Shown: positions 1 through 64,000 of the stretch, piece after piece
Position numbering within the stretch: the first letter of the stretch is position 1
How the letters are laid out: every line of letters starts with the position of its first letter
Assembly: GCF_004366075.1 (NCBI RefSeq)
Contig: NZ_SODU01000002.1
Coordinates: 1,798,758 to 1,862,757, forward strand
Length of the DNA stretch: 64,000 nt
Source: Kribbella pratensis
GTDB taxonomy: Bacteria > Actinomycetota > Actinomycetes > Propionibacteriales > Kribbellaceae
Reading direction: 5' to 3'
Program-made: the position numbers and the translations under genes
The notes under the pieces: generated by a model
What the model saw: only the letters and a program-made list of their open reading frames with translations
The model's database searches: none
Told to the model about the DNA's origin: nothing

Positions 1-1174
1 GTGGATGCGCCAGCAGAGCTTGGAACACTCGCTCCGATCCGCCCTTCACGGCAGCCTCCAGCGCCAGGTCCTCGTACGCCGTCACGTGGGCGACCAGTCC
101 GGCGTACAAGGGCTCCAGTGGGGAGACCGGCTCCGGTGTCGTGCCCTGTGCGTTGACCGTGGCCGGCACTTCGATCACAGCGTCATCTGGCAAGAACGAG
201 AACGTGCCGTTGTTGAGAGTGTTGACGACCTGCACGTCGCCGGTGTCGTTCAGCAGGGACGAGGCGAGGGCGACGGCCGCCTCGGAGTAGTACGCGCCGC
301 CGCGCTTCTCGAGCAGTGCGGGCTTCTCGTCGAGCTGCGGGTCGGCGTACATGTCGAGCAGCTCCCTCTCGAGTGCAGCGACCTCAGCGGCTCGGGACGG
401 CTTTGTCAGCAGCTCCTGCACCACGGCGTCGTGTGCGTAGTAGTAGCGCAGGTAGTACGACGGCACGACGCCGAGCTGTCGCACCAGGTCCGGTGGGAGG
501 TGCAGGTCATCCGAGATCTCGGACAGGTGTTCTTCTAGAAGTTGCGGCAGCACATTCGAGCCGTTGACGCGGACCGCGCGCTCCCAGGTGAGGTGGTTGA
601 GCCCGACGTGGTCGAGCGACACCTCCTCCGGTGTCACTCCCAGCATCGCGGCGAACCGGCGCTGGAACCCGATGGCCACGTTGCACAGCCCGACTGCCTT
701 GTGCCCGTGGGACAGCAGGGCCCGCGTCACGATCCCGACCGGGTTGGTGAAGTCGATGATCCACGCGTCCGGATTGGTACGCCGTACTCGCTCGGCAATG
801 TCCAGCACGACAGGTACCGTCCGCAGCGCCTTCGCGAGACCGCCGGCACCTGTGGTCTCCTGACCCACGCAACCGCATTCCAGCGGCCACGTCTCGTCCT
901 CGTTGCGTGCAGCCTGCCCACCGACGCGCAGCTGCAGCAGTACGGCGTCCGCGCCCTCGATCCCCGCGTCCAGGTCCGACGTGGTGATCACCCGGCCGGC
1001 ATGTCCTTGTTTGGCGAAGATGCGCCGCGCCAGACCGCCGACCAGCTCGAGCCGGTCGGCCACCGGATCGACGAGCACAAGCTCCGACACCGGCAACGTG
1101 TCCCGCAGTCGGGCGAAGCCATCCACGAGCTCAGGCGTGTAAGTGGATCCGCCACCAACGACTGCGAGTTTCAT
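1..1174 (-). CDS. Glycoside hydrolase family 4, 6-phospho-beta-glucosidase type (3' end outside window)
   Basis: Seen: an open frame starts at ATG 1174 and runs off the left edge after about 391 codons, so the C-terminus is missing. The N-terminus has the NAD-binding loop GGGST (residues 7-11). GLCN puts the metal-ligand Cys at about 164 followed by Asn165, and GLNH puts the second ligand His at about 194. Known: GH4 enzymes use NAD and a divalent metal in a redox-elimination hydrolysis of (phospho)glycosides; a CN pair is typical of beta-specific members and CD of alpha-specific ones. Inferred: cytoplasmic hydrolysis of an imported, possibly phosphorylated, beta-glycoside. It sits 10 bp behind the ROK regulator, so the two are probably one transcript under self-control. 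Family members are usually 410-450 residues. Confidence 0.88.
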   Translation of the reverse strand, partial: MKLAVVGGGSTYTPELVDGFARLRDTLPVSELVLVDPVADRLELVGGLARRIFAKQGHAGRVITTSDLDAGIEGADAVLLQLRVGGQAARNEDETWPLECGCVGQETTGAGGLAKALRTVPVVLDIAERVRRTNPDAWIIDFTNPVGIVTRALLSHGHKAVGLCNVAIGFQRRFAAMLGVTPEEVSLDHVGLNHLTWERAVRVNGSNVLPQLLEEHLSEISDDLHLPPDLVRQLGVVPSYYLRYYYAHDAVVQELLTKPSRAAEVAALERELLDMYADPQLDEKPALLEKRGGAYYSEAAVALASSLLNDTGDVQVVNTLNNGTFSFLPDDAVIEVPATVNAQGTTPEPVSPLEPLYAGLVAHVTAYEDLALEAAVKGGSERVFQALLAHP

Positions 1175-1184
1175 CTGTTGACTC

Positions 1185-2372
1185 CTAGGTGATGGGTGGA
1201 CCCGCGGTATCGAAGACCTCGTCGCGGGTGGTGCTCAGGGCGGACTGCAGTGCTCCGGAGAGCACGGGGTCGGTGCTGATCGCGGTCATCAACAGCTGCG
1301 GCCGCGGTACGGCGAGATCGGCGAGCTCGTCCTGGACCAGCCCGCGCAGGCGTTCGCCGCCCGCGGTGATGACGCCACCGGCCAGCACGATCAGCTCCGG
1401 GTCGACGACCGCGACGATCGCGGCCAGACCGACCGCGAGCCGGTGTGCGAACTCGTGCAGTACGGCGTCGCCCGCGCCCTCGGTCTGTAGTGCGGCCGCG
1501 ATCGCGGCTTCCGGCGTACGGGCTTTCAGGCCGTGCTCACGGGCGAGCTCCAGGACCGGTTCGCCGCCGGCGAGTTCCTGGAAACCGCCGGCGTTGTTGC
1601 GTCCGACGTTGCGGACCAACGGCGTACCCGGAAGCGGCAGGAACGCCACCTCGCCGGCGCCGCCGGTCGCGCCGCGGTGCAGGCGGCCGTTGATGACGAT
1701 CGCGGCGCCGATGCCTTCCTCGCCCCAGAGCAGCACGAAGTTGTCGTGCTCCTGGGCGTGGCCGACGCGCTGCTCCGCGATCGCGGCCAGGTTGACGTCG
1801 TTCTCGACCTCCAGCGGTACGGCGATCGCCGCGGCCAGCTCCTCGAGCAGGTGCGGGGCGTGCCACCCGGGCAGATGCGTCGCGTACCGCAGCCGGCCGG
1901 TCGTCGGGTCGAAACCGCCAGGTGTGCCGATCGAGACCCGGTGCAGGCGCTCACGGCTCAGGCCCGCCTCGCCGGCCGCGCCCTCGATCGCCTTGATGAC
2001 CCGGTCGACCGTGCCCTTGGCGCTGCGGCCCGGGGTGGCCAGCTCGTAGCGGCCGACCACCTTGCCGGTCAGGTCCGCGACGGCGGCACGGATGCGGGTC
2101 GGCGTGACGTCCAGACCGCCGACGTACGCGATGCTGCCGTTGATCTCGTACAACTGCGCGTTCGGGCCGGGACGGCCGGCGGTGGTGCCGCTCGGGCGGA
2201 CCAGCCGGGCCGCCTCCAGCCGCGCGAGCAGCTGGGACGCGGTCGGCTTCGACAGCCCGGTCAGGTTGCCCAGCGTGGTGCGGGAGAGCGGGCCCTGGCT
2301 GAGCAGCAGGTCCAGGGCGGCGCGGTCGTTCATCGCGCGGAGCAGGCGCGGCGTTCCGGGTGTTGTTGCCAT
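1185..2372 (-). CDS. ROK-family transcriptional repressor
   Basis: 395 residues. Residues about 14-60 form a winged helix-turn-helix (GLSKPTASQLLARLE), followed by a ROK/sugar-kinase fold with GTPGGFDP, EVENDVNLAA and GGAGEVAF motifs. The Cys-rich zinc motif (CxCGxxGC) that many ROK proteins carry is absent, so this member probably lacks the structural zinc. Known: ROK regulators of the NagC/XylR type bind a sugar or sugar phosphate in the kinase domain and repress sugar-use genes. The gene leads the GH4 gene with a 10-bp gap, and a perfect palindrome of the ROK operator type lies 62 bp upstream of its start. Inferred: it controls its own operon in response to the GH4 substrate or product. 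Confidence 0.92.
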   Translation of the reverse strand: MATTPGTPRLLRAMNDRAALDLLLSQGPLSRTTLGNLTGLSKPTASQLLARLEAARLVRPSGTTAGRPGPNAQLYEINGSIAYVGGLDVTPTRIRAAVADLTGKVVGRYELATPGRSAKGTVDRVIKAIEGAAGEAGLSRERLHRVSIGTPGGFDPTTGRLRYATHLPGWHAPHLLEELAAAIAVPLEVENDVNLAAIAEQRVGHAQEHDNFVLLWGEEGIGAAIVINGRLHRGATGGAGEVAFLPLPGTPLVRNVGRNNAGGFQELAGGEPVLELAREHGLKARTPEAAIAAALQTEGAGDAVLHEFAHRLAVGLAAIVAVVDPELIVLAGGVITAGGERLRGLVQDELADLAVPRPQLLMTAISTDPVLSGALQSALSTTRDEVFDTAGPPIT

Positions 2373-2433
2373 GTGCCAACCCTGCCTCCCTTCGCCGCCC
2401 GCGGGTACTCGCCGCGCTGATCGTCCGGACTGT

Positions 2434-2448
2434 TAGGAAAGTTTCCTA
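2434..2448. promoter_or_regulatory. ROK-type operator palindrome
   Basis: TAGGAAA and TTTCCTA surround a central G, a perfect 15-base palindrome. This matches the AGGAAA/TTTCCT pattern known for actinobacterial ROK repressors. It lies upstream of the ROK-GH4 unit, so autoregulation is the natural reading. Confidence 0.7.
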
Positions 2449-2510
2449 TTAGCCCGAGACCGTACGGCGGACTGCGTCCGGGTGTCAATCACCCGAAGGG
2501 GATCAGGGAG

Positions 2511-3476
2511 CTACGCCTGGTCAGCGAGGAGGGCGAACGACACCAGCCAGTGCGTCGACATGAAGTCCCCGTCGGTGACCGTCGGCAGCACCGCATCGAC
2601 CTGACGGTCCGCGCCGGCTCGCAGTACCTCGGCGACATCCGACAGCGCCGGCGCGATCGTCCGCAGCTGCCACGCCCGTGACAAGGCCAGCCCGGACAAG
2701 TGCGCCAACTGCCCGTCACCGGTGTCATCCGTCACCGGCACCTCAAGCAGGCGCTGATGCGCGTCGCCGCCCAGCCCCGGCAGGAATGCAGACAGCCAAC
2801 TGACGAACTCGGCGTCCGGCAGCACGCGCCGCATCAGCTCCGCCTCGGACAGCGCCGGTGACAAGAAGTCAGTCCCCGATGGCTCGAACCGGGTGTCGTA
2901 CGCCGTGTCGCTCCCGAACCACTGCAGCGCGCGAGCGCGGATCGCCTCGACCACGTCAGCGCGCGCCAGCTCGCCGTACGCCTCGTGCAGGAGCGCGAGA
3001 GCGAACGCGGAGTTGAGGTGTACGCCGTGCCGCACCGGGTAGGCCTGCTTCGGCAACCAGGCGAGGACGAGGTCGGCGATGACATCGCCGAGCGGAGTGA
3101 GCGCGTCTGCCCACTGGGTCTTGCGGGTGGCGGCGACCAGCATCGCCGCCCAGGCCCAGCCGTACGGGCGTTCGTACGACGGACGCTCCCGTAGGTACGC
3201 GGCCTCGGTGGCGATCGCGTCGGGCGTCAGGCGCCGGTCGAGGACCTCGATCGGGCGGCGGCCGACCTGGTCCGGCGCCAACGTGAGCAACCGGACCAGG
3301 GACCACTGCATGTGTGCGCTGGAGTGCCAGTCGTAGGACCCGTGGAACGCCGGGTGCAGACGATCCGGGGTCACGTCGACGTCGTCCGGGCCCTGCGACG
3401 CGTGGGCCGTGCCGTACGGGTACGGCGTCTCGAGCACCTCGCAGGCGAGGTCGGCCCAGGCGGCGGCGTACTTCAT
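2511..3476 (-). CDS. DUF2891 family protein
   Basis: 321 residues. The start is ATG 3476, preceded by AAGGAG; the frame stays open further upstream, but that stretch is the shadow of the DUF979 gene. The HPAFHGSYDWHSSAHMQW block near residue 42 is the hallmark of DUF2891, a family with an alpha-helical-barrel look and conserved His, Asp and Trp residues. No signal peptide or membrane segment is visible. It follows the DUF979 gene by 8 bp and is the last gene of a three-gene operon. Known: the function of DUF2891 is not established. Inferred: it acts on the compound moved by the DUF969/DUF979 membrane pair. Confidence 0.85.
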   Translation of the reverse strand: MKYAAAWADLACEVLETPYPYGTAHASQGPDDVDVTPDRLHPAFHGSYDWHSSAHMQWSLVRLLTLAPDQVGRRPIEVLDRRLTPDAIATEAAYLRERPSYERPYGWAWAAMLVAATRKTQWADALTPLGDVIADLVLAWLPKQAYPVRHGVHLNSAFALALLHEAYGELARADVVEAIRARALQWFGSDTAYDTRFEPSGTDFLSPALSEAELMRRVLPDAEFVSWLSAFLPGLGGDAHQRLLEVPVTDDTGDGQLAHLSGLALSRAWQLRTIAPALSDVAEVLRAGADRQVDAVLPTVTDGDFMSTHWLVSFALLADQA

Positions 3477-3484
3477 GAAACTCC

Positions 3485-4456
3485 TTAGAATGCGAAGAAA
3501 TACATGATCAGGATGTTGCAGCCCAGCAGCGGGATCGCGGTCGGGATCTGCGCCTTGATCGGCCCGTACTGGTCCTTCATTTCGAGCAAGGCCGCTGGGA
3601 CCAGGTTGAAGTTGGCCGCCATCGGCGTACACAAGGTGCCGCAGAAGCCGGCCAGCATGCCGACCGCGAAGATGATCGCGGGCGTGCCATGGAACTGCTC
3701 GTGCAGCAGCGGCCAGCCGACCGCGGCCGTCATGACCGGGAACGCGGCGAACGCGTTGCCCATGATGATCGTGAAGACCGCCATGCCGATGCAGTACAGG
3801 GCGACCGCGGCGATCAACGAGCCCTTCGGGACCAGGTGGTCGGTGACCCGCCCGACCGCCTTGCCGACGCCGGACGTGTTGAACAGCAGGCCTAGCGTGG
3901 CCAGCATCTGTGGCAGGATCGCCGCCCAGCCGATGTGCTCGAGCAGACGACGCCCCTCGTGCACCGGCACGGCCGGGGACTTCGGCCGGAGCAGCACCAT
4001 GCCGACGATCAGCGCCAGGATCGACGCGACCCCCAGACCGATGATGGTGGCGGAGCCGGTCTGCAGCAGCAGCTTGCCGTCGCCGAGCTTCACCTTCGCG
4101 AGCCAGGCCCCGAAGATCGCCGCGACGACCGGGATGACCAGCGCGGGCAGGAACAGCTTGTTGCCGAACCGGTCGGCGAAGTGCACGCGCTCGGCGGGAG
4201 TCGTCGTACGCTCCTCGCCCTTGCCCGGGAAGCCTGAGCCGGCCAGGACCGCGAGGCCGATCACCGCGATACCGAGCAGCCAGGACGGCGCCTGCTTGTT
4301 CACCACGAAGGTGCCGTAGCCGAACGAGAGGCCGAGGATGCCCCAGAACGCCGCGCTGCCGACCCGCTTCGGGTTGCTGCGGTCGTTGAGCACCTGCAGC
4401 GCGATCAGGACGAAGAAGATCCCGCACAGCCAGTAGAACCACTCGACCTTGATCAT
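3485..4456 (-). CDS. DUF979 family membrane protein
   Basis: 323 residues with about nine or ten hydrophobic segments, starting MIKVEWFYWLCGIFFVLIAL. The sequence matches the DUF979 permease-like family. Its start overlaps the stop of the DUF969 gene by four bases (ATGA), so translation is probably coupled. Known: DUF969 and DUF979 genes nearly always travel together and are thought to form one transporter. My recollection is that they often neighbour pyroglutamyl-peptidase or 5-oxoprolinase genes, which are not in this window. Inferred: one half of a two-part inner-membrane transporter. Confidence 0.87.
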   Translation of the reverse strand: MIKVEWFYWLCGIFFVLIALQVLNDRSNPKRVGSAAFWGILGLSFGYGTFVVNKQAPSWLLGIAVIGLAVLAGSGFPGKGEERTTTPAERVHFADRFGNKLFLPALVIPVVAAIFGAWLAKVKLGDGKLLLQTGSATIIGLGVASILALIVGMVLLRPKSPAVPVHEGRRLLEHIGWAAILPQMLATLGLLFNTSGVGKAVGRVTDHLVPKGSLIAAVALYCIGMAVFTIIMGNAFAAFPVMTAAVGWPLLHEQFHGTPAIIFAVGMLAGFCGTLCTPMAANFNLVPAALLEMKDQYGPIKAQIPTAIPLLGCNILIMYFFAF

Positions 4457-5154
4457 CGCGCGGCCTCCGTCGTCGCGGCCTTGTCCTCGGCTGCGAGCTT
4501 GTCCAGCCGGCGATCGAGGAGCAGCAGACGGGTGCCGTGGATGAGCAGCGCGCAGATCCCGGTCGGGATCGCCCAGAGTGCGATGTCGATCGCTTCCAGG
4601 TGCAGGCCGTACGTCGTGTCGACGAAGCCGGTGATCAGCAGGATCGAACCGATCGCGACGAAGATGTCCTCACCGAAGAACAGCCCGACCGTGTCGGCGC
4701 TGGCGGCGAAGCCCTTGATCTTCTCCTGGAGTTTCTCCGGGAGCTTGCCGTAGCGGCGTTCCGCGGCGCCGGCGGCCATCGGGTGGATGAGCGGCCGGAC
4801 CGCCTGCGCGGGACCGCCGATGCTGGTCAGACCGAGGGCCGCGGTGCCTTGCCGGATCAGCAGGTAGATGGCCAGCAAGCGGCCGGTCGTGACGACCTTG
4901 AGCTTGCCGATCAGCTTGCGGGCCTGGTGTTGCAGGCCGTAGCGCTCGATCAGCCCGATGACGGGCAGTGTGACGATGAAGACGGTGACGGACCGGCTGC
5001 CGGCGAAGCCGTCGCCGAACGCGTTGAGGATCTTGACCGGAGACAGTCCGCCGATCAGGCCGGCCACGATGCCGGCCGCCGTGACGACCAGCATCGAGTT
5101 GATCCGGAGGGCGAACCCGACGACTACCACCGCGATGGCGAGCAGAACCCACAT
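4453..5154 (-). CDS. DUF969 family membrane protein
   Basis: 233 residues from ATG 5154, which has GGAGGA just upstream; the longer frame to 5253 adds unrelated residues. There are about six hydrophobic segments, a conserved TSIGGPAQAVRPLIHPMAAGAAE stretch (about 113-135), and a soluble Arg/Lys-rich tail. It is the first gene of the DUF969-DUF979-DUF2891 operon. Known: DUF969 partners DUF979. Inferred: together they make a small-molecule permease. An imperfect palindrome 43 bp upstream may be the binding site of a GntR-type regulator not encoded here. Confidence 0.86.
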   Translation of the reverse strand: MWVLLAIAVVVVGFALRINSMLVVTAAGIVAGLIGGLSPVKILNAFGDGFAGSRSVTVFIVTLPVIGLIERYGLQHQARKLIGKLKVVTTGRLLAIYLLIRQGTAALGLTSIGGPAQAVRPLIHPMAAGAAERRYGKLPEKLQEKIKGFAASADTVGLFFGEDIFVAIGSILLITGFVDTTYGLHLEAIDIALWAIPTGICALLIHGTRLLLLDRRLDKLAAEDKAATTEAAR

Positions 5155-5196
5155 GGTTCCTCCCGGAGGGACAGGGCGATTCCGCTCACCATAGGA

Positions 5197-5211
5197 GATT
5201 GTTGAACGATC
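5197..5211. promoter_or_regulatory. Candidate GntR-type operator upstream of the DUF969 operon
   Basis: GATTGTT-G-AACGATC: the arms agree at six of seven positions around a central G. A second, looser copy (ATCATTCGAACAAAT) lies 22 bp further on. Such TTGTT/AACAA palindromes are usual for FadR/GntR regulators. No GntR gene is in the window, so the owner is unknown. Confidence 0.45.
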
Positions 5212-5306
5212 CTGCAATGCATCATTCGAACAAATCTTTCCTAAACACGACAACGCGCCGTGACCACGAGGTCCCGGCGCGTCGTCGTACCGCTGAAAAA
5301 GTGGGG

Positions 5307-5984
5307 TTAGGGGAGGCGCCAGTCGATTGGCTCGGCGCCCTGCTCGGCGAGGAGGGCGTTGACGCGGCTGAACGGGCGGGAGCCGAAGAAGCCGCGGTCG
5401 GCGGACATCGGGCTCGGGTGCGCGCTCTCGACGTACGGTGTGCTGCCCAGCATCGGCTTGAGCGTCTGGGCGTCGCGTCCCCAGAGGATCGCGACCAGCG
5501 GGCCGCCGCGGTCGACCAGCGCGTGGATCGCCTGCTCGGTGACGCTCTCCCAGCCCTTGCCGCGGTGTGCACCTGACTTGCCCGGCTGCACGGTCAGCAC
5601 TCTGTTGAGCATCAGTACGCCTTGGTCGGCCCAGGGTGTGAGGTCACCGTTGGACGGCGCCGGTACGCCGACGTCCGCCATCAGCTCGCGGTAGATGTTC
5701 GCGAGACTGCGTGGGATCGGCCGTACGTCGGGGGCCACCGAGAAACTGAGCCCGACCGGGTGTCCCGGTGTCGGATACGGGTCCTGCCCGACAATGAGCA
5801 CCTTCACCTGTTGCAGCGGCCGGTGGAACGCGCGCAGCACGTTCTCCCCGGCCGGCAGATAGGCCCGCCCCGCGGCGAGCTCCCCACGGAGGAACTCACC
5901 CATCCGCGCCACAGTCTCTTCGACCGGAGCCAACGCCTCAGCCCAGTCCGGCGCCACCAGATCCGACAACGTCTTAGGACTCAC
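5307..5984 (-). CDS. ung: Uracil-DNA glycosylase, family 1
   Basis: 225 residues from GTG 5984, the usual length for the family. Both signature motifs are present: GQDPYP (catalytic Asp68) and HPSPMS (His189). The uracil pocket is also recognisable (GLSFSV near 79-84, LLNR-like LMLNRVL near 125). Known: it removes uracil from DNA by hydrolysing the N-glycosidic bond and so starts base-excision repair in the cytoplasm. The longer frame to 6524 is a shadow of the neighbouring region. No obvious operon partner; a hairpin separates it from the DUF1990 gene upstream. Confidence 0.97.
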
Positions 5985-6090
5985 CCGCCACAGTCTCGCA
6001 GTACTGCGGCTCGCAGTGCACCTCGGGTTGTCGCCTGTTGTTCGCGTGTCGCTCGAACGCTGGTGTGGTTGCAGACGGTACAAAGGTCGC

Positions 6091-6120
6091 GGCCCCGCGG
6101 AGGTATGAGCTCGCGGGGCC
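6091..6120. terminator. Hairpin terminator between DUF1990 and ung
   Basis: GGCCCCGCG (6091-6099) pairs perfectly with CGCGGGGCC (6112-6120), loop 12 nt, followed by TTT on the plus strand. It lies just past the stop of the minus-strand DUF1990 gene. On the minus strand the trailing bases are not T-rich, so strength as a terminator for DUF1990 is uncertain. Confidence 0.55.
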
Positions 6121-6130
6121 TTTGCATGCC

Positions 6131-6682
6131 TCAGGTAGCCAAGCGGCGGAGGGCTGCGGCGTAGCGGGTGGCGGCGTAGTGCTGGGCCTTGCGGGTGATG
6201 GGACCAGCCGGATGGGTGTACCAGGTGGCAGGGCGGCTGTAGGCGCGGATAGCGGCGTACACGCCGTCCTGGTCGCGGGTGACGAGAAAGGACTCCTCGC
6301 CGGCCTCGGGGTGGCCTTCCAAGGTGCCGTACGCGAAGCCGATGCGGTCCGGTTCGTTGACGACCCGGACGACCCGGCACGGAACTGGCAGGCCTAGTTG
6401 AGTCTGTGTTCGGAGGCGACGGATCAGCATGCCGGGTCCTAGGCGGCCCAGCGAGTCGGTGCCGACCTGCGGTGGTGTGGCGGTCGCAGTCACCGGTATG
6501 CCGGCCGCGCGGTGCATGCGCCACGTCAGCAACGCGTCAGCAGCCCGCTGGAACACCTCGTCCCCGTCGCCGATCCGCTGCCGATACTCCAGTCGGTGGA
6601 AGCCCTCGGGCGTCTCGTCGTACTGCGTGCACCCCACCTCGTCGTACGTGAACCGCAACCCCGCCAGGTCTTCCAGCTTCAT
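6131..6682 (-). CDS. DUF1990 family protein
   Basis: 183 residues from ATG 6682. The sequence has the DUF1990 pattern: TYDEVGCTQ near the N-terminus, a [12 protein letters not shown] block, a central [11 protein letters not shown] strand, [15 protein letters not shown], and a Tyr/His-rich end. No signal peptide. The start overlaps the stop of the YndJ-like gene by four bases, so the pair is translationally coupled. Known: the biochemical role of DUF1990 is not established; the fold is predicted to be START/SRPBCC-like. Inferred: a lipid- or small-molecule-binding partner of the membrane protein upstream. Confidence 0.85.
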
Positions 6683-7458
6683 CGGGCTCCTTCCCGTCGC
6701 ATCGCCAGTACGCCGCACAGCGCAAAGCCAACCGCATTCGCCACGCCGTGCGTGGCAACCATCCACTCCAACGGCAGGTACGGCGTGTCCACCACATGTC
6801 CCAGTGCCCAACTGACAGCGAGCAGCATCGTCAGCACGAGCACGGAGCCGGACACCGTCAACAGGATCGCTGTAGTCCGGTCCGCACGTTGCGACCGCTT
6901 CCACAGGTTCCAGCCGACCAGCCACATGCCTGCGGTCAGTACGACGGCTCCTACGAGCTCCACCGGGTCGCCGAGGAAGAACCCGAGCAGAACGATCGCA
7001 GTACCCAGTGGAACACTCACGGCCGCTAGACCGTCCGCAGCGAGGTAGGCCATCAGCGCGGCCGCGAAGCCAGCGAAATGGAAGTGGGCGACCGTCAGCG
7101 ACAGCACGGTCAGGTTGAAGCCGAACAGCTCGTACGACGAACGCTCGGCGACCAGTGCGAGCGCCGCGATCGACGGCGTGGCCAGTGCTGTGTAGAGCGC
7201 CACCTGTCGTGTGCTGACGGTCCTGTGCTGGAAGAAGTGCCGTGCAGCCAGTGCGATGAGCACGAGCGTCCCGGCAAAGTAGACCGACGCCAGCACGATC
7301 GACACCGCACCACGTGGCAGCCACAGAGCCACCGCACCAGGAACGGCGAACGCGAACCACCAACGAGTGCTGGTGGTTCGCGTCGGCAGGAGGGTGAGGC
7401 CGAGGGGTACGACGATGAGCATCCCCAGGCTCACCACCGCGTGGACGAGGACGGTCAA
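6679..7458 (-). CDS. YndJ-like multi-pass membrane protein
   Basis: About 259 residues with seven or eight hydrophobic segments. An AHFHFAGFAAALMAY motif in the middle resembles the YndJ family. The likely start is TTG 7458, which overlaps the stop of the LCP gene; a GTG eight codons in is the alternative. Start choice is uncertain because no strong ribosome site is visible. Known: YndJ has no assigned function; the His-rich membrane helix is its most conserved feature. It is coupled to DUF1990 downstream and LCP upstream. Confidence 0.75.
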   Translation of the reverse strand: MTVLVHAVVSLGMLIVVPLGLTLLPTRTTSTRWWFAFAVPGAVALWLPRGAVSIVLASVYFAGTLVLIALAARHFFQHRTVSTRQVALYTALATPSIAALALVAERSSYELFGFNLTVLSLTVAHFHFAGFAAALMAYLAADGLAAVSVPLGTAIVLLGFFLGDPVELVGAVVLTAGMWLVGWNLWKRSQRADRTTAILLTVSGSVLVLTMLLAVSWALGHVVDTPYLPLEWMVATHGVANAVGFALCGVLAMRREGAR

Positions 7459-8477
7459 CTGCTCTTCAGGCCGCTGGTGTTGTCTTCCTTGAGCGCGTTG
7501 AAGAGCGCCTTCGCCTTGGCGGTGTCCCACTTCACCGCGTCGCCCCGGTTGCAGCACAGCCGGAAGTTGTCGTCGCTGGTCGGCACGCTCAGCGCGACGC
7601 CGCCGCTGCCGGAGATCGCCTGCATGCCGCGGGCGAACCGGACGAAGTCGAACAGGCTCATGTCCTTGTCGACGGTCAGTGCGTCGACGCCCTTGGTCGC
7701 GACGTTGTAGTACCGCACCGGGTTCAGGAACGTCGACGGTGAGGCGGCCTTCTTCGCGACCGCGCCGACCATCTGCCGCTGCCGCTCGGTCCGGCCGAAG
7801 TCGTTCTTGCCGTCGGCGTGCCGCGAGCGCACGTACCCGAGCGCGTTCACGCCGTCCAGTTGCTGGCAGCCGGCCGGCAGGTTGATGTGCGCCTTGTCGT
7901 CGTTCATTGCCTTCGGCAAGCACATCGTGATGCCGCCGACGCTGTCGATCACCGACGCGAAACCGCCGAAGCCGACCTCGACGTAGTGGTCGATGCGCAG
8001 CCCGGTGTTGTTCTCGATCGTCTGGATCAGCGCCGCCGGACCCTTGTTGAAGGCGGCGTTGATCTTCTGCTTGCCCTCGACGCCGGGGATGTTCACCGCG
8101 CTGTCGCGCGGGATGCTGATCAGCACCGTCGGGCCGGACTTCGGGACGTGCATCAGCATGATCGAGTCGGTCCGCGGCGGGCCGGCGTCGCCGCCGGTGT
8201 GCAGCCGGGCGCGCTCGGCCCGGCTGAGGTCCTCGCGGGCGTCCGATCCGACCATCAGGTACGTCGTACCGGGGGTCTCGGCCGGCCGCTCGCCGGTGGG
8301 CATCGCGTCGAGCTTGTCGATCCGGCTCCAGGCGTAGAGCGGGACGGCGATCAGCATCGCAACGATCAGCAGGACGATCAGTCCGACGGTCCGGAGGAAC
8401 CAGTTGCGGCGCTTCTTCGGGCGTCGCGCCGGGTTCGCCTGTCGCGGGTCGATGGGCTGCGTTTCACTCATAGCCAT
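7455..8477 (-). CDS. LCP (LytR-CpsA-Psr) family cell-wall glycopolymer ligase
   Basis: 340 residues. A basic N-terminus (RRPKKRRNW) and one transmembrane helix (about 26-49) are followed by an extracellular LCP domain. Seen motifs: LMVGSDAR, RTDSIMLMHV, SIPRDSAVNIPG and the basic NDFGRTERQRQ patch. An in-frame ATG two codons in is an equal start candidate. Known: LCP proteins transfer wall polymers such as teichoic acid or arabinogalactan from lipid carrier to peptidoglycan using a pyrophosphate pocket of Arg and Asp residues. The C-terminus carries a CC pair (about 315), which could be an added disulfide. Confidence 0.92.
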   Translation of the reverse strand: MAMSETQPIDPRQANPARRPKKRRNWFLRTVGLIVLLIVAMLIAVPLYAWSRIDKLDAMPTGERPAETPGTTYLMVGSDAREDLSRAERARLHTGGDAGPPRTDSIMLMHVPKSGPTVLISIPRDSAVNIPGVEGKQKINAAFNKGPAALIQTIENNTGLRIDHYVEVGFGGFASVIDSVGGITMCLPKAMNDDKAHINLPAGCQQLDGVNALGYVRSRHADGKNDFGRTERQRQMVGAVAKKAASPSTFLNPVRYYNVATKGVDALTVDKDMSLFDFVRFARGMQAISGSGGVALSVPTSDDNFRLCCNRGDAVKWDTAKAKALFNALKEDNTSGLKSS

Positions 8478-8555
8478 GACCGTATCGGTGACCGGCCCTC
8501 CGGCACGTCACCCCAGTGAATGGTTTTACACGTCGGAAAGTCGATGGCGCCTCCT

Positions 8556-8715
8556 TCAAAGGGAGGAAATCCGCCCGGAGATCGAACCGGACCGCCGGAA
8601 CGCGACCGGCGACATCCCAACCCTGGCGGCGAACAGACGGCTGAAGTACGCCGGATCGTCGTAGCCGACCCGCCGCGCGACGGCCGCAACGGACAGGCCA
8701 GTTCTGCACGGATGC
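8556..8715 (-). pseudogene. Remnant of an AraC-family regulator (C-terminal HTH only)
   Basis: Read on the minus strand from about 8715 to the TGA at 8556-8558, the frame gives GLSVAAVARRVGYDD, PAYFSRLFAARVGMSP and VAFRRS. This is the second helix-turn-helix of an AraC/XylS regulator. Upstream of it (towards 8760) the same frame stops resembling AraC, and no start or sensor domain is present. The region lies in front of the divergent dioxygenase gene, where an intact AraC regulator would be expected. Inferred: the 5' part was lost by deletion, leaving about 50 codons. Confidence 0.72.
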
Positions 8716-8780
8716 AAGAGTCCAAGAAGCCGGGGCGGGTGTCCATTCCGCTGAGCGCCGTGCGCCGGTGGAATGGAGGT

Positions 8781-9566
8781 GTGCTGACGTCTAACGGATA
8801 TGTGCTCGATGAGCGGCGGTTGGGTGAGCTGGTTGCGGTGCCTGAGGAGGAGCGGGGCGATCGGGCGCAGCTACGCGCACGATTGCAGCGGGACGGGTAC
8901 CTGTTCCTGGCCGGTCTGCTGGACCCTGCCGTGGTGCTGGCGTTCCGGGAGTACTACTTTGGGTTGACGGGGCCTGTCGCGGACAGAGCGTCGTACCGGA
9001 AGGTGCTGTTCGAGGAGATCGTGCCGGGGGCCGAGTACGCGGCCTTCTGTGCGCAGCCGGCGTTGAAGGGCTGGTTCGAGTGGTTCCTCGGTGGTGAGCC
9101 GTTCCTGCACCGGCGGAAGATCATCCGGCAGACAGCGCCGGGCGAGAACGGCATCGGTACGGCGACCCAGGCGCACTACGACCTCGTATACCTGCGCGGC
9201 GGCAGCGACCACGTGCTGTCCGCGTGGATCCCACTGGGCGACTGCCCGGTCAGCCGCGGCGGACTGACCTACCTGGAGGGCAGTCATCACAGAGTGCTCG
9301 AGGAAGAGGCGGCCGGCCGGCTCAAGCGCCCGGCTGCGTCCATCACCGCGGACCTGCCCGCTCTAGCCACGCAGTACGACGCCAACTGGCTGGTCACGGA
9401 CTACGCCGCCGGAGACGTCGTCGTACACACCGCACACACCGTCCACGCGGCACTCGACAACGTGTCGACGGAGCTCCGCCTGTCGACCGACATCCGCTAC
9501 CAGCGGGCCGACGACGCGATCGACAACCGCTGGCAGAACCACTGGCACGACCAAGACGGTCTCTGA
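8781..9566 (+). CDS. Phytanoyl-CoA dioxygenase (PhyH) family Fe(II)/2-oxoglutarate oxygenase
   Basis: About 261 residues if started at GTG 8781. The frame is open back to 8520, but that part lies over the AraC remnant; GTG 8760 and GTG 8739 are alternatives, because GGAGG at 8775-8779 is too close to 8781. The iron triad is visible as H132-x-D134 (AHYDLVY) and H222 (HTVHAALDN), with the 2-oxoglutarate Arg near 239 (STDIRYQ). Known: PhyH-type enzymes hydroxylate small molecules using O2 and 2-oxoglutarate. The substrate is not evident from the context. Confidence 0.88.
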   Translation: MLTSNGYVLDERRLGELVAVPEEERGDRAQLRARLQRDGYLFLAGLLDPAVVLAFREYYFGLTGPVADRASYRKVLFEEIVPGAEYAAFCAQPALKGWFEWFLGGEPFLHRRKIIRQTAPGENGIGTATQAHYDLVYLRGGSDHVLSAWIPLGDCPVSRGGLTYLEGSHHRVLEEEAAGRLKRPAASITADLPALATQYDANWLVTDYAAGDVVVHTAHTVHAALDNVSTELRLSTDIRYQRADDAIDNRWQNHWHDQDGL

Positions 9567-9584
9567 TCACGGACACTTCTCGCT

Positions 9585-9597
9585 AATGACAATCATT
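9585..9597. promoter_or_regulatory. Fur/Zur-like palindrome upstream of HU gene
   Basis: AATGA-CAA-TCATT: perfect five-base arms. It matches the core of a Fur box and 11 of 15 positions of a Zur-type box. It ends 47 bp before the HU start, a position where a bound repressor could cover the promoter. Which metal regulator would bind is not decidable here. Confidence 0.5.
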
Positions 9598-9644
9598 TCG
9601 GTTAAGGTGCTTCTCGGAAGTGTGAACCGAGTCTGAGGAGAGCC

Positions 9645-9938
9645 GTGAACCGGAACGAACTGATCGCCGGCGTGGCGCAGAAGGCGGGTATCCCGCGAGG
9701 CCAGGCCGAGAACGTCATCGACGCGCTGGGCGACGTCGTCACCGAGGCCGTGCAGCGCGGCGACAAGGTGTCGCTGACCGGCCTGCTCAGCATCGAGCGG
9801 GTGCTGCGCGCCCCGCGCACCGGCCGCAATCCGCAGACCGGCGAGCCGCTGAACATCCCGGCCGGCTACTCCGTGCGCCTGTCGTGCGGAAGCCGCCTCA
9901 AGGCCGCTGCCCGAGGCGACCTCCGCACCGTCCGGTGA
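9645..9938 (+). CDS. HU-family DNA-binding protein (short form)
   Basis: 97 residues from GTG 9645 with GAGGAG upstream. It has the HU/IHF fold pattern: NRNELIAGVAQKAGI, an amphipathic second helix, the GDKVSLTGLLSIE strand and the RTGRNPQTGEPLNIPAGYSV arm that enters the minor groove. It lacks the long Lys/Ala-rich C-terminal tail of actinobacterial HupB/HupS, so it is the HupA-like short type. Two cysteine-region oddities: a single Cys near residue 84. Known: HU bends and compacts DNA. The metal-regulator-like box just upstream is unusual for a nucleoid protein. Confidence 0.93.
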   Translation: MNRNELIAGVAQKAGIPRGQAENVIDALGDVVTEAVQRGDKVSLTGLLSIERVLRAPRTGRNPQTGEPLNIPAGYSVRLSCGSRLKAAARGDLRTVR

Positions 9939-9941
9939 CCC

Positions 9942-10973
9942 TCAGCGGCGGACCGCCGTGGCCCAGTAGGGCGTCGTCGCCGTCGGCGGAGTGCTGAACC
10001 GGGCGTTCACCAGGTACAGCCTGGACCCGAACGCGGCAGCGGTCGTCGGGATGTCGAACCCCGGATCGGTAATGGTCCGGATCTGCCGGCCCGTCGTCCC
10101 GGCGCGGTCGAGGCGCACCACCGCGACCTGGTTGGAGAAGTTCTGCACGACGTACAGCAACCGTCCGAGCAGCAGCATCCCGTCACCGTTCGTCATCAGC
10201 GTGCCACCGAGGTCCACGCGCTTGGTGACGCCGGTCCGCGGATCGACCCGGAACAGGAATCCGGTCGACGACTGCACGATGATCAGCGCCCGGCGGTCCG
10301 GCGTCAGCGTGATGCCGTTGCCGTTGAAGCCGGTCGGATCGTGCACATAGTCGCCGCTCAGCGGAACGGTCCGCACCTGATTCAAGAGCTGGCCGTGCCG
10401 GCCGATCGGCACCTGGTAGACGACGGGGCGACTGGAGTCCGTGAACCAGGCGCTGGTCCTGCTCAGCACCACGTCGTTCACGAACGTCGCCGTCTCGGTG
10501 GTCAACGTGTAGCTCTTCAGGATCTTGCCGGTGCGGATGTCGACCACGCGGGCGTTCCCGGCCGACCCGCCGGCGATCCACAGCCGTCCGCGGTTGTCTG
10601 CCTTCAGTCCGACCGACGGCGTACCGGGTCCCTGGCTGATCAGCTTTCCGCGGCCCGTGCGCAGCGTGGCGGCGTAGATGTCGCCGTCGACGAGCGATCC
10701 GAAGTACGCCGTACCGCGGCTGATCGCGATGCCTTCCGGCTGGAATCCGTTCGGTAGGTCGATCCGCGTCGGGAACGCCCTGGACTGCCGGGATGTCTGC
10801 CGGGACGTCTGCTGGTCCCCGAAGCGGATCCGGTCGCAAGGCGCGTCGTAGACCGAGTGCTTGACGACGGCCGGTCCGGGCGCGGGTGCAACGGTGGCGG
10901 CCGCCGACGTGGAGACGAGGCCCATCAGCAGGACGGGCAGGCCGAGAGCGGCCATCACGTGACGTTTGTGCAT
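9942..10973 (-). CDS. Secreted SMP-30/gluconolactonase-like beta-propeller (copy 1)
   Basis: 343 residues. A signal peptide (about 1-26, ending in an Ala-rich STSAAATVA) precedes an insert with two Cys, then the propeller: GFQPEGIAISRGTAYFGS, GNGITLTPDRRALIIVQS, TNGDGMLLLGRLLYVVQN. Known: this fold is shared by gluconolactonases and strictosidine-synthase-like proteins, but the calcium ligands are not all recognisable, so activity is open. It lies 52 bp downstream of a close paralog on the same strand, so the two arose by tandem duplication. This copy differs by an extra about 35-residue segment after the signal peptide. Confidence 0.82.
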   Translation of the reverse strand: MHKRHVMAALGLPVLLMGLVSTSAAATVAPAPGPAVVKHSVYDAPCDRIRFGDQQTSRQTSRQSRAFPTRIDLPNGFQPEGIAISRGTAYFGSLVDGDIYAATLRTGRGKLISQGPGTPSVGLKADNRGRLWIAGGSAGNARVVDIRTGKILKSYTLTTETATFVNDVVLSRTSAWFTDSSRPVVYQVPIGRHGQLLNQVRTVPLSGDYVHDPTGFNGNGITLTPDRRALIIVQSSTGFLFRVDPRTGVTKRVDLGGTLMTNGDGMLLLGRLLYVVQNFSNQVAVVRLDRAGTTGRQIRTITDPGFDIPTTAAAFGSRLYLVNARFSTPPTATTPYWATAVRR

Positions 10974-11025
10974 GATTCCTCCCCTCCGTCACACCGTAGG
11001 ACGGCCGGTGCCGGTCGGGAACGGC

Positions 11026-11934
11026 TCAGCGCTTGACTGCTGTGACCCAGTACGGAGTGGTGGGAGTCGGTGACGTGGTGAAGCGGGCATTCGGCAGGTA
11101 GAGCCGGTTGCCGAACGCTGCGACGGTCGTCGGTACGTCGAAGTCCGGGCTGGTCAGTTCGCCGACCAACTCGCCCTTCGTGCCGGTGTCGTTCAGTTCG
11201 AGTACCGCGATCGTGTTCAGTCGGTTCTGGACGACGTACAGCGTGCGGTCGAGCAGGAGCAGGCCGTCGCCGTTGGTCATCAAAGCGTCGCCGAGGTCGA
11301 TCCGCCGGGCCACACCGGTCCGCGGGTCGACCCGCAGCAGGAAGCCGGTGGACGACTGCACCATGATCAGCGCGCGGCCGTCCGGGGTCAGCGAGATGCC
11401 GTTCGCGTTGTTGCCGGGCAGGTGCTGGTAGTCGCCGCTGAGCGGAATCGTCTCGGGCTTCGCACCGGCGACGCGGTAGAAGACGGGCTGCTGCGAGTCG
11501 GTGAAGTACGCGCCGTCATTGGCGAGTACGACGTCGTTCACGAAGGTCGGCGTCGCGGTGGTGAACGTGTAGCCGGCCAGGACCTTGCCGGTGCGGGTGT
11601 CGATCACCCGGCCGTTCCCGCCGGCGGCCCCGGCGACGAACAGGCGGCCGAACGGGTCGACCTTCATCCCGAGCGAGCCGGTGCCCGGGCCCTGACTGAT
11701 CACCTTGCCGAGGCCGGTCCGCAGTGAGGCGGCGTAGATGTCCCCGTCGGCGCGGGAACCGAAGTACGCCGTACCGCGGGCGATCGCGATGCCTTCCGGC
11801 TGGAATCCGTCCGGCAACTCGAATCGCGTCGGGTAGGGGACTGGTGCGGCGCTCGCTGCCGAGGTGCTCGCCAGGCCCAGCAGTACGGCCGGCACACCGG
11901 CAAGGGCAGTGCGCCTGCGGACGGGGTGTGACAT
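11026..11934 (-). CDS. Secreted SMP-30/gluconolactonase-like beta-propeller (copy 2)
   Basis: 302 residues from ATG 11934, with a GGAGGA site upstream. The N-terminus PVRRRTALAGVPAVLLGLAS looks like a Tat- or Sec-type signal peptide with cleavage near ASA-AP (about 28-30). The body repeats the same blocks as copy 1 (GFQPEGIAIARGTAYFGS, TNGDGLLLLDRTLYVVQN, FVNDVVLANDGAYFTDS). The first of the pair to be transcribed, it probably drives copy 1 as well. Function unknown; a binding or lactonase role outside the cell is possible. Confidence 0.82.
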   Translation of the reverse strand: MSHPVRRRTALAGVPAVLLGLASTSAASAAPVPYPTRFELPDGFQPEGIAIARGTAYFGSRADGDIYAASLRTGLGKVISQGPGTGSLGMKVDPFGRLFVAGAAGGNGRVIDTRTGKVLAGYTFTTATPTFVNDVVLANDGAYFTDSQQPVFYRVAGAKPETIPLSGDYQHLPGNNANGISLTPDGRALIMVQSSTGFLLRVDPRTGVARRIDLGDALMTNGDGLLLLDRTLYVVQNRLNTIAVLELNDTGTKGELVGELTSPDFDVPTTVAAFGNRLYLPNARFTTSPTPTTPYWVTAVKR

Positions 11935-12064
11935 GGGCGGGTCCTCCCTGATCCGTGGTCTTTACCCGGGAGAACGTGGCGGTCCTGTGGATAGTTCAAA
12001 CCGGCGGATTCGCGAACCGGGTATGTTCGCTGGCAGCAACTCGACTTGGGACAAGGGGTCAGGG

Positions 12065-14008
12065 ATGACAGCAGAACTCGACGACTCGGTGGCGGTTCGC
12101 CCGCAGGACGATCTGTACCGCTACGTGAACGGGGCGTGGCTGGCGGAGCACGAGATTCCCGCGGACAAGGCGATCCACGGTGCGTTCCACGCGCTCCGGG
12201 ACACCGCCGAGCAGGACGTCCGCGCGCTCGTCGAGAAGACCGTCGCGGCCGGGCACCCGGAAGGCAGCGAGCCGCGGAAGATCGCCGACCTCTACACCAG
12301 CTTCATGGACACCGAGACGATCGAGCGGCTCGGCGCCGAGCCGATCGCCGAGCAGCTCGCCCTGGTCGCGGGCGTGACCGACGTGACCGGCCTCGTGTCC
12401 GTCCTCGGGCAGCTCGAGCTGCAGGGCGTGCCGGGGGTCTTCCACTACTGGGTCGACGCCGACGCGAAGAAGTCCGACGAGAACATCGTCCACCTGACCC
12501 AGGGCGGCCTCAGCCTGCCCGACGAGTCGTACTACCGCGAGGACAGCTTCGCCGAGATCCGGACGGCGTACGTCGACCACGTGGCGACGATGCTGGAGCT
12601 CGCCGGGCTGTCGGACGCGACCGCCGCCGCCGAACGGATCATGGAGCTGGAGACCCGGGTCGCCGGCGCGCACTGGGACCGGGTGAAGGAGCGCGACGTC
12701 CAGCTCACCTACAACAAGCTCGACCGGTCCGGGCTCGAGGCACTGACGCCCGGGTTCGACTGGGCGACGTGGCTGGCCGGTGCCGGCGTACCGGAGAGCG
12801 CGTTCGCGGAGGTCGTGGTCCGCGAGCCGGACTTCCTGACCGCGGCCGCGGCCGCGCTGCAGGAGGTCGACGTCGATCGGTGGAAGGAGTGGCTGGCCTG
12901 GCGGGTCGTGCACAGCGCGGCGCCGCTGCTGAGCCAGGCGTTCGTCAACGAGAACTTCGCGTTCTACGGCAAGACCCTGACCGGTGCGCCCGAGCTGCGC
13001 GAGCGCTGGAAGCGCGCCGTCGGCGCAGTCGAGCAGGCGCTCGGAGAGGCGCTCGGCAAGCTGTACGTCGCGGAGCACTTCCCGCCGGACGCCAAGGCCC
13101 GCATGGTCGAGCTCGTGCAGAACCTGGTCGCCGCCTACCGGCAGCGGATCGAGGCGCTGGACTGGATGGGCCCGGACACCCGGCAGCGGGCGCTCGAGAA
13201 GCTCGGCACCTTCGTCCCGAAGATCGGGTACCCGGACGAGTGGAAGGACTACTCGGCGCTCGAGATCGACCCGGCCGACCTGTTCGGCAACATCCGCCGC
13301 TCGGTCGCGGTGGAGACTGCGCGGGACCTCGCCAAACTCGGCAAGCCGGTCGACCGGAACGAGTGGCGGATGACGCCGCAGACCGTCAACGCCTACTACA
13401 ACCCGCGGATGAACGAGATCGTCTTCCCGGCCGGCATCCTGCAGCCGCCGTTCTTCGACCTGGTCGCCGACGACGCCACCAACTACGGCGCGATCGGCGC
13501 GGTGATCGGCCACGAGATCGGCCACGGATTCGACGACCAGGGCTCGCGCTACGACGGCGACGGCAACCTGAACGACTGGTGGACCGACGCGGACCGCGCA
13601 GCCTTCGAGCAGCGCACCGACAAACTCGTCGCGCAGTACGACGCACTCGAGCCGGCCGAAACCCCCGGCCAGAAGGTCAACGGCAAACTCACCCTCGGCG
13701 AGAACATCGGCGACCTCGGCGGTCTGTCGATCGCGTACGTCGCCTACCAGTTGTCCCTGGACGGCACCGAGACCGAGGAGGAGTTGCAGGCCGGTGCCGA
13801 GCGCTTCTTCGCCGCCTGGGCACACGCCTGGGCCACCAAGACCCGCCCCGAAGAAGCCGCCCGCCGCCTCACCATCGACCCCCACTCACCCCCCGAGTTC
13901 CGCTGCAACGCGGTGGTGAAGAACATCGACGAATTCCACAACACCTACAAAACCACGGAATCCGACGCGATGTGGCTCTCTCCGGAGGACCGCGTCCGCA
14001 TCTGGTAG
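12065..14008 (+). CDS. M13 family zinc metallopeptidase (PepO/neprilysin-like)
   Basis: 647 residues from ATG 12065; the frame is open to 11864 but the earlier part is not M13-like. The zinc site is HEIGH at 483-487 with the third ligand Glu546 and Asp550 in GENIGDLGG. The N-terminal DLYRYVNGAWL and NAYYNPRMNEIVFPAGILQPPFF blocks are M13 hallmarks. No signal peptide is visible, so the enzyme is probably cytoplasmic, as for many actinobacterial members. Known: M13 enzymes cleave oligopeptides on the amino side of hydrophobic residues. A strong hairpin terminator follows. Confidence 0.95.
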   Translation: MTAELDDSVAVRPQDDLYRYVNGAWLAEHEIPADKAIHGAFHALRDTAEQDVRALVEKTVAAGHPEGSEPRKIADLYTSFMDTETIERLGAEPIAEQLALVAGVTDVTGLVSVLGQLELQGVPGVFHYWVDADAKKSDENIVHLTQGGLSLPDESYYREDSFAEIRTAYVDHVATMLELAGLSDATAAAERIMELETRVAGAHWDRVKERDVQLTYNKLDRSGLEALTPGFDWATWLAGAGVPESAFAEVVVREPDFLTAAAAALQEVDVDRWKEWLAWRVVHSAAPLLSQAFVNENFAFYGKTLTGAPELRERWKRAVGAVEQALGEALGKLYVAEHFPPDAKARMVELVQNLVAAYRQRIEALDWMGPDTRQRALEKLGTFVPKIGYPDEWKDYSALEIDPADLFGNIRRSVAVETARDLAKLGKPVDRNEWRMTPQTVNAYYNPRMNEIVFPAGILQPPFFDLVADDATNYGAIGAVIGHEIGHGFDDQGSRYDGDGNLNDWWTDADRAAFEQRTDKLVAQYDALEPAETPGQKVNGKLTLGENIGDLGGLSIAYVAYQLSLDGTETEEELQAGAERFFAAWAHAWATKTRPEEAARRLTIDPHSPPEFRCNAVVKNIDEFHNTYKTTESDAMWLSPEDRVRIW

Positions 14009-14011
14009 CCC

Positions 14012-14048
14012 CAGCCGCCGCCGGCCCACCCCGGGCCGGCGGCGGCTG
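14012..14048. terminator. Bidirectional hairpin terminator
   Basis: A perfect 16-bp stem (14012-14027 with 14033-14048) with a five-base loop lies exactly between the convergent M13 peptidase and methyltransferase genes. No T-run follows, as is common for high-GC actinobacterial terminators. Confidence 0.8.
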
Positions 14049-14051
14049 ACT

Positions 14052-14861
14052 TCAGCGGACCCGGGCCACTGCTTGGATGGCCTTCAGGCGGCCGTCCGAG
14101 AGCGCGTCGACGAGGTTGTCGAGGCGTTCGCGGAAGTCGGGGACGAACGCGTGCAGGCCGAGCGGGCCGGGTGGTTGCGACTGGATCGTTCGCATCAGGG
14201 CGCCGACGTGCTCGGTCAGGTCGGTCCACTGGTCGATGGCGAGTCCGGCCGATTCGATCACGGCACGCAGGGCCGGCGGTGTGACGAGATGGGTGTCATC
14301 GGGGACGTCCGCCCACGGCAACGGGTAGCTGAGCTCGTCCTGGTCGCCGGCGCAGATGTCCCACACCGCGAGTCGGCCGCCCATTTTCAGGACCCGCGTC
14401 GCTTCTTGGTAGAGACGGTCCTTGTCCGGCACGTTCATCTGGACGTGCTGGCTGAACACGACGTCGTACGACGAATCGGCCAGTGGTAGCGCGGTCACAT
14501 CGCCCTGACGTACATCGATCCGATCGTCCAGGCCGACCAATTGGTTGAGCCAACGGGCTGTCTCGCAGTACTCGTCGGACAGGTCGACCGCCGTCACGCT
14601 GCAGCCGAATCGGGACGCGAGGTACCTGGCCGTTCCTCCGATGCCGGTGCCGGCGTCGAGCACCTCGTCGTCCGGTGCGACGCCGACCAGGTCGACGAGC
14701 TGCATCGTCGCGATCCGTCCACCGGTGTGGTAGTCCTCGAGCATCGCGAGATCCTCGGCCTGGAGTCCATCGAGCTTCTTGCCTGCGGCGGCAAGTGCCT
14801 GCTCGATGCCGGCCTTCGACCGGCCAGTCGTGTACTGCGAAGGAACTGGGCTGTCATTCAT
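14052..14861 (-). CDS. Class I SAM-dependent methyltransferase
   Basis: 269 residues from ATG 14861 with GGAGGA upstream. The SAM motif DAGTGIGGTARYL is at about 69-81, then VTAVDLSDEYCETA (motif post I), VRQGDVTALPLADSSYDVVFSQHV (motif II) and LKMGGRLAVWDICAG (motif III). The arrangement resembles small-molecule methyltransferases of the sarcosine/dimethylglycine or ubiE type. Its ATG overlaps the stop of the upstream hydrolase gene, so the two are co-translated. Both are divergent from a TetR gene that probably represses them. Substrate unknown. Confidence 0.88.
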   Translation of the reverse strand: MNDSPVPSQYTTGRSKAGIEQALAAAGKKLDGLQAEDLAMLEDYHTGGRIATMQLVDLVGVAPDDEVLDAGTGIGGTARYLASRFGCSVTAVDLSDEYCETARWLNQLVGLDDRIDVRQGDVTALPLADSSYDVVFSQHVQMNVPDKDRLYQEATRVLKMGGRLAVWDICAGDQDELSYPLPWADVPDDTHLVTPPALRAVIESAGLAIDQWTDLTEHVGALMRTIQSQPPGPLGLHAFVPDFRERLDNLVDALSDGRLKAIQAVARVR

Positions 14862-15904
14862 GCGATTTCCTCCGTGTGAGCGACCTCCGGGAGCGCCGTT
14901 ACCCCATGACGTGAGGCAATGTCGCGGACGGCCGCGGCGAGGAGGTCCGGGTGTTCGCTGGTGGTCAGGTGACCGCCCGGAAAGGTCAGGACCCCAGCCT
15001 CGGGGACCCGTTCGCGAGTCGCAGCGATCTGCCGATGCTCGTACGGATCCTCGTCGCTCCCACCGACGTACAACGGGATCGTCCCGTTGAGTTCCCGTGC
15101 GATCGCGGCGAAGTCCCAGCGCCTCGCGTTGCGCCGATGCTCCTTGACGAAACCGGCGCCCTCGTGGAGGAACCTCGCGCCGTCGCGGCGGACCAAGGCG
15201 GACCACAACTCGAGGAGCTCCCGCCGGCTCGGGTGGTAGTTGCGGGAGTACATCTGGGCCTGCTGCCAGCCCCGGATGAACGACGCCGACGACCGCCCGA
15301 CCGCACGCGCACCGAAGGCGCCGAGCGGGGAACGCAGGAGCGGTGTTCCTTGCCACGGGTGTGAATGCGCGTCGGCGAACAAACCGCCGTTCACCATGAA
15401 GACCGCGGTGATCCTCGGCGTCACCCGTTCAGGATCCAGTTGGCGCCGAAGGAGTTCCAGCAGAGCCAGCGAACTGTAGTCGAAGGTGACGACGACGGTA
15501 CGACGTACGCCGTGGTGCCGCCACAAGGCCTGGACGAGCTCCGCCCGTCCTACCGTCGAATGTGGATAGCGCCTGGGATTGTCCGAGTCGCCCTGGCCGA
15601 CCGGCTCGACGTACAACCGTGGACCGAGGCCTGCTGGTAGCAGGCGATCCACCTGGGCCCAGCCGTACGATCCGTCCGGGAATCCGGGCAACATAGTCAA
15701 CCAGACCGCGTTCGCCTCGACCGGCTCCGTCGGTGCGCGTTCGAAGACCTTGAGTACGCCGGGCCCGGCGGTGACTCGTTCGTCGGTCAGGACCCGTGCC
15801 CGCTTCGCGTCGTACCACAGGCGCTGCCCGTCGGCGAACCACTCGTCTGCGGTTACCCAGACCTTGTCTGCTTGCGGTACGGCGACTGATGTCTCCTTGC
15901 TCAT
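14858..15904 (-). CDS. Alpha/beta-hydrolase (haloalkane-dehalogenase-like elbow)
   Basis: 348 residues. Core strands and TMLPGFPDGSYGWAQVD (oxyanion region) mark an alpha/beta-hydrolase. At the nucleophile elbow the sequence is VVVTFDYSSLALL instead of GxSxG. If aligned to HDWGG of dehalogenases, Asp142 would be the nucleophile. The acid and His are suggested by GGSDEDPYE and FPGGHLTTSEHPDL near the C-terminus. It is the first gene of the pair controlled by the twin TetR operators. Inferred: hydrolysis of a small hydrophobic compound, possibly a xenobiotic; the Asp assignment needs a structure model. Confidence 0.8.
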   Translation of the reverse strand: MSKETSVAVPQADKVWVTADEWFADGQRLWYDAKRARVLTDERVTAGPGVLKVFERAPTEPVEANAVWLTMLPGFPDGSYGWAQVDRLLPAGLGPRLYVEPVGQGDSDNPRRYPHSTVGRAELVQALWRHHGVRRTVVVTFDYSSLALLELLRRQLDPERVTPRITAVFMVNGGLFADAHSHPWQGTPLLRSPLGAFGARAVGRSSASFIRGWQQAQMYSRNYHPSRRELLELWSALVRRDGARFLHEGAGFVKEHRRNARRWDFAAIARELNGTIPLYVGGSDEDPYEHRQIAATRERVPEAGVLTFPGGHLTTSEHPDLLAAAVRDIASRHGVTALPEVAHTEEIA

Positions 15905-15926
15905 CGTGGACTCCTCAGGAAGGTTG

Positions 15927-15977
15927 CTTAGTGGACGCTGTCCACATTAGGCACACTTAGTGGACGGTGTCCACATT
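15927..15977. promoter_or_regulatory. Twin TetR operators in divergent promoter
   Basis: Two copies of CTTAGTGGACG-N-TGTCCACATT (15927-15948 and 15956-15977), differing at one base, each hold the palindrome GTGGAC-N3-GTCCAC (15931-15945; 15960-15974). The centres are 29 bp apart. They fill the gap between the divergent hydrolase and TetR genes, so one regulator can control both directions. Confidence 0.82.
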
Positions 15978-15991
15978 GTTATCCTGAGCGG

Positions 15992-16633
15992 ATGACGGCA
16001 GCGGAGGAAGCACCACGGTCGCGGCGACGCCCGCGTGGCGACGTACGGGCCGGCCTCGTGGCGGCCGGAGTCGAGTTGGCGCGCAGCGGCGGGCCGGACG
16101 CGGTGGTACTCCGGGAAGCGACCCGGGCCGTCGGCGTCGTACCCAACGCGGCCTATCGGCACTTCGCGGACCGCGACGAGTTGCTCGCCGAGGTCTGTAG
16201 CGCGGCGATGAACGAGCTGGCGGAGCGGATGGCCGCGGAGATCGGACGCGTCCGCGGCAAGCGTGGTAACCCATCCGCCGCACAGCGTCGGCTGGGTGCG
16301 ATCGGGGCGGCCTATCTCGAGTTCGCCCGTGACGAGCCCGGACTGTTCGCTACCGCGTTCGCCGTGCCACAGCAGCACGCGTACGCAGGCCGCGACACGG
16401 GTGACGCACCGGATCGAACACCTCTGGGCCTGCTACGTGCCGCCCTGGACGAACTGGTCGAAGCAGGCGTACTCGATCCGCAACGACGTGACGGGATCGA
16501 GTACCCGATCTGGTCCCTCGTCCATGGGACCGCGGTCCTCACCGGCCAGGGTCCGCTCCGCGACGCCTCCGGCGTCGAGCTCCGCCAGATCGAGGCGCGG
16601 ACCCTGGCTTTTATCGGCAACAGCCTCGCGTGA
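15992..16633 (+). CDS. TetR/AcrR-family transcriptional regulator
   Basis: 213 residues. The basic N-terminus (SRRRPRGDVRAG) and helix-turn-helix (about 30-60: VVLREATRAVGVVPNAAYRHFADRDELLAEV) are typical. The C-terminal part resembles TetR_C_33-like domains with a WSLVHGTAVL helix. It is divergent from the hydrolase-methyltransferase pair, with two near-identical palindromes between them. Inferred: it represses itself and that pair until a ligand, perhaps the hydrolase substrate, binds. The start codon ATG 15992 lies only 14 bp past the second operator, so the promoter must be overlapped. Confidence 0.92.
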   Translation: MTAAEEAPRSRRRPRGDVRAGLVAAGVELARSGGPDAVVLREATRAVGVVPNAAYRHFADRDELLAEVCSAAMNELAERMAAEIGRVRGKRGNPSAAQRRLGAIGAAYLEFARDEPGLFATAFAVPQQHAYAGRDTGDAPDRTPLGLLRAALDELVEAGVLDPQRRDGIEYPIWSLVHGTAVLTGQGPLRDASGVELRQIEARTLAFIGNSLA

Positions 16634-16642
16634 CGCCGCCGA

Positions 16643-18088
<1,446 letters not shown>

Positions 18089-18136
18089 CGTCGACCTGTC
18101 CTCATCTCGGCGCGGCGGTGGTGGCGCCGGTCGTGG

Positions 18137-18548
18137 CTACGGGTGCAGTTGGTCCCCGCGAAGCGTGCCGCTGTGGGGGAGCGCCTCGGCGGGGTCGGAA
18201 CCGATGCGGGTGATCGCATTGTCCTCGTCCACGAAGACTACGCTCGGCTCGAAGACCTTCGCCTCGGCGGTGTCGAACATCCCGTACGCGATCACCCGGG
18301 TGGATCAGGTGCGCCGCGGCCCCGTTGATCCCGACGATCCCGGACCCGCGCGGCCCTTCGATCAGGTACGTCGACAGCCGCTCACCGTTGGTGATGTCGA
18401 CGATGTCCACCTTCTCGCCGGGCAGCAGGTCGGCCGCCTCCATCAGGGCCGCGTCCAGCGTGCACGATCCGACATAGTCCAGATCGGCCTGCGTCACCTT
18501 CGCCCGGTGCACCTTCGACTTCATCATCTCCCGCCACATGGCGGCCAT
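18137..18548 (-). pseudogene. panD: Aspartate 1-decarboxylase with internal frameshift
   Basis: The first 84 codons (from ATG 18548; ATG 18539 is equally possible) match PanD through the self-cleavage site YVGSCTLDA (Gly-Ser) and [13 protein letters not shown]. The frame then goes wrong at about 18291-18300. The missing end continues in another frame: [20 protein letters not shown] and so on, to a TAG at 18137-18139. Together the pieces give the usual length of about 136 residues. The lost bases (2 modulo 3) fall where family members read HPGDxVIIIAY. Known: PanD makes beta-alanine for pantothenate using a pyruvoyl group formed at that Gly-Ser. Either a real loss or a sequencing error. Confidence 0.85.
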
Positions 18549-18584
18549 GATCCGGGCGAATCCCGTTCCTGTCAGTGGCCGCCA

Positions 18585-20759
18585 TCACCCAACCGGTTCA
18601 GCTTGCCGTTCGACCGCGGGCCGGCGGCGGAGCGAGTCGCCCTCCACGTCGACGTTCGGGAGGAGGCGGTTCAGCCAGCCGGGGAGGTACCAGGCGTGCC
18701 GGCCGAGGAGTGCCATCACCGCCGGTACGACGGTCATCCGTACGACGAACGCGTCGAGTGCGACCGCGAGGGCCAGCCCGAAGCCCATCTCGCGGATCAA
18801 CGTCTCGCCGGACAGGATGAACCCGGAGAAGACCGCGGTCATGATCACCGCCGCCGCGGTCACCACCCGCGCCCCGTGCGCGAACCCGTCGACCACCGCC
18901 ACCCGGGGTGCGGCGCCGTGCACGTGCTCCTCGCGCATCCGCGTCACCAGGAAGATCTGGTAGTCCATCGCGAGCCCGAACACCACCCCGATCAGGAAGA
19001 TCGGCAGCATGCTGATCACCGGCCCGGTCTGTCCCGAGATGCCGAACAGCCCGGCCAGCCAGCCCCACTGGAAGACCGCGACCAAGGCGCCGAACGTGGC
19101 CACGACGGTGAGCAGGAACCCGAGCGTCGCCTTCAGCGGCACCAGGATCGAGCGGAACACCAGCATCAGCAGCAGGAACGCGAGGCCGATGATGAGTGAC
19201 AGGTACGGCAACAGCGCGCCGCCGAGCTTGTCCGAGATGTCGATGCTGACCGCGGTCGCGCCGGTGACCGCCACCTCGGCACGATCCTGGTCGGGCATCA
19301 ACCGGATCGCCTCGACCAGGTCCTTGGTCTGCTGCGTACTCGGGCCGCTCGACGGGATCACGGTCAGCAACGCCGTGTTCCCGGCCGGGTTGAAGACCGG
19401 TGGCGTCACCATCGTCACGTCCGGCAGCCCGCGTACGGCGGCTGCGGTCGCGGTGGCCGCCGTCCGCGGATCGGCAGAAGCGCCTGCGTCCACGACCACC
19501 ATCAGCGGCCCGTTGAACCCGGGCCCGAAGCCCTCGGAGAGCATCTCGTACGCCTTGCGCTGGGTCGAGTCGGGCGCCGCGGTGCTGTCGTCGGGCAGCC
19601 CGAGCTCGAGATCGGTCGCCGGGATCGCGAGCGTGCCGAGACCGATCACGGTCACCACGAGCACCGCCAACGGGCGCCGGGTGACGAAGCCAGCCCACCG
19701 GCGGCCGATCGTCGTCCGTCCGGCCGCTTCCGGATCGCCGCCGCGGAGACCGGGGATGCGACCGCCGAGCACCCGCCGTCCTGCGAACCCGAGCAGGGCC
19801 GGCAGCAGAGTGAGCGCGATCGCGACCGCGATGACCACGGTGAACGCGGCGGCCAGGCCCATCTGGGTGAGGAACGGGATGTCGACAACAAACAGCCCGG
19901 CCAGCGCGATCACCACGGTCAGGCCGGCGAAGACCACAGCAGAGCCGGCGGTGCCGACCGCTCGGCCCACCGCCTCCTCCGGCTCCAGTCCGGTGCTCAG
20001 CTCATGCCGGTACCTGGACATGATGAAGAGCGCATAGTCGATCGAGACCGCGAGACCGATCATCAGCGCGAGGATCGGCGTACCGGATCCGATGTCGACG
20101 AAACCGCTGATGGTCGAGATCGCGGTCACCCCGAGCCCTACCCCGATGATTGCCGACAGCAACGGCAGACCGGCGGCGATCAACGAGCCGAAGGTGATCA
20201 GCAGTACGACGGCAGCCACGCCGATACCGATCACCTCGGTGAGCTGCTGCTCGTTCTGTGGTTGCAGCGCGTCGCCGCCGTACTCGACCGTGAGTCCGGA
20301 CGCGCGGGCCGGTTCGACCGCGACGGCGATGGCCTCCTGCGCTTCCGGCGTGATCTCCTGCGCGGGGACCTTGTAGGTCACCTGCGCGTAGCCGGTGCGG
20401 CCGTCGGAGGAGATCGCCTTGGCGCTGAAGGGGTCGACGACGCGGGCGACCTGCGGTGCGGTCGCGAGCCGATCCAGGGTCTGCTGGACCTGTGGCGTGT
20501 CGGTGAGCTTCTGGCCGGCGGGTGCCTGGAAGACGATCCGGGCGGTCGCGGCGTCGGCGCCGGCCTGCGGGAAGCGGTCGTTGAGCAGATCCGCGGCGCG
20601 CTGCGACTCGGTGCCGGGGATCGAGAAGCCGTTGGCGGTCGGGCCGGAGAGCGTGCCGGCGCCGACTGCTCCGGCAGCCAGCAGTCCCAGCCATACCAGG
20701 AGCACGAACCGGCGGCGGCGGAACGCGAATCGGCCGAGCCTGTAGAGGTACGTAGCCAT
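18585..20759 (-). CDS. MMPL/RND-family membrane transporter
   Basis: 724 residues with about 12 hydrophobic segments and two large outer loops after helices 1 and 7, the MmpL layout. Motifs GLAVSIDYALFIMSRYRHEL (helix 4-5) and FGLAMDYQIFLVTRMREEHV (second half) carry the conserved Asp-Tyr pairs of proton relay. The N-terminus has a basic RFAFRRRRF start. Known: MMPL proteins export lipids or hydrophobic compounds using the proton gradient. It lies 81 bp downstream of the response regulator and in the same direction, so it may be a target of that two-component pair. Confidence 0.92.
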   Translation of the reverse strand: MATYLYRLGRFAFRRRRFVLLVWLGLLAAGAVGAGTLSGPTANGFSIPGTESQRAADLLNDRFPQAGADAATARIVFQAPAGQKLTDTPQVQQTLDRLATAPQVARVVDPFSAKAISSDGRTGYAQVTYKVPAQEITPEAQEAIAVAVEPARASGLTVEYGGDALQPQNEQQLTEVIGIGVAAVVLLITFGSLIAAGLPLLSAIIGVGLGVTAISTISGFVDIGSGTPILALMIGLAVSIDYALFIMSRYRHELSTGLEPEEAVGRAVGTAGSAVVFAGLTVVIALAGLFVVDIPFLTQMGLAAAFTVVIAVAIALTLLPALLGFAGRRVLGGRIPGLRGGDPEAAGRTTIGRRWAGFVTRRPLAVLVVTVIGLGTLAIPATDLELGLPDDSTAAPDSTQRKAYEMLSEGFGPGFNGPLMVVVDAGASADPRTAATATAAAVRGLPDVTMVTPPVFNPAGNTALLTVIPSSGPSTQQTKDLVEAIRLMPDQDRAEVAVTGATAVSIDISDKLGGALLPYLSLIIGLAFLLLMLVFRSILVPLKATLGFLLTVVATFGALVAVFQWGWLAGLFGISGQTGPVISMLPIFLIGVVFGLAMDYQIFLVTRMREEHVHGAAPRVAVVDGFAHGARVVTAAAVIMTAVFSGFILSGETLIREMGFGLALAVALDAFVVRMTVVPAVMALLGRHAWYLPGWLNRLLPNVDVEGDSLRRRPAVERQAEPVG

Positions 20760-20840
20760 GCGGCCGATGCTTCCGGTACGCGGCCGTCGTTCGCGTCTGC
20801 TCCCGGTGGGCTTCTCGCCGTACCGCGTTCACCGTACCTG

Positions 20841-21521
20841 CTACTGCGTCTGCGGTACGCCGGGACGCACGAGCCCGGTCTGGTACGCCAGTACGACGAG
20901 TTGCGCGCGGTCGCGGCAGTCGAGTTTCACCATCGCCCGGTTCACGTGGGTCTTCGCCGTCGACGGGGAGAGCACGAGGCGCTCGGCGATCTCGTCGTTG
21001 GACAGGCCGAGGGCGACCAGGCCGACGATCTCGCGTTCGCGGTCGGTGAGGACGTCGAGTACCGTGGGTCCGACCTGGTGGCCGGAGGTGGGTTCGGCGA
21101 GGAAGCGGTTGATCAGGCCGCGGACGGCCTTCGGGGACAGCAGGGCGTCGCCGCGGGCGACCACACGGATGGCGTCGATCAGCTCGGCCGGCTCGACGCT
21201 CTTGCCGAGGAAGCCGCTGGCGCCGGCGCGGATCGCGTCGAACACGTACTCGTCCACCTCGAACGTGGTCAGGATCAGCACCTTCACGCCCGCGAGCGCC
21301 TCGTCCGCGGTGATCATCCGGGTCGCCGCGAGGCCGTCGACCTCGGGCATCCGGATGTCCATCAGCACCACGTCGGCCCGCTCGGACCGCGCCAGCTCGA
21401 CGGCTTCCCGCCCGTTCGACGCCTCAGCAACGACCTCCAGATCGGGTACTGAACTCACCAGCACCCGGAACCCGCTCCGGATCAACGTCTGATCGTCCGC
21501 CAGCAACACCCTGATCGTCAC
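20841..21521 (-). CDS. NarL/LuxR-type response regulator
   Basis: 226 residues from GTG 21521 (GGGAG upstream). The receiver domain has Asp9-Asp10, the phosphoacceptor Asp55 (LMDIRMP), Thr near 85 and Lys near 105. The LuxR helix-turn-helix is at about 155-212 (LTDREREIVGLVALGLSNDEIAE). It is paired with the histidine kinase immediately upstream. Unusually, the kinase frame runs 98 nt into this gene. Inferred: it regulates the downstream MMPL exporter, itself, or both. Confidence 0.93.
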   Translation of the reverse strand: MTIRVLLADDQTLIRSGFRVLVSSVPDLEVVAEASNGREAVELARSERADVVLMDIRMPEVDGLAATRMITADEALAGVKVLILTTFEVDEYVFDAIRAGASGFLGKSVEPAELIDAIRVVARGDALLSPKAVRGLINRFLAEPTSGHQVGPTVLDVLTDREREIVGLVALGLSNDEIAERLVLSPSTAKTHVNRAMVKLDCRDRAQLVVLAYQTGLVRPGVPQTQ

Positions 21522-22692
21522 CCAGGTCTCCCGTCTCCAGAGGAAGCACAGCATGTACGGCGAACCCGCCACCAGCCGCAGGCCCCGCGTGTAGCTCCCC
21601 ACCGACCGCGCTCACACGCTCCCGCATCCCCACCAGCCCGTGCCCACCATGCGCAGCGCCCGTCACAGGAGGTAGAGCGGGTCCGTTGGTGACGGTGATC
21701 TCGAGCGCGCCGGACCGGTGGAGCAGCTGAACCTCCGCCGCCGCGCCGGGGGCGTGTTTGAGGACGTTGGTGAGGGACTCCTGGACGATGCGGTACGCCG
21801 TGAGTTCTATGACGTCCGGTAGCGCGCCCAGCGAGGCAGGTGGCGTCCAGTCGACCTCTACACCGGCTGCGGTGAAGGAGCGGATGAGAGCGTCCAGCTC
21901 GTGCAGGGACGGAGTAGGCGCCGTGGGAAGCGGTGAGCCGGAGCGACGCAGGACGCCAAGGAGCACGGTGAGTTCTTGGAGCACAGTGCGACCACCGGAG
22001 CGGACCAGCGACAGGGCGCGTTCCGCCTCGTCCGGTTGAGTGCGGAGGACATGCGCCGCGACACCGGACTGCACGTTCATCAAGGCGATGTGGTGCGCGA
22101 TCACATCGTGTAACTCGTGCGCGATCCGCAACCGTTCTTCGATCACCCGCCGCTGTGCCTCTTCGTCCCGCGACTGCTCGGCCCGCACGGCACGCTCCTC
22201 CAGCTCCAGCAGATACGCGCGCCGGTACCGGACCGCTTCCCCGATCGCGCCCGAGAACAGCACGAAGAACGTCAGACCGAGGTTGTCGAGCACGTCCCCG
22301 CCGACGAAAAGCACCTCAGCGGTCAGGCTGAGCAGCGCCGTTGCGACGACCGCGATCGAGCGTGTCGGCCGGTCCTTCGCCAGGACGACGGTGTACGCCG
22401 CGACGCCCATGTAGATGACGATCGGGCTCTTGCCTTGCTCGGCGATCACGAACGTCGTGGTGATCACGGTGGTGATCGCCAGCACGAGCAGCGGCGCCCG
22501 GCGCCGGAACGTGATCACGACCGCACCGGCGATGGCGAGCAGCACCACCGTCTGGTTCAGCTGGATCCGCTCACCGACGTGCCGTCCACCCGGCACCACC
22601 AGGTTGATCAGCAGGATCGAGAGGGCGACAGCAAGGTCCAGCGCCAACGGGTGCCGCGCCAAGGCACGACAGAACCGGGTGAGCCGTTCCAT
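21424..22692 (-). CDS. Sensor histidine kinase (HisKA_3, NarX/DesK type)
   Basis: 422 residues from ATG 22692. Four to five hydrophobic N-terminal segments (about 15-150) form the sensor. The phospho-accepting His195 is in RLRIAHELHDVIAHH, and the ATP-binding domain follows (TAYRIVQESLTNVLKHAPGA, HGGHGLVGMRERV). The ATG lies directly against AAGGG, so an upstream GTG could also be used. The last about 32 residues (after AVLPLETGDLG) are read from inside the response regulator gene and are unlike the family, suggesting a lost stop codon. No large extracellular domain, so the signal is probably sensed in the membrane. Confidence 0.9.
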   Translation of the reverse strand: MERLTRFCRALARHPLALDLAVALSILLINLVVPGGRHVGERIQLNQTVVLLAIAGAVVITFRRRAPLLVLAITTVITTTFVIAEQGKSPIVIYMGVAAYTVVLAKDRPTRSIAVVATALLSLTAEVLFVGGDVLDNLGLTFFVLFSGAIGEAVRYRRAYLLELEERAVRAEQSRDEEAQRRVIEERLRIAHELHDVIAHHIALMNVQSGVAAHVLRTQPDEAERALSLVRSGGRTVLQELTVLLGVLRRSGSPLPTAPTPSLHELDALIRSFTAAGVEVDWTPPASLGALPDVIELTAYRIVQESLTNVLKHAPGAAAEVQLLHRSGALEITVTNGPALPPVTGAAHGGHGLVGMRERVSAVGGELHAGPAAGGGFAVHAVLPLETGDLGDDQGVAGGRSDVDPERVPGAGEFSTRSGGRC

Positions 22693-22767
22693 CCCTTCAC
22701 AGTACGTGACCGCCCGCCGAACCACCTCGTCCAGCAGCAGTATCCCCGCCGTACCGCAGGCGCGGTA

Positions 22768-24189
22768 CTAGATGGTCGACGCCCGTACGGCGAGTTCTCG
22801 GAGGGTTTCGTAGCGGGGGCGGAGGGCGGCGACGCGGGACGCCTCGTCCGGGACCGGCGTCAGGTGTTCGCCGCCTGGGGCAGGGGAGAGGCCGAGGGCC
22901 ACCGCGGCGGCGCCGCGGGCGCCGACCTCGGCTTCGGCGCAGACCGTGGTCGGGCGGGCGAAGGTGGCGGTCAGGCAGCGGCGCCACCACTCGGAGGCGT
23001 CGATCCCGCCGCCGCCGAGGACGACCTCCAGTTCCTGCCCGAACAACGAGTCGAGGATCCGCAGTCCGCGGTCGATCTCCAGTGACGCGCCTTGGAGTGC
23101 TGCCGCGAGCAGGTCGGCCGGGCTGTCGTCGAACGAGAGGCCGAAGTACACACCCGATCCGCCGGGCACCACCGCGGGTGGCCTCGTGCCGGCCATGAAC
23201 GGGATCGCGATCGCACGCGTCGCCCCGATCTCGACCCCGGTCGGTTCGTCGGACTCCAGCCGCAGTACGCCGGTCAGCCACGCGTGGAGGTTGCCGGCGG
23301 CCGAGAAGGCCATCCCGGTCACGGCCCGCTTGTCGTCGACCCGGTACCGCCACAGTTCCCACGGGAGCTCGGGCGCGTTCTCGATCGGGTGCACGACGCG
23401 TACGGCGGCCGACGTACCAACGGTCACCGCTGCGACGCCGGCGTCGTACCCACCCGTCCCGACGTTCGACGCGGCGCCGTCACCGGTCGGCGGATGCACG
23501 GGTACGCCGACCAGACCGGGCCAGCGGCGTTCGTACTCCTTGGACAACGTGCCCGTCCAGCCTGTCGGCACGATCGGCGGCAACCGGTCGGCCGTCACGC
23601 CCGCGATCTCCAGCGCCTCGTCGTCGTACGCACCGGTCGCGAGATCCAGCGTGCCGGTCCCGGACGCGATCGAGACGGACGTGACGCGTTCGCCGGTCAG
23701 TCGCTCGAGCACCAGGTCCGGCAGGCCGGCGAAGGCAGCCGGGGAGTCGTCGGCAAGGAGCCACGGGATCCGGCGGGTCCAGTACAGCCGGTGCAGCCAC
23801 GCGCCGGTGCGCGCGTGGAACGCCCGCTCGTCGAACGACGTACCGAGACCGAGGTCGACCGAGCGCGTGTCGGCCCACGTGATCACCGGTGTGCGCGCGA
23901 CACCTTTGTTGTTAAGAGCAACGATCGAGTGCCACTGTGAGGAGAGCACGATCGCCCCGATCCCCTCGAGGTGGCCGTTCTGCTCGAGCTCGTCCAGGCA
24001 CCCGAGCAGGCCCTCGACGTACTCGTGCAGGTCGAGCGTCGCCGAGCCGTCATGGCCGTACGTCGGGGAGATCTTGTGTCGCGCCAGCGCACCGGGGATC
24101 GGCGCGGCGTCTTCGGACGAGAGGACCAGTGCCCGCGCCGACGACGTCCCCAGGTCGAGGGCGAGCACCCGCTCCTCAGTCTTGGTCAT
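22768..24189 (-). CDS. FGGY-family carbohydrate kinase, gluconokinase-like
   Basis: 473 residues. [14 protein letters not shown] (about 9-22) is the phosphate-1 motif. [23 protein letters not shown] (phosphate-2) and [10 protein letters not shown] (adenosine motif) follow. The two-domain FGGY layout and WADTRS suggest gluconate or a related sugar or polyol as the substrate. Its first 14 bases overlap the end of otsA. Inferred: ATP-dependent phosphorylation of an open-chain sugar acid or sugar made by the upstream oxidoreductase. Gene order amidase, oxidoreductase, otsA, kinase suggests one transcript. Confidence 0.87.
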
Positions 24190-25588
24190 GCAACGCCTTC
24201 AGGAAGGTCTGCGCCCAGAGGTTCACGTCGTGCGCCGCGAGGTGTTTGCGCATCGCCTTCATCCGCCGGCCGAGCTGCCGGTCGTCGGTGTTCATCGCGT
24301 CGACGATCGTGTCCTTCATCCCGTTGATGTCGTGCGGGTTCACCAGGAAAGCCTGCCGGAACTCGTCCGCCGCCCCGGCGAACTCGCTCAGCACCAGCGC
24401 GCCGGTGTCGTCGTACCGCGTCGACACGTACTCCTTGGCGACCAGGTTCATCCCGTCCCGCAACGGCGTCACGACCGCAACGTCAGCGGCCCGCAGCAAC
24501 GCGGCCATCTCGGTCCGCGAGTACGTCGTGTGCAGGTAGTTGATCGCCGGCGTACCGATCCGGCCGTGCTCGCCGTTGATCCGCCCGACCAGGAGCTCGA
24601 TCTCGTCGCGCAGCACGCGGTACTGCTCGACACGCTCCCGGGACGGCGTCGCGACCTGGATGAACACCGCGTCGTCCACCGAGATCCGCTTCTCGTCCAG
24701 CAGTTCGCCGAACGCGCGCAGCCGTTGCCGGATGCCCTTGGTGTAGTCGAGCCGGTCGACGCCGAGCAGGATGTGCGTCGGGTTGCCGACCTCCTCGCGC
24801 ATCTCGGCCGCGCGGGCCGTCGTCTCCGGCTGCCGGGCGAGGCTCTCCAGCTCGTTGACGTCGATCGAGATCGGGAACGCCTTCGCCCGGACGATCCGGT
24901 CGTCGGGCAGGTGGATCCGGTCGCCGCGGGTCCGCAGGCCCATCCGGTTGCGGGCCAGCCGGGCGAAGTTGGACGCTGCGCCGGGGCGCTGGAAACCGAC
25001 CAGGTCCGCGCCCATCAGCCCGTCCAGGATCTGCCGCCGCCACGGCATCTGCGCGAACAGCTCGGTCGGCGGGAACGGGATGTGCAGGAAGAACCCGATG
25101 CGTACGTCGGGGCGCAGCCGGCGCAGCATCGCGGGGACGAGCTGCAGCTGGTAGTCGTGCACCCACACGTCGGCGTTGTCGTCGGCGGCCTCCGCGGCGG
25201 CCTCCGCGAACCGCCGGTTCACCGCGACGTACGACTCCCACCACTCGCGATGGAACTCCGGCGCCACGATCACGTCGTGGTACAGCGGCCAGAGCGTCGC
25301 GTTGGAGAAACCCTCGTAGTACAGCTGGACGTCCTCGGCCGAGAGCATCACCGGGACCAGGTGCATACCGTCGTTGTCGAACGGATCCACCTTCTCGTCC
25401 GGGCTCCCGGTCCAGCCGATCCAGGCACCGTGATGGCCCTGCATCACCGGCGCCAGGGCCGTGACGAGCCCGCCCGGACTTCGGCGCCACGCCGTACTGC
25501 CGTCGGGCATCTCGATCCGGTCGACCGGCAGCCGGTTGGCCACCACTACGAAGGAACTCCTACCGTTCGGCATATTCAGTTCATCCAC
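24176..25588 (-). CDS. otsA: Trehalose-6-phosphate synthase (GT20)
   Basis: 470 residues. [12 protein letters not shown] starts the N-terminal Rossmann domain, with GGLVTAL (about 40) and [16 protein letters not shown] (about 135-150). C-terminal sites include [11 protein letters not shown] and the acidic nucleotide-sugar site with [12 protein letters not shown]. Known: transfers glucose from UDP- or GDP-glucose to glucose-6-phosphate. The matching phosphatase otsB lies 3.6 kb away on the other strand, so trehalose synthesis is complete in this region. Overlaps both neighbours (8 and 14 bp), which marks a tight operon. Confidence 0.97.
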
Positions 25589-26582
25589 TCAAATCGTCGT
25601 CGTCACCGGGGTAGCGGACCCCGATCTGTCTCCTGGTTTCGTCGAGCAGGTCGAGAATCTCGAGGGTGGCGGCGTGGGGGAGGGCCGGCACTTCGATCAG
25701 CCCTTCGCGCAGCGCTTGCATGACTGCGGTTGCCTCATAGTGGTACCCACGACCATGCGTGGGTACCTCGATCCGCTCCGCTCCGGAAGCGGTCGTGCGC
25801 ACGTAGTACTCGGGGTGGTGGAAACGGTGCGGGACCTGCAGGTTTCCGTCCGGTCCGCTGATCGACGCGACCCACGGGCTCTGCGACCGCAGGCCGCAGG
25901 TCAGCGCGGCGACCGCGCCGGACTCGTACCGCCAGGCCATCGCGACGTTCAGGTCGATGCCGTCGTCGTTCAGCGAACCGACCGCCTTCACCTCCGCCGG
26001 GCGGCCGAGCGCCAGGTAGGCGAATGTCATCGGGTAGATGCCGCCGTCCATCAGCGAGCCTCCCCCGAGCGCCGGGTCGAGCAGGCGAACCGGCAAGGAA
26101 GGCTTGTGGAACGCGAAGTCCGCCACCACCTGCTGCGGTTCGCCGATCACCCCGCTGTGCAGGTCCTCGAAGAGCGTCTGGATCACCGGGTTCGTGCGCA
26201 TCCACATCGCCTCGGCGAACAGCGTGTCGTGCTCCTTGGCGACCGCGATCAGGTCCCGGGCCTGCGCGGCGGTCAGCGTGACGGGCTTCTCGCACAGTAC
26301 GGCGACGCCGGCCTGCAACGCCGTACGGGCGACGGCGTAGTGCTGCGGATGCGGCGTACCGATGTAGATCACGTCGACCTCGCCGGAGTCGATCAGCCGG
26401 CGGTAGTCGTCGTACGCGTGCGGGATGCCGAACTCGGCGGCGAACCTGTTCGCGCTGTCCTGGGAGCGGGACGCGACCGCGGTCGCGACGGCGTCGTCCG
26501 GAAGCAGCGCGAGATCGTGCGTGAACTGGGTCGAAATGTTGCCGGTCGCAACGATGCCCCACCTGACGCGATCTATACCCAC
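25581..26582 (-). CDS. Gfo/Idh/MocA-family NAD(P)-dependent oxidoreductase
   Basis: 333 residues. The Rossmann start [13 protein letters not shown] (about 8-20) has a variant Gly motif (ATGNIS), and the catalytic Lys is in LCEKPVTL (about 98). The C-terminal GFO_IDH_MocA domain has [13 protein letters not shown]. Known: these enzymes oxidise or reduce ring sugars, inositols or trans-dihydrodiols. Placed between an amidase and otsA with overlaps on both sides. Inferred: sugar oxidation feeding the FGGY kinase; substrate not known. Confidence 0.92.
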
Positions 26583-27976
26583 TGTCTGAACTCCGGGGTC
26601 GGGAACGGTCCGTCTGCAGCGATTCTCGCGGTTTCCAAGGCGTGCGCCAAGCGAATGAGCGTGACCTCACTTCGCGCCGTACCGCTGATCGTGAGTCCGA
26701 CCGGCAGTCCGGACACCACTCCGGACGGGACCGACAGCAGTGGATAACCGGCCAGGGCCGCGTGCGACGAGGAGCTGCCGAGCACGTGATCGCCGTTCAC
26801 CAGGTCGATCGCCCAGGCCGGTGAGTACGCCGGGGATACCAGCGCGTCGAGCTGGTTGTCGCGGAGCAGGTTGTCGATGCCGTCCCGGCCCGCGCGGAGT
26901 GCGGTCAGGCGCGCGGCGACGTACACAGGGGAGCTGAGGCCCTCCGTGGCAGCAGCACGTTCGAACAGCTCCTGGCCGAACCACTGCAGCTCCAGGTCCG
27001 CATGCTTCTTGTTGAACGCTATGAGGTCGTCCAACGTCTGCGGGCCGCCAGAAGCGCGGGTAGCGAGGTACGACGCCATGTCGACCTTCAGCTCGTGGGC
27101 CAGCACCTGCAACTGGTCCTCGTCACCACCTGGTGTCGGCAACGACAGGTGGTCGACCAGCGTGGCTCCGCACTGGCTGAGGAACTCCAGCGCTCGCTCG
27201 GTCACCTGGTCCAGGCCGTTCGAGTAGCCCCAGAGGGGACCGCGCGGTACGCCGATGCGCACGTTGCTGAGGTCCGTGCCGCGGCAGGCCTCCGTGTAGT
27301 CGGTCTGGCCGCCGGTGAGGACGGTGAGCAGGGCTGCAGCCTGGGTGACCGTCCTGGTCATCGGCCCGGCGGTGTCCTGCGAGTGCGAGATCGGGACGAT
27401 GCCCTGCTGGGGGACCAGGCCGACTGTGGGCTTCAGGCCGACGACGCCGTTCAACGCGGCCGGGCAAACGATTGAGCCGTTGGTCTCGGTGCCGATCGCG
27501 TAGTCCGCCAGGCCCGCCGCGACCGCGGCGCCGGAGCCGGACGAGGAGCCGCCGGCCGAGCGGTTCAACGCGTACGGGTTGCGGGTGAGGCCGCCGTACG
27601 CGCTCCAGCCGGACGAGGACGCCGAGCCGCGGAAGTTCGCCCACTCGCTCAGATTGGTCTTCCCCAGGATCACGCAGCCCGCCGCGCGCAACCGCCGTAC
27701 CAACGGGGCGTCCTCCGGCGGCGGTGGCTGGTCGGCCAGCGCCAGCGAGCCGGCCGTGGTCGGCAGGTCCGCGGTGTCGATGTTGTCCTTGACCAGCACC
27801 GGCACGCCGTGCAGCGGCCCACGGACCCGGCCCTCGTCACGCTCGGTGTCGAGTCGGGCGGCTTCGGTGAGCGCGGCGGGGTTAGGGGTGCAGACGGCGT
27901 TGACCAGCGGGTCGACCTCACGAATCCGCCCCTGCAACTCCTCCACCAGCGCCACGCTGGACGGAGTTGAGCTCAC
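26573..27976 (-). CDS. Amidase-signature-family amidohydrolase
   Basis: 467 residues from GTG 27976, with AGGA seven bases upstream; the frame to 28057 adds unrelated residues. The Ser-cisSer-Lys triad is visible: Lys63 (VLVKDNID), the GGSSSGSGA loop (about 142-150) and Ser168 (TETNGSIVCPAALNG). Known: the family hydrolyses amides to acids and ammonia, or acts as the GatA glutaminase; no GatB/GatC genes are here, so a stand-alone amidase is likely. First gene of the minus-strand trehalose operon. The promoter region is shared with the divergent DUF3263 gene. Confidence 0.93.
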   Translation of the reverse strand: MSSTPSSVALVEELQGRIREVDPLVNAVCTPNPAALTEAARLDTERDEGRVRGPLHGVPVLVKDNIDTADLPTTAGSLALADQPPPPEDAPLVRRLRAAGCVILGKTNLSEWANFRGSASSSGWSAYGGLTRNPYALNRSAGGSSSGSGAAVAAGLADYAIGTETNGSIVCPAALNGVVGLKPTVGLVPQQGIVPISHSQDTAGPMTRTVTQAAALLTVLTGGQTDYTEACRGTDLSNVRIGVPRGPLWGYSNGLDQVTERALEFLSQCGATLVDHLSLPTPGGDEDQLQVLAHELKVDMASYLATRASGGPQTLDDLIAFNKKHADLELQWFGQELFERAAATEGLSSPVYVAARLTALRAGRDGIDNLLRDNQLDALVSPAYSPAWAIDLVNGDHVLGSSSSHAALAGYPLLSVPSGVVSGLPVGLTISGTARSEVTLIRLAHALETARIAADGPFPTPEFRQWV

Positions 27977-28020
27977 TTGAACGATCCTGCCAGACTCGGG
28001 TGCGTCCCGTTGTCTTGTCA

Positions 28021-28039
28021 GCGACACGCTTCGTGTCGC
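28021..28039. promoter_or_regulatory. Hairpin/palindrome in the amidase-DUF3263 divergent region
   Basis: GCGACACG pairs with CGTGTCGC around CTT, a perfect 8-bp stem or operator. It lies between the two divergent starts (27976 and 28126). Role unknown: an operator for either side is as likely as an RNA hairpin. Confidence 0.4.
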
Positions 28040-28125
28040 CCGAGCGGTGAATGACATCGCTGTTGTTCAGCACGTAGAGTGGCAGGCGGACGGACGATCA
28101 CCGACCGCACAGGAGTCAGCTGCAC

Positions 28126-28434
28126 ATGGACAGCGCCAACGCCAGCTCTTCCGGCCCGGCCGAAGCTGCGCAGCCGGCTGTTGCCGGACTCTCGGAGCGT
28201 GACGGCCAGATCCTTGCTTTTGAGCGGCACTGGTGGAAGTACGCCGGAGCGAAGGAACAGGCGATCCGGGACCAGTTCCAGATGTCGGCGACCCGGTACT
28301 ACCAGGTCCTGAACGCACTCATCGACCGGCCCGAGGCCCTCGCGCACGACCCGCTGCTGGTCAAGCGCCTGCGCCGCCTCCGTGCCGCCCGCCAGCGCGC
28401 CCGCTCCGCACGCCGACTGGGCATCGAGGTCTGA
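28126..28434 (+). CDS. DUF3263 family protein
   Basis: 102 residues. The central part (LSERDGQILAFERHWWKYAGAKEQAIRDQFQMSATRYYQVLNAL, about 22-66) is the DUF3263 domain, with a helix-turn-helix look, followed by a strongly basic tail (KRLRRLRAARQRARSARRLG). Known: DUF3263 is an actinobacterial family, mostly beside LytR_C genes as here; the function is unproven. Inferred: a small DNA- or RNA-binding protein. It is followed by the LytR_C gene after 2 bp, so both are one transcript. Confidence 0.9.
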   Translation: MDSANASSSGPAEAAQPAVAGLSERDGQILAFERHWWKYAGAKEQAIRDQFQMSATRYYQVLNALIDRPEALAHDPLLVKRLRRLRAARQRARSARRLGIEV

Positions 28435-28436
28435 CC

Positions 28437-29138
28437 ATGTCCCGCCGCCTCAGGGCGTGCCTCGCTGCCCCACGCCCGCGGGGCGAGCAGGGGCAGGTCC
28501 TGTCCTCCCTCGTCGCGGTGGCTGCCGTGGTGGCGATCGTGGCCGGACTGCTGGTGCTGTTCGGGACGCGAGAACACGACAGCAAGGCCGACGAGAAGCC
28601 GGCCGGCGTGAGTACGCCGAAGCCCACCTCCGGGCCGTCGACCGTCGGCGCCAGCGTGCCGCGACCGTCCACGAAGCCGACCACCGAGCCGACCGATGCA
28701 CCGACCAGTGCGCCGAGTAGCGAGCCGCCGTCGACCGCGCCGACCCAGCCGACCGAGACCACGCAGCCGACCGAGACCACGCAGCCGACCGAGACCGCGC
28801 AGCCGACCGAGACCACGCCGTCGACTCAGCCGACCCAGCCGGTGGTGACGATCCCGGCGGAGGAACGGCCGGCGATCGAGGTGTACAACAACACCGCGCG
28901 CAAGGGTCTCGCCGACACCGTCGCGAACCGCGCCCGGCAGGCCGGCTGGACCGTGTCCGGGTCGCCGGACAACTGGCACGGCAAGATCGCCGAGAGCACG
29001 GTCTACTACCCGCCGGGCATGCTCGACGCCGCCAACCAACTCGCCCACGACCTCGGCATCGGCCGGACCAAGGGCGCACTGGACAACATGAAGAAGGATC
29101 GCCTGACCGTGATCCTGACCTCGGACTACAGCGGATGA
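28437..29138 (+). CDS. Membrane-anchored LytR_C domain protein with Pro/Thr repeat linker
   Basis: 233 residues from ATG 28437. One transmembrane helix (about 22-44) is followed by a 90-residue Pro/Thr/Ser linker containing four 18-base repeats (QPTETT units). The LytR_C domain (about 140-230: IEVYNNTARKGLADTVANRARQAGWTV) is outside. Known: LytR_C domains are found at the C-terminus of LCP ligases and in stand-alone anchored forms; they probably bind wall polymers. The linker length would allow reach into the peptidoglycan. Coupled to DUF3263. Confidence 0.9.
   Translation: MSRRLRACLAAPRPRGEQGQVLSSLVAVAAVVAIVAGLLVLFGTREHDSKADEKPAGVSTPKPTSGPSTVGASVPRPSTKPTTEPTDAPTSAPSSEPPSTAPTQPTETTQPTETTQPTETAQPTETTPSTQPTQPVVTIPAEERPAIEVYNNTARKGLADTVANRARQAGWTVSGSPDNWHGKIAESTVYYPPGMLDAANQLAHDLGIGRTKGALDNMKKDRLTVILTSDYSG
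28746..28817 (+). repeat. Four 18-bp tandem repeats inside the LytR_C linker
   Basis: The unit CAGCCGACCGAGACCACG occurs four times in frame, with one A-to-G change in the third. It codes for QPTETT. Copy number is likely to vary between strains by slippage. Confidence 0.85.
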
Positions 29139-29214
29139 GCGAGCGGAGCGAGCGAACAATCAAGCACAGCGTGCTTCGTGTCTCATCCGCGCCCGGAGCG
29201 AAGCGAGGACGTGG
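29139..29214 (+). other. Short GC-rich spacer with repeats and a hairpin before otsB
   Basis: It contains GAGCGGAGCGAGCGAAC and the hairpin AAGCAC-AGC-GTGCTT (29162-29176), then GGAGCGAAGCGAGGAC next to the otsB start. Such GAGCGAGCG strings recur in intergenic DNA of related actinobacteria in my recollection. No separate gene is visible. Confidence 0.4.
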
Positions 29215-30048
29215 ATGAGCACCCCGGTCATCGAGACCGACTCGGGACGAGAGGGCTGGGAGGCCATCGTCTCGGACCCGGCGACCGCGGTGATCTCGTC
29301 CGACTTCGACGGCGTACTCTCGCCGCTCGTCGAGGATCCGGCGCGATCCCGGCCGGTCGAAGGCGCCCTGGATGCACTGGCCCGGCTCGCCCGGAGCGTG
29401 AACCAGGTCGCGATCGTCACCGGCCGGCCTGCACTGGTCGCCACCGAGCTGTCCGGTGTGAGCGGTTACCCGGGGCTGGGCAATCTCGTCGTACTCGGGC
29501 ACTACGGGCTGGAGCGCTGGGACGCGGCGACGGGCAAGGTGACGAGCGACCCGGTGCCGGAGGGCGTCGCGACGGCGCGGGACCGGTTGCCGGGGCTGCT
29601 GCGCGAGGTCGGCGTACCGGATGCGTTCGTGGAGGACAAGGACAGCTCGCTGGCTGTGCACACGCGTCGGCTGGAGGATCCGGTCCGGGCCCTTGAACTG
29701 CTGCGGGCGCCGTTGAGAGCGCTGGCTCAGGAGGCCGGGCTGAGGCTGGAGCCGGGCAACCTCGTGCTCGAACTACGGCCGCCCGGCATCGACAAGGGCA
29801 TCGCGCTCCGCCGCCTGATCGAATCCACCGGCGCGCGGTCGATCCTGTACGCCGGGGACGACCTGGGCGACCTTGCGGCGTACCGGGCGATCCAGGAGCA
29901 GCGGGACGCCGGACTACGCGGCGTACTGCTCGCTACGCGGTCCTCGAACGCGACCGAGCTGATCGAGGCCGCGGACATCGTCGTCGACGACCCGAGTGGT
30001 GTGGTGACCGTCCTCACGGCCCTTTCGGACGCGATCTCAGCCCGCTGA
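29215..30048 (+). CDS. otsB: Trehalose-6-phosphate phosphatase (HAD)
   Basis: 277 residues. HAD motif I is SSDFDGVLSP with the nucleophile Asp30 and acid Asp32 (Val replaces the usual Thr after DG). Motif II is VTGRP and motif IV is YAGDDLGDLAAY. The cap domain lies between. Known: converts trehalose-6-phosphate to trehalose; pairs with otsA on the other strand. The 3' end overlaps the convergent membrane-protein gene by 35 bp. Start ATG 29215 has GAGGAC upstream. Confidence 0.95.
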   Translation: MSTPVIETDSGREGWEAIVSDPATAVISSDFDGVLSPLVEDPARSRPVEGALDALARLARSVNQVAIVTGRPALVATELSGVSGYPGLGNLVVLGHYGLERWDAATGKVTSDPVPEGVATARDRLPGLLREVGVPDAFVEDKDSSLAVHTRRLEDPVRALELLRAPLRALAQEAGLRLEPGNLVLELRPPGIDKGIALRRLIESTGARSILYAGDDLGDLAAYRAIQEQRDAGLRGVLLATRSSNATELIEAADIVVDDPSGVVTVLTALSDAISAR

Positions 30049-30481
30049 ACGCCTGCGTCACGGTCTTGCCGATCGGCTGGACCGGGCGCTCGACGTACCC
30101 GCCCTCCTTCAGATCGGCGAGCCGTTCGAACGGGTTGCGCGACGCCGGGTCACCGGTGAGCAGGAACGAGACGACCACGCCCACGACGTACAGCGGGAGC
30201 ATCGGCAGGCCGATCAGCCAGAAGTACTGCCACGAATGCCGCTCCTCGTGCCGGAGGAGCGCCGGGTTGTCGAAGTACACCCGCTCGTGCTTGCTCAGCA
30301 CGACATTCCCGATCGTGAACGCCCCCGCGACCGGAAACCCGAGCTTGTACCCGTTCGCGAAGAACAACCCCCGAGGCCCCCGACTGAACGAAGCCCGCCC
30401 CAGAACCCCCACCACCGCCCCGGCAACCGTGGACAGATTCACAAAGTTCCCCACCAACTTCACCCACTGCCAGCCGGTCAT
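30014..30481 (-). CDS. Membrane protein with HEERHSWQ motif, unknown function
   Basis: 155 residues with hydrophobic segments at about 12-30 and 85-105 and a possible amphipathic middle. The striking feature is LLRHEERHSWQYFWL (about 75-90), a His-Glu-Glu-Arg-His arrangement that resembles but does not match the HExxH zinc motif (it is HEERH, which does fit HExxH). I do not recognise a named family. It could be an inactive relative of a membrane metallopeptidase. The gene is convergent with otsB and divergent from the AlkA-type gene. Confidence 0.65.
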   Translation of the reverse strand: MTGWQWVKLVGNFVNLSTVAGAVVGVLGRASFSRGPRGLFFANGYKLGFPVAGAFTIGNVVLSKHERVYFDNPALLRHEERHSWQYFWLIGLPMLPLYVVGVVVSFLLTGDPASRNPFERLADLKEGGYVERPVQPIGKTVTQAFSGLRSRPKGP

Positions 30482-30497
30482 GGCTCAGTATCGAGCC

Positions 30498-30528
30498 GAT
30501 GTCCTAATGTCTCAATTCTCAGGACATC
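30498..30528. promoter_or_regulatory. Inverted repeat in the divergent promoter of the AlkA-type gene
   Basis: GATGTCCT (30498-30505) and AGGACATC (30521-30528) are perfect eight-base arms around 15 bases. They lie in the 87-bp gap between two divergent genes. An operator is more likely than a terminator. No regulator gene is adjacent. Confidence 0.5.
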
Positions 30529-30568
30529 CGCTGATCTGGTTGTCGGCGGTGTGGGTCAGACTGGGGCG

Positions 30569-31513
30569 GTGAGTTCGGTGGTGCGGGTTTGGCGTCCTGG
30601 GCGGGTGGTGGATCCGCATTCGGTGATCGGGGGGTTGCGTAAGGGGCCTGGGGATCCGGCGTACGTGTTCGACGCGGCGCGGCGGACGGTGTGGCGGGCT
30701 ACGCGGACTCCGGACGGGGCGGTGTTGTTGCGGTTGACGCCGTACGCCGGGTTTGTCGAGGCGGAGGCTTGGGGGCCGGGGTCGGAGTGGGCGCTCGACG
30801 GCGTGCCGGAGTTGCTGGGGGAGCGCGACAGCTGGGACGGGTTCGAGCCGCTGCCGGAGCATCGGGCGCTGGTGGACGCGGCGCGGCGGTTCCCGGATGT
30901 GCGTGTGCCGCGGACTCGGGCGGTGTTCGAGGCGATGGCGGCGGCCGGGATCGAGCAGGTGGTGACCGGCCAGGAGGCGTTCCGGGCGTGGCGGCTGCTG
31001 CTGCGTGAGTACGGCGAGCCTGCGCCGGGCCCGACGCCTCCGGACGGACGGCAGATGATGGTGCCGCCGGCGCCCGAGGAGTGGCGGCAGATCCCGTCGT
31101 GGCAGTGGCTGCGGGCGGGTGTCGAGGGCCGACGATCGCGGGTTGTCATCACGGCGGCGACGCGGGCGAAGGCGCTGGAGCGGACGCTCGAGCTGAGCGA
31201 CGCCGGGGAGATCGAGCGGCGGCTGCGGTCACTGCCCGGGGTCGGGGTGTGGACGGCGGCCGAGGTACGGCAGCGGGCTCACGGGGACGCGGACGCGTTC
31301 TCGTTCGCGGACTATCACGTGTCGCGGAACGTGTCGTACGCGCTGATCGGCGAGGAACTCGACGACGACGGCTGCGCCGAGCTGATCGAGCCGTACCGCG
31401 GCCACCGCTTCCGCGTCCAGCGCCTCCTCGAGCTCGCCGGCATCGGCCACCCGCGCTACGGCCCCCGCAAGGCGCTCCCCACCCACACCCCAGGTGCCAC
31501 CCACCGCCTCTGA
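30569..31513 (+). CDS. AlkA-type DNA-3-methyladenine glycosylase (HhH-GPD)
   Basis: 314 residues from GTG 30569; GTG 30578 is possible. The N-terminal part is poorly conserved. The helix-hairpin-helix is LRSLPGVGVWTAAEVRQ (about 225-241) and the catalytic Asp follows in FADYHVSRNV. Known: such enzymes remove alkylated purines from DNA by flipping the base into an acidic pocket. Base excision repair here complements ung at the other end of the window. The gene stops before a 440-bp non-coding stretch. Confidence 0.88.
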   Translation: MSSVVRVWRPGRVVDPHSVIGGLRKGPGDPAYVFDAARRTVWRATRTPDGAVLLRLTPYAGFVEAEAWGPGSEWALDGVPELLGERDSWDGFEPLPEHRALVDAARRFPDVRVPRTRAVFEAMAAAGIEQVVTGQEAFRAWRLLLREYGEPAPGPTPPDGRQMMVPPAPEEWRQIPSWQWLRAGVEGRRSRVVITAATRAKALERTLELSDAGEIERRLRSLPGVGVWTAAEVRQRAHGDADAFSFADYHVSRNVSYALIGEELDDDGCAELIEPYRGHRFRVQRLLELAGIGHPRYGPRKALPTHTPGATHRL

Positions 31514-31949
31514 GCGAACCACCCACGACCCACCGACCGCCCGTGGGCGGGATTCGCTCGCGACCCGCCGCCTGTGGGCGGGATTCCCACGCGCGCCCCG
31601 CCGGATCCCGCCCGCGACCCGCCATCCGTGGGCGGACTTCTCCTGCGGCCGGTCGCAGGTGGGCGGACGCTCGCCACTCATCAACCCACCGTCCAGCGGT
31701 GAGACCACGCCTGGTGGGGCCGATCGGCGGCCGGTTGTGGGCCGTTGGTGAGTGGCGGGCGTCCGCTCATGGGCGAGGCGCGGACCTCCAGGCCATCACA
31801 ATGGGCGTCGGTGGCTCGCGGTCCCGCTCAGGAGCGGCCCGCAAGGCGGATTGTGATGGCCTGGAGGTCCGCGCCGCAGCTGAGATCGCGTGTCTCGGAT
31901 GGTGGGATCACAAGACACAATATGGACCCGATTGGGTAATCTCGGGGGA
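31514..31949 (+). other. Non-coding stretch with repeats before the riboswitch
   Basis: 436 bp without a convincing gene. GTGGGCGG occurs at 31543, 31574, 31628 and 31659 (spacing 31, 54, 31, that is two copies of an 85-bp unit). A perfect 26-bp inverted repeat follows at 31777-31875. The last part holds the promoter of the riboswitch transcript; TAATCT at 31937-31942 is a possible -10. Confidence 0.6.
31777..31875. repeat. Perfect 26-bp inverted repeat, 47-bp spacer
   Basis: The arm 31777-31802 (starting GGCGCGGACCTCC) is the exact reverse complement of 31850-31875. The spacer has its own small stem (CCGCTC-AG-GAGCGG). It may be a fold-back or MITE-like relic, or a very strong terminator isolating the riboswitch. 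No coding frame spans it. Confidence 0.85.
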
Positions 31950-32091
31950 GCTCATCCAGAGGGACTGAGGGAAACGGCCCGTTGAAGTCCCGGCAACCCT
32001 CCCCGTCGAGCCCCCGCCCGGGGCGTCTCGCGGTGGAACGGTGCCAAATCCGTCCCGCCGCCGAGATCCGGTGTTCGCGGGGAAGATGAGA
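31950..32091 (+). ncRNA. SAM-I (S-box) riboswitch
   Basis: The S-box core is present: GAGGGACTGAGG-like 5' part, ACGGCCCGTTGAAGTCCCGG, CAACC, then GGTGCCAAATCC (P3/P4 part). CTCATC at 31951-31956 pairs with GATGAG at 32085-32090 to close P1. The ribosome site GAGGGGAAC (32090-32098) directly follows P1 and ATG 32106 follows that. Known: S-box RNAs bind S-adenosylmethionine and switch off methionine and sulfur genes. No terminator is visible after P1, so control of translation through the ribosome site is likely. It drives the ThrC-fold and ThiS-like genes. Confidence 0.9.
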
Positions 32092-32105
32092 GGGGAACCT
32101 CACTC

Positions 32106-33368
32106 ATGAGCCTGACCGCCGCCACCCACACGATCCGTGAAGGTGCCTTCGGCAACGGTACGCACCTGAGCTGTCGCGCCTGTGGGGCGAAGTCGCCGCT
32201 CGGCCCGTTCTACGCCTGTATGGAGTGCTTCGGTCCGCTCGAGGTCGGATACGAGTACCCGACCATCACCCGTGAGCAGATCGAGGCCGGACCCAAGAAC
32301 ATCTGGCGGTACCAGCCGCTGCTGCCCGTCCCCGTGGACGTGGCCAGCTTCCCGAACACCGAGCCCGGCTACACCCGGCTCGTCGACGCGCAGAACCTGG
32401 CCCGCGAACTCGGGCTCAGGAAGCTCTGGGTGAAGGACGACTCCGGCAACCCGACCCACTCCTTCAAGGACCGGGTGGTTGCATCGGCGTTGAGCGCCAC
32501 CCGCGAGCTCGGCATGAAGGTCTTCGCCTGCCCCTCCACCGGCAACCTGGCCAACGCGGTCGCCGCGGCCGCGGCCCGGGCCGGCATCCGCTCGGTCGTG
32601 TTCATCCCGCACGACCTCGAGCGCCCGAAGGTGATCACCACGGCCGTGTACGGCGGGACGCTGGTCGCCGTCGAGGGCAACTACGACGACGTGAACAAGC
32701 TGGCCTCCGAGATCGCCGGTGAGGAGGAAGGCTGGGCGTTCGTGAACGTGAACGTCCGCCCGTACTACTCCGAAGGCTCCAAGACCCTCGCCTTCGAGAT
32801 CGCCGAGCAGCTCGGCTGGCGGATCCCGCAGCAGGTCGTGATCCCGGTCGCGTCCGGCTCGCAGCTGACCAAGATCGACAAGGGCTTCACCGAGCTCGGC
32901 AAGCTCGGCCTCGTCGACGCCACCGACTACAAGATCTACGGCGCGCAGGCGACCGGCTGCTCGCCCGTCGCGCAGGCGTTCCGCGACGGCCACGACGTGG
33001 TCAAGCCGGTGAAGCCGGACACGATCGCGAAGTCGCTGGCGATCGGCAACCCGGCCGACGGGCCCTATGTCCTGGACGTCGCCCGCCGTACCGGTGGCGC
33101 GATCGAGGACGTCAGCGACGACGAGGTCGTCGAGGGCATCCAGTTGCTGGCCCGGACCGAGGGCATCTTCGCCGAGACCGCGGGCGGAGTGACCGTCGCG
33201 ACGCTGAGGAAGCTGATCGCGACCGGGCAGCTCGACCCCGAGGCCGAGACCGTCATCATCAACTCCGGCGACGGGCTGAAGACGCTCGATGCCGTGGCCG
33301 ACCGGGTCGGCCCCAAGGTGACCATCCCCGCGTCGTACGACGCCTTCGTGAAGGCAGGCCTGCAGTGA
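32106..33368 (+). CDS. thrC: Threonine-synthase-family PLP enzyme, probable homocysteine synthase (MetM-like), SAM-riboswitch controlled
   Basis: 420 residues. A four-cysteine zinc-ribbon-like N-terminus (C23xxC26, C38xxC41) precedes the fold type II PLP domain: Lys121 in PTHSFKDRVV, the phosphate loop PSTGNLANA (about 143-151) and the C-terminal INSGDGLKT. This is the layout of threonine synthases acting on O-phosphohomoserine. However, the gene sits under a SAM riboswitch, overlaps a ThiS/MoaD sulfur carrier by 4 bp, and has no hom or thrB neighbour. Inferred: it replaces the phosphate of O-phosphohomoserine with carrier-bound sulfide to give homocysteine. I recall such a pair (MetM/MetO) reported in Streptomyces. 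Plain threonine synthase remains possible. Confidence 0.9.
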   Translation: MSLTAATHTIREGAFGNGTHLSCRACGAKSPLGPFYACMECFGPLEVGYEYPTITREQIEAGPKNIWRYQPLLPVPVDVASFPNTEPGYTRLVDAQNLARELGLRKLWVKDDSGNPTHSFKDRVVASALSATRELGMKVFACPSTGNLANAVAAAAARAGIRSVVFIPHDLERPKVITTAVYGGTLVAVEGNYDDVNKLASEIAGEEEGWAFVNVNVRPYYSEGSKTLAFEIAEQLGWRIPQQVVIPVASGSQLTKIDKGFTELGKLGLVDATDYKIYGAQATGCSPVAQAFRDGHDVVKPVKPDTIAKSLAIGNPADGPYVLDVARRTGGAIEDVSDDEVVEGIQLLARTEGIFAETAGGVTVATLRKLIATGQLDPEAETVIINSGDGLKTLDAVADRVGPKVTIPASYDAFVKAGLQ

Positions 33369-33640
33369 GTGTGAGCGTTCGCGTCCCGACCATCCTGCGG
33401 CCCTACACCCAGGGCGTGTCCGAGGTGTCCGCCGAGGGCGCGACCCTGACCGAGGTGCTCGACTCGCTCGACGCGTCGTACCCGGGGATCAAGGGCCGCG
33501 TACTGGACGACTCGGGCGAGCTGCGCCGGTTCGTGAACGTGTACGTCGACGACGACGACGTACGCTTCGCCGACGGCCTGCAGACCACGATCAAGGACGG
33601 CGGCCAGGTCTCCATCATCCCGGCGGTCGCGGGCGGCTGA
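33365..33640 (+). CDS. ThiS/MoaD-like sulfur carrier protein (MetO-like)
   Basis: 91 residues from GTG 33365, overlapping the enzyme upstream by 4 bp (GTGA). The beta-grasp pattern VSVRVPTILRPYTQG, VNVYVDDDDVR and the end VSIIPAVAGG, with the terminal Gly-Gly, are the marks of a protein whose C-terminus is adenylated by a MoeB/ThiF enzyme and then carries sulfide as a thiocarboxylate. Related to CysO, which feeds CysM in mycobacteria. Inferred partner: the ThrC-fold enzyme. The activating enzyme is not in the window. Confidence 0.9.
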   Translation: MSVSVRVPTILRPYTQGVSEVSAEGATLTEVLDSLDASYPGIKGRVLDDSGELRRFVNVYVDDDDVRFADGLQTTIKDGGQVSIIPAVAGG

Positions 33641-33653
33641 TTGAGCTGCTCTG

Positions 33654-34670
33654 ATGCGTGCGGTTGTCATCTCGGAGTACGGCGTACTTCCTGAGATTCG
33701 TGAGGTTGCGGAGCCTGCGGTTGCGGACGGCTCGGTTGTCCTGAAGGTTGAGGCGACCGGGCTGTGCCGTAGTGACTGGCATGGCTGGATGGGGCATGAC
33801 TCCGACATCGTGCTGCCGCATGTGCCGGGCCATGAGCTCGCCGGCACGATCGCCGCGGTCGGGGCGGGTGTGAGCGGGTGGGCGGTCGGGGATCGGGTCA
33901 CGACGCCATTCATCTGCGCGTGCGGTGCATGCGAGCAGTGCCTCGAGGGCAACCAGCAGGTGTGCCCCAACCAGCTGCAGCCTGGGTTCAACTACTGGGG
34001 TTCGTTCGCCGAGTACGTCGCTGTGCCGTACGCCGCTGTGAACCTGGTGCGACTGCCCGACGACATGGATTTCGCGACCGCCGCGGGTCTGGGGTGCCGC
34101 TTTGCCACGTCGTTCCGCGCCGTCCATCAGGTAGGACAGGTCGTCGCCGGTGAACGCGTGGCCGTCTTCGGATGCGGTGGCGTCGGCCTGTCAGCGGTCA
34201 TGATCGCGACGGCTCTCGGCGCCGAGGTCATCGCCATCGACACCAACCCCGAAGCGCTGCACTTAGCCCGCGAGTACGGCGCCGCACACACCATCCACGC
34301 GTCTGCAGACACCGTTGCGCAGATCCACGACCTGGGCGGTGCTCATGTCACCATCGACGCGCTCGGCTCCAACGACGTCGTCCAGCAAGCCCTGCAAGCT
34401 CTCCGCCCACGAGGCCGTCACGTCCAGATCGGCCTCCTGCCCCAAGGCGTGCAGCTGGACGTCGGCCGCCTGATCGGCCAGGAACTCACCTGGCTCGGCA
34501 GCCACGGCATGCCCGCCCACGCCTACCCCGAAATGCTCGCCCTAGTTGCCACCGGCAACCTCAACCCCCAGCACCTCATCACCCGCACCATCCCCCTCGA
34601 ACAAACCCCCGCCGCCCTGGCAGCCCTCACCAACGGCACCCCCGCCGGCGTCACGATCATCACTCCCTAG
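33654..34670 (+). CDS. Zinc-dependent alcohol dehydrogenase family protein
   Basis: 338 residues. Catalytic zinc ligands: Cys38 (GLCRSDWHG), His60-Glu61 (VPGHE) and a later Cys (GLGCRFATS). Structural zinc: the CACGACEQC...QVC cluster (about 87-104). NAD(P) binding: VAVFGCGGVGLSAV. Known: medium-chain dehydrogenases oxidise alcohols or reduce aldehydes. It follows the sulfur-carrier gene by 13 bp in the same direction and may be read through, though its role in sulfur metabolism is not obvious. Confidence 0.92.
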   Translation: MRAVVISEYGVLPEIREVAEPAVADGSVVLKVEATGLCRSDWHGWMGHDSDIVLPHVPGHELAGTIAAVGAGVSGWAVGDRVTTPFICACGACEQCLEGNQQVCPNQLQPGFNYWGSFAEYVAVPYAAVNLVRLPDDMDFATAAGLGCRFATSFRAVHQVGQVVAGERVAVFGCGGVGLSAVMIATALGAEVIAIDTNPEALHLAREYGAAHTIHASADTVAQIHDLGGAHVTIDALGSNDVVQQALQALRPRGRHVQIGLLPQGVQLDVGRLIGQELTWLGSHGMPAHAYPEMLALVATGNLNPQHLITRTIPLEQTPAALAALTNGTPAGVTIITP

Positions 34671-34732
34671 CCGGTCGCTCTGGACGTCGTCATCGCCCGG
34701 ATACGACGATCGGTTCCCCGGCCGAGGAGGCG

Positions 34733-35539
34733 ATGGACCTGATGTCTGCAGCGCGATCCGAGCTCACCCACCTCGCAGATGTCCGCTACGCTCGCCCGAA
34801 CGGCATCGACCTCTGCCTCGACGTACTAGGTCCGGCACCGCTGCCCACCACCCCGCTCCCGACCGTCGTACGAATCGACGGATGCCCGGGTTGGGGACCG
34901 GGTGATCGCTCGTCCGCCCTGCTGCCGTTCGCGAATCCCGCCCTCGTGCGAGCAGGCTTCCTGACCGTTGCCATCTCCGTCCGTCACAGCGGGCAGGCGA
35001 TCTTCCCCGCGCAACTGCACGACGTACAGGCCGCCCTGGACTGGCTGCGCCGCAACCCGCTCGGCCTCCCTATCGATCCTGATCGCATCGGCATCTGGGG
35101 ACAGTCCGCCGGGGGACACCTCGCAGCCCTCGCCGGCCTCGCGTCAGCTCGCCGTACGGCGGTGGCGAACGTCCACGCAGTAGTGACGGTCAGCGGTCCG
35201 AGCGATCTCCTCCGTCCCGGCGGCGCCCTGCGGATCGACCGCCCTTCGCCGGTCACCGCGTTGGTCGGCGGCGACGTGTCCACGCATCGCGAACAGTTGC
35301 GCGCGGCAAGTCCGATCGCGCACGTCAGCGCCGGCGCACCGCCCTTCCTGATCATCCACGGCACCGCGGACGAGACGGTTCCGTACGAGCAGGCCGAACG
35401 ACTTCATCACGCACTGCTCGCAGTCGGCGCGCAGTCGCGTCTCTTGGCGATCGACGGCGGGCGTCACGATCTCCGCGACGACTGGTATGCCGTGGCGGAC
35501 GAGGCCGCACGCTTCTTTGCGGAACATTTTCGGCAGTAG
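34733..35539 (+). CDS. Alpha/beta-hydrolase fold esterase (HSL/BD-FAE-like)
   Basis: 268 residues from ATG 34733, with GAGGAGG two bases upstream; the longer frame is a shadow of the dehydrogenase. The nucleophile elbow is IWGQSAGGHLAAL (about 122-134), the Asp is in IIHGTADETVPY and the His in GGRHDLRDDW. A PTVVRIDGCPGW oxyanion loop replaces the usual HGG. Known: this group hydrolyses short esters or N-formylkynurenine. A perfect inverted repeat overlaps the stop codon and probably ends transcription. Confidence 0.87.
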   Translation: MDLMSAARSELTHLADVRYARPNGIDLCLDVLGPAPLPTTPLPTVVRIDGCPGWGPGDRSSALLPFANPALVRAGFLTVAISVRHSGQAIFPAQLHDVQAALDWLRRNPLGLPIDPDRIGIWGQSAGGHLAALAGLASARRTAVANVHAVVTVSGPSDLLRPGGALRIDRPSPVTALVGGDVSTHREQLRAASPIAHVSAGAPPFLIIHGTADETVPYEQAERLHHALLAVGAQSRLLAIDGGRHDLRDDWYAVADEAARFFAEHFRQ

Positions 35540-35561
35540 GTGCAAACTTCTTTCCGCAAAG
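35515..35561. terminator. Inverted repeat between convergent hydrolase and regulator genes
   Basis: CTTTGCGGAA (35515-35524) and TTCCGCAAAG (35552-35561) are perfect ten-base arms with a 27-base loop spanning the hydrolase stop codon. Probably a bidirectional terminator, since the regulator on the other strand ends at 35570. Confidence 0.65.
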
Positions 35562-35569
35562 CCCGGCTG

Positions 35570-36793
35570 CTACAGGCGGATCAGGTAGACGGTGGGTGGG
35601 CGGCCGGTTCGGCCGTGTTGTTGGGTGCCGGTGGGGGCTGCTAGGCCGGCTCGTTCGAGGCGTTTGAGGACTCGGCGGGCGGTGCGGAGCTGGACGGCTA
35701 GGTGGTCGGCTACGTCTTGGGTGGTGAGGCCGTCGGGGAGGGTGGCGGTGAGTTCGCGCATCCGGGCGAGGGTCTGGGTGTTGAGGCCGACCCGGCGGGC
35801 CAGCAGCGGGAGGCTTTCGGTGCCGCGGGCGCCGGACGGCTGGTCGCCGGAGGGCTCGATGACGATCTCGACGTCGTCGGACATCGAGACGACACCGGCG
35901 ACGGAGCCGATCGAGGCGGCGCGGCCCACGGCGCGACGGGCGAGCGCCTCGGCTTCGGCCGCCGTACGGCCGACGCCGAAACCGACGTACGCCGTGCTGT
36001 GCCGGGCCGCCAGGTGGTCGAGCAGAGGCATCCGGGAGAACTGTTCGGTCGCCTGCTCCAGGAGCCCGCGGGTGGTGACGACGAGGTGCCGGCCGTCGGG
36101 GAGGGCGGCGAGGCTGCCGCCGAGCGTGATGAGGTCCGCGGCGAGCGCGTCGTCCGGTTCGGGCAGGTCGATGACGCCGAGCGCGACCTGGGCGTCGCCG
36201 ACGTGCTGGCCGGTCGTGGTGAGGATCAGGGCCTGCAGGGTGGAGCGGATCGAGTACCGCGACGGCGCGAGCCGGACCGACGGCATCTCGTTCTCGATCA
36301 GGTGGAACGCCGAACCCAGGCAGCTGATCGCGACCTTCGTGTCGTGCTTCTCGCGGGCCGTGCGGTGGAACGCGACGATGTCGTCCGAGGTCAGGCCCGG
36401 CCGGTACGGCAGCACCTGGATCTGGTCCGTCGGCAGCTTCGCCTCGATCAGGGTCTCCAGCACCTCGGACCGCCGCAGCGTGTCGATCGAGAACTGGGTG
36501 ACGTTGTGCCCGAGGCGCAGGAGTTCGACGAGGGCGCGCAGCAGGGTCGCCCCGTCGTACGAGACGTACATCGCCGGCCGGTCGATCACCCCGGCCTCGG
36601 TGGCGATCGTGTACGGGACGACGCCGGTGAACAGGAAGGCGTCCACGTCCGAGTGCGACTGCTCGACGAGTTCGACGGCTTCGGTCTCGTGCCGGTACGC
36701 CAGCGGCACGAGCACGGTCCCGCTCGGGGCGCCGACCACCGTCACCCGCTGGACCAGGTCCTCGGGACCGACCACGCCGACCGCAAGCGCCAT
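35570..36793 (-). CDS. Transcriptional regulator with PrpR_N-like sensor, GGDEF-like middle and C-terminal winged helix
   Basis: 407 residues from ATG 36793 (MALAVGVVGPEDLV); the frame to 36862 adds unrelated residues. N-terminal half: a periplasmic-binding-like or PrpR_N-like sensor (DAFLFTGVVPYTIA). Middle (about 265-325): AYVGFGVGRTAAEAEALARRAV, like the degenerate GGDEF/GTP-cyclohydrolase-III fold. C-terminus: LTTQDVADHLAVQLRTARRVLKRLERAGL winged helix, then a Gly/Arg-rich tail. A 22-bp palindrome upstream matches three others in this region, so this protein is the best candidate to bind them. Unusual domain mix; not a named family to me. Confidence 0.78.
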   Translation of the reverse strand: MALAVGVVGPEDLVQRVTVVGAPSGTVLVPLAYRHETEAVELVEQSHSDVDAFLFTGVVPYTIATEAGVIDRPAMYVSYDGATLLRALVELLRLGHNVTQFSIDTLRRSEVLETLIEAKLPTDQIQVLPYRPGLTSDDIVAFHRTAREKHDTKVAISCLGSAFHLIENEMPSVRLAPSRYSIRSTLQALILTTTGQHVGDAQVALGVIDLPEPDDALAADLITLGGSLAALPDGRHLVVTTRGLLEQATEQFSRMPLLDHLAARHSTAYVGFGVGRTAAEAEALARRAVGRAASIGSVAGVVSMSDDVEIVIEPSGDQPSGARGTESLPLLARRVGLNTQTLARMRELTATLPDGLTTQDVADHLAVQLRTARRVLKRLERAGLAAPTGTQQHGRTGRPPTVYLIRL

Positions 36794-36916
36794 CAGTCGA
36801 CCCCGCCGACAGCTGAGCAGATCCTCACGCAGTCCTCCGACGACTTCTGGTCTGGCCCTCAAGTCGCAGAATAGCGCAGCGGGCTCCGAGATCTTGACGT
36901 TCAGGCCTTGCTCTCC

Positions 36917-36938
36917 TAGTTTCGGTCAAGACCACAAC
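36917..36938. promoter_or_regulatory. Regulon palindrome, site 1 (regulator promoter)
   Basis: The arms AGTTTCGGTC and GACCACAACT surround AA. The shared core is CGGTC-NN-GACC. It lies 124 bp upstream of the regulator start, consistent with self-control. Confidence 0.75.
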
Positions 36939-37017
36939 TACCGCCACCCCCTGAGGCGGATCCAGGGAGCGTCGGTGTGGTGGAGCGAAGGAGGGAGCGC
37001 GCCACCTCACTGCACTT

Positions 37018-37968
37018 TTACCGATGCAGTTCCTCAAGGCAGCGGATGACCAGTTCGCGCTCGCCCGGCGGCAGATCCGGCCCGTACGGATCGTGCGCGG
37101 CCGTGGCCGCTATCAGGCCTTCCCACTCGGCCGCCCAGAGCATCCGCTGGACGTAGCCCTCGATCGGCGCGTAGAACGTCGCCGCCGCGAACCGGTCCAG
37201 CCGCTCTGACGCGGTCAGGAATTCCGAGTGGTCGCCGGCCGTCCAGGCTCGCAGTACGGCGGCCGACAACTCGACCTGCGCCGACGCGATCCCGACGAGC
37301 GCCGTGTCCGCGCCCCACATGAACGACGGCCCGTACATCCGGTCCTCGCCGGTGATCAGCAGCTTTCCGCTGTCGCGCCCGGCCCAGATCGCGTCCTGGC
37401 ACCCGATCGCACGGTCCAGCGTCGCCGTCTTCACGCCGAGCATCGCGTCCAGCGCGAGCAAGTCGCGGATCAACGAGGGTGGATACGGGTACCCACCGGC
37501 CTCGCCGTGCAGGTAGAAGCCGACCAGCGGCAGCCCGCTCTCGGCCGCCACCCGCTCGTGCAACGCGACCGCCTGCGCGTGCCCGTCCGGCAGTTCGCCT
37601 AGCGCTGCCAGCGGATAGACCATGACCGCATCAGCCCCACCGGCCGCAGCGGCCCGCGCCATCTCCACGGTCGCGTCCGCGGCCTCCTCCAGCGTCCGCG
37701 CCGCGGAAGACTTCGGTACGCCGACACCCGCGACGATCGGTACGTCGGTAGCGGACCGCCACGTCTCGAGCACCTTCACGCGATCGCCCGGTGACAGGTA
37801 GAGCCCCCGCCCGGTGTGCGCCCACACCGCGACGCCGCCGACAGTGTGCTTCGTGAGCGAGACGGCGTACGCGGACAAGGCGTCGTACGCGACGATGCCG
37901 TCGGAGTCCATCGGGGTGACGACCGCGGGGAGCAGTGTGCCGCGGAGTCTTTCGACCAGTGGATGCAT
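37018..37968 (-). CDS. DapA/DHDPS-family aldolase or lyase
   Basis: 316 residues from ATG 37968 with GAGGT upstream; the larger frame is a shadow of the gene upstream. A TIM barrel with the Schiff-base Lys in MLGVKTATLDR (about 170) and the GGVAVWAHTGRGLYLS glycine/Thr region. True dihydrodipicolinate synthases have a different TGEG motif, so this is more likely a keto-acid or hydroxy-keto-acid lyase. It follows the enolase-superfamily gene by 11 bp. Known: pairs of a sugar-acid dehydratase and a DHDPS-family enzyme break down sugar acids. Inferred: the second step of the pathway. Confidence 0.87.
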   Translation of the reverse strand: MHPLVERLRGTLLPAVVTPMDSDGIVAYDALSAYAVSLTKHTVGGVAVWAHTGRGLYLSPGDRVKVLETWRSATDVPIVAGVGVPKSSAARTLEEAADATVEMARAAAAGGADAVMVYPLAALGELPDGHAQAVALHERVAAESGLPLVGFYLHGEAGGYPYPPSLIRDLLALDAMLGVKTATLDRAIGCQDAIWAGRDSGKLLITGEDRMYGPSFMWGADTALVGIASAQVELSAAVLRAWTAGDHSEFLTASERLDRFAAATFYAPIEGYVQRMLWAAEWEGLIAATAAHDPYGPDLPPGERELVIRCLEELHR

Positions 37969-37979
37969 ACGATGACCTC

Positions 37980-39110
37980 TCAGACGTCGTGCCCGAGACC
38001 GGGGCGCTTCGGTACGTCGATCCAGCCGTCGCAATCGGCGAACACGGTCGGGGCCAGCGGGTCCTCGTCGACCATCAACGGCCCCACCAGGTCCGCCGCG
38101 ACGGTCGCTCCGGGTACGGCGGCGGCCAGGTGTACGGCGGCCAGCGTCGCGACACCCAGCTCTGGCATCGACCCTACCTTCACCGCGAGCCCCGCGGCCT
38201 CGGCCACGGCGGCGATCTGCAGCGCGCGGTGGAGCCCGCCGACCTTGAGGATCTTGATGTTCAGTACGTCGGCCGCACCGCGCCGTGCGATCTCCAGGGC
38301 GTCGTGCAGCGAGTGCATGCTCTCGTCGACCATCACGCGGACGTCGAGGCGGTCCCGCAGCCGGACGAGCCCGGTCAGGTCCCAGCGCGGAAGGGGCTGC
38401 TCGAGGAGGGTGAGGCCCGCCGCGCTCATCTTGGCGAGGTACGGGAGGGCTGTGGTGGCGTCGTACCCCTCGTTGGCGTCCAGGCACAGCTCCGCGTCGG
38501 CGGGGATCGCGGCGCGGACCGCCCGGATCAGTTCGAGGTCCTTCGCCGGGTCGTGACCGCCCTTGACCTTCAGGTGCATGAACCCGCGGTCGGCGTACTC
38601 CGCGGCCTCGGCGGCCATCTCGTCGAGGGTCCCGAGGCCGACCACCCACGTGGTCTGCACGCGGTCTCGGACGCTGCCGCCGAGCAGGGCGTGGACGGGC
38701 CAGCCGCTGATCCGCCCGGCGAGGTCGAACAGGGCGATGTCGAGGCCGGCCTTGGCGACCTGCTGGCCGCGCAGTACGCCGTCCATGGTGACGTGAGCGC
38801 CCGCGCGGTCGAGCGGGTCGCGGCCGATCAGGGCCGGCGCGAGGTGCTCCTCGATCGCCGCCTGGACGCCCGCCAGCGTCTCGCCGGTGTACGCCGTCAT
38901 CGGCGAGGTCTCGCCGATCCCGACGTCGCCGTCGGCCGTGTGCACCTCGACGACCAGGCTGATCAACTCGTTGCTCACACCGCTGCTGATCTGGAACGGC
39001 CGGCGGTACGGCGCGCTCACCACGCGGGTCTTGATCGCACTGATCGGCGCGGCCCCGAAGGCCTCCGATCCCCCACCCGGCAACCCGGCCGGTTCTGCTG
39101 CAAGACTCAT
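37980..39110 (-). CDS. Enolase-superfamily enzyme, muconate-lactonising/epimerase subgroup
   Basis: 376 residues. Metal ligands: LCLDANEGY (Asp), LLEQPL (Glu) and MVDESMHS (Asp). The base is on KVK (HLKVKGG, about 165) with a second Lys in IKILKVGG on the other side, the MLE subgroup pattern. Cap-domain loop FQISSGVSNEL near residue 40. Known: the subgroup includes muconate lactonising enzymes, dipeptide epimerases and N-acylamino acid racemases; sugar-acid dehydratases usually carry a His-Asp dyad instead. Inferred: the first reaction in the regulon, substrate unknown. Palindrome site 2 is upstream. Confidence 0.88.
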   Translation of the reverse strand: MSLAAEPAGLPGGGSEAFGAAPISAIKTRVVSAPYRRPFQISSGVSNELISLVVEVHTADGDVGIGETSPMTAYTGETLAGVQAAIEEHLAPALIGRDPLDRAGAHVTMDGVLRGQQVAKAGLDIALFDLAGRISGWPVHALLGGSVRDRVQTTWVVGLGTLDEMAAEAAEYADRGFMHLKVKGGHDPAKDLELIRAVRAAIPADAELCLDANEGYDATTALPYLAKMSAAGLTLLEQPLPRWDLTGLVRLRDRLDVRVMVDESMHSLHDALEIARRGAADVLNIKILKVGGLHRALQIAAVAEAAGLAVKVGSMPELGVATLAAVHLAAAVPGATVAADLVGPLMVDEDPLAPTVFADCDGWIDVPKRPGLGHDV

Positions 39111-39145
39111 AACCGGCTCCTAGGGTCGCAATCTGGGCGGAAAGC

Positions 39146-39167
39146 ATTTACGGTCAAGACCGTAAAT
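39146..39167. promoter_or_regulatory. Regulon palindrome, site 2 (divergent enolase/LLM promoter)
   Basis: Perfect: ATTTACGGTC and GACCGTAAAT around AA. It lies 36 bp from the minus-strand enzyme and 39 bp from the plus-strand oxidoreductase, so it can control both. Confidence 0.85.
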
Positions 39168-39205
39168 ACCCTGAGCGCTCCCTGTCAACGGAAGGTGGCA
39201 CCCCG

Positions 39206-40168
39206 ATGCGGCTGGGTCTCTATCTGAACCTCTACGGCACCCCGGACGAGCGGCCCCAACTGGCCGACGCCGTCGAGCAGGCGCGGCTGGCCGAGCAGGC
39301 CGGATTCGAGTGGGTCGTGCTGGGCGAGCGGCACCTGCACCGGCCCGGGTACCACGAGATCCTGACGTCGATGACCTGGCTGGCCGCGCACACGTCGCGG
39401 ATCGGGATCGCGACAGCCGGGATCGTGGCGCCGCTGTACGACCCCGTCGTACTCGCCGAGACGCTCGCGCACATCGACGTACTGTCGGGTGGGCGGCTGA
39501 CAGCGGGGTTCGTGCTCGGGTACCGGCCGGAGGAGTTCGCGCTGTACGGCGTGACGCAGGCGGAGCGGGTCGCACGGTTCGAGGAAGGGCTGGAGATCCT
39601 CACCCGGTTGTGGACGTCCGAGGAGGTCACGTACGACGGCAAATTCACGTCCATCCAGGAGGCGTACCTGTCGCCCCGCCCGGTACAGACGCCGCGGCCG
39701 CGGTTGTGGAACGGCGGACGGGTGTCGGCGGTGCTGGAGCGTACGGCGCGGATGTGCGACGGGTGGACGACGTCGTTCAACGAACACGACGCAGACCTGC
39801 CGGCGAAGATCGCCGAGTATCTGTCGTACCCCCAAGGCGCCGGATCGCTTGGCCAGGAGGTCATCCTCTGCCGCGAGGGCTACTGCGCCCCCACGACCCA
39901 GGACGCGCGGCAGGCACTGGAGGAGCCGCTACGCGACCTGTACGACGCCTACACCGGCTGGAAGCGTACGTCGACGGACGCCGCCCGCTACACCCAAGGC
40001 TGGGACGAGATCGCCGACCGCAGCGTCATAGGCTCCCCAGCCCAATGCGCCGACCGCCTCGCCCACTACGAGGAGATGGGCGCCGACGGCATCATCCTCC
40101 GCATCCAACCCCCCGGCATGCCCCAATCCGAAGCCCTCAAGGCGATCGAGGCGTTCGGCAACCTGTAG
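39206..40168 (+). CDS. LLM-class flavin-dependent oxidoreductase (luciferase-like)
   Basis: 320 residues. The barrel start MRLGLYLNLYGT, GFEWVVLGERHL, SRIGIATAGIVAPLYDPVVLAE and GRLTAGFVLGYRPEEF blocks define the bacterial luciferase family. Known: members use FMN or F420 to oxidise or mono-oxygenate small molecules; the cofactor cannot be chosen from sequence here. It is divergent from the enolase-superfamily gene across a regulon palindrome, so it belongs to the same pathway. Inferred: an oxidative step on the imported substrate. Confidence 0.9.
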   Translation: MRLGLYLNLYGTPDERPQLADAVEQARLAEQAGFEWVVLGERHLHRPGYHEILTSMTWLAAHTSRIGIATAGIVAPLYDPVVLAETLAHIDVLSGGRLTAGFVLGYRPEEFALYGVTQAERVARFEEGLEILTRLWTSEEVTYDGKFTSIQEAYLSPRPVQTPRPRLWNGGRVSAVLERTARMCDGWTTSFNEHDADLPAKIAEYLSYPQGAGSLGQEVILCREGYCAPTTQDARQALEEPLRDLYDAYTGWKRTSTDAARYTQGWDEIADRSVIGSPAQCADRLAHYEEMGADGIILRIQPPGMPQSEALKAIEAFGNL

Positions 40169-40620
40169 AAGACCCCCGCGTGCTACGCAGCCAGTCCTCG
40201 TCGCTGCGCTCCTCGTCCCGGCCGCTACGCGCGCTCCCATCCGCCCCCGGCTGAGCGCCGGACTTCTAGCTGCCGGCTAACGCCGGCGAATTGCGGGCTG
40301 CCGCCCGCGAGTAACTGCCTGACGGGATGTGGTTATCCGGGACGTGACGTGGTGACAGGGGGACCGCGGTCTACGCGGCGACCCCGAATCTCGCCCTGGG
40401 GTAACTGGGAACACCTGCCGGGGACCGGGAACAGGCTATTGCCTATGCCCAGTCCCAGGGAGGTGTTGCAAGTGTGTTCGGCGACGCCGTTCGCGTACGT
40501 GCGGTGACTGCCTCACATGCCGCGCCGCATAGATGGGGTCGCTGTCGTAGCGCGCGTGCGGGTGGTCGCCGCGGCGCTAGCCCGCAACTCGCCGGCGCCT
40601 GCGGAGCACGCGTGGGCTGT
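40169..40620. other. 452-bp non-coding stretch between LLM and ABC permease genes
   Basis: The start holds the double hairpin element (40272-40308). CCCTGGG and CCCAGGG stretches and AACACCT/AGGTGTT arms (40410-40416; 40461-40467) follow. I see no gene, riboswitch or tRNA. The region between 40310 and 40600 has no clear feature. Confidence 0.55.
40272..40308. repeat. Double tetraloop hairpin element (copy A)
   Basis: GCCGGC-TAAC-GCCGGC then GAATT then GCGGGC-TGCC-GCCCGC. Both stems are perfect six-base pairs with four-base loops. The same plan recurs at 55057-55091 and in shorter form at 47665-47678. Probably a terminator-like or REP-like repeat family; here it follows the LLM gene. Confidence 0.65.
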
Positions 40621-41493
40621 TCAGGCCTTCAGCCCCGACATGGCGATGGAGTCGGTCAGGTAGCGCTGGAGGAGGCCGAAGACGAGGAGGCTGGGGACCA
40701 CCGTGATGGTGGCGCCGGCCATGAGTTGGTTGATGGGGACGGCTTGGCCTTGGAGGGTGGCCAGGCCGACGGTGAGGGTCTGCATCTTGCCGGACTGGCC
40801 GATGACGAGCGGCCACAGGAAGTCGTTCCAGTGCCAGAGGAAGACGAAGATGCCCAGTGTCGCCAGCACCGGGCGGACCAGGGGCAGGACGATCATCGTG
40901 AAGATCCGCCACTCGGGCGCACCGTCGATCTCGGCGGCCTCGAACAGCTCGTCGGGCAGTTGCATGATGAACTGGCGCATCAGGAACACCGCCTGCGAGT
41001 TCGCCAGCGTCGGCACGATCAGGCCCCAGTAGCTGTCCACCCAGTCCAGCTTCGCGACCAGGATGTACGACGGGATCAGCGTCGCCTGGAACGGGACCAT
41101 CAGCGTGGCCAGGAACGCCCAGAACATGATCTCCCGGCCGGGGAACTTCTTCTTCGCGAACGCGTACCCGGCCATCGACGCGAACAGCAGCACGCACGCC
41201 ACGGACACCAGCGAGTAGAGCAGCGAGTTCACCGTCCACCGCGGGATGTCCGAGCTGGACAGCACCTTCGAGAAGTTCTCCAGCGTGAAGTTCGCCGGGT
41301 TCAGCGCGTCCGGGAACGTCCGCCCGCTCGGCGGCGCGAACGCGACCAGCACCATCGCCGCGAACGGCACGATCGTCACGATCGCCGTCAGCGCCAGCAA
41401 GGTCGGCAACGTCAGCCGGCCCCCCGTACGCCGTCCTGCCGTCGGTGCCTCCACTACCGGCCGGACCGGCGGGCGGTCGAGTACCTGAGCCAT
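40621..41493 (-). CDS. Sugar ABC transporter permease (MalG-type)
   Basis: 290 residues, six transmembrane helices. The EAA loop EAAEIDGAPEWRIFTMIVLPLVRP (about 195-218) that contacts the ATPase is intact. Start ATG 41493 follows the stop of the partner permease directly. Known: with the MalF-type partner it forms the membrane channel of a carbohydrate importer. No ATPase gene is in the operon, so a shared MsiK-type ATPase elsewhere is expected. Confidence 0.94.
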   Translation of the reverse strand: MAQVLDRPPVRPVVEAPTAGRRTGGRLTLPTLLALTAIVTIVPFAAMVLVAFAPPSGRTFPDALNPANFTLENFSKVLSSSDIPRWTVNSLLYSLVSVACVLLFASMAGYAFAKKKFPGREIMFWAFLATLMVPFQATLIPSYILVAKLDWVDSYWGLIVPTLANSQAVFLMRQFIMQLPDELFEAAEIDGAPEWRIFTMIVLPLVRPVLATLGIFVFLWHWNDFLWPLVIGQSGKMQTLTVGLATLQGQAVPINQLMAGATITVVPSLLVFGLLQRYLTDSIAMSGLKA

Positions 41494-42417
41494 CTAGTCG
41501 TCCCTCCCGACGAGCCGGCGCTGTACGAGCGAGACGATCAGCACGATCAGGAACAGCACCAGACCGATCGCGCTGGCGTAACCGAAGTCGAAGTACTTGA
41601 AACCGCTGTCGTACAGGAAGTACACGAGCGAGTAGCTGGACCGCACCGGTCCGCCGCCGGTCATCACGTACATCGCGTCGAAGACCTGGAAGGCGCCGAT
41701 GGTCTCGATCACCAGCACGAAGAACAGCACCGGCCGCAGCTGCGGCAGCGTCACGTACCGGAACCGCTGCCAGGTACTCGCCCCGTCGATCATGGCGGCC
41801 TCGAGGTACGACTTCGGCACCGCCTGCAGACCCGCGAGCAGGATCAGCATCGAGTACCCGAAACCCTTCCACGCCGACGTGACCGCGATCGACGGCAGCA
41901 CGGTGCCTGACTGGCTGAGGAAGTCGATCGGACCGATGCTCACCAGCCCGAGTACGGCGTTCAGCAGCCCGTCCTGCGCGTCGTAGATCCACTTCCAGAT
42001 CACCGCGGCCAGCACGATGCTGGTCACGTACGGCAGGAAGAACACGCCGCGGAAGAAGCCGCGCTTCCACACCACCTGGTGGAGCAGTACGGCGGTTCCG
42101 AGCGACAGCAGGACTGTCAGCGGGACGAAGATCACCGTGTAGGTGATCGTCACCAGCAGCGCCTCGTGGAACACCTTGTCCGACAACAGCCGCGTGTAGT
42201 TGTCGAGCGCGATGAAGTCCCACTTGCCGCTGATCCGGTAGTCGGTCAGCGAGAGGAAGAAGGCCCCGATCGCGGGCAGGAACCGGAACAGCAGGAACAG
42301 CACCAGCATGGGGGCGACGAACAGCAGACCCACCCAGGGTCTGCGCCGCGGCCCACCTCGACGACGGCCGGCCGCGGGTCCCGCCCGACCCGCGACCGTG
42401 TCGGTTGTGTCGGTCAA
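41494..42417 (-). CDS. Sugar ABC transporter permease (MalF/UgpA-type)
   Basis: 307 residues with a Gly/Arg-rich N-terminal tail, then six helices. The EAA loop is EAAMIDGASTWQRFRYVTLPQLRP. Its ATG overlaps the binding-protein stop by four bases (ATGA), and its stop abuts the next permease. Part of the palindrome-controlled regulon; imports the regulon substrate together with the lipoprotein below. Confidence 0.94.
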   Translation of the reverse strand: MTDTTDTVAGRAGPAAGRRRGGPRRRPWVGLLFVAPMLVLFLLFRFLPAIGAFFLSLTDYRISGKWDFIALDNYTRLLSDKVFHEALLVTITYTVIFVPLTVLLSLGTAVLLHQVVWKRGFFRGVFFLPYVTSIVLAAVIWKWIYDAQDGLLNAVLGLVSIGPIDFLSQSGTVLPSIAVTSAWKGFGYSMLILLAGLQAVPKSYLEAAMIDGASTWQRFRYVTLPQLRPVLFFVLVIETIGAFQVFDAMYVMTGGGPVRSSYSLVYFLYDSGFKYFDFGYASAIGLVLFLIVLIVSLVQRRLVGRDD

Positions 42418-43679
42418 CGCTGCCTCGAGAGCAGGTCGTTGGCCTGCTTGGCGGCGTCGTCCAGCGCCTGCTGCGGCTGCTTCTTGCCGGTCAGCACGGC
42501 CTGGATCTCGGTGCTCAGGAACGACATGATCTGCCGCGCCGCCGGGTTCGGCTCACCTGGTACGGCGTACTGCAGCGCGTCGTGGAACTTCGCCGCCATC
42601 GGGTCGGTCGACTCGGACTTGGCGTCGTTGCGCGGCGAGTAGAACCCGGACGCCTTGCTGAGCGCGTCCAGTTGCGCCGGCTGCATCATGAAGGACAGGA
42701 ACTTCTTGGCCCCATCGGTGTTCTCCGAGGCCGCGTTCACGACCAGACCCCCCGGCAGGCCGAAGCCGACCTGCTTCTTGCCGGTCAGCGGTGTACCGAT
42801 CTCGACGTTCGCCGCGCCCCACGTCTTCGCCACCGTTGCGGCGTCGGCCGGCACGCTGGTCATCGCCATCGCGACCTGCCCCTTGCCGAACGGCGAGTCG
42901 GCGACGACGTTGCCCGCGGTGAGCGCGGTCTTCGGGATCGCGCCCTCGTCCCACAGGCTCTTCAGGAAGGTCAGCGCCTCCAGGCCGGGGGCCTGGTTGA
43001 AGCTGACGCTCTTGCCGTCGTCGGCGAACACCTTCCCGCCGGCCTGCCACAGCAGCGGGTAGAAGTTCAGGTTCAGCGTCGCCTCCGGCGAGGCCGAGTA
43101 GTCCAGCGTGGAGAACCCGGCCGCCTTGAGCTTCGGCGCGGCCGCCTTGATCTCGTCCCAGGTCTCCGGCGGCTTGCTGATCCCGGCCTTGGTCAGGACG
43201 GTCTTGTTGTACATCGTCGTCGTGACCGTGTGGTAGATCGGGGCGCCGTACACCTTGCCCTCGACGGTCAGGCCGGGGATCGCGGCCGGCAGGAACTTGT
43301 CCTTCTCCGGGGTGACCACGTCGTCGACCGGCTCCAGCGAGCCGCTCTTCACGTACTGCGGGATCTGGTCCGGGATCATCAGCAGGACGTCCGGACCCTT
43401 CCCGCCGGAGAATGCGGCCGCGACCTTCTCCTCCCGGCCCTTCCACGGCTGGTTCTCCAGCTTCAGGTCGATGCCGGAGTTGGCCGCCTCGAAGTCGGTC
43501 TCGACCTTCTTCCAGTAGGCGTCGCTGGCCGCCTGGTCGGCGATCACCGGGTACATCCAGAGCGTGACGCTCTTCTTGCCGGCGGAGCCGCCGTCGTCGC
43601 CTCCGCCGCACGAGCTGAGCGCAGCGGCGAGAACGAGCGCGGTAAGTGGTGCCGCGATGCGGCGGACGGTCGATTTCAT
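42414..43679 (-). CDS. Extracellular sugar-binding lipoprotein of the ABC importer
   Basis: 421 residues. A signal peptide ends in the lipobox LSSC (Cys24), followed by a Gly-rich linker. The type-1 substrate-binding fold has LWMYPVIADQ, GPDVLLMIPDQIPQYV and PETWDEIKAAAPKL. Known: solute-binding proteins of the carbohydrate cluster deliver oligosaccharides or sugar alcohols to the permeases. First gene of the importer operon, 48 bp downstream of regulon palindrome site 3. Substrate unknown. Confidence 0.95.
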   Translation of the reverse strand: MKSTVRRIAAPLTALVLAAALSSCGGGDDGGSAGKKSVTLWMYPVIADQAASDAYWKKVETDFEAANSGIDLKLENQPWKGREEKVAAAFSGGKGPDVLLMIPDQIPQYVKSGSLEPVDDVVTPEKDKFLPAAIPGLTVEGKVYGAPIYHTVTTTMYNKTVLTKAGISKPPETWDEIKAAAPKLKAAGFSTLDYSASPEATLNLNFYPLLWQAGGKVFADDGKSVSFNQAPGLEALTFLKSLWDEGAIPKTALTAGNVVADSPFGKGQVAMAMTSVPADAATVAKTWGAANVEIGTPLTGKKQVGFGLPGGLVVNAASENTDGAKKFLSFMMQPAQLDALSKASGFYSPRNDAKSESTDPMAAKFHDALQYAVPGEPNPAARQIMSFLSTEIQAVLTGKKQPQQALDDAAKQANDLLSRQR

Positions 43680-43726
43680 CGCACCCCCAGGGTGTCCGGA
43701 AGTCAGGGCCGGAAAGTGTAGAACCG

Positions 43727-43748
43727 AATAACGGTCAGGACCGAAAGT
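43727..43748. promoter_or_regulatory. Regulon palindrome, site 3 (ABC importer promoter)
   Basis: Arms AATAACGGTC and GACCGAAAGT around AG. A second, weaker match (AGTCAGGGCCGGAAAGT, 43701-43717) lies beside it, closer to the gene, and may be an extra half-strength site. Confidence 0.8.
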
Positions 43749-43769
43749 AGCTGGGGTGAATTTCGGCTG

Positions 43770-45785
43770 TCAACGGCTGATATCAATCCGGAACAGCTCG
43801 GAGCCGCTCGTCATCAGCAGTTGGTGATCCCCGCGGACGCCGAGCCGCCGGTGGGCGTGCGCGACGAACAGCGTCGGGACGGCCTTCGCCCCCGGCGCGA
43901 TCCGGTAGATCTTGTTCAGGTCGATGCTCACGTAAACGGCCTCCGGCGTGGCCACGATGTCGCCGCTGGAGGTCGTTGTCCCGAGCGTGAAGGACTTCTT
44001 CAGCTTGCCGGTGTCCGGCGCCACCGCGAACACGGTCTTCCCGGCCACGCCCCACAGCAGGCCGTCCGGCCCCATCGTGACCGAGGACACCGTTGCGGCC
44101 TTCGGCACCGGCACGGTCTCCCAGAGTTTCTTCTTCTTGGCCACGTCCCACGCGAACACTGTGCCCGCTTCCCGGGTCGGCGGCGTGGTGGCCAGGCCGC
44201 CGACGATCGACGTACCGCCGTACACGATCCCGCAGTGCGAGGTGAGGCCGAAGACAGACTCGTCCTGGACGACGTTGCGGTACTTCTCCGCGGTGTTCGT
44301 CGCCGGGTCGTAGATCACCAGCGCGCCGCCGAGCCGGTCGCCGTCCGGGACGGTGCCGACCGCGATCTTGCCGTTCACCTCGGTCAGCGCGCGGGCGCGG
44401 GTCTGCAGGAGATCGGGCTTCAGGTTGAGCAGCTGCTTCGGGTTGTCCGGCGTACCGGGCGGTCCGGGGGAGTACTCCGGGCTGCTCCAGGGCTTCGTGG
44501 TGTCGTAGGAGTAGAGGCGGGCCTCCGGATAGGCGCCGATCCAGACGGTGCCGTCCGAGCCCTCCATCAGGGCCTCGACCTGGGAGAACCGGTTGAACTT
44601 CGCCGCACCCGTGGTCGGGTTGACCACGGACACGCCGCCGTTCAGGAAGCCGCCGGCGTAGATGTTGTCCTTGCCGCCCGCGACGGACAGGATCTCGATC
44701 GGCTCCCGCCGGACCTTGGTGGTGAAGATCTCGGACTTGCCGGTCTGCGGGTTGTACCGGAACTCCTCGCCGCGCCACAGGGTGCCGACGACGCTGGTGC
44801 CCGGGTAGTCGGGGAGGTTCAGGTCGGCGTACCCGATCGAGCGGGCGTTCTGGATCCGGCCGGTGAACATCAGGCCGGTGCCGGTCAGGGTCTTGGTGGC
44901 CGGGTCGTACTTCTTCAGTTCGCTGCTCTGGATCAGGTACAGCGAGCCGTCCGCGCCGATCGGGGAGATGTCCAGGCCGTGCGCGTTCGGGATCTCGTCG
45001 ACCCAGGTGCGACTGGCGATGTCCCAGACGTACAGCGGGCCGGGGAACGCGGTGCTGATCCGCACATAGACGCGGCCGCCGCGGGCGTTCAGGTCGTAGA
45101 CGACCTTGTCGGACGGGTCGCCGAGACCGGGTGGCGACGGCAGTTCGGTGATCGCTCCGCTGGTGGCGTCGATCTCCATGATGTGCGCGTCGGGCATCGT
45201 GCCGGCGTACACCTTGCCGCCCGCGTAGTCGATGCTCTTGACGTACGTCTGGCCCGCGAGGACGGTGCCGTAGTCGCGGATCGCGCCGGTCTGGTCGTCG
45301 TACCGGAACACCTTGCCGTTCGGGAACGTGCCGCCGTACACGTTGCCCTGGTCGTCGGTGGTGATCCGCCAGATGAAGGACTCGGACGCGATCGGCCGGC
45401 CGAGGTCCTCGACGCTGCCGCCCGGCCGCAGCCGGTACAGGTGGCCGTTGTTGTACGTGCCGACGTAGATCGTGCCGTTTGGCGTCGCGGCGACCGCGTA
45501 GCTGCCGTCCGCGCCGGGCAGCGCCGCGGAGAGCAGGCTGTCGCCGGTGGCCGGGTCGATGGCGTTCAGGTACGCCGGACTTCCGGTGGACACGTTCCAG
45601 ATCGCGGTCTTGCCGTTCGGGCCGGGCGCGACGGTGCCGCCGATGAGCAGTACGTCGGACAGCGGCGTACCGAGTGAGGTGACTGTGCCGACCGGTGGTT
45701 GCTGACCGGCCTGCGCCGGGCTGGTCAGGGTTGTGCCGAGCAGAGCGACGAGAGCCATTGCGAGAAGGGAGCGGACTGATCGCAT
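43770..45785 (-). CDS. Large secreted beta-propeller protein (PQQ-like repeats)
   Basis: 671 residues from ATG 45785 with GGAGG seven bases upstream. A signal peptide (about 1-26, cleaving after SPAQA-G) is followed by repeated blades such as TIYVGTYNNGHLYRLRPGG, KVYAGTMPDAHIMEID and NIYAGGFLNGGVSVVNP. There are enough repeats for two propellers. No calcium or PQQ site is clear. Known: such proteins bind or cleave polysaccharides in some bacteria (for example oligogalacturonate lyases share the fold). It shares the palindrome with the importer, so it probably acts on the same external substrate. Confidence 0.82.
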   Translation of the reverse strand: MRSVRSLLAMALVALLGTTLTSPAQAGQQPPVGTVTSLGTPLSDVLLIGGTVAPGPNGKTAIWNVSTGSPAYLNAIDPATGDSLLSAALPGADGSYAVAATPNGTIYVGTYNNGHLYRLRPGGSVEDLGRPIASESFIWRITTDDQGNVYGGTFPNGKVFRYDDQTGAIRDYGTVLAGQTYVKSIDYAGGKVYAGTMPDAHIMEIDATSGAITELPSPPGLGDPSDKVVYDLNARGGRVYVRISTAFPGPLYVWDIASRTWVDEIPNAHGLDISPIGADGSLYLIQSSELKKYDPATKTLTGTGLMFTGRIQNARSIGYADLNLPDYPGTSVVGTLWRGEEFRYNPQTGKSEIFTTKVRREPIEILSVAGGKDNIYAGGFLNGGVSVVNPTTGAAKFNRFSQVEALMEGSDGTVWIGAYPEARLYSYDTTKPWSSPEYSPGPPGTPDNPKQLLNLKPDLLQTRARALTEVNGKIAVGTVPDGDRLGGALVIYDPATNTAEKYRNVVQDESVFGLTSHCGIVYGGTSIVGGLATTPPTREAGTVFAWDVAKKKKLWETVPVPKAATVSSVTMGPDGLLWGVAGKTVFAVAPDTGKLKKSFTLGTTTSSGDIVATPEAVYVSIDLNKIYRIAPGAKAVPTLFVAHAHRRLGVRGDHQLLMTSGSELFRIDISR

Positions 45786-45808
45786 GCGAATTGCCTCCGG
45801 GGTGCCGT

Positions 45809-45830
45809 ATTTACGGTCCTGTCCGAAAGT
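45809..45830. promoter_or_regulatory. Regulon palindrome, site 4 (propeller promoter)
   Basis: Arms ATTTACGGTC and GTCCGAAAGT around CT. A degenerate fifth match (TTACGGCC-AGACCCTAAA, near 45900-45917) overlaps the end of the next gene. Site 4 is 24 bp from the start codon, covering the promoter. Confidence 0.75.
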
Positions 45831-45912
45831 GAAGCTCTCGCGGCGTGGCCAAGTCAACGGCTCGGCACAATTTGCAGCTACTGGCAGCAACGGGTCCGGT
45901 TACGGCCAGACC

Positions 45913-46473
45913 CTAAAGCGGTGGCAGCGCGTCGAGCAGCTTCTGCAGCTTCTCGCGAGTGCGCGCGAAGTAGCTGTTCTCGCGGTGCAGCGCACGGTGG
46001 AACGCGGCGAGTTCGGCCGCCGAGATGGTGTTCGAGAACGTGCTGATCTCGGTCAGGTCGAGCCGCCGGTTGAACAGGTGCACGGTGTCCCGCCAGCGGT
46101 GCATCAGGCCGACGAGCTCTGCGTCGCGGTGCAGGCCGAGCGCGCCGGACACCAGTGCGAGATCGACCGCGGACACCACCAGCCGCGGGTACACCTGCCG
46201 GGTGGTCGGCGCGTCGGGCGAGAACCGCTCGTCGTTCAGCAGCCTGGTGTTCTCGTGCAGCTCGTTCGCGACGGCCCGCAGGACCTCGGTACGGCGTTCC
46301 GCCTCGGCCGTCAGCCGCTCGACGAAGATGCCGGTCAGCCCGGCGACCAGCGTGAGTGAGTTGACCGCCGGCTCCCAGCGCGAGCCCTGCGGCCAGAAGA
46401 ACCACAGGACGCCGAGAACGAAGGCCAGTGCGAGCAGACCGTACGTCACCGCACTGACGACGGTCCGCCTCAT
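45913..46473 (-). CDS. Membrane protein with long cytoplasmic helical domain, unknown
   Basis: 186 residues from ATG 46473. Two hydrophobic helices (about 8-26 and 36-52) are followed by an all-helical region with many Glu/Arg heptads. No family recognised. Its ATG overlaps the stop of the EgtD-like methyltransferase by four bases, so the two proteins are made together and may interact. Confidence 0.7.
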   Translation of the reverse strand: MRRTVVSAVTYGLLALAFVLGVLWFFWPQGSRWEPAVNSLTLVAGLTGIFVERLTAEAERRTEVLRAVANELHENTRLLNDERFSPDAPTTRQVYPRLVVSAVDLALVSGALGLHRDAELVGLMHRWRDTVHLFNRRLDLTEISTFSNTISAAELAAFHRALHRENSYFARTREKLQKLLDALPPL

Positions 46474-47621
46474 GTGGACCAGATGTCGTCGGCGAGGCTG
46501 CGTGCCGTCTCGCCGGCCCCTTCCGGTGCGAGCAGCAGCAGTTCCAGGCCGAACGGGTTCGGGCGGCGGGCGTATCGGAACTGGGACTGGATCGCCTCGA
46601 CCGGCGTCAGCTGACAGGCCTCGGTCAGCCGCTTCAGCCGGGTCGTGGAGTACTTGCGGGTGGTGTAGAGCCGGATCGTGTCGCCGATCGGCAGCACCGC
46701 CTCGGTGTGGTCCGGCAGCTCCATCCGGATCTCTTCGCCGGTGTCGTTCTGCCAGAAGATCTTCACCAGCAGCGCGTCCTCGTCCTCGACCTCGCCGACG
46801 AACTTGACCTGGTCGTTGTTGATCTTGAGGTCGGTGTTGTACCGCAGGGTGCTGGTGACGAACTCCGCGAACGCGCGGGTCTGGTGGTACTCGTCCGCGG
46901 CCGCGTCGGCGGACTCCTGGTCGAGTCGCGTCGTACTGGCCACCTCGAGCAGCAGCCGGTCCTGCGGCCGCAGCACCCGGGTGAGCGTGTCGAGCAGCTC
47001 CTCGTCGCTCTCGAAGTTGGCCAGCGTGTTGCCGGTCAGCGCGAACAGGATCGGCTCGTCGTCGACCAGCCGGGCCAGCATCTGCCCGAGCTCCTCCATG
47101 TTGTCGGCGATCGAGAAGTCGAGCTGCACCGGAAGCACCTGGGAGACCGGGAAGCGGGCGCCGCGGACCGGCTCCAGGGTGCCCATCCGGAGCATCTCCG
47201 AGCTCATGTCCACCGGGATGTAGTACATGTCGGGGTTGTGCCGGCGCATGTCGCTGAGGATCGTCCGGTCCTTGACGCCGGTGCCGACCCCGAGGCTGAC
47301 CAGGTGGAAGCCGCCGTTCTCGACGTGCGGGCGGAGCTTGCGCCAGTGCCGCAGGAACGACTCCGCGCCGGCCTTCATGACCAGGTAGAACGGGTCGTTG
47401 GTGGCGTTCGCCCAGGCGATCGTCGGGCCGATTCCCCAATAGGAGAAGCCCGACGTGATCTGCTTGCCGTCACCGGACGTCGAGAACGGTCCGCGCAGGT
47501 CGCTGGTCAGGGTCGCGAGCTTGTCCGTCTGGTCCTCGCCGACCAGCACCAGCGACCACGCGAAGTCGTCGTCGGCCAGCGCATGCTCGAGCTTCCGGAT
47601 CACGGGTACCGGCTCTGCCAC
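46470..47621 (-). CDS. EgtD-like histidine-type SAM methyltransferase paralog
   Basis: 383 residues. The LVSLGVGTGVKDRTIL SAM motif (about 108-123) and DMSSEMLRMG (about 138) match the histidine-specific methyltransferase domain (EgtD family), with FALTGNTLANFES and a beta-rich C-terminal half. Known: EgtD trimethylates histidine on the way to ergothioneine, with egtA/B/C beside it; none is here. An extra N-terminal 80 residues and a membrane-protein partner are unlike EgtD. Inferred: a paralog with another substrate. Confidence 0.8.
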   Translation of the reverse strand: MAEPVPVIRKLEHALADDDFAWSLVLVGEDQTDKLATLTSDLRGPFSTSGDGKQITSGFSYWGIGPTIAWANATNDPFYLVMKAGAESFLRHWRKLRPHVENGGFHLVSLGVGTGVKDRTILSDMRRHNPDMYYIPVDMSSEMLRMGTLEPVRGARFPVSQVLPVQLDFSIADNMEELGQMLARLVDDEPILFALTGNTLANFESDEELLDTLTRVLRPQDRLLLEVASTTRLDQESADAAADEYHQTRAFAEFVTSTLRYNTDLKINNDQVKFVGEVEDEDALLVKIFWQNDTGEEIRMELPDHTEAVLPIGDTIRLYTTRKYSTTRLKRLTEACQLTPVEAIQSQFRYARRPNPFGLELLLLAPEGAGETARSLADDIWST

Positions 47622-47664
47622 GTCTCACCCCTCACATGATGAGAGGTCAGGTTATCGGTTACCG

Positions 47665-47678
47665 CCGGCTACTGCCGG
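47665..47678. terminator. Hairpin after the cold-shock gene
   Basis: CCGGC-TACT-GCCGG abuts the csp stop at 47679. A smaller CGG-TTA-CCG stem lies next to it, so the pair resembles the double-hairpin elements at 40272 and 55057. Likely ends the csp transcript. Confidence 0.55.
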
Positions 47679-47879
47679 TCAGACAGGGGTGACCGCGTCG
47701 GCCTCGCGGCCCTTGGGTCCGTCGACGATCTGGAACTCGACGTGCTGGCCGTCCTCGAGCGTCTTGTACCCGTCGGAGACGATCTTGCTCCAGTGCACGA
47801 ACACGTCGTCCTGCCCGTCGACGGCCAGAAAACCGTAGCCCTTGTCGGCGTTGAACCACTTCACGGTGCCGCGCACCAT
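47679..47879 (-). CDS. Cold-shock domain protein
   Basis: 66 residues from ATG 47879. RNP-1 is KGYGFLAV and RNP-2 is DVFVHWSKI (variant of VFVHFSAI with Trp for Phe). The start [14 protein letters not shown] is canonical. Known: binds single-stranded RNA/DNA and keeps mRNA unfolded. Monocistronic, with a hairpin at the stop and a divergent-looking AT-poor spacer upstream. Confidence 0.95.
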
Positions 47880-47943
47880 CGAGACTCCTTGACTACGGGA
47901 TCCGCTGCACCCGGATCCCTCCGGTACTTCGCGGTCCACAAGC

Positions 47944-49326
47944 CTAGCCCAGTCCATCGGTCGAGCGGCGCACTGTCCGCGGCACTGTGAACGCGGCGGC
48001 GAGCCCGGTCACGGCGACCGAGATACCGAGCCCGAAGGCCATCCGGTACCCGGTCATCGGCGCGGCCGACGCGATCACCGGCCCGGACAGCGCGAGCCCG
48101 AGCGAGGCCCCGAGTTGCGCGGACGAGTTGAGGACGCCGGCGGCGACACCACGGTCGGTTTCCCGCACGTACGCCGTACCCGCGGTGGTGGACGCGACGG
48201 ACGCCACGCCGAGGCTCACGCCCATGACCCCGAAGCCGCTGATCAGCAGAGTCAGCGGCAGTCCTTCCGCGGGCAGCGGCAGCAGTACGGCGACACCCAC
48301 AGCAACACCCGCGAATCCGGTCAACAGCGCGCGCCGTACGCCGAGCGCGCGGACTGCGGGCGGGCCGAGCAGGGAGCCACCGATCACCGCGACGTTGAAG
48401 ACCGGGAAGATGAGCCCGGCCAGTGCCGGCGGCAGACGCAATGTGTCCTGCACGTACAGCGCGGCGGTCAGCATCGCCGGGCTGGTCGAGGCGGTCAACG
48501 CGGCGGCGGTGAGGTTGCCGCCGAGAACGCCGTGGGTTCGCAGCAGCGAGGGCGGGAGCAGGGGCTGCCGCGAGGTTCGCTCGATGCGCATGAAGCCGAT
48601 CATCAGCAGGGCAGCTGTTGTCAGCGCCGCCCAACCGGGCCACGCGGAGAAATCCCGCGCGATCTCCGACAGGCCGACGGCCGCCAGCACGATGCCGGCC
48701 GTGACGCAGCAGGCGCCCGGGAGATCGAGGGTGACGACGCGAGTCCGGCTCCCGCGGCCTGGGAGGCTGCGGATGCTCCAGAGCAAGGCGATGAAGCCGA
48801 TCGGCACGTTGACGGCGAACACCCAGCGCCAGCCTGCGACCTGGGTGATCAGGCCGCCGAGGAACCAGCCGCTCGCCCCACCCCCGGCGCCCGCTGCCGT
48901 CCACCATCCCAGCGCTCGCCGCGCCGCTTCGGGAGGCAGGGCGTCCGACAACGCGGCCAGCGCCGCGGGAGACAGGAGTGCCGCACCGGCGCCCTGGGCG
49001 AGGCGGGCACCGATCAGAACCGCCGGGGACCAGGCGAGAGCGCAGGCGAGCGAGGCGGCAGAGAACACGACGAGCCCGATCCGGAAGATTCGCCGTGCAC
49101 CGCCGAGGTCGGCGGTCCGGCCACCGAGCACGAGCAGTCCGGCCAGCACGACCGTGTACGCCATGAACACCCAGGGGAGCGTGGCCGCGGCGAAACCCAG
49201 GTCCGCACCGATCGCCGGCAGCGCGGTGGTGACGATGGTCGCGTCCAGCACGACGACGAACTGGGCCACGCAGACGACTGCCCAGCCGGCCGAACGGGTC
49301 GAGATGTTTCCGGTCAAACCGCTCAT
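47944..49326 (-). CDS. MFS transporter, DHA2 (EmrB/QacA) type
   Basis: 460 residues from ATG 49326, about 14 hydrophobic segments. Motifs: [19 protein letters not shown] in helix 1 (motif D1), [17 protein letters not shown] (motif A) and [13 protein letters not shown] (14-helix family mark). Known: proton-driven export of drugs or metabolites. It is divergent from a CGNR regulator, across a short region with repeated 13-mers. Inferred: expression controlled by that regulator. Confidence 0.93.
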
Positions 49327-49389
49327 GATGGAAACAGTGCCCGCGTCGGCGGATGGCAAACTGGTAAAATGCATTTTGATGGAAACAGT
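49326..49389. promoter_or_regulatory. Direct repeats and leaderless promoter between MFS and CGNR genes
   Basis: TGATGGAAACAGT occurs at 49326-49338 and 49377-49389, each overlapping a start codon (the MFS ATG; the CGNR ATG at 49379). TAAAAT at 49364-49369 would be a -10 placing the 5' end at the CGNR ATG, so that mRNA is probably leaderless. The repeats could be the regulator's binding sites. Confidence 0.55.
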
Positions 49390-49984
49390 TGAGCTCCCAC
49401 CAGGCATCCGCGAGCTGCCCGTGGTCGCGGGTGATCTCGCGCTGGACTTCGCCAACACGGTCGACGATCCCGCCGGCCCGTTGCGGCACGACCACATCGC
49501 GGACTACCGCTCGCTGCTGCACTGGTCGCTGCGAGTGGGCATGCTGACCGGGGCCGACGCGGATCGCCTGCTGCTCCGTACTGCGCCACGCCGAGCGGCG
49601 GTCGTGATCCGCCGGGCGCATCAGTTGCGGGATGCGATCAACCTGGCGGCGGGCTCGATCGCCGACGGCCACGAGCTGGAGGGATGGACCGAGCTGCGCC
49701 CCTTCGTCCGTGCGGCGGTCGACCACGCCGACCTGGTGGACCGCCGCCCGGTCTGGCCGAAGGAGGAGCTGGAGGCGCCGCTGTGGCCGGTGGCACTCGC
49801 CGCCTACGAGCTGCTCACCGGCCCTCACGCGACCCGTATCAAACGCTGCGCGGGCTGCCCCTGGGTGTTTCTGGACCAGTCCAAGAACAACAGCCGCCGC
49901 TGGTGCTCGATGGAGATCTGCGGCGTCAACCAGAAGATGCGCCGCTACGTCACGCGGCGTGCTGCTCGCCGCGTCCAGCCCTGA
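49379..49984 (+). CDS. CGNR zinc-finger protein with ABATE domain
   Basis: 201 residues. The N-terminal ABATE-like domain has LALDFANTVDDPAGP. The zinc finger near the C-terminus is KRCAGCPWVFLDQSKNNSRRWCSMEICG, in which ICGVNQK replaces the usual CGNR. Known: a widespread stress-linked regulator family; DNA binding is presumed. Divergent from the DHA2 exporter and convergent with a second MFS gene (40-bp overlap). Inferred: controls one or both exporters. Confidence 0.9.
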   Translation: METVELPPGIRELPVVAGDLALDFANTVDDPAGPLRHDHIADYRSLLHWSLRVGMLTGADADRLLLRTAPRRAAVVIRRAHQLRDAINLAAGSIADGHELEGWTELRPFVRAAVDHADLVDRRPVWPKEELEAPLWPVALAAYELLTGPHATRIKRCAGCPWVFLDQSKNNSRRWCSMEICGVNQKMRRYVTRRAARRVQP

Positions 49985-51090
49985 GCCGCACAACCGAGGC
50001 TGAGCGCTGCACCCACCAACCCGGCGCTGACCCAGAGCGGGCCGTGGAAGGTGCCGGTTCCGATCGCGAGGCCGCCCAGTAGCGGTCCGGCGGCGGCGCC
50101 GACGTTCAGGGCGGCGGTGGCCAGTCCGCCGGTCAGGACCGGCGACTCGGTGCCGGCGTACAGGGCGTACGAGATCAGTGTCGAGCCGACCGCGAAGGAC
50201 AGCGCGCCTTGGACAAGGAGCAGGGCGACGGCCGGTACGACGTACGCCGTGGTGAGGGCGAAGGCGCACCACCCGAGCAGCAAGATGCCGCCGGCAACGA
50301 GTACGAGCCGGTCGTCGCGACGGTCGGCGTACCGGCCGGCGACGGTGACGCCCGCGAACGAGCCGAGCCCGAACAGCGCGAGCATCACCGGCACCCATCC
50401 CGCCCCGAGCCCGGTGACCTCCGTGAGTATCGGCGACAGGTAGGTGAACGAGCAGAACGTCGCGCCGTTCACGAGGGCACCGAGGAGCAGCAGTACGGCG
50501 AGCCGCGGTGTCACGCTGAACCGCCCGACGGTCGCCGGGCCGGTCGCACGGTTCGGGACCGAGCGCAGAATCCCGAGTAACGCCGGCAGCGAGATGATCG
50601 CGACCGCCCAGAACGCGGACCGCCAGCCGAGGTAGCGGCCGAGCACGGCACCCGCCGGTACGCCGACGATGCACGCGAGCGTCGTACCGCCGAGAAGGAC
50701 GGACGTCGCGCGGCCCTTCGCGTCCGGCCGGACCATTGTGGTGGCCGTGGCGAGTGCCATGGCGAGGAAGCCTGCGTTCGCGAGGGCCGCGAGGATCCGG
50801 GTGGCCAGCAGAACCGTGAAGTCGCTGGTCAGCGCCCCGACAACGTGGACGGCGAGGAACACCGTCAACGTCACGAGCAACGTCCGGCGGCGCGGCCAGC
50901 GGGCGCCGAGTACGGCGACGGCCGGGGCGCCGACGATCATCCCGAGCGCGAACCCGGAGGTCAGCCAGCCGATGGTGGGGATCGAGACACCCAGATCCCG
51001 GGCGATGTCCGGGCCGAGCCCGGAGAGCATGAATTCAGAAGTCGCCTGGGCGAAAACGGCCAGGCCAAGGAGGTACAGCACGAAAGGCAT
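49945..51090 (-). CDS. MFS transporter, DHA1 (Cmx/CmrA-like) type
   Basis: 381 residues from ATG 51090 (MPFVLYLLGLAVFAQATSEFM); the frame to 51156 adds a basic run. Twelve helices; motif A is GARWPRRRTLL. The start ATSEFMLSGLGPDIARDLGVS resembles chloramphenicol exporters of actinobacteria (Cmx). Known: proton-linked efflux. The specificity cannot be read from sequence. Its 3' end overlaps the convergent CGNR gene. Confidence 0.9.
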   Translation of the reverse strand: MPFVLYLLGLAVFAQATSEFMLSGLGPDIARDLGVSIPTIGWLTSGFALGMIVGAPAVAVLGARWPRRRTLLVTLTVFLAVHVVGALTSDFTVLLATRILAALANAGFLAMALATATTMVRPDAKGRATSVLLGGTTLACIVGVPAGAVLGRYLGWRSAFWAVAIISLPALLGILRSVPNRATGPATVGRFSVTPRLAVLLLLGALVNGATFCSFTYLSPILTEVTGLGAGWVPVMLALFGLGSFAGVTVAGRYADRRDDRLVLVAGGILLLGWCAFALTTAYVVPAVALLLVQGALSFAVGSTLISYALYAGTESPVLTGGLATAALNVGAAAGPLLGGLAIGTGTFHGPLWVSAGLVGAALSLGCAAQGWTRRAARRVT

Positions 51091-51242
51091 GGAAATGCTC
51101 CGCAACCATGAGAAGACGGGTATGAGTCGTCTCCGGCGGTTCCGGCGCATGCGCACGGGAACGGCCGGTGGCTACGCTCTGTCCGCCTCCGGGCTGCTCA
51201 CACCCCAAGCCTAGAAAACCGGCGTACCCACCGTCCACCTCG

Positions 51243-51431
51243 TTAGGCGCGGCGGGAGGCGGCGAGGCCGAGGAGGCCTGCGGTGACCAGGAGGAGGGCG
51301 CTGGTCACGCCGAGGTCGTCGGTCTGCAGTACGCCGTTGTCGGTCAGCATCCAGATCGTGGCGGCGCCGGTCAGGACCGTGCCGGCCACCACGCCGGGCA
51401 CGTCCGGCCTGGTCTTTCGCTGCTGGCTCAT
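51243..51431 (-). CDS. Small membrane protein, unknown
   Basis: 62 residues with two short hydrophobic helices (about 13-30 and 42-58). No family recognised. It overlaps the stop of the PspC-domain gene by four bases, so it is co-translated with it. Possibly a subunit of the same envelope-stress protein. Confidence 0.75.
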   Translation of the reverse strand: MSQQRKTRPDVPGVVAGTVLTGAATIWMLTDNGVLQTDDLGVTSALLLVTAGLLGLAASRRA

Positions 51432-52717
51432 CCGCGCTCCACCTTGATACTGCCCAGCCTGAGGTCCAGGTCCAGGGTGACCTGCTGCGGGCCGGCCTTG
51501 CCGTCCGTGCCGAGGTCGTTCAGCTTCAGTTCGGCATTATGGCCGTCCTGGTGCTGGTTGAGGAAGGCAACGTCTCCCATCTCGGTCGACACCGCGCCCT
51601 GCACGTCCACGTCCTGCGGGAGCCGCACGACCACCTCGCCGAGGCCGCCGTGGACCTGGACCTTGGCGCCCGGGCCGAACTTCGCCTGGGTCAGGTCGAG
51701 GTGCACCGACCCGGCGTCGAACTCGTAGCTCGTCCCGGTCGCGGTGATGGTCTGGGTGGACGGCGCGACGTAGTTGGTGTCCGCGAAGTTGCGCGGCACA
51801 CCGGGGAACACCGTGCTCGCGATGGCTCCGACGGCCAGCAGGATGCCGAGCGGCAGCAGGGCCAGCGTGCGCCCGACGAACCCGCCGAGCAGCATGCCGC
51901 CGCCGAGTGTCGCCAGGCCGATGATCAGCATGGTCGCCGTCGGGGCGCCCGCCAGCGCGGCGATGCCGATCGCGAGGCCGGTCAGCACGACGATGATCGA
52001 CTTGATCCCGCGCACGCCCTTGGCAGGCGGTCCGGCGGGGGTGCTCGCGACCGGCGTGGTGCCGGCGGGCTCGTCGATGTACAGGCCGAGGGGGTCGTCC
52101 TCGGTCCACACAGGCTGGACCGGTTCGACGGTGCGGTCCTGGGGTCGCTGTGTGGCCGAGGACGACGGACCCGCCGGGGGAGCTGACGGGTCGGTCCGAG
52201 GAGGCGTGTACGCCGTGGTCTGCTGCGGACCGGCGTACGCCGAAGTAGTCGGCGGCACCGTGTCCTGTGGGCGCCGACCCTGATTGCAGTTGCCCTTGCG
52301 CTGCTTCGCGATCAGCCAGATGACACCCACCACGATCAGCGGGCCGGGGACGAAGCGGCCGAAGTTGAACGACGACATCATCGCGATCGCGAAGAACACG
52401 CAGGCGCCGATGACCACCGGCCAGAACCACGGGTGGTCGCTCCGGACCCGGTCGCCGAGCACGCCCTGCGCGGCGGAGCGGTCACTGCCCTCGTCGGGCA
52501 TCAGGACCCAGGCGGCGATGTAGAAGATCACGCCCGGACCGCTGATGATCAGCACGGCCATCACCACGCGGACCAGCACCGGGTCGATGTTCAGCGCGCG
52601 GCCGATACCGCCGCAGACACCCGCGACCCAGCGGTCCGACCTGCTGCGCCGCCAGCTCTGGGGGTTCTGCAGGCGGTTGCGGTCGAACCCGGCGGGTCCA
52701 CTCTGGTTCTGCTCCAT
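51428..52717 (-). CDS. PspC-domain membrane protein with C-terminal adhesin-like domain
   Basis: 429 residues. The PspC domain (about 24-75: RSDRWVAGVCGGIGRALNIDPVLVRV) is followed by a long Pro/Thr/Gln linker, several helices (about 240-310), and a beta-rich domain (DUF2154/LiaF-like, about 330-429: GLGEVVVRLPQDVDVQG). Known: LiaF-type proteins inhibit a LiaRS-like sensor pair. A PspC histidine kinase and response regulator are divergent 198 bp away. Inferred: an envelope-stress sensor that modulates that pair. Confidence 0.88.
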   Translation of the reverse strand: MEQNQSGPAGFDRNRLQNPQSWRRSRSDRWVAGVCGGIGRALNIDPVLVRVVMAVLIISGPGVIFYIAAWVLMPDEGSDRSAAQGVLGDRVRSDHPWFWPVVIGACVFFAIAMMSSFNFGRFVPGPLIVVGVIWLIAKQRKGNCNQGRRPQDTVPPTTSAYAGPQQTTAYTPPRTDPSAPPAGPSSSATQRPQDRTVEPVQPVWTEDDPLGLYIDEPAGTTPVASTPAGPPAKGVRGIKSIIVVLTGLAIGIAALAGAPTATMLIIGLATLGGGMLLGGFVGRTLALLPLGILLAVGAIASTVFPGVPRNFADTNYVAPSTQTITATGTSYEFDAGSVHLDLTQAKFGPGAKVQVHGGLGEVVVRLPQDVDVQGAVSTEMGDVAFLNQHQDGHNAELKLNDLGTDGKAGPQQVTLDLDLRLGSIKVERG

Positions 52718-52914
52718 GCCATCGATACTGGCGCGAATTCACCCCGGATCACATCGGGGATGCCCCCTGAGGACCCCCGGAGTCGCTCGCCGTCCGGACG
52801 ACACAGTCGGGGTTCTCCCCGAGCCGACCCTGACTTCATCGGAGAGGCGTGTGAGGAGGCGGCCCGGGACAAGCCTGCTGGTGTCGGACCGGTCCGCATG
52901 TGACGATCGTTGTG

Positions 52915-54402
52915 ATGAGCCAGCCAGCAGCCGCGCCGCCGGGCGGGTCCTCCGCGAACGGAGCCCCACCCGAGCCGCCGCCTGGGCAGAACCAGGATCA
53001 GTGGCGCTTCAAGGGCTGGGGACCGCAGGGCCCGGGGCAGTACCAAGGCCCGTACGCCGCCTACGCCGCGCGGATGGGCAACCAGGCCGGCCCGAGTGGT
53101 CCGCCGTACTCGTCCACGCCGCCGCGGCCGGCCGCGGAGCCGACTCGTCGGGCGTACCGGCGTACCGAAGGGCGCGTCGTCGCCGGTGTGGCCGGCGGGA
53201 TCGCGGACCACCTCGGCGTGTCGGACACCGTCGTACGGCTGGTGCTGATCGCGACCACGGTGTCCGGCGGCTTCGGCGTACTGATCTATGCGGCGCTGTG
53301 GTTCCTGATGCCGCTCGCGCCGGAAACCGTGCCGGATGCGCCTGGGCTGGCCGCGCACACACGTAAAGGGCTGCGCACCGACGAGCCGGCGCCGCCGGTC
53401 GCCGAGGCGAAGCAGCGGACGCGGGAGAAGAGTCGCGGGCAGCTGCCCGCGCTGGTAGCCATCGGCATCGGCCTGGTCCTGCTGCTGCAGGTCGCCGGGC
53501 TCGGCATCGCCGGGAAGCTGTTCTGGCCGCTGGTGTTCGCCGCGACCGGTCTGGCACTGATCTGGCGGCAGGCGGACGAGAGCCAGAAGGACAAGTGGAC
53601 GCGCGACGTCCGGGTCCCGATCCTCGGCCTGGTGCTCGGCAAGGGCGGCTGGAAGTCGCTGATCCGGATCGCCGTCGGCCTGGTCCTGCTCGGCACCGCG
53701 GTCACCTTGTTCCTGGTACAGAACGGCCGGCTCTCGATGGTCGGCGACGTACTGATCGCGCTGCTGCTCGCCGTGGTCGGGATCGGAGTCATCGCCGGGC
53801 CGTGGGTGCACCGGCTGACCCGCGACCTGAACGCCGAGCGCGCGGAGCGGGTGCGTTCGCAGGAACGCGCCGATATGGCCGCACACCTGCACGACTCGGT
53901 GCTGCAGACGCTGGCGCTGATCCAGAAGCAGGCCGAGGACCCGAAAGCGGTGGCCCGGCTGGCGCGCTCGCAGGAGCGCGAGCTGCGGTCCTGGCTGTAC
54001 GACGAGGAGCACGACGCCGACCAGACGATCGTCGGCGCCGCGAAGCAGGCGGCCGCCGAGGTCGAGGACTCGCACGGCGTACCGATCGAGGTGGTCACGG
54101 TCGGCGACTGCGACCTGACCGAGCCACTGGCGTCGATGGTCCGGGCCGCCCGGGAGTCGATGGTGAACGCGGCCAAGCACTCCGGCGCGGCGAAGATCGA
54201 CGTGTTCGTCGAGGTGGACGGCGACCGGGTGGAGATGTTCGTCCGCGACCGCGGCAAGGGCTTCGCCGTGGACGAGGTCCCGGACGACCGGCTCGGCTTG
54301 CGGCACAGTGTGATGGGCAGAATGGAACGGCACGGCGGACGCGCGACGGTGCGGTCCGATCCCGAGACAGGCACCGAAGTGCGACTGGAGATGGACAGAT
54401 GA
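52915..54402 (+). CDS. PspC-domain sensor histidine kinase
   Basis: 495 residues from ATG 52915; GTG 52900 is also possible. A Pro-rich N-terminus, then PspC (about 80-130: GRVVAGVAGGIADHLGVSDTVV), about four helices, HisKA_3 (ERADMAAHLHDSVLQTLALIQ) and HATPase_c (MVRAARESMVNAAKHSGA). Known: PspC kinases sense envelope stress in actinobacteria. Its stop overlaps the next gene by four bases. Divergent from the PspC protein above, so the three form one module. Confidence 0.93.
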   Translation: MSQPAAAPPGGSSANGAPPEPPPGQNQDQWRFKGWGPQGPGQYQGPYAAYAARMGNQAGPSGPPYSSTPPRPAAEPTRRAYRRTEGRVVAGVAGGIADHLGVSDTVVRLVLIATTVSGGFGVLIYAALWFLMPLAPETVPDAPGLAAHTRKGLRTDEPAPPVAEAKQRTREKSRGQLPALVAIGIGLVLLLQVAGLGIAGKLFWPLVFAATGLALIWRQADESQKDKWTRDVRVPILGLVLGKGGWKSLIRIAVGLVLLGTAVTLFLVQNGRLSMVGDVLIALLLAVVGIGVIAGPWVHRLTRDLNAERAERVRSQERADMAAHLHDSVLQTLALIQKQAEDPKAVARLARSQERELRSWLYDEEHDADQTIVGAAKQAAAEVEDSHGVPIEVVTVGDCDLTEPLASMVRAARESMVNAAKHSGAAKIDVFVEVDGDRVEMFVRDRGKGFAVDEVPDDRLGLRHSVMGRMERHGGRATVRSDPETGTEVRLEMDR

Positions 54403-55040
54403 GCAGCAGGCGCGTTGTCGTCATCGACGATCACGACATGTTCCGGGCCGGGGTACGCAGCGAGATCGGCAGCGCGGTCGACATCGTCGGGGAGGGGGCT
54501 GACGTCGACAGCGCGGTCAAGGCGATCGTCGGCACCGAGCCGGACGTCGTACTCCTCGACGTCCACCTGCCGGGCGGCGGTGGCACCGAGGTGATGAAGC
54601 AGGTGCACCAGCGGCACCCGGACATCAAGTTCCTCGCGCTGTCGGTGTCCGACGCCGCCGAGGACGTGATCGGCGTGATCCGGGCCGGCGCCCGCGGGTA
54701 CGTCACCAAGAACATCTCCGGCACCGAGCTCGTCGACGCGATCAACCGGGTCGCCGAGGGCGACGCGGTGTTCTCGCCGCGGCTGGCCGGCTTCGTGCTG
54801 GACGCCTTCTCCGGCGCGATCGACATCGCCTCGGTGGACGAGGACCTGGACCGGCTGTCACAGCGGGAGCGTGAGGTACTGCGGTTGATCGCGCGGGGCT
54901 ACGCCTACAAGGAGGTCGCCCGCGAACTCTTCATCTCGGTGAAGACGGTCGAGACCCACGTCTCCTCGGTCCTCCGCAAACTCCAACTCTCCAACCGCCA
55001 CGAACTAACCCGCTGGGCCACCGACCGCCGCCTCGTGTAA
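54399..55040 (+). CDS. NarL/LuxR-type response regulator
   Basis: 213 residues. The receiver has VIDDHDMFRAGVR and phosphoacceptor Asp about 54 (VVLLDVHLPG). The LuxR helix-turn-helix starts at LDRLSQREREVLRLIARGYAYKEVA (about 150). Cotranslated with the PspC kinase (ATGA overlap). Followed by a double hairpin (55057-55091), which probably ends the operon. Confidence 0.94.
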   Translation: MSSRRVVVIDDHDMFRAGVRSEIGSAVDIVGEGADVDSAVKAIVGTEPDVVLLDVHLPGGGGTEVMKQVHQRHPDIKFLALSVSDAAEDVIGVIRAGARGYVTKNISGTELVDAINRVAEGDAVFSPRLAGFVLDAFSGAIDIASVDEDLDRLSQREREVLRLIARGYAYKEVARELFISVKTVETHVSSVLRKLQLSNRHELTRWATDRRLV

Positions 55041-55056
55041 CCACCCCACGCTTTAG

Positions 55057-55091
55057 CGCGCGGCTACCGCGCGATTTCCGGCTACCGCCGG
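55057..55091. repeat. Double hairpin element (copy B)
   Basis: CGCGCGG-CTA-CCGCGCG then ATTT then CCGGC-TACC-GCCGG, both perfect. Same plan as 40272-40308. Sits 16 bp past the response regulator stop, so a terminator role is likely. Confidence 0.65.
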
Positions 55092-55149
55092 GGCGACGAC
55101 ACTGTGGTGCCACCCGTTCTACATCAGTTGGATGTGGGGGTCGCGATAA

Positions 55150-55638
55150 ATGGCCGAGGTTGTCTTGCCGCTTACCGTTCGCGATCTGACCGAAGCCGAC
55201 CTGCCCGCCTGCGGGTGGTACGGGACAGCGACGGATCTTGCGTACGTAGCCGAAGCGATCCAACGTGCTGGCCGCGGCGAGGTCGACTACTTGGCGGTCT
55301 GTCCACCTTCCGGTCTGCCAGTTGCGGTCGGTGGGGTCGACTACACCAAACCACCCGGCGCGGCGACTATCTGGCAACTGTCGGTCCAGGCGGAGCTGCG
55401 CTCGTGCGGGATCGGCTCAGTCCTGATCGGGGCGTTGGAGCAGCGAGCTCGAGACCGCGGACTCCGCTGGGTCGAGTTGGGCGTGGACGACAACAGCTCG
55501 CGGCCGCGCGGCTTGTACGAGCGGCTCGGCTACGTGGTGAGCGGCAACGAGATCGCCTCGTGGGACCAGGAGGCTGCAGACGGGTTCAAGCCCATTGCCG
55601 TTCAGTTCAGGGCGTGGGCGAGCTGTCGATCGCGGTAG
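55150..55638 (+). CDS. GNAT-family N-acetyltransferase
   Basis: 162 residues from ATG 55150. The acetyl-CoA site is QAELRSCGIGSVLIGALEQRARD (about 78-100, Q/RxxGxG/A form with RSCGIG), followed by VELGVDDNSSRPRGLYERLGYVV. Known: transfers acetyl from acetyl-CoA to an amine; substrate cannot be read. A strong inverted repeat directly after the stop (55639-55677) ends the transcript. Confidence 0.9.
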   Translation: MAEVVLPLTVRDLTEADLPACGWYGTATDLAYVAEAIQRAGRGEVDYLAVCPPSGLPVAVGGVDYTKPPGAATIWQLSVQAELRSCGIGSVLIGALEQRARDRGLRWVELGVDDNSSRPRGLYERLGYVVSGNEIASWDQEAADGFKPIAVQFRAWASCRSR

Positions 55639-55677
55639 TGGGAAAGAAATGGTCCGCATGTGCAAATTTGTTTCCCA
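55639..55677. terminator. Strong inverted repeat after the GNAT gene
   Basis: TGGGAAAGAAAT (55639-55650) pairs with ATTTGTTTCCCA (55666-55677) except for one G/G mismatch; the loop is 15 bases. T-rich in the second arm. Between convergent GNAT and YrdC-META genes, so probably a shared terminator. Confidence 0.75.
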
Positions 55678-55751
55678 ACCGGCCGGTGTGAGGCGTGGTT
55701 GGGGTTGCCCGGCGTGGCCACAGACGGATTGGTGGCCGCCGCGCATTCGGT

Positions 55752-57182
55752 CTACCCCGCTTTTAGGGCGAGGCCGGTGCCGGAGGGGGTCAGGAGGGTC
55801 AGTTGGTTGTGGTTGATGGTGTAGGTGACCGCGGGTCCGAGGGTGGTCAGGATTGTGGTCTGCAGCGCGGCGGATTCGGGTGTGCAGGGGTGGTCGGTGG
55901 TGGCGACGTCGCTGAAGTTCAGTTCGGTGTTGTTGCGGGTGAAGCTGCCGGAGAGTTCGTTGCACCCGGTCCAGCCGGTCAGGCGGTCGCGGTCGAAGCT
56001 GATCCACGCCGGCTCGGCGCGACCGTAGCCCTGGCGCAGATCGCCGTTGGTGATGGTGGCGACGACCTTCCACCTGATCCCGTCGAGCGGGAAGTCCGGT
56101 TCGGCGATCTTCCGGTCCAGCAAGGTGATCGTCGTACCGCCTGAGGCGAGGGTGAGCTCGTCGCCGTTCAACTGCCAGGAGGGTTTGCTCGTCAGGAACG
56201 TCTTGAACCATTCCTCCTGGTCCCGAAGCGGCGGTTGGCAGCCCACCTGGGTGCCGCCGAGTCCGGGGACAGACAGGCTCCCGTGGGTCAGCAGCTCGCC
56301 GGCCCCGACGGCGGCGCCCAGGCTGTTGCACCCGACGTACGCTCTCACGCTGTCCAACACCCGCGGCCCCTCCTCGTTCTTGTTCGGCTGTCGCGCGAAC
56401 TGGAGCCGGATACGCGTCTTCGGCAGCAGTTGTTTGGCTTCGCCGTCCTCAACCACCGCGGTCGACAGATAGGTCTTGCCCAGCGGCATCCTGATCGATC
56501 CGTCCAGTACGCCGATCGCGGATCTGAACTCACGCAGTCGGTCCAGGAGTACGTCGGCTCCACCGGCCTCTTGGTCCTGGACCCCTGATCGATGCACGGA
56601 CATCCGACCGTCCGGCTCTACCCGGATGATCGTGCTGACTCCGTAGGCGGCGGCCGGCGTACGTCGGTCGTCGGCGTCGATGATCACGGTGCCGGGCGGA
56701 AACTGCGCGCGGGCTTCGGCTGCCGAGGCGGCCGGTGCTTCGCCGGTTCGATTGGCGCTGCTTCCGTACAGGAAGGGAAAGCTCGTCCACAGGAATGGCA
56801 GCTCACCCCAGGCTCCGTCGAAGAACAGCACCCAGCCGTCCTTGATGGCCGGCGTCAGCCACTCGGGCATCGCCGGATCTGGCCGGATCGGCGCCAGGAC
56901 GGACATTCGCTCGGCGAGCGCGAAGTCGGCCGCGGCGAGGGTGTCGCTGCGCAGGTCGAGGTACCGGAACAGCTGATCGTGCGCGTCCTCCAAGTGGACC
57001 GAGATCCCGACCGGCTGGTCGACGGGACGACCTTTCAGGACATTCACGGCACGGGCGTCGCGGGCCACCACGCCGTACGTCATCGGACTGGGCCTGGTCA
57101 CGACGACAGCCCCGCCGCCACGCAGTACTTCGACCGCATGGATTTGCGCCCGATCAAACTCCGGCAGATCCATGATCGACAC
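55752..57182 (-). CDS. YrdC/Sua5-like domain fused to two META domains
   Basis: 476 residues. Residues 1-215 look like a Sua5/YciO/YrdC domain (TGVV-like YGVVARDARAVNVLKGRP at 36-53, QPVGIS, SSANRTGEAP at 141-150), the fold that makes threonylcarbamoyl-AMP or carbamoyl adenylates. Residues about 235-356 and 368-475 are two META (HslJ-like) domains with AYVGCNSLG...GTQVGCQ and LTGWTGCNELSGSF. No signal peptide, whereas META proteins are normally secreted or lipoproteins. I know no such fusion. YrdC signature residues are only partly kept, so activity is open. Confidence 0.85.
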   Translation of the reverse strand: MSIMDLPEFDRAQIHAVEVLRGGGAVVVTRPSPMTYGVVARDARAVNVLKGRPVDQPVGISVHLEDAHDQLFRYLDLRSDTLAAADFALAERMSVLAPIRPDPAMPEWLTPAIKDGWVLFFDGAWGELPFLWTSFPFLYGSSANRTGEAPAASAAEARAQFPPGTVIIDADDRRTPAAAYGVSTIIRVEPDGRMSVHRSGVQDQEAGGADVLLDRLREFRSAIGVLDGSIRMPLGKTYLSTAVVEDGEAKQLLPKTRIRLQFARQPNKNEEGPRVLDSVRAYVGCNSLGAAVGAGELLTHGSLSVPGLGGTQVGCQPPLRDQEEWFKTFLTSKPSWQLNGDELTLASGGTTITLLDRKIAEPDFPLDGIRWKVVATITNGDLRQGYGRAEPAWISFDRDRLTGWTGCNELSGSFTRNNTELNFSDVATTDHPCTPESAALQTTILTTLGPAVTYTINHNQLTLLTPSGTGLALKAG

Positions 57183-57236
57183 TCCCCAAGTATCAGCCGG
57201 GTGTGCGGTTCCACCTATGGGGCGGCTATGCCGATG

Positions 57237-57746
57237 TCAGGGCGTCGTCGCCGTCATTCCCACGATTCTGGGAGGCTCAAGGTGGCCCTCCGAGGCCAGG
57301 TGCGTGAAGAGAGCGCGGTTGTAGGTGTTCATCTCAGGCAGTTCGAGTGGGTCGTAGAACCTGAGGTCTGTGGTCTCGGGGCCCGAAAGGTCGAGGTGCC
57401 CCGACCGCGACTCGGCGCGGTAGGTCAGTGAGATCACCTGGCACTGGTCGCCGTTGGGGTAGACCAAGAAGCATTCCGGACCTGAACGTGCGGAGAGCAG
57501 GGTCAGCTGTCCAGCTACCAGGCCTGTTTCCTCACGAAGCTCTCGACGGGCGGCGTCTTCGAGTCGCTCGCCTGGTTCAACGGCGCCGCCGGGGATGCAC
57601 CACGTCTGGTCGTCGGAGCGCTGTTGGAGCAGGACTTGCTGCCGGTCATCCCAAACAAGCACACCGGCAGCCGCGACGACCAGTGGTTCCGTGCCGACCA
57701 GTGCTCTCATGCGCTCCAGGTAGGACTTTGTGCCGCCGTCAGCCAT
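57237..57746 (-). CDS. NUDIX hydrolase
   Basis: 169 residues from ATG 57746. The NUDIX box is [24 protein letters not shown] with all catalytic Glu residues (about 56-79). WCIPGG precedes it. Known: hydrolyses a nucleoside diphosphate linked to X, or an ADP-sugar or similar. The C-terminus LEPPRIVG suggests a MutT-like enzyme. The frame to 58079 overlaps the S18 gene and is not real. Confidence 0.93.
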
Positions 57747-57805
57747 GGTCGCAGGATAGGTGGGCGGGTCGATTGAGTCCTCTAGAGCTAGATCGCGTGG
57801 AGGGC

Positions 57806-58048
57806 TTACCGGCCGGAGGAGGTGTAGGGGAGGAGGGCCATTTCGCGGGCGTTCTTGATGGCTCGGGCTACCTGTTTCTGTTGCTGGACGGACAGGCCGG
57901 TGACTCGGCGGGAGCGGATTTTGCCGCGGTCGGAGATGAACTTGCGCAGCAGTGCGGTGTCCTTGTAGTCGATGAAGGTGATGCCGTCGCGGTCCAGTGG
58001 GTTCTGCTTCGGCTTGCGCGTGCCGGTCGGTGCCGGGCGTCGGGCCAT
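57806..58048 (-). CDS. rpsR: 30S ribosomal protein S18, cysteine-free paralog
   Basis: 80 residues. The core [44 protein letters not shown] is S18. The zinc-coordinating Cys residues of the usual form (CPFC-like and GNC) are replaced (NPLD, GLS), so it is the zinc-independent C-minus paralog. Known: actinobacteria switch to such paralogs under zinc shortage, under Zur control. A Zur-type palindrome lies 14 bp upstream of the AAGGAGG-bearing start. Confidence 0.95.
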
Positions 58049-58062
58049 GACGGCCTCCTTTG

Positions 58063-58079
58063 TTGAATGTCGTTTTCAA
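58063..58079. promoter_or_regulatory. Zur-type operator in front of rpsR paralog
   Basis: TTGAATGTCGTTTTCAA: read on the minus strand TTGAAAACGACATTCAA, with TTGAA/TTCAA arms. It matches the TGAAAA-N-TTTTCA style of actinobacterial Zur boxes. Position just before the gene fits repression when zinc is present. Confidence 0.75.
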
Positions 58080-58184
58080 CTAGCGTAGCGCAGGGTCTCC
58101 ACGGTGGCGCGTTTCGGCCAGGGCATGGATTCGCCACTCCGTTCCTTCGGCCCGGGCTTGGCGGCTGTTATACCGTCGACTCTT

Positions 58185-59513
58185 ATGGAGCGGAATCTCA
58201 CAGCCGATCAGCTCGCGCTCTTCGAGAAGGAGTTCGCGTCGAACCCGCAGTACCGGGTGATGCAGAACGCCGTCACGCAGACGCCGGTCAACAGCATCGC
58301 CCTGGATCGCCAGGTCGTCACGTCGATGGACCACTCGGTGTCCCATCTGCTGGACGACTGGAAGGTCACCAATCAGAAGAAGAGCGGTCGGTGCTGGCTG
58401 TTCGCCGGGCTGAACCTGCTCCGCGTCGGCGCGGCCGAGAAGCTCGGGGTCAAGGACTTCGAGTTCTCCCAGAACTACCTGCTGTTCTGGGACAAGTTCG
58501 AGCGTTCGAACTTCTTCCTCGAGGCGATCATCGAGACCTCCGAGCGGGACGCCGACGACCGGACCGTCGCGCACCTGCTGTCGGACCCGATCGGTGACGG
58601 CGGCCAGTGGAACATGTTCGTCGCGCTGGTCCGCAAGCACGGCCTGGTGCCGAAGTCGGCGATGCCGGAGACCGAGAGCTCGTCCGCGACCGCGCAGCTC
58701 AACGATGCGCTCCGCAAGCTGCTTCGCCAGGGCGCGCGCGACTTGCGGGCGCTCGACACCGACGACGCCCGCCGCGACCGCAAGCGCGAGATCCTGACCA
58801 CCGTGCACCGGGTGCTGAGCATCCACCTCGGTACGCCGCCGCAGAAGTTCCTGTGGCAGTGGAAGGACAGCGACAAGGGCTTCCACCGTGACGGCTGGAC
58901 CACGCCGACCGAGTTCGCGGCGGCGTACGTGCAGCTGCCCGTCGACGAGTACGTCTGCCTCGTGCACGACCCGCGGGAGGCCAGCCCGGTCGGCCGGACC
59001 TTCACCGTCGACTTCCTCGGCAACGTCATCGATGCCCCGCCGGTGGTGTACCTGAACGTCGAGATCGACCTGATGAAGCAGCTCACCCAGGACGCGATCG
59101 TCGGCGGCGAGCCGGTCTGGTTCGGTTGCGACGTCGGCAAGCAGATGAACGCCGACCTCGGCTTCTGGGACGCCAAGCTGTACGACTACGGCGCCGTCTA
59201 CGACACCGAGTTCACGCTGGACAAGGCCGAGCGGCTGGTGCACCACGAGACGCTGATGACGCACGCGATGCTGTTCACCGGCGTCGACGTGGTCGACGGC
59301 AAGCCGCGCCGCTGGCGGGTCGAGAACAGCTGGGGTGACGAGAAGGCCGACAGCGGCTTCTGGACCATGAACGACTCGTGGTTCGGCGAGCACGTCTTCG
59401 AGGTCGCCGTACGCCGGTCCGCGCTGCCGGCCGACCTGCAGGCCCGCCTGGACGAGGCCCCGATCGTCCTCCCCGCCTGGGACCCGATGGGCGCCCTAGC
59501 CGATCAGGCCTAA
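58185..59513 (+). CDS. C1-family aminopeptidase C / bleomycin hydrolase
   Basis: 442 residues from ATG 58185. Catalytic Cys in KKSGRCWLFAGLN (about 67), His in THAMLFTGVD and Asn in VENSWGDEKADSG (C-H-N order). The C-terminus ends WDPMGALADQA, extending a little beyond the family. Known: a cytoplasmic hexameric peptidase that trims N-terminal residues and detoxifies bleomycin-type compounds. The frame to 58104 adds unlike residues. Convergent with the next gene (18-bp overlap). Confidence 0.96.
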   Translation: MERNLTADQLALFEKEFASNPQYRVMQNAVTQTPVNSIALDRQVVTSMDHSVSHLLDDWKVTNQKKSGRCWLFAGLNLLRVGAAEKLGVKDFEFSQNYLLFWDKFERSNFFLEAIIETSERDADDRTVAHLLSDPIGDGGQWNMFVALVRKHGLVPKSAMPETESSSATAQLNDALRKLLRQGARDLRALDTDDARRDRKREILTTVHRVLSIHLGTPPQKFLWQWKDSDKGFHRDGWTTPTEFAAAYVQLPVDEYVCLVHDPREASPVGRTFTVDFLGNVIDAPPVVYLNVEIDLMKQLTQDAIVGGEPVWFGCDVGKQMNADLGFWDAKLYDYGAVYDTEFTLDKAERLVHHETLMTHAMLFTGVDVVDGKPRRWRVENSWGDEKADSGFWTMNDSWFGEHVFEVAVRRSALPADLQARLDEAPIVLPAWDPMGALADQA

Positions 59514-60230
59514 TGCTTCAGCGGGGCGCTCGAGGGTCGGCAGGTGGCCGGCCCAGGGGAGGTGGATGCGTTCCGGGTTCGGTAGGCGTTCCGCCAGGTA
59601 GTCCGCGCTGTCGGTGAAGAACTTGAAGTCGTGCGCGCCGGTGATCAATCGCACCGGCGCGCCGATCTTCTCGGGCTCGACGGCGTACTCCTCGTTGTCC
59701 AGGTCGTCCCCGGCGGCGAGCTGCAGCTCGTACGCGCGCTTCTGCATCGCGCGGAGCAGTTCGCGGGCTTCGTCGTCGGCGTCCGGACCGATCCAGCGCC
59801 GTACGGTGAGGTCGGTCGCGCCGTCGACGTCGCCGGCCTCCAACAGCTTGTTCTCCTCGCCCCACAACGCCCGGAGCTCGTCGTCCGGCTCCACGTTGTC
59901 GGTCGGCGCACAGATCAGTACGAGACGGTCGAACCGCTCGGGCGCCCGGCTCGCGGCCTGCTGTACGACGTACCCGCCGTACGACGCACCGACCGCCGTC
60001 ACCGCACTGGACCCGACCGCGTCGAGTACCGCGAGCACGTCGCCCGCGTCGGAGTACTTGGCGCCGGCCTCCACCGGCGTCTCGCCGTACCCGCGCAGGT
60101 CCAGCGTGATCACTCGATGGTTCGACTTCAGCTCTTCCACCTGCCGGGCCCACATCCGGGCGTCGGCCACGCCGGCGTGCACGAGCAGCAGATCCGGGCC
60201 GTCCCCGGTCACGTCATAAGAAATCGTCAT
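59496..60230 (-). CDS. Alpha/beta-hydrolase
   Basis: 244 residues from ATG 60230. Nucleophile elbow VGASYGGYVVQQ (about 79-90), oxyanion LVHAGVADARMW, acid in ITGAHDFKFF, His in WAGHLPTLERP. Known: typical esterase/lactonase/haloperoxidase-like enzyme. No operon partner except the PIG-L gene 41 bp upstream, which may share its transcript. Confidence 0.9.
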   Translation of the reverse strand: MTISYDVTGDGPDLLLVHAGVADARMWARQVEELKSNHRVITLDLRGYGETPVEAGAKYSDAGDVLAVLDAVGSSAVTAVGASYGGYVVQQAASRAPERFDRLVLICAPTDNVEPDDELRALWGEENKLLEAGDVDGATDLTVRRWIGPDADDEARELLRAMQKRAYELQLAAGDDLDNEEYAVEPEKIGAPVRLITGAHDFKFFTDSADYLAERLPNPERIHLPWAGHLPTLERPAEALGLIG

Positions 60231-60271
60231 GGCTGCACCTTCCAGGTCGCACCTGCCCGCAGGCAAACTGA

Positions 60272-61000
60272 TTACAGGCGGACGACAGTGAACGACTCGG
60301 CGTAGTGGTTCGGCGGGAGGCCGGCTTCGGCGGCGACAGCGGCGAAGGTGGCGGTGATCCCCGTGCGAAGGCCGTCGGGGTCCCGGTGCTGGCTGGTGTG
60401 CGACAGGAGCGCGTCCAGCTTCTGGTCGAAGGTGTCGGTGACGTCCACGTAGTGGTTGATCTCCGGGTGGTCCATCATCCAGAGCTCGCCGACGTCCCAC
60501 GCCTCCTCGGCCAGGTCGGAGTACGCGTGGGGGTTGCCGGCCGCCGGATAGAACGCCCGGACAGCAGCCTCCGCCGCGGCCAGGTGGTCAGGGTGTGAGA
60601 CGTGGAGCCGGGACCACACGCGCTCGGGCGACTGAGTGAGCAGGCGCTGCGGGCGAACAGTCCGGATCACTCGGCTGATGTCGCGGACCAACGCCGACGT
60701 CGGCTCGACCGATCCGTCGACGTAGCCGAGGAAGTGCAGTTTCTGGACGCCGACGTGCTGCGCGGCGGTGGTCTGCTCGGCCCGTCGTACGGCGGGAATC
60801 TCGGCGCGGTCCCGATCCGGTTCGAAGCCACCGGCCTGCCCGTCGGTGACGATGCAGTAGTGCACCTCGATTCCGGCCTTGGTCCACAGTGCGACCGTGC
60901 CGGCGCCGCCGAAGTCGATGTCGTCCGGGTGCGCCATCACGACCAGCGCCCGCTCGATCTCGCTGTCCGGTCGCGGATTCGCCTCAGGAACACTCACCAT
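60272..61000 (-). CDS. PIG-L-family deacetylase (LmbE-like)
   Basis: 242 residues from ATG 61000; an in-frame ATG at 61030 is less likely. VVMAHPDDIDFGGAG (about 22-36) gives the zinc ligands (HPDD), with the third His in SHPDHLAAAEA. Known: zinc-dependent removal of N-acetyl groups from sugars such as GlcNAc-inositol in mycothiol biosynthesis (MshB/Mca). It lacks a clear Mca C-terminal. Divergent promoter to the class C hydrolase contains ACAGT-A-ACTGT (61004-61014). Confidence 0.93.
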   Translation of the reverse strand: MVSVPEANPRPDSEIERALVVMAHPDDIDFGGAGTVALWTKAGIEVHYCIVTDGQAGGFEPDRDRAEIPAVRRAEQTTAAQHVGVQKLHFLGYVDGSVEPTSALVRDISRVIRTVRPQRLLTQSPERVWSRLHVSHPDHLAAAEAAVRAFYPAAGNPHAYSDLAEEAWDVGELWMMDHPEINHYVDVTDTFDQKLDALLSHTSQHRDPDGLRTGITATFAAVAAEAGLPPNHYAESFTVVRL

Positions 61001-61003
61001 CAG

Positions 61004-61014
61004 ACAGTAACTGT
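61004..61014. promoter_or_regulatory. Short palindrome in the PIG-L/serine-hydrolase promoter
   Basis: ACAGT-A-ACTGT, perfect, centred in the 39-bp gap between two divergent starts. Could be an operator for both. Too short to assign. Confidence 0.4.
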
Positions 61015-61039
61015 TTGCCCAGGTGGGCACAGTGGACTC

Positions 61040-62125
61040 ATGGAGTTCGGCGGGGTCGGCGACCCCCAGGACGCCGGTTTCGACCCGGACCGTCTCGCGG
61101 AGGCGATCGGGCTGATCGAGGCACGTGGCGGGGTCGCGCAGTTGTGCGTCGTCCGGGACGGCCGGACGGTGGTCGACCGCTCCTTCGGGTGCTCACCGAA
61201 CGCGCTGTTCTGGCTCTTCTCCGCAAGCAAGCCGTACATCGCGATCGTGGTCCATCAACTCGTCGAATCCGGACGGCTGCATCTCGACGACGCGGTCGCG
61301 GCGTACTGGCCGGAGTTCGCGCGCAACGGCAAACGCGAGATCACCGTCCGCGAGGTCCTGCGGCACCGGTCCGGCCTGTCGAACGCGGGCTCGTACGTCG
61401 GAGAGCTCCGCGCGATGACCGACTGGGACCGCGCGCTGCGCCGGATCGAGGAGGCCAGACCGCGCTTTCCGATCGGGACCGTCGCGTACAGCCCACTGGC
61501 GTTCGGGTTCATCCTCGGCGAGGTCGTACGACGCTGCAGCGGGACGCCGTACGACGAGCTGGTACGTCGTAACGTCCTCGAGCCGCTCGGTGTCGCGGAC
61601 ACATACCTCGGCCTGCCCTACGAGCTCTGGGACCGGCATGTGCCGATCCGTGCGTCGGGTCCGCTCGGGCCGTTCATCCAGTCCGTCGTCAACCGCCGGA
61701 GTACGCGCGAGGCCCTCGTACCGGCTGCCGGGATCTCGACGACCGCGCGGGATCTGACGGTCTTCTACCAGGCCTTGCTGGACGGCCGTCTGCTCCGGCC
61801 GGAGACGCTCGCGGTCGCGCTCGAGCCGAGCAGCGAGGGCGAGTACGACCCGGTGGCGCGGGCGCCGGTCCGGTGGTCTCAGGGCTTCCAGCTCGGCGGA
61901 CCGCGGTGGATGGAGGGTGCCGTATCGTCCATGGGGTCCCTGAGCGGCAAACGGACGTTCGGCCACAACGGCAGCAACTGCTGTATCGGGTGGGCCGACC
62001 CGGATCGCAGGATCGCGTACGCGTACCTGACCAACCGGGTCGGCCGCCCGCAGCCCGACCTCCTCCACCACGCCGCCGTCGCCGACAAGGTCCTCGAAGC
62101 CGCCGACCAGACGGAACCTAGGTGA
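61040..62125 (+). CDS. Class C beta-lactamase-family serine hydrolase
   Basis: 361 residues from ATG 61040; the frame to 60602 covers the PIG-L gene and is not real. SxxK is WLFSASKPY (Ser about 64), the Tyr is in [11 protein letters not shown] (YxN position reads YSP) and the third motif is FGHNGSN (HxG). Known: the family includes esterases and D-aminopeptidases as well as lactamases. No signal peptide is visible, so a cytoplasmic esterase is more likely than resistance. Confidence 0.9.
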
Positions 62126-62726
62126 GCACCGGAACCGGGGTCCGCTCGCTGATCACGTGGTCGACGATGCCGTACTCCTTGGCGCCGGCCGCGGTCAGCA
62201 CGTGGTCGCGATCGGTGTCGTGCCGCAGCCTCTCGATCGTCTGGCCGGTGTGCCGGGCCAGGATCTCCTCGACCTGACCGCGGACCCGCACCACTTCGTC
62301 CGCCTGCAGGATCAGGTCCGGGATCGTGCCCTGACCGCGGCCCGCCGGCTGGTGCAGGACGATCCGGGCATGCGGCAGTACCGCGCGGCTTCCCGGCGTA
62401 CCCGCGGCCAGCAGGACCGCACCGGCGGAGATCGCCTGTCCGACGCAGACGGTCGCGATCGGGGACTGGACGTACTGCATCGTGTCGTAGATCGCGAGCA
62501 TCGCGGTCATGTCGCCGCCCTCGCAGTTGATGAAGATCTTGATCTCCTGATCAGGTTTGTCCGCTTCCAGATGCAGGAGCTGGGCGATCAGGGCGTTCGC
62601 GACCCCGGCATCGATCCCCGTACCGATGTAGATGATGCGCTCGGTCAGCAGGTGCGAGTAGACGTCCATGATGCGCTCGCCGCGCGGGTGCTGGGCGATG
62701 ACGTTCGGGATCGTGTAGCTGCTCAT
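62118..62726 (-). CDS. ClpP-like peptidase subunit (second of pair)
   Basis: 202 residues from ATG 62726. Catalytic triad Ser100 (GQAISAGAV), His125 (VLHQP) and Asp174 ([10 protein letters not shown]). The usual INSPGG is [11 protein letters not shown], an unusual substitution near the substrate groove. It overlaps the first ClpP by four bases. Known: ClpP rings degrade proteins fed by ClpX/ClpC. Tandem divergent ClpPs match the ClpP3/P4 pair of Streptomyces, which takes over when ClpP1/P2 are lost. No clpX is adjacent. Confidence 0.95.
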
Positions 62727-63328
62727 GCTGCTGCCGCCTTCCTGGGCATGACCTGGTCGAAGGACTCGACGATGTGGTCGATGAAGCCGTACTCGCGGGC
62801 CTGCTCGGCGGTGTACCAGTGGTCGTGCCGCGAGTCTTCGTGCACGACGTCGAACGGCTGCCCGGTGTCCTCGGCGATCAGCCCGAGTACGGTGTCGCGG
62901 ATGTGCCGCAGGTCGTTGGCCTGGATCTCGATCTCGACCGCGGACCCGCCGATACCGGCCGAGCCCTGGTGCATCAGGACGCGGGCGTGCCGCAACGCAT
63001 AGCGCTTCCCCGGCGTACCGGCCGACAGCAGGAACTGCCCCGCGCTGCAGGCCAGCCCGATCGCCAGCGTCGACACGTCGCACGGCACCATCCGCATCAC
63101 GTCGCGGATCGCGAGCATCGACGGCACCGAGCCGCCGGGCGAGTGGATCCAGAACGCGATGTCGGCGTCCGGGTCCTCGGCCGCCAGCGTCATGATCTGG
63201 GTGGCCAGTAGGGTGCCGAGGTCGTCGTCGAGGACTCTGTCCAGTACGACGATCCGTTGCCCGAGCAGCCGCTGCCGGGCGGTCTCGTTGAACAGCGGCG
63301 GTTTCATGTCTTCTGCCATGTCATCCAC
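62723..63328 (-). CDS. ClpP-like peptidase subunit (first of pair)
   Basis: 201 residues. Triad Ser95 (GLACSAGQF), His120 (VLMHQGS) and Asp169 ([13 protein letters not shown], where the family usually reads DTDRD). The [11 protein letters not shown] groove is normal. Three in-frame ATGs at 63328, 63319 and 63307 are possible starts, with no clear ribosome site. First gene of the ClpP pair. The promoter region shares space with a divergent small gene and has CTGCCCACA/TGTGGCAG arms (63377-63406). Confidence 0.93.
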
Positions 63329-63376
63329 ACTGACCGGGCGAACGGCGCCGTCCCAGCTTTTCTGCTGACGGCAAGT

Positions 63377-63406
63377 CTGCCCACAGCAAAGCTGTTCTTT
63401 GTGGCA
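63377..63406. promoter_or_regulatory. Inverted repeat in the clpP promoter region
   Basis: CTGCCCACA (63378-63386) and TGTGGCAG (63400-63407 region) form near-perfect arms. Known: PopR, which controls ClpP3/P4 in Streptomyces, binds TCTGCC/GGCAGA palindromes. The resemblance is partial, so this is a candidate only. Confidence 0.35.
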
Positions 63407-63417
63407 GTCTCCTGCGG

Positions 63418-63774
63418 GTGTATTTGACTGAGGAGCTGTCCGAGCAGGAGCGCACGCTCCTGGAACTGACGGCCACCCCGGCCGCGACGCTGCTCGGCGC
63501 GGTGTCGATGATCCTGCGTACGACGTTGTTCAGCGAGGATCCGGCCGTCTGGGTCGACATGTGGCAGGCGCGCCCCGACCTCGCCCGCATCGAGTGGATG
63601 GACGGCCCCGAACTGGCCGACGTGGTCGCCCATCTCGCCGCGAAGGACTACGAAGGCACCATCGAAGGCGTCCCCGGCCTGCGCATCACGTCGTACGACG
63701 ACCACAACGCCAAGATGCACTGGATCGCGACCAGCACCCCGGTGGTCCTGCACCTCACCAGGCAGCTGTCCTAG
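63418..63774 (+). CDS. Hypothetical protein, 118 residues
   Basis: From GTG 63418. No family recognised. N-terminal helix (LSEQERTLLELTATPAATLLGAVS), then a beta-strand region ending LTRQLS. No signal or membrane segment. Divergent from the ClpP pair; convergent with the hydrolase at the right edge (4-bp overlap). It may be a ClpP substrate or regulator, but nothing shows this. Confidence 0.65.
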   Translation: MYLTEELSEQERTLLELTATPAATLLGAVSMILRTTLFSEDPAVWVDMWQARPDLARIEWMDGPELADVVAHLAAKDYEGTIEGVPGLRITSYDDHNAKMHWIATSTPVVLHLTRQLS

Positions 63775-64000
63775 AGGACCTTCGCCAGCAGTTCGTCGAA
63801 GCCGGCCGGGAACGTGTGCCCGAGCCCCGGCAGCCGCTCGATCCTGCACCCGAACCCGGTGAGCTGTTCGGCGGAACCGTCCACGACCTCGAGGAGATCG
63901 TCGTCGGTCCCGATCCAGATCGTTGCCGGTGACAACTTCCTGTCCGTGTACGCCGGAAGCTCCCGCAACGCCGGCGCCAATGCGAGCACACCGGCAACGG
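63771..64000 (-). CDS. Alpha/beta-hydrolase C-terminus (5' end outside window)
   Basis: The last 76 codons of a gene that begins beyond the right edge. IWIGTDDDLLEVVDGSAEQL and RLPGLGHTFPAGFDELLA match the acid-strand and His region of a dienelactone-hydrolase or esterase-like protein. The His of GHTFP would be the catalytic one. Too little is present for a firm family. Confidence 0.6.
   Translation of the reverse strand, partial: VAGVLALAPALRELPAYTDRKLSPATIWIGTDDDLLEVVDGSAEQLTGFGCRIERLPGLGHTFPAGFDELLAKVL

Follow-up and report, generated by a model that had tools for sequence, protein, structure and literature searches.

A promoter palindrome in a Kribbella nutrient-use cluster is the probable operator of an undescribed actinobacterial repressor family

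Local one-component repressors of the GntR/DasR, MarR and LacI types are the closest described counterparts of the control system analysed here in the soil bacterium Kribbella, where a palindrome, TTTACGGTCnnGACCGTAAA, sits on the promoters of a nutrient-use gene cluster. As in those systems, the regulator gene lies beside catabolic and importer operons, palindromic operators fall on the core promoter and the regulator carries a winged helix. Unlike in the GntR/DasR, MarR and LacI types, the winged helix is C-terminal and stands behind about 340 residues without a Pfam or NCBIfam family. We studied a window of 64,000 nucleotides from Kribbella pratensis together with related loci and whole genomes, and assign a probability of roughly 0.8 to a reading in which an undescribed family of actinobacterial repressors, including the 407-residue protein of the cluster, uses the palindrome as its operator and controls genes for import and breakdown. 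A local repressor with its own operator is a familiar kind of system; the regulator family, the operator and its reach across multiple families are new as far as our searches extend.

The cluster combines catabolic enzymes, an importer and a secreted protein with the regulator gene (Table 1). The best model for the enolase-superfamily enzyme is TIGR02534, of the muconate-cycloisomerase type, with a score below the cut-off, and a sugar acid is accordingly no more than one possible substrate. Structure comparison of the modelled secreted protein with virginiamycin B lyase (2z2n) gives a Z score of 29 and an rmsd of 2.2 over 263 residues, and the two are alike in their seven-bladed fold. The secreted protein differs from virginiamycin B lyase in having two propellers in tandem; identity is 13–14%, and WD40 propellers score almost as high. 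Foldseek searches place mostly eukaryotic WD40 assemblies on top, with large rmsd, and because WD40 proteins fall within 1 Z unit of virginiamycin B lyase we claim no activity for the propeller. Taken together, the propeller, importer and enzymes point to a pathway in which a secreted protein would bind or cleave a substrate, probably a carbohydrate, that is then imported and broken down stepwise.

Table 1 Genes and predicted promoter elements of the Kribbella cluster, with positions in the window
Feature	Position	Strand	Details
Regulator, 407 aa	35570–36793	−	N-terminal and middle regions unannotated; C-terminal winged helix at about residues 343–405
Predicted promoter and operator facing away from the regulator	36894–36934	+	−35 TTGACG 36894–36899; −10 TAGTTT 36917–36922; core 36923–36934; no gene downstream
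DHDPS-family lyase/aldolase	37018–37968	−	PF00701, E 1.6e-15
Enolase-superfamily (MR_MLE) enzyme	37980–39110	−	PF13378, E 3.9e-55
Predicted enolase promoter and operator	39146–39188	−	core 39151–39162; −10 TACGGT 39159–39164; −35 TTGACA 39183–39188; kept across Kribbella
LLM-class flavin/F420 oxidoreductase	39206–40168	+	PF00296, E 3.8e-57; divergent from the enolase gene across the shared operator
Sugar-type ABC importer	40621–43679	−	permeases 40621–41493 and 41494–42417; binding protein 42414–43679; PF00528, PF01547
Predicted importer promoter and operator	43727–43773	−	core 43732–43743; −10 TACTTT 43744–43749; −35 TTGACA 43768–43773
Secreted protein, two tandem seven-bladed propellers, 671 aa	43770–45785	−	AlphaFold2 pLDDT 74.7
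Predicted propeller promoter and operator	45809–45857	−	core 45814–45825; −10 TTCACT 45828–45833; −35 TTGACT 45852–45857
Degenerate second palindrome copy upstream of the propeller promoter	45899–45917	−	aligned to TTAACGGCCGAGGCCGTAAC in L033–L035

The operator consensus is TTWACGGTCNNGACCGTWAA, with two CGGTC half-sites. The exact core CGGTCNNGACCG occupies 39151–39162 and 43732–43743, and cores with one mismatch each lie at 36923–36934 (CGGTCAAGACCA) and 45814–45825 (CGGTCCTGTCCG). These are the four palindromes listed in a first-pass annotation of the DNA, whose starts at 36917, 39146, 43727 and 45809 correspond to the edges of 22-mers, 5–6 nt upstream of the cores. Exact 12-mers occur four times in the window against 0.6 expected, a count that 0 of 100 shuffles reach; those at 50130 and 51368 lie within coding sequence, lack A/T flanks and are absent from the earlier list. 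Throughout the 8.39-Mb genome the bare 12-mer is found at 162 places (13 for a reversed-pattern control), and the core alone is therefore not specific; specificity comes from the flanks. The flanked form CTTWCGGTCNNGACCGWAAR, allowing up to two mismatches, is found at five genome places, three in the cluster and two on contig C3. Sites were located with a symmetric PSSM scan, the consensus of which is blurred by small phase differences, so our conclusions rest on exact patterns.

Counted genome-wide in 15 whole genomes, as the first-pass annotation had suggested doing, the flanked motif is concentrated near the regulator. Exact TWCGGTCNNGACCGWA occurs at 20 sites, one or two per genome, with none for the reversed control; 16 of these, spread over 14 of the 15 genomes, are no more than 25 kb from a regulator homologue (binomial P about 2e-31), and 12 lie within 5 kb. 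In genome G018 the regulator has just a one-mismatch site close by, the two exact sites being distant from it. Palindromes could in principle arise by chance in a G+C-rich genome where CGGTC and GACCG are over-represented, as the 162 bare 12-mers and the two in window coding sequence might suggest, but a flanked form that occurs once or twice per genome, mostly beside the regulator and never in the reversed control, together with a fixed spacing from the −35 box, leaves this explanation a negligible probability. We dropped chance origin, which the flanked-form distribution and the −35 spacing in effect refute.

Regulator homologues with about 40–66% identity are present in several other actinobacterial families, and the operator accompanies them. 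The 20-kb loci of 19 non-Kribbella homologues contain 14 exact TWCGGTCNNGACCGWA sites in 14 loci, where a control with 300 permuted half-sites gives a mean of 0.01 expected; near seven distant relatives (28–37% identity) there is no exact TWCGGTCNNGACCGWA site. Gene content varies by locus and includes a GH38 mannosidase, a peptide-type importer, an SDR-type protein, a DegT aminotransferase and an amidohydrolase. The regulator is the sole gene family common to the palindrome loci; enzymes, importer components and propellers make up the remaining recurrent families, and no second regulator family recurs across these loci. Because the loci were picked by homology to the regulator, the comparison tests distance to this regulator, not every possible regulator. 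The palindrome might instead be bound by a protein whose gene lies elsewhere, such as one of GntR/DasR type, leaving the 407-residue protein a mere neighbour: the core resembles known GntR-type sites, and GntR/DasR-type sites share its GGTCNNGACC core. We consider this very improbable, as the palindrome tracks this regulator over several families despite their varied genes and no other regulator recurs. Cross-family co-occurrence, combined with the promoter anatomy described below, instead gives strong indirect support to the earlier proposal that the adjoining regulator uses the palindrome as its operator and that the palindrome would mark its regulon.

Wherever a Kribbella locus with an orthologous regulator extends over the enolase site, this site reads TTTACGGTCTTGACCGTAAA or is close to it, and the importer, propeller and regulator-side sites are kept in most Kribbella loci covering them. 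Near-identical loci occur in Kribbella soli and other Kribbella; many of these sites are orthologous, so the counts are not all independent. Two weaker copies had also been listed in the cluster. The one near 45900 is degenerate; its orthologue in relatives is a better palindrome, TTAACGGCCGAGGCCGTAAC. That near 43701 is kept solely in close relatives. A record titled Streptomyces sp. SID13031 (L048) also contains a Kribbella-type locus, with a regulator of 86% identity, and sits among Kribbella genomes; its species label may be wrong. In L142 (8877–11323), two regulator homologues stand in tandem with no exact palindrome nearby, and their operator may differ. Distant relatives (28–30% identity) have another palindrome-like stretch, GATTTACGAGTCATTTCCGAACCTG, beside the regulator, at 9288 in L100 and 10719 in L101, which could be the operator of that branch.

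The palindrome extends beyond the cluster, and the statement that only the promoters of this cluster carry it does not hold: conserved copies also stand before paralogue loci and before the genes of a second secreted propeller, a GH123-like protein and one more secreted protein. The site of the second propeller (propeller 2; C3:314535) is kept with zero to two mismatches in 20 of 20 Kribbella genomes. Propeller 2 is absent from all five sampled genomes without regulator homologues at E 1e-20 (hypergeometric P 3.5e-5, uncorrected for kinship), and these five genomes may share ancestry. The GH123-like secreted protein (C3:471605) has a site with a TTGACG box that is kept in four close relatives and is weaker or absent in others, and a secreted protein at C3:132555 is also preceded by a site. 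Similar sites are carried by the locus of paralogue B, which includes propellers (C4:150698), and by a peptide-type importer near paralogue C (C2:1201114). A 2-hydroxyacid dehydrogenase gene that stands alone (C1:2454727; L015 1496–1515) has its start codon inside the palindrome and is homologous to genes found at regulator loci in other genomes. At C1:2371579 (L151 9580–10002), TTGACA, 19 nt and a palindrome are followed by a short secreted reading frame that by eye resembles the start of a propeller and is possibly a truncated gene.

Paralogue B shares 49% identity with the regulator of the window (A), and the recognition helices of A and B, VQLRTARRVLKRLE and IQPRTARRVLNRLE, are nearly the same. 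With near-identical helices and similar operators, the dispersed sites are not assignable to one paralogue and the regulons are inseparable here. That paralogue B, or a joint network of A, B and C, controls the dispersed sites (propeller 2, the GH123-like gene, a gene in L032 and the 2-hydroxyacid dehydrogenase) has a little under an even chance: the B and C loci carry similar operators and the L015 2-hydroxyacid dehydrogenase is 72% identical to a gene in the paralogue B cluster of another Kribbella, but propeller 2 persists, with a recognisable site, in genomes such as G106 that have one strong regulator match.

In the regulator itself, the winged helix is recognised by HTH_23, at 25.3 bits against a curated cut-off of 24.6, and this model matches 14 of 17 homologues at E up to 1. 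No other significant Pfam or NCBIfam family is found in the protein. Recognition-helix residues R-T/S-A-R-R are common to the aligned homologues that have this operator. The first-pass annotation likened the regulator to PrpR, and the general plan, with a sensor region before a DNA-binding C terminus, resembles that of E. coli PrpR and PrpR_N proteins. By contrast, profile comparison with E. coli PrpR reveals no relation (hhalign probability 7.5%), and Pfam scans detect neither a PrpR_N sensor domain nor a sigma-54 AAA domain, so the PrpR label lacks support. Compared with GTP cyclohydrolase III and GGDEF-like proteins, the middle region yields weak, non-significant matches: GTP cyclohydrolase III (2qv6) is matched at E 0.23, below significance, and GTP cyclohydrolase IIa in 3 of 17 members at a best E of 0.013, also sub-threshold. 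An AlphaFold2 model built with 14 Kribbella orthologues has a pLDDT of 41.6 and is unusable for fold. The middle region may possibly be GGDEF/GTP-cyclohydrolase-III-like, for which these matches are a weak hint. Limited searches of open-licence literature yielded nothing on this regulator family and no described use of its operator; as far as our searches reach, a family without a curated name, with a new operator, spans several actinobacterial families.

The position of the palindrome within promoters points to a mode of action. Among 104 unique oriented flanks, TTGAC occurs 51 times; 48 of these occurrences stand 19, 20 or 24 nt upstream of the core (6, 29 and 13, respectively), in counts that include orthologous sites. 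The same geometry of TTGAC and core is found in other families (L083–L089 and L140–L147). With a spacing of 17–18 nt from TTGAC, the −10 box is either TACGGT, which lies within the palindrome, or TACTTT, which lies immediately next to it. A protein bound to a palindrome so placed would block polymerase, and repression is the most likely outcome. The LLM gene, propeller 2 and the L032 gene showed no TTGAC-type −35 box. The regulator might instead bind the palindrome and activate transcription, or act both ways, as the paralogue C site could indicate: it lies just upstream of a TTGACA −35 box and not on the −10 box, a position usual for activators. We think this unlikely given that most palindromes lie on or next to the −10 box, with TTGAC at 19, 20 or 24 nt, a placement in which a bound protein would keep polymerase out. 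Another palindrome, GAGCGCTC, lies at 39173–39180 within the spacer of the enolase promoter; it resembles LacI/CebR-type sites and is kept in close relatives and lost in L043–L048.

The 36923 site departs from its earlier interpretation as part of the regulator's own promoter. Of the 16 Kribbella loci in which the site is kept, all have its promoter (TTGAC, 17–18 nt, TAGTTT or similar) pointing away from the regulator, and no promoter towards the regulator is found on the site in those loci. Autoregulation through this site was dropped on account of this orientation. In L043, L045 and L047, the same promoter precedes a DegT aminotransferase/amidohydrolase-type operon; this operon of basal Kribbella species has been lost in the clade of the window and its promoter kept. 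In the window (36894–37010), the orphan promoter is now directed at the 3′ end of the DHDPS gene. A GC-rich, hairpin-like stretch that is conserved, GGTGTGGTGGAGCG...GCGCGCCACC, separates the two; Rfam gives no match in 33000–48000. A more speculative proposal, to which we give little credence, is that the 407-residue protein stands for a widespread, undescribed family of actinobacterial repressors whose new sensor module reads an unusual metabolite and that, in addition, a short terminated RNA directed against the 3′ end of the DHDPS operon is transcribed from the promoter at 36894–36922.

Under our main reading, a regulator dimer would bind the two CGGTC half-sites through the C-terminal winged helix and, seated on or against the −10 box, would repress by blocking RNA polymerase, and a catabolite sensed by the rest of the regulator would release the repressor. 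The regulator's targets in the cluster would be the enolase/DHDPS operon, to which the divergent LLM gene can probably be added, the ABC importer and the secreted double propeller; alone or jointly with its paralogues, the regulator would also control the dispersed genes elsewhere. A concrete operator offers a direct test for a regulator family that has no curated name and is found in several actinobacterial families. It would also tie scattered genes, including secreted propellers, DHDPS-type lyases, an aminotransferase, a 2-hydroxyacid dehydrogenase and importers, into one pathway, which could be identified by finding the inducer.
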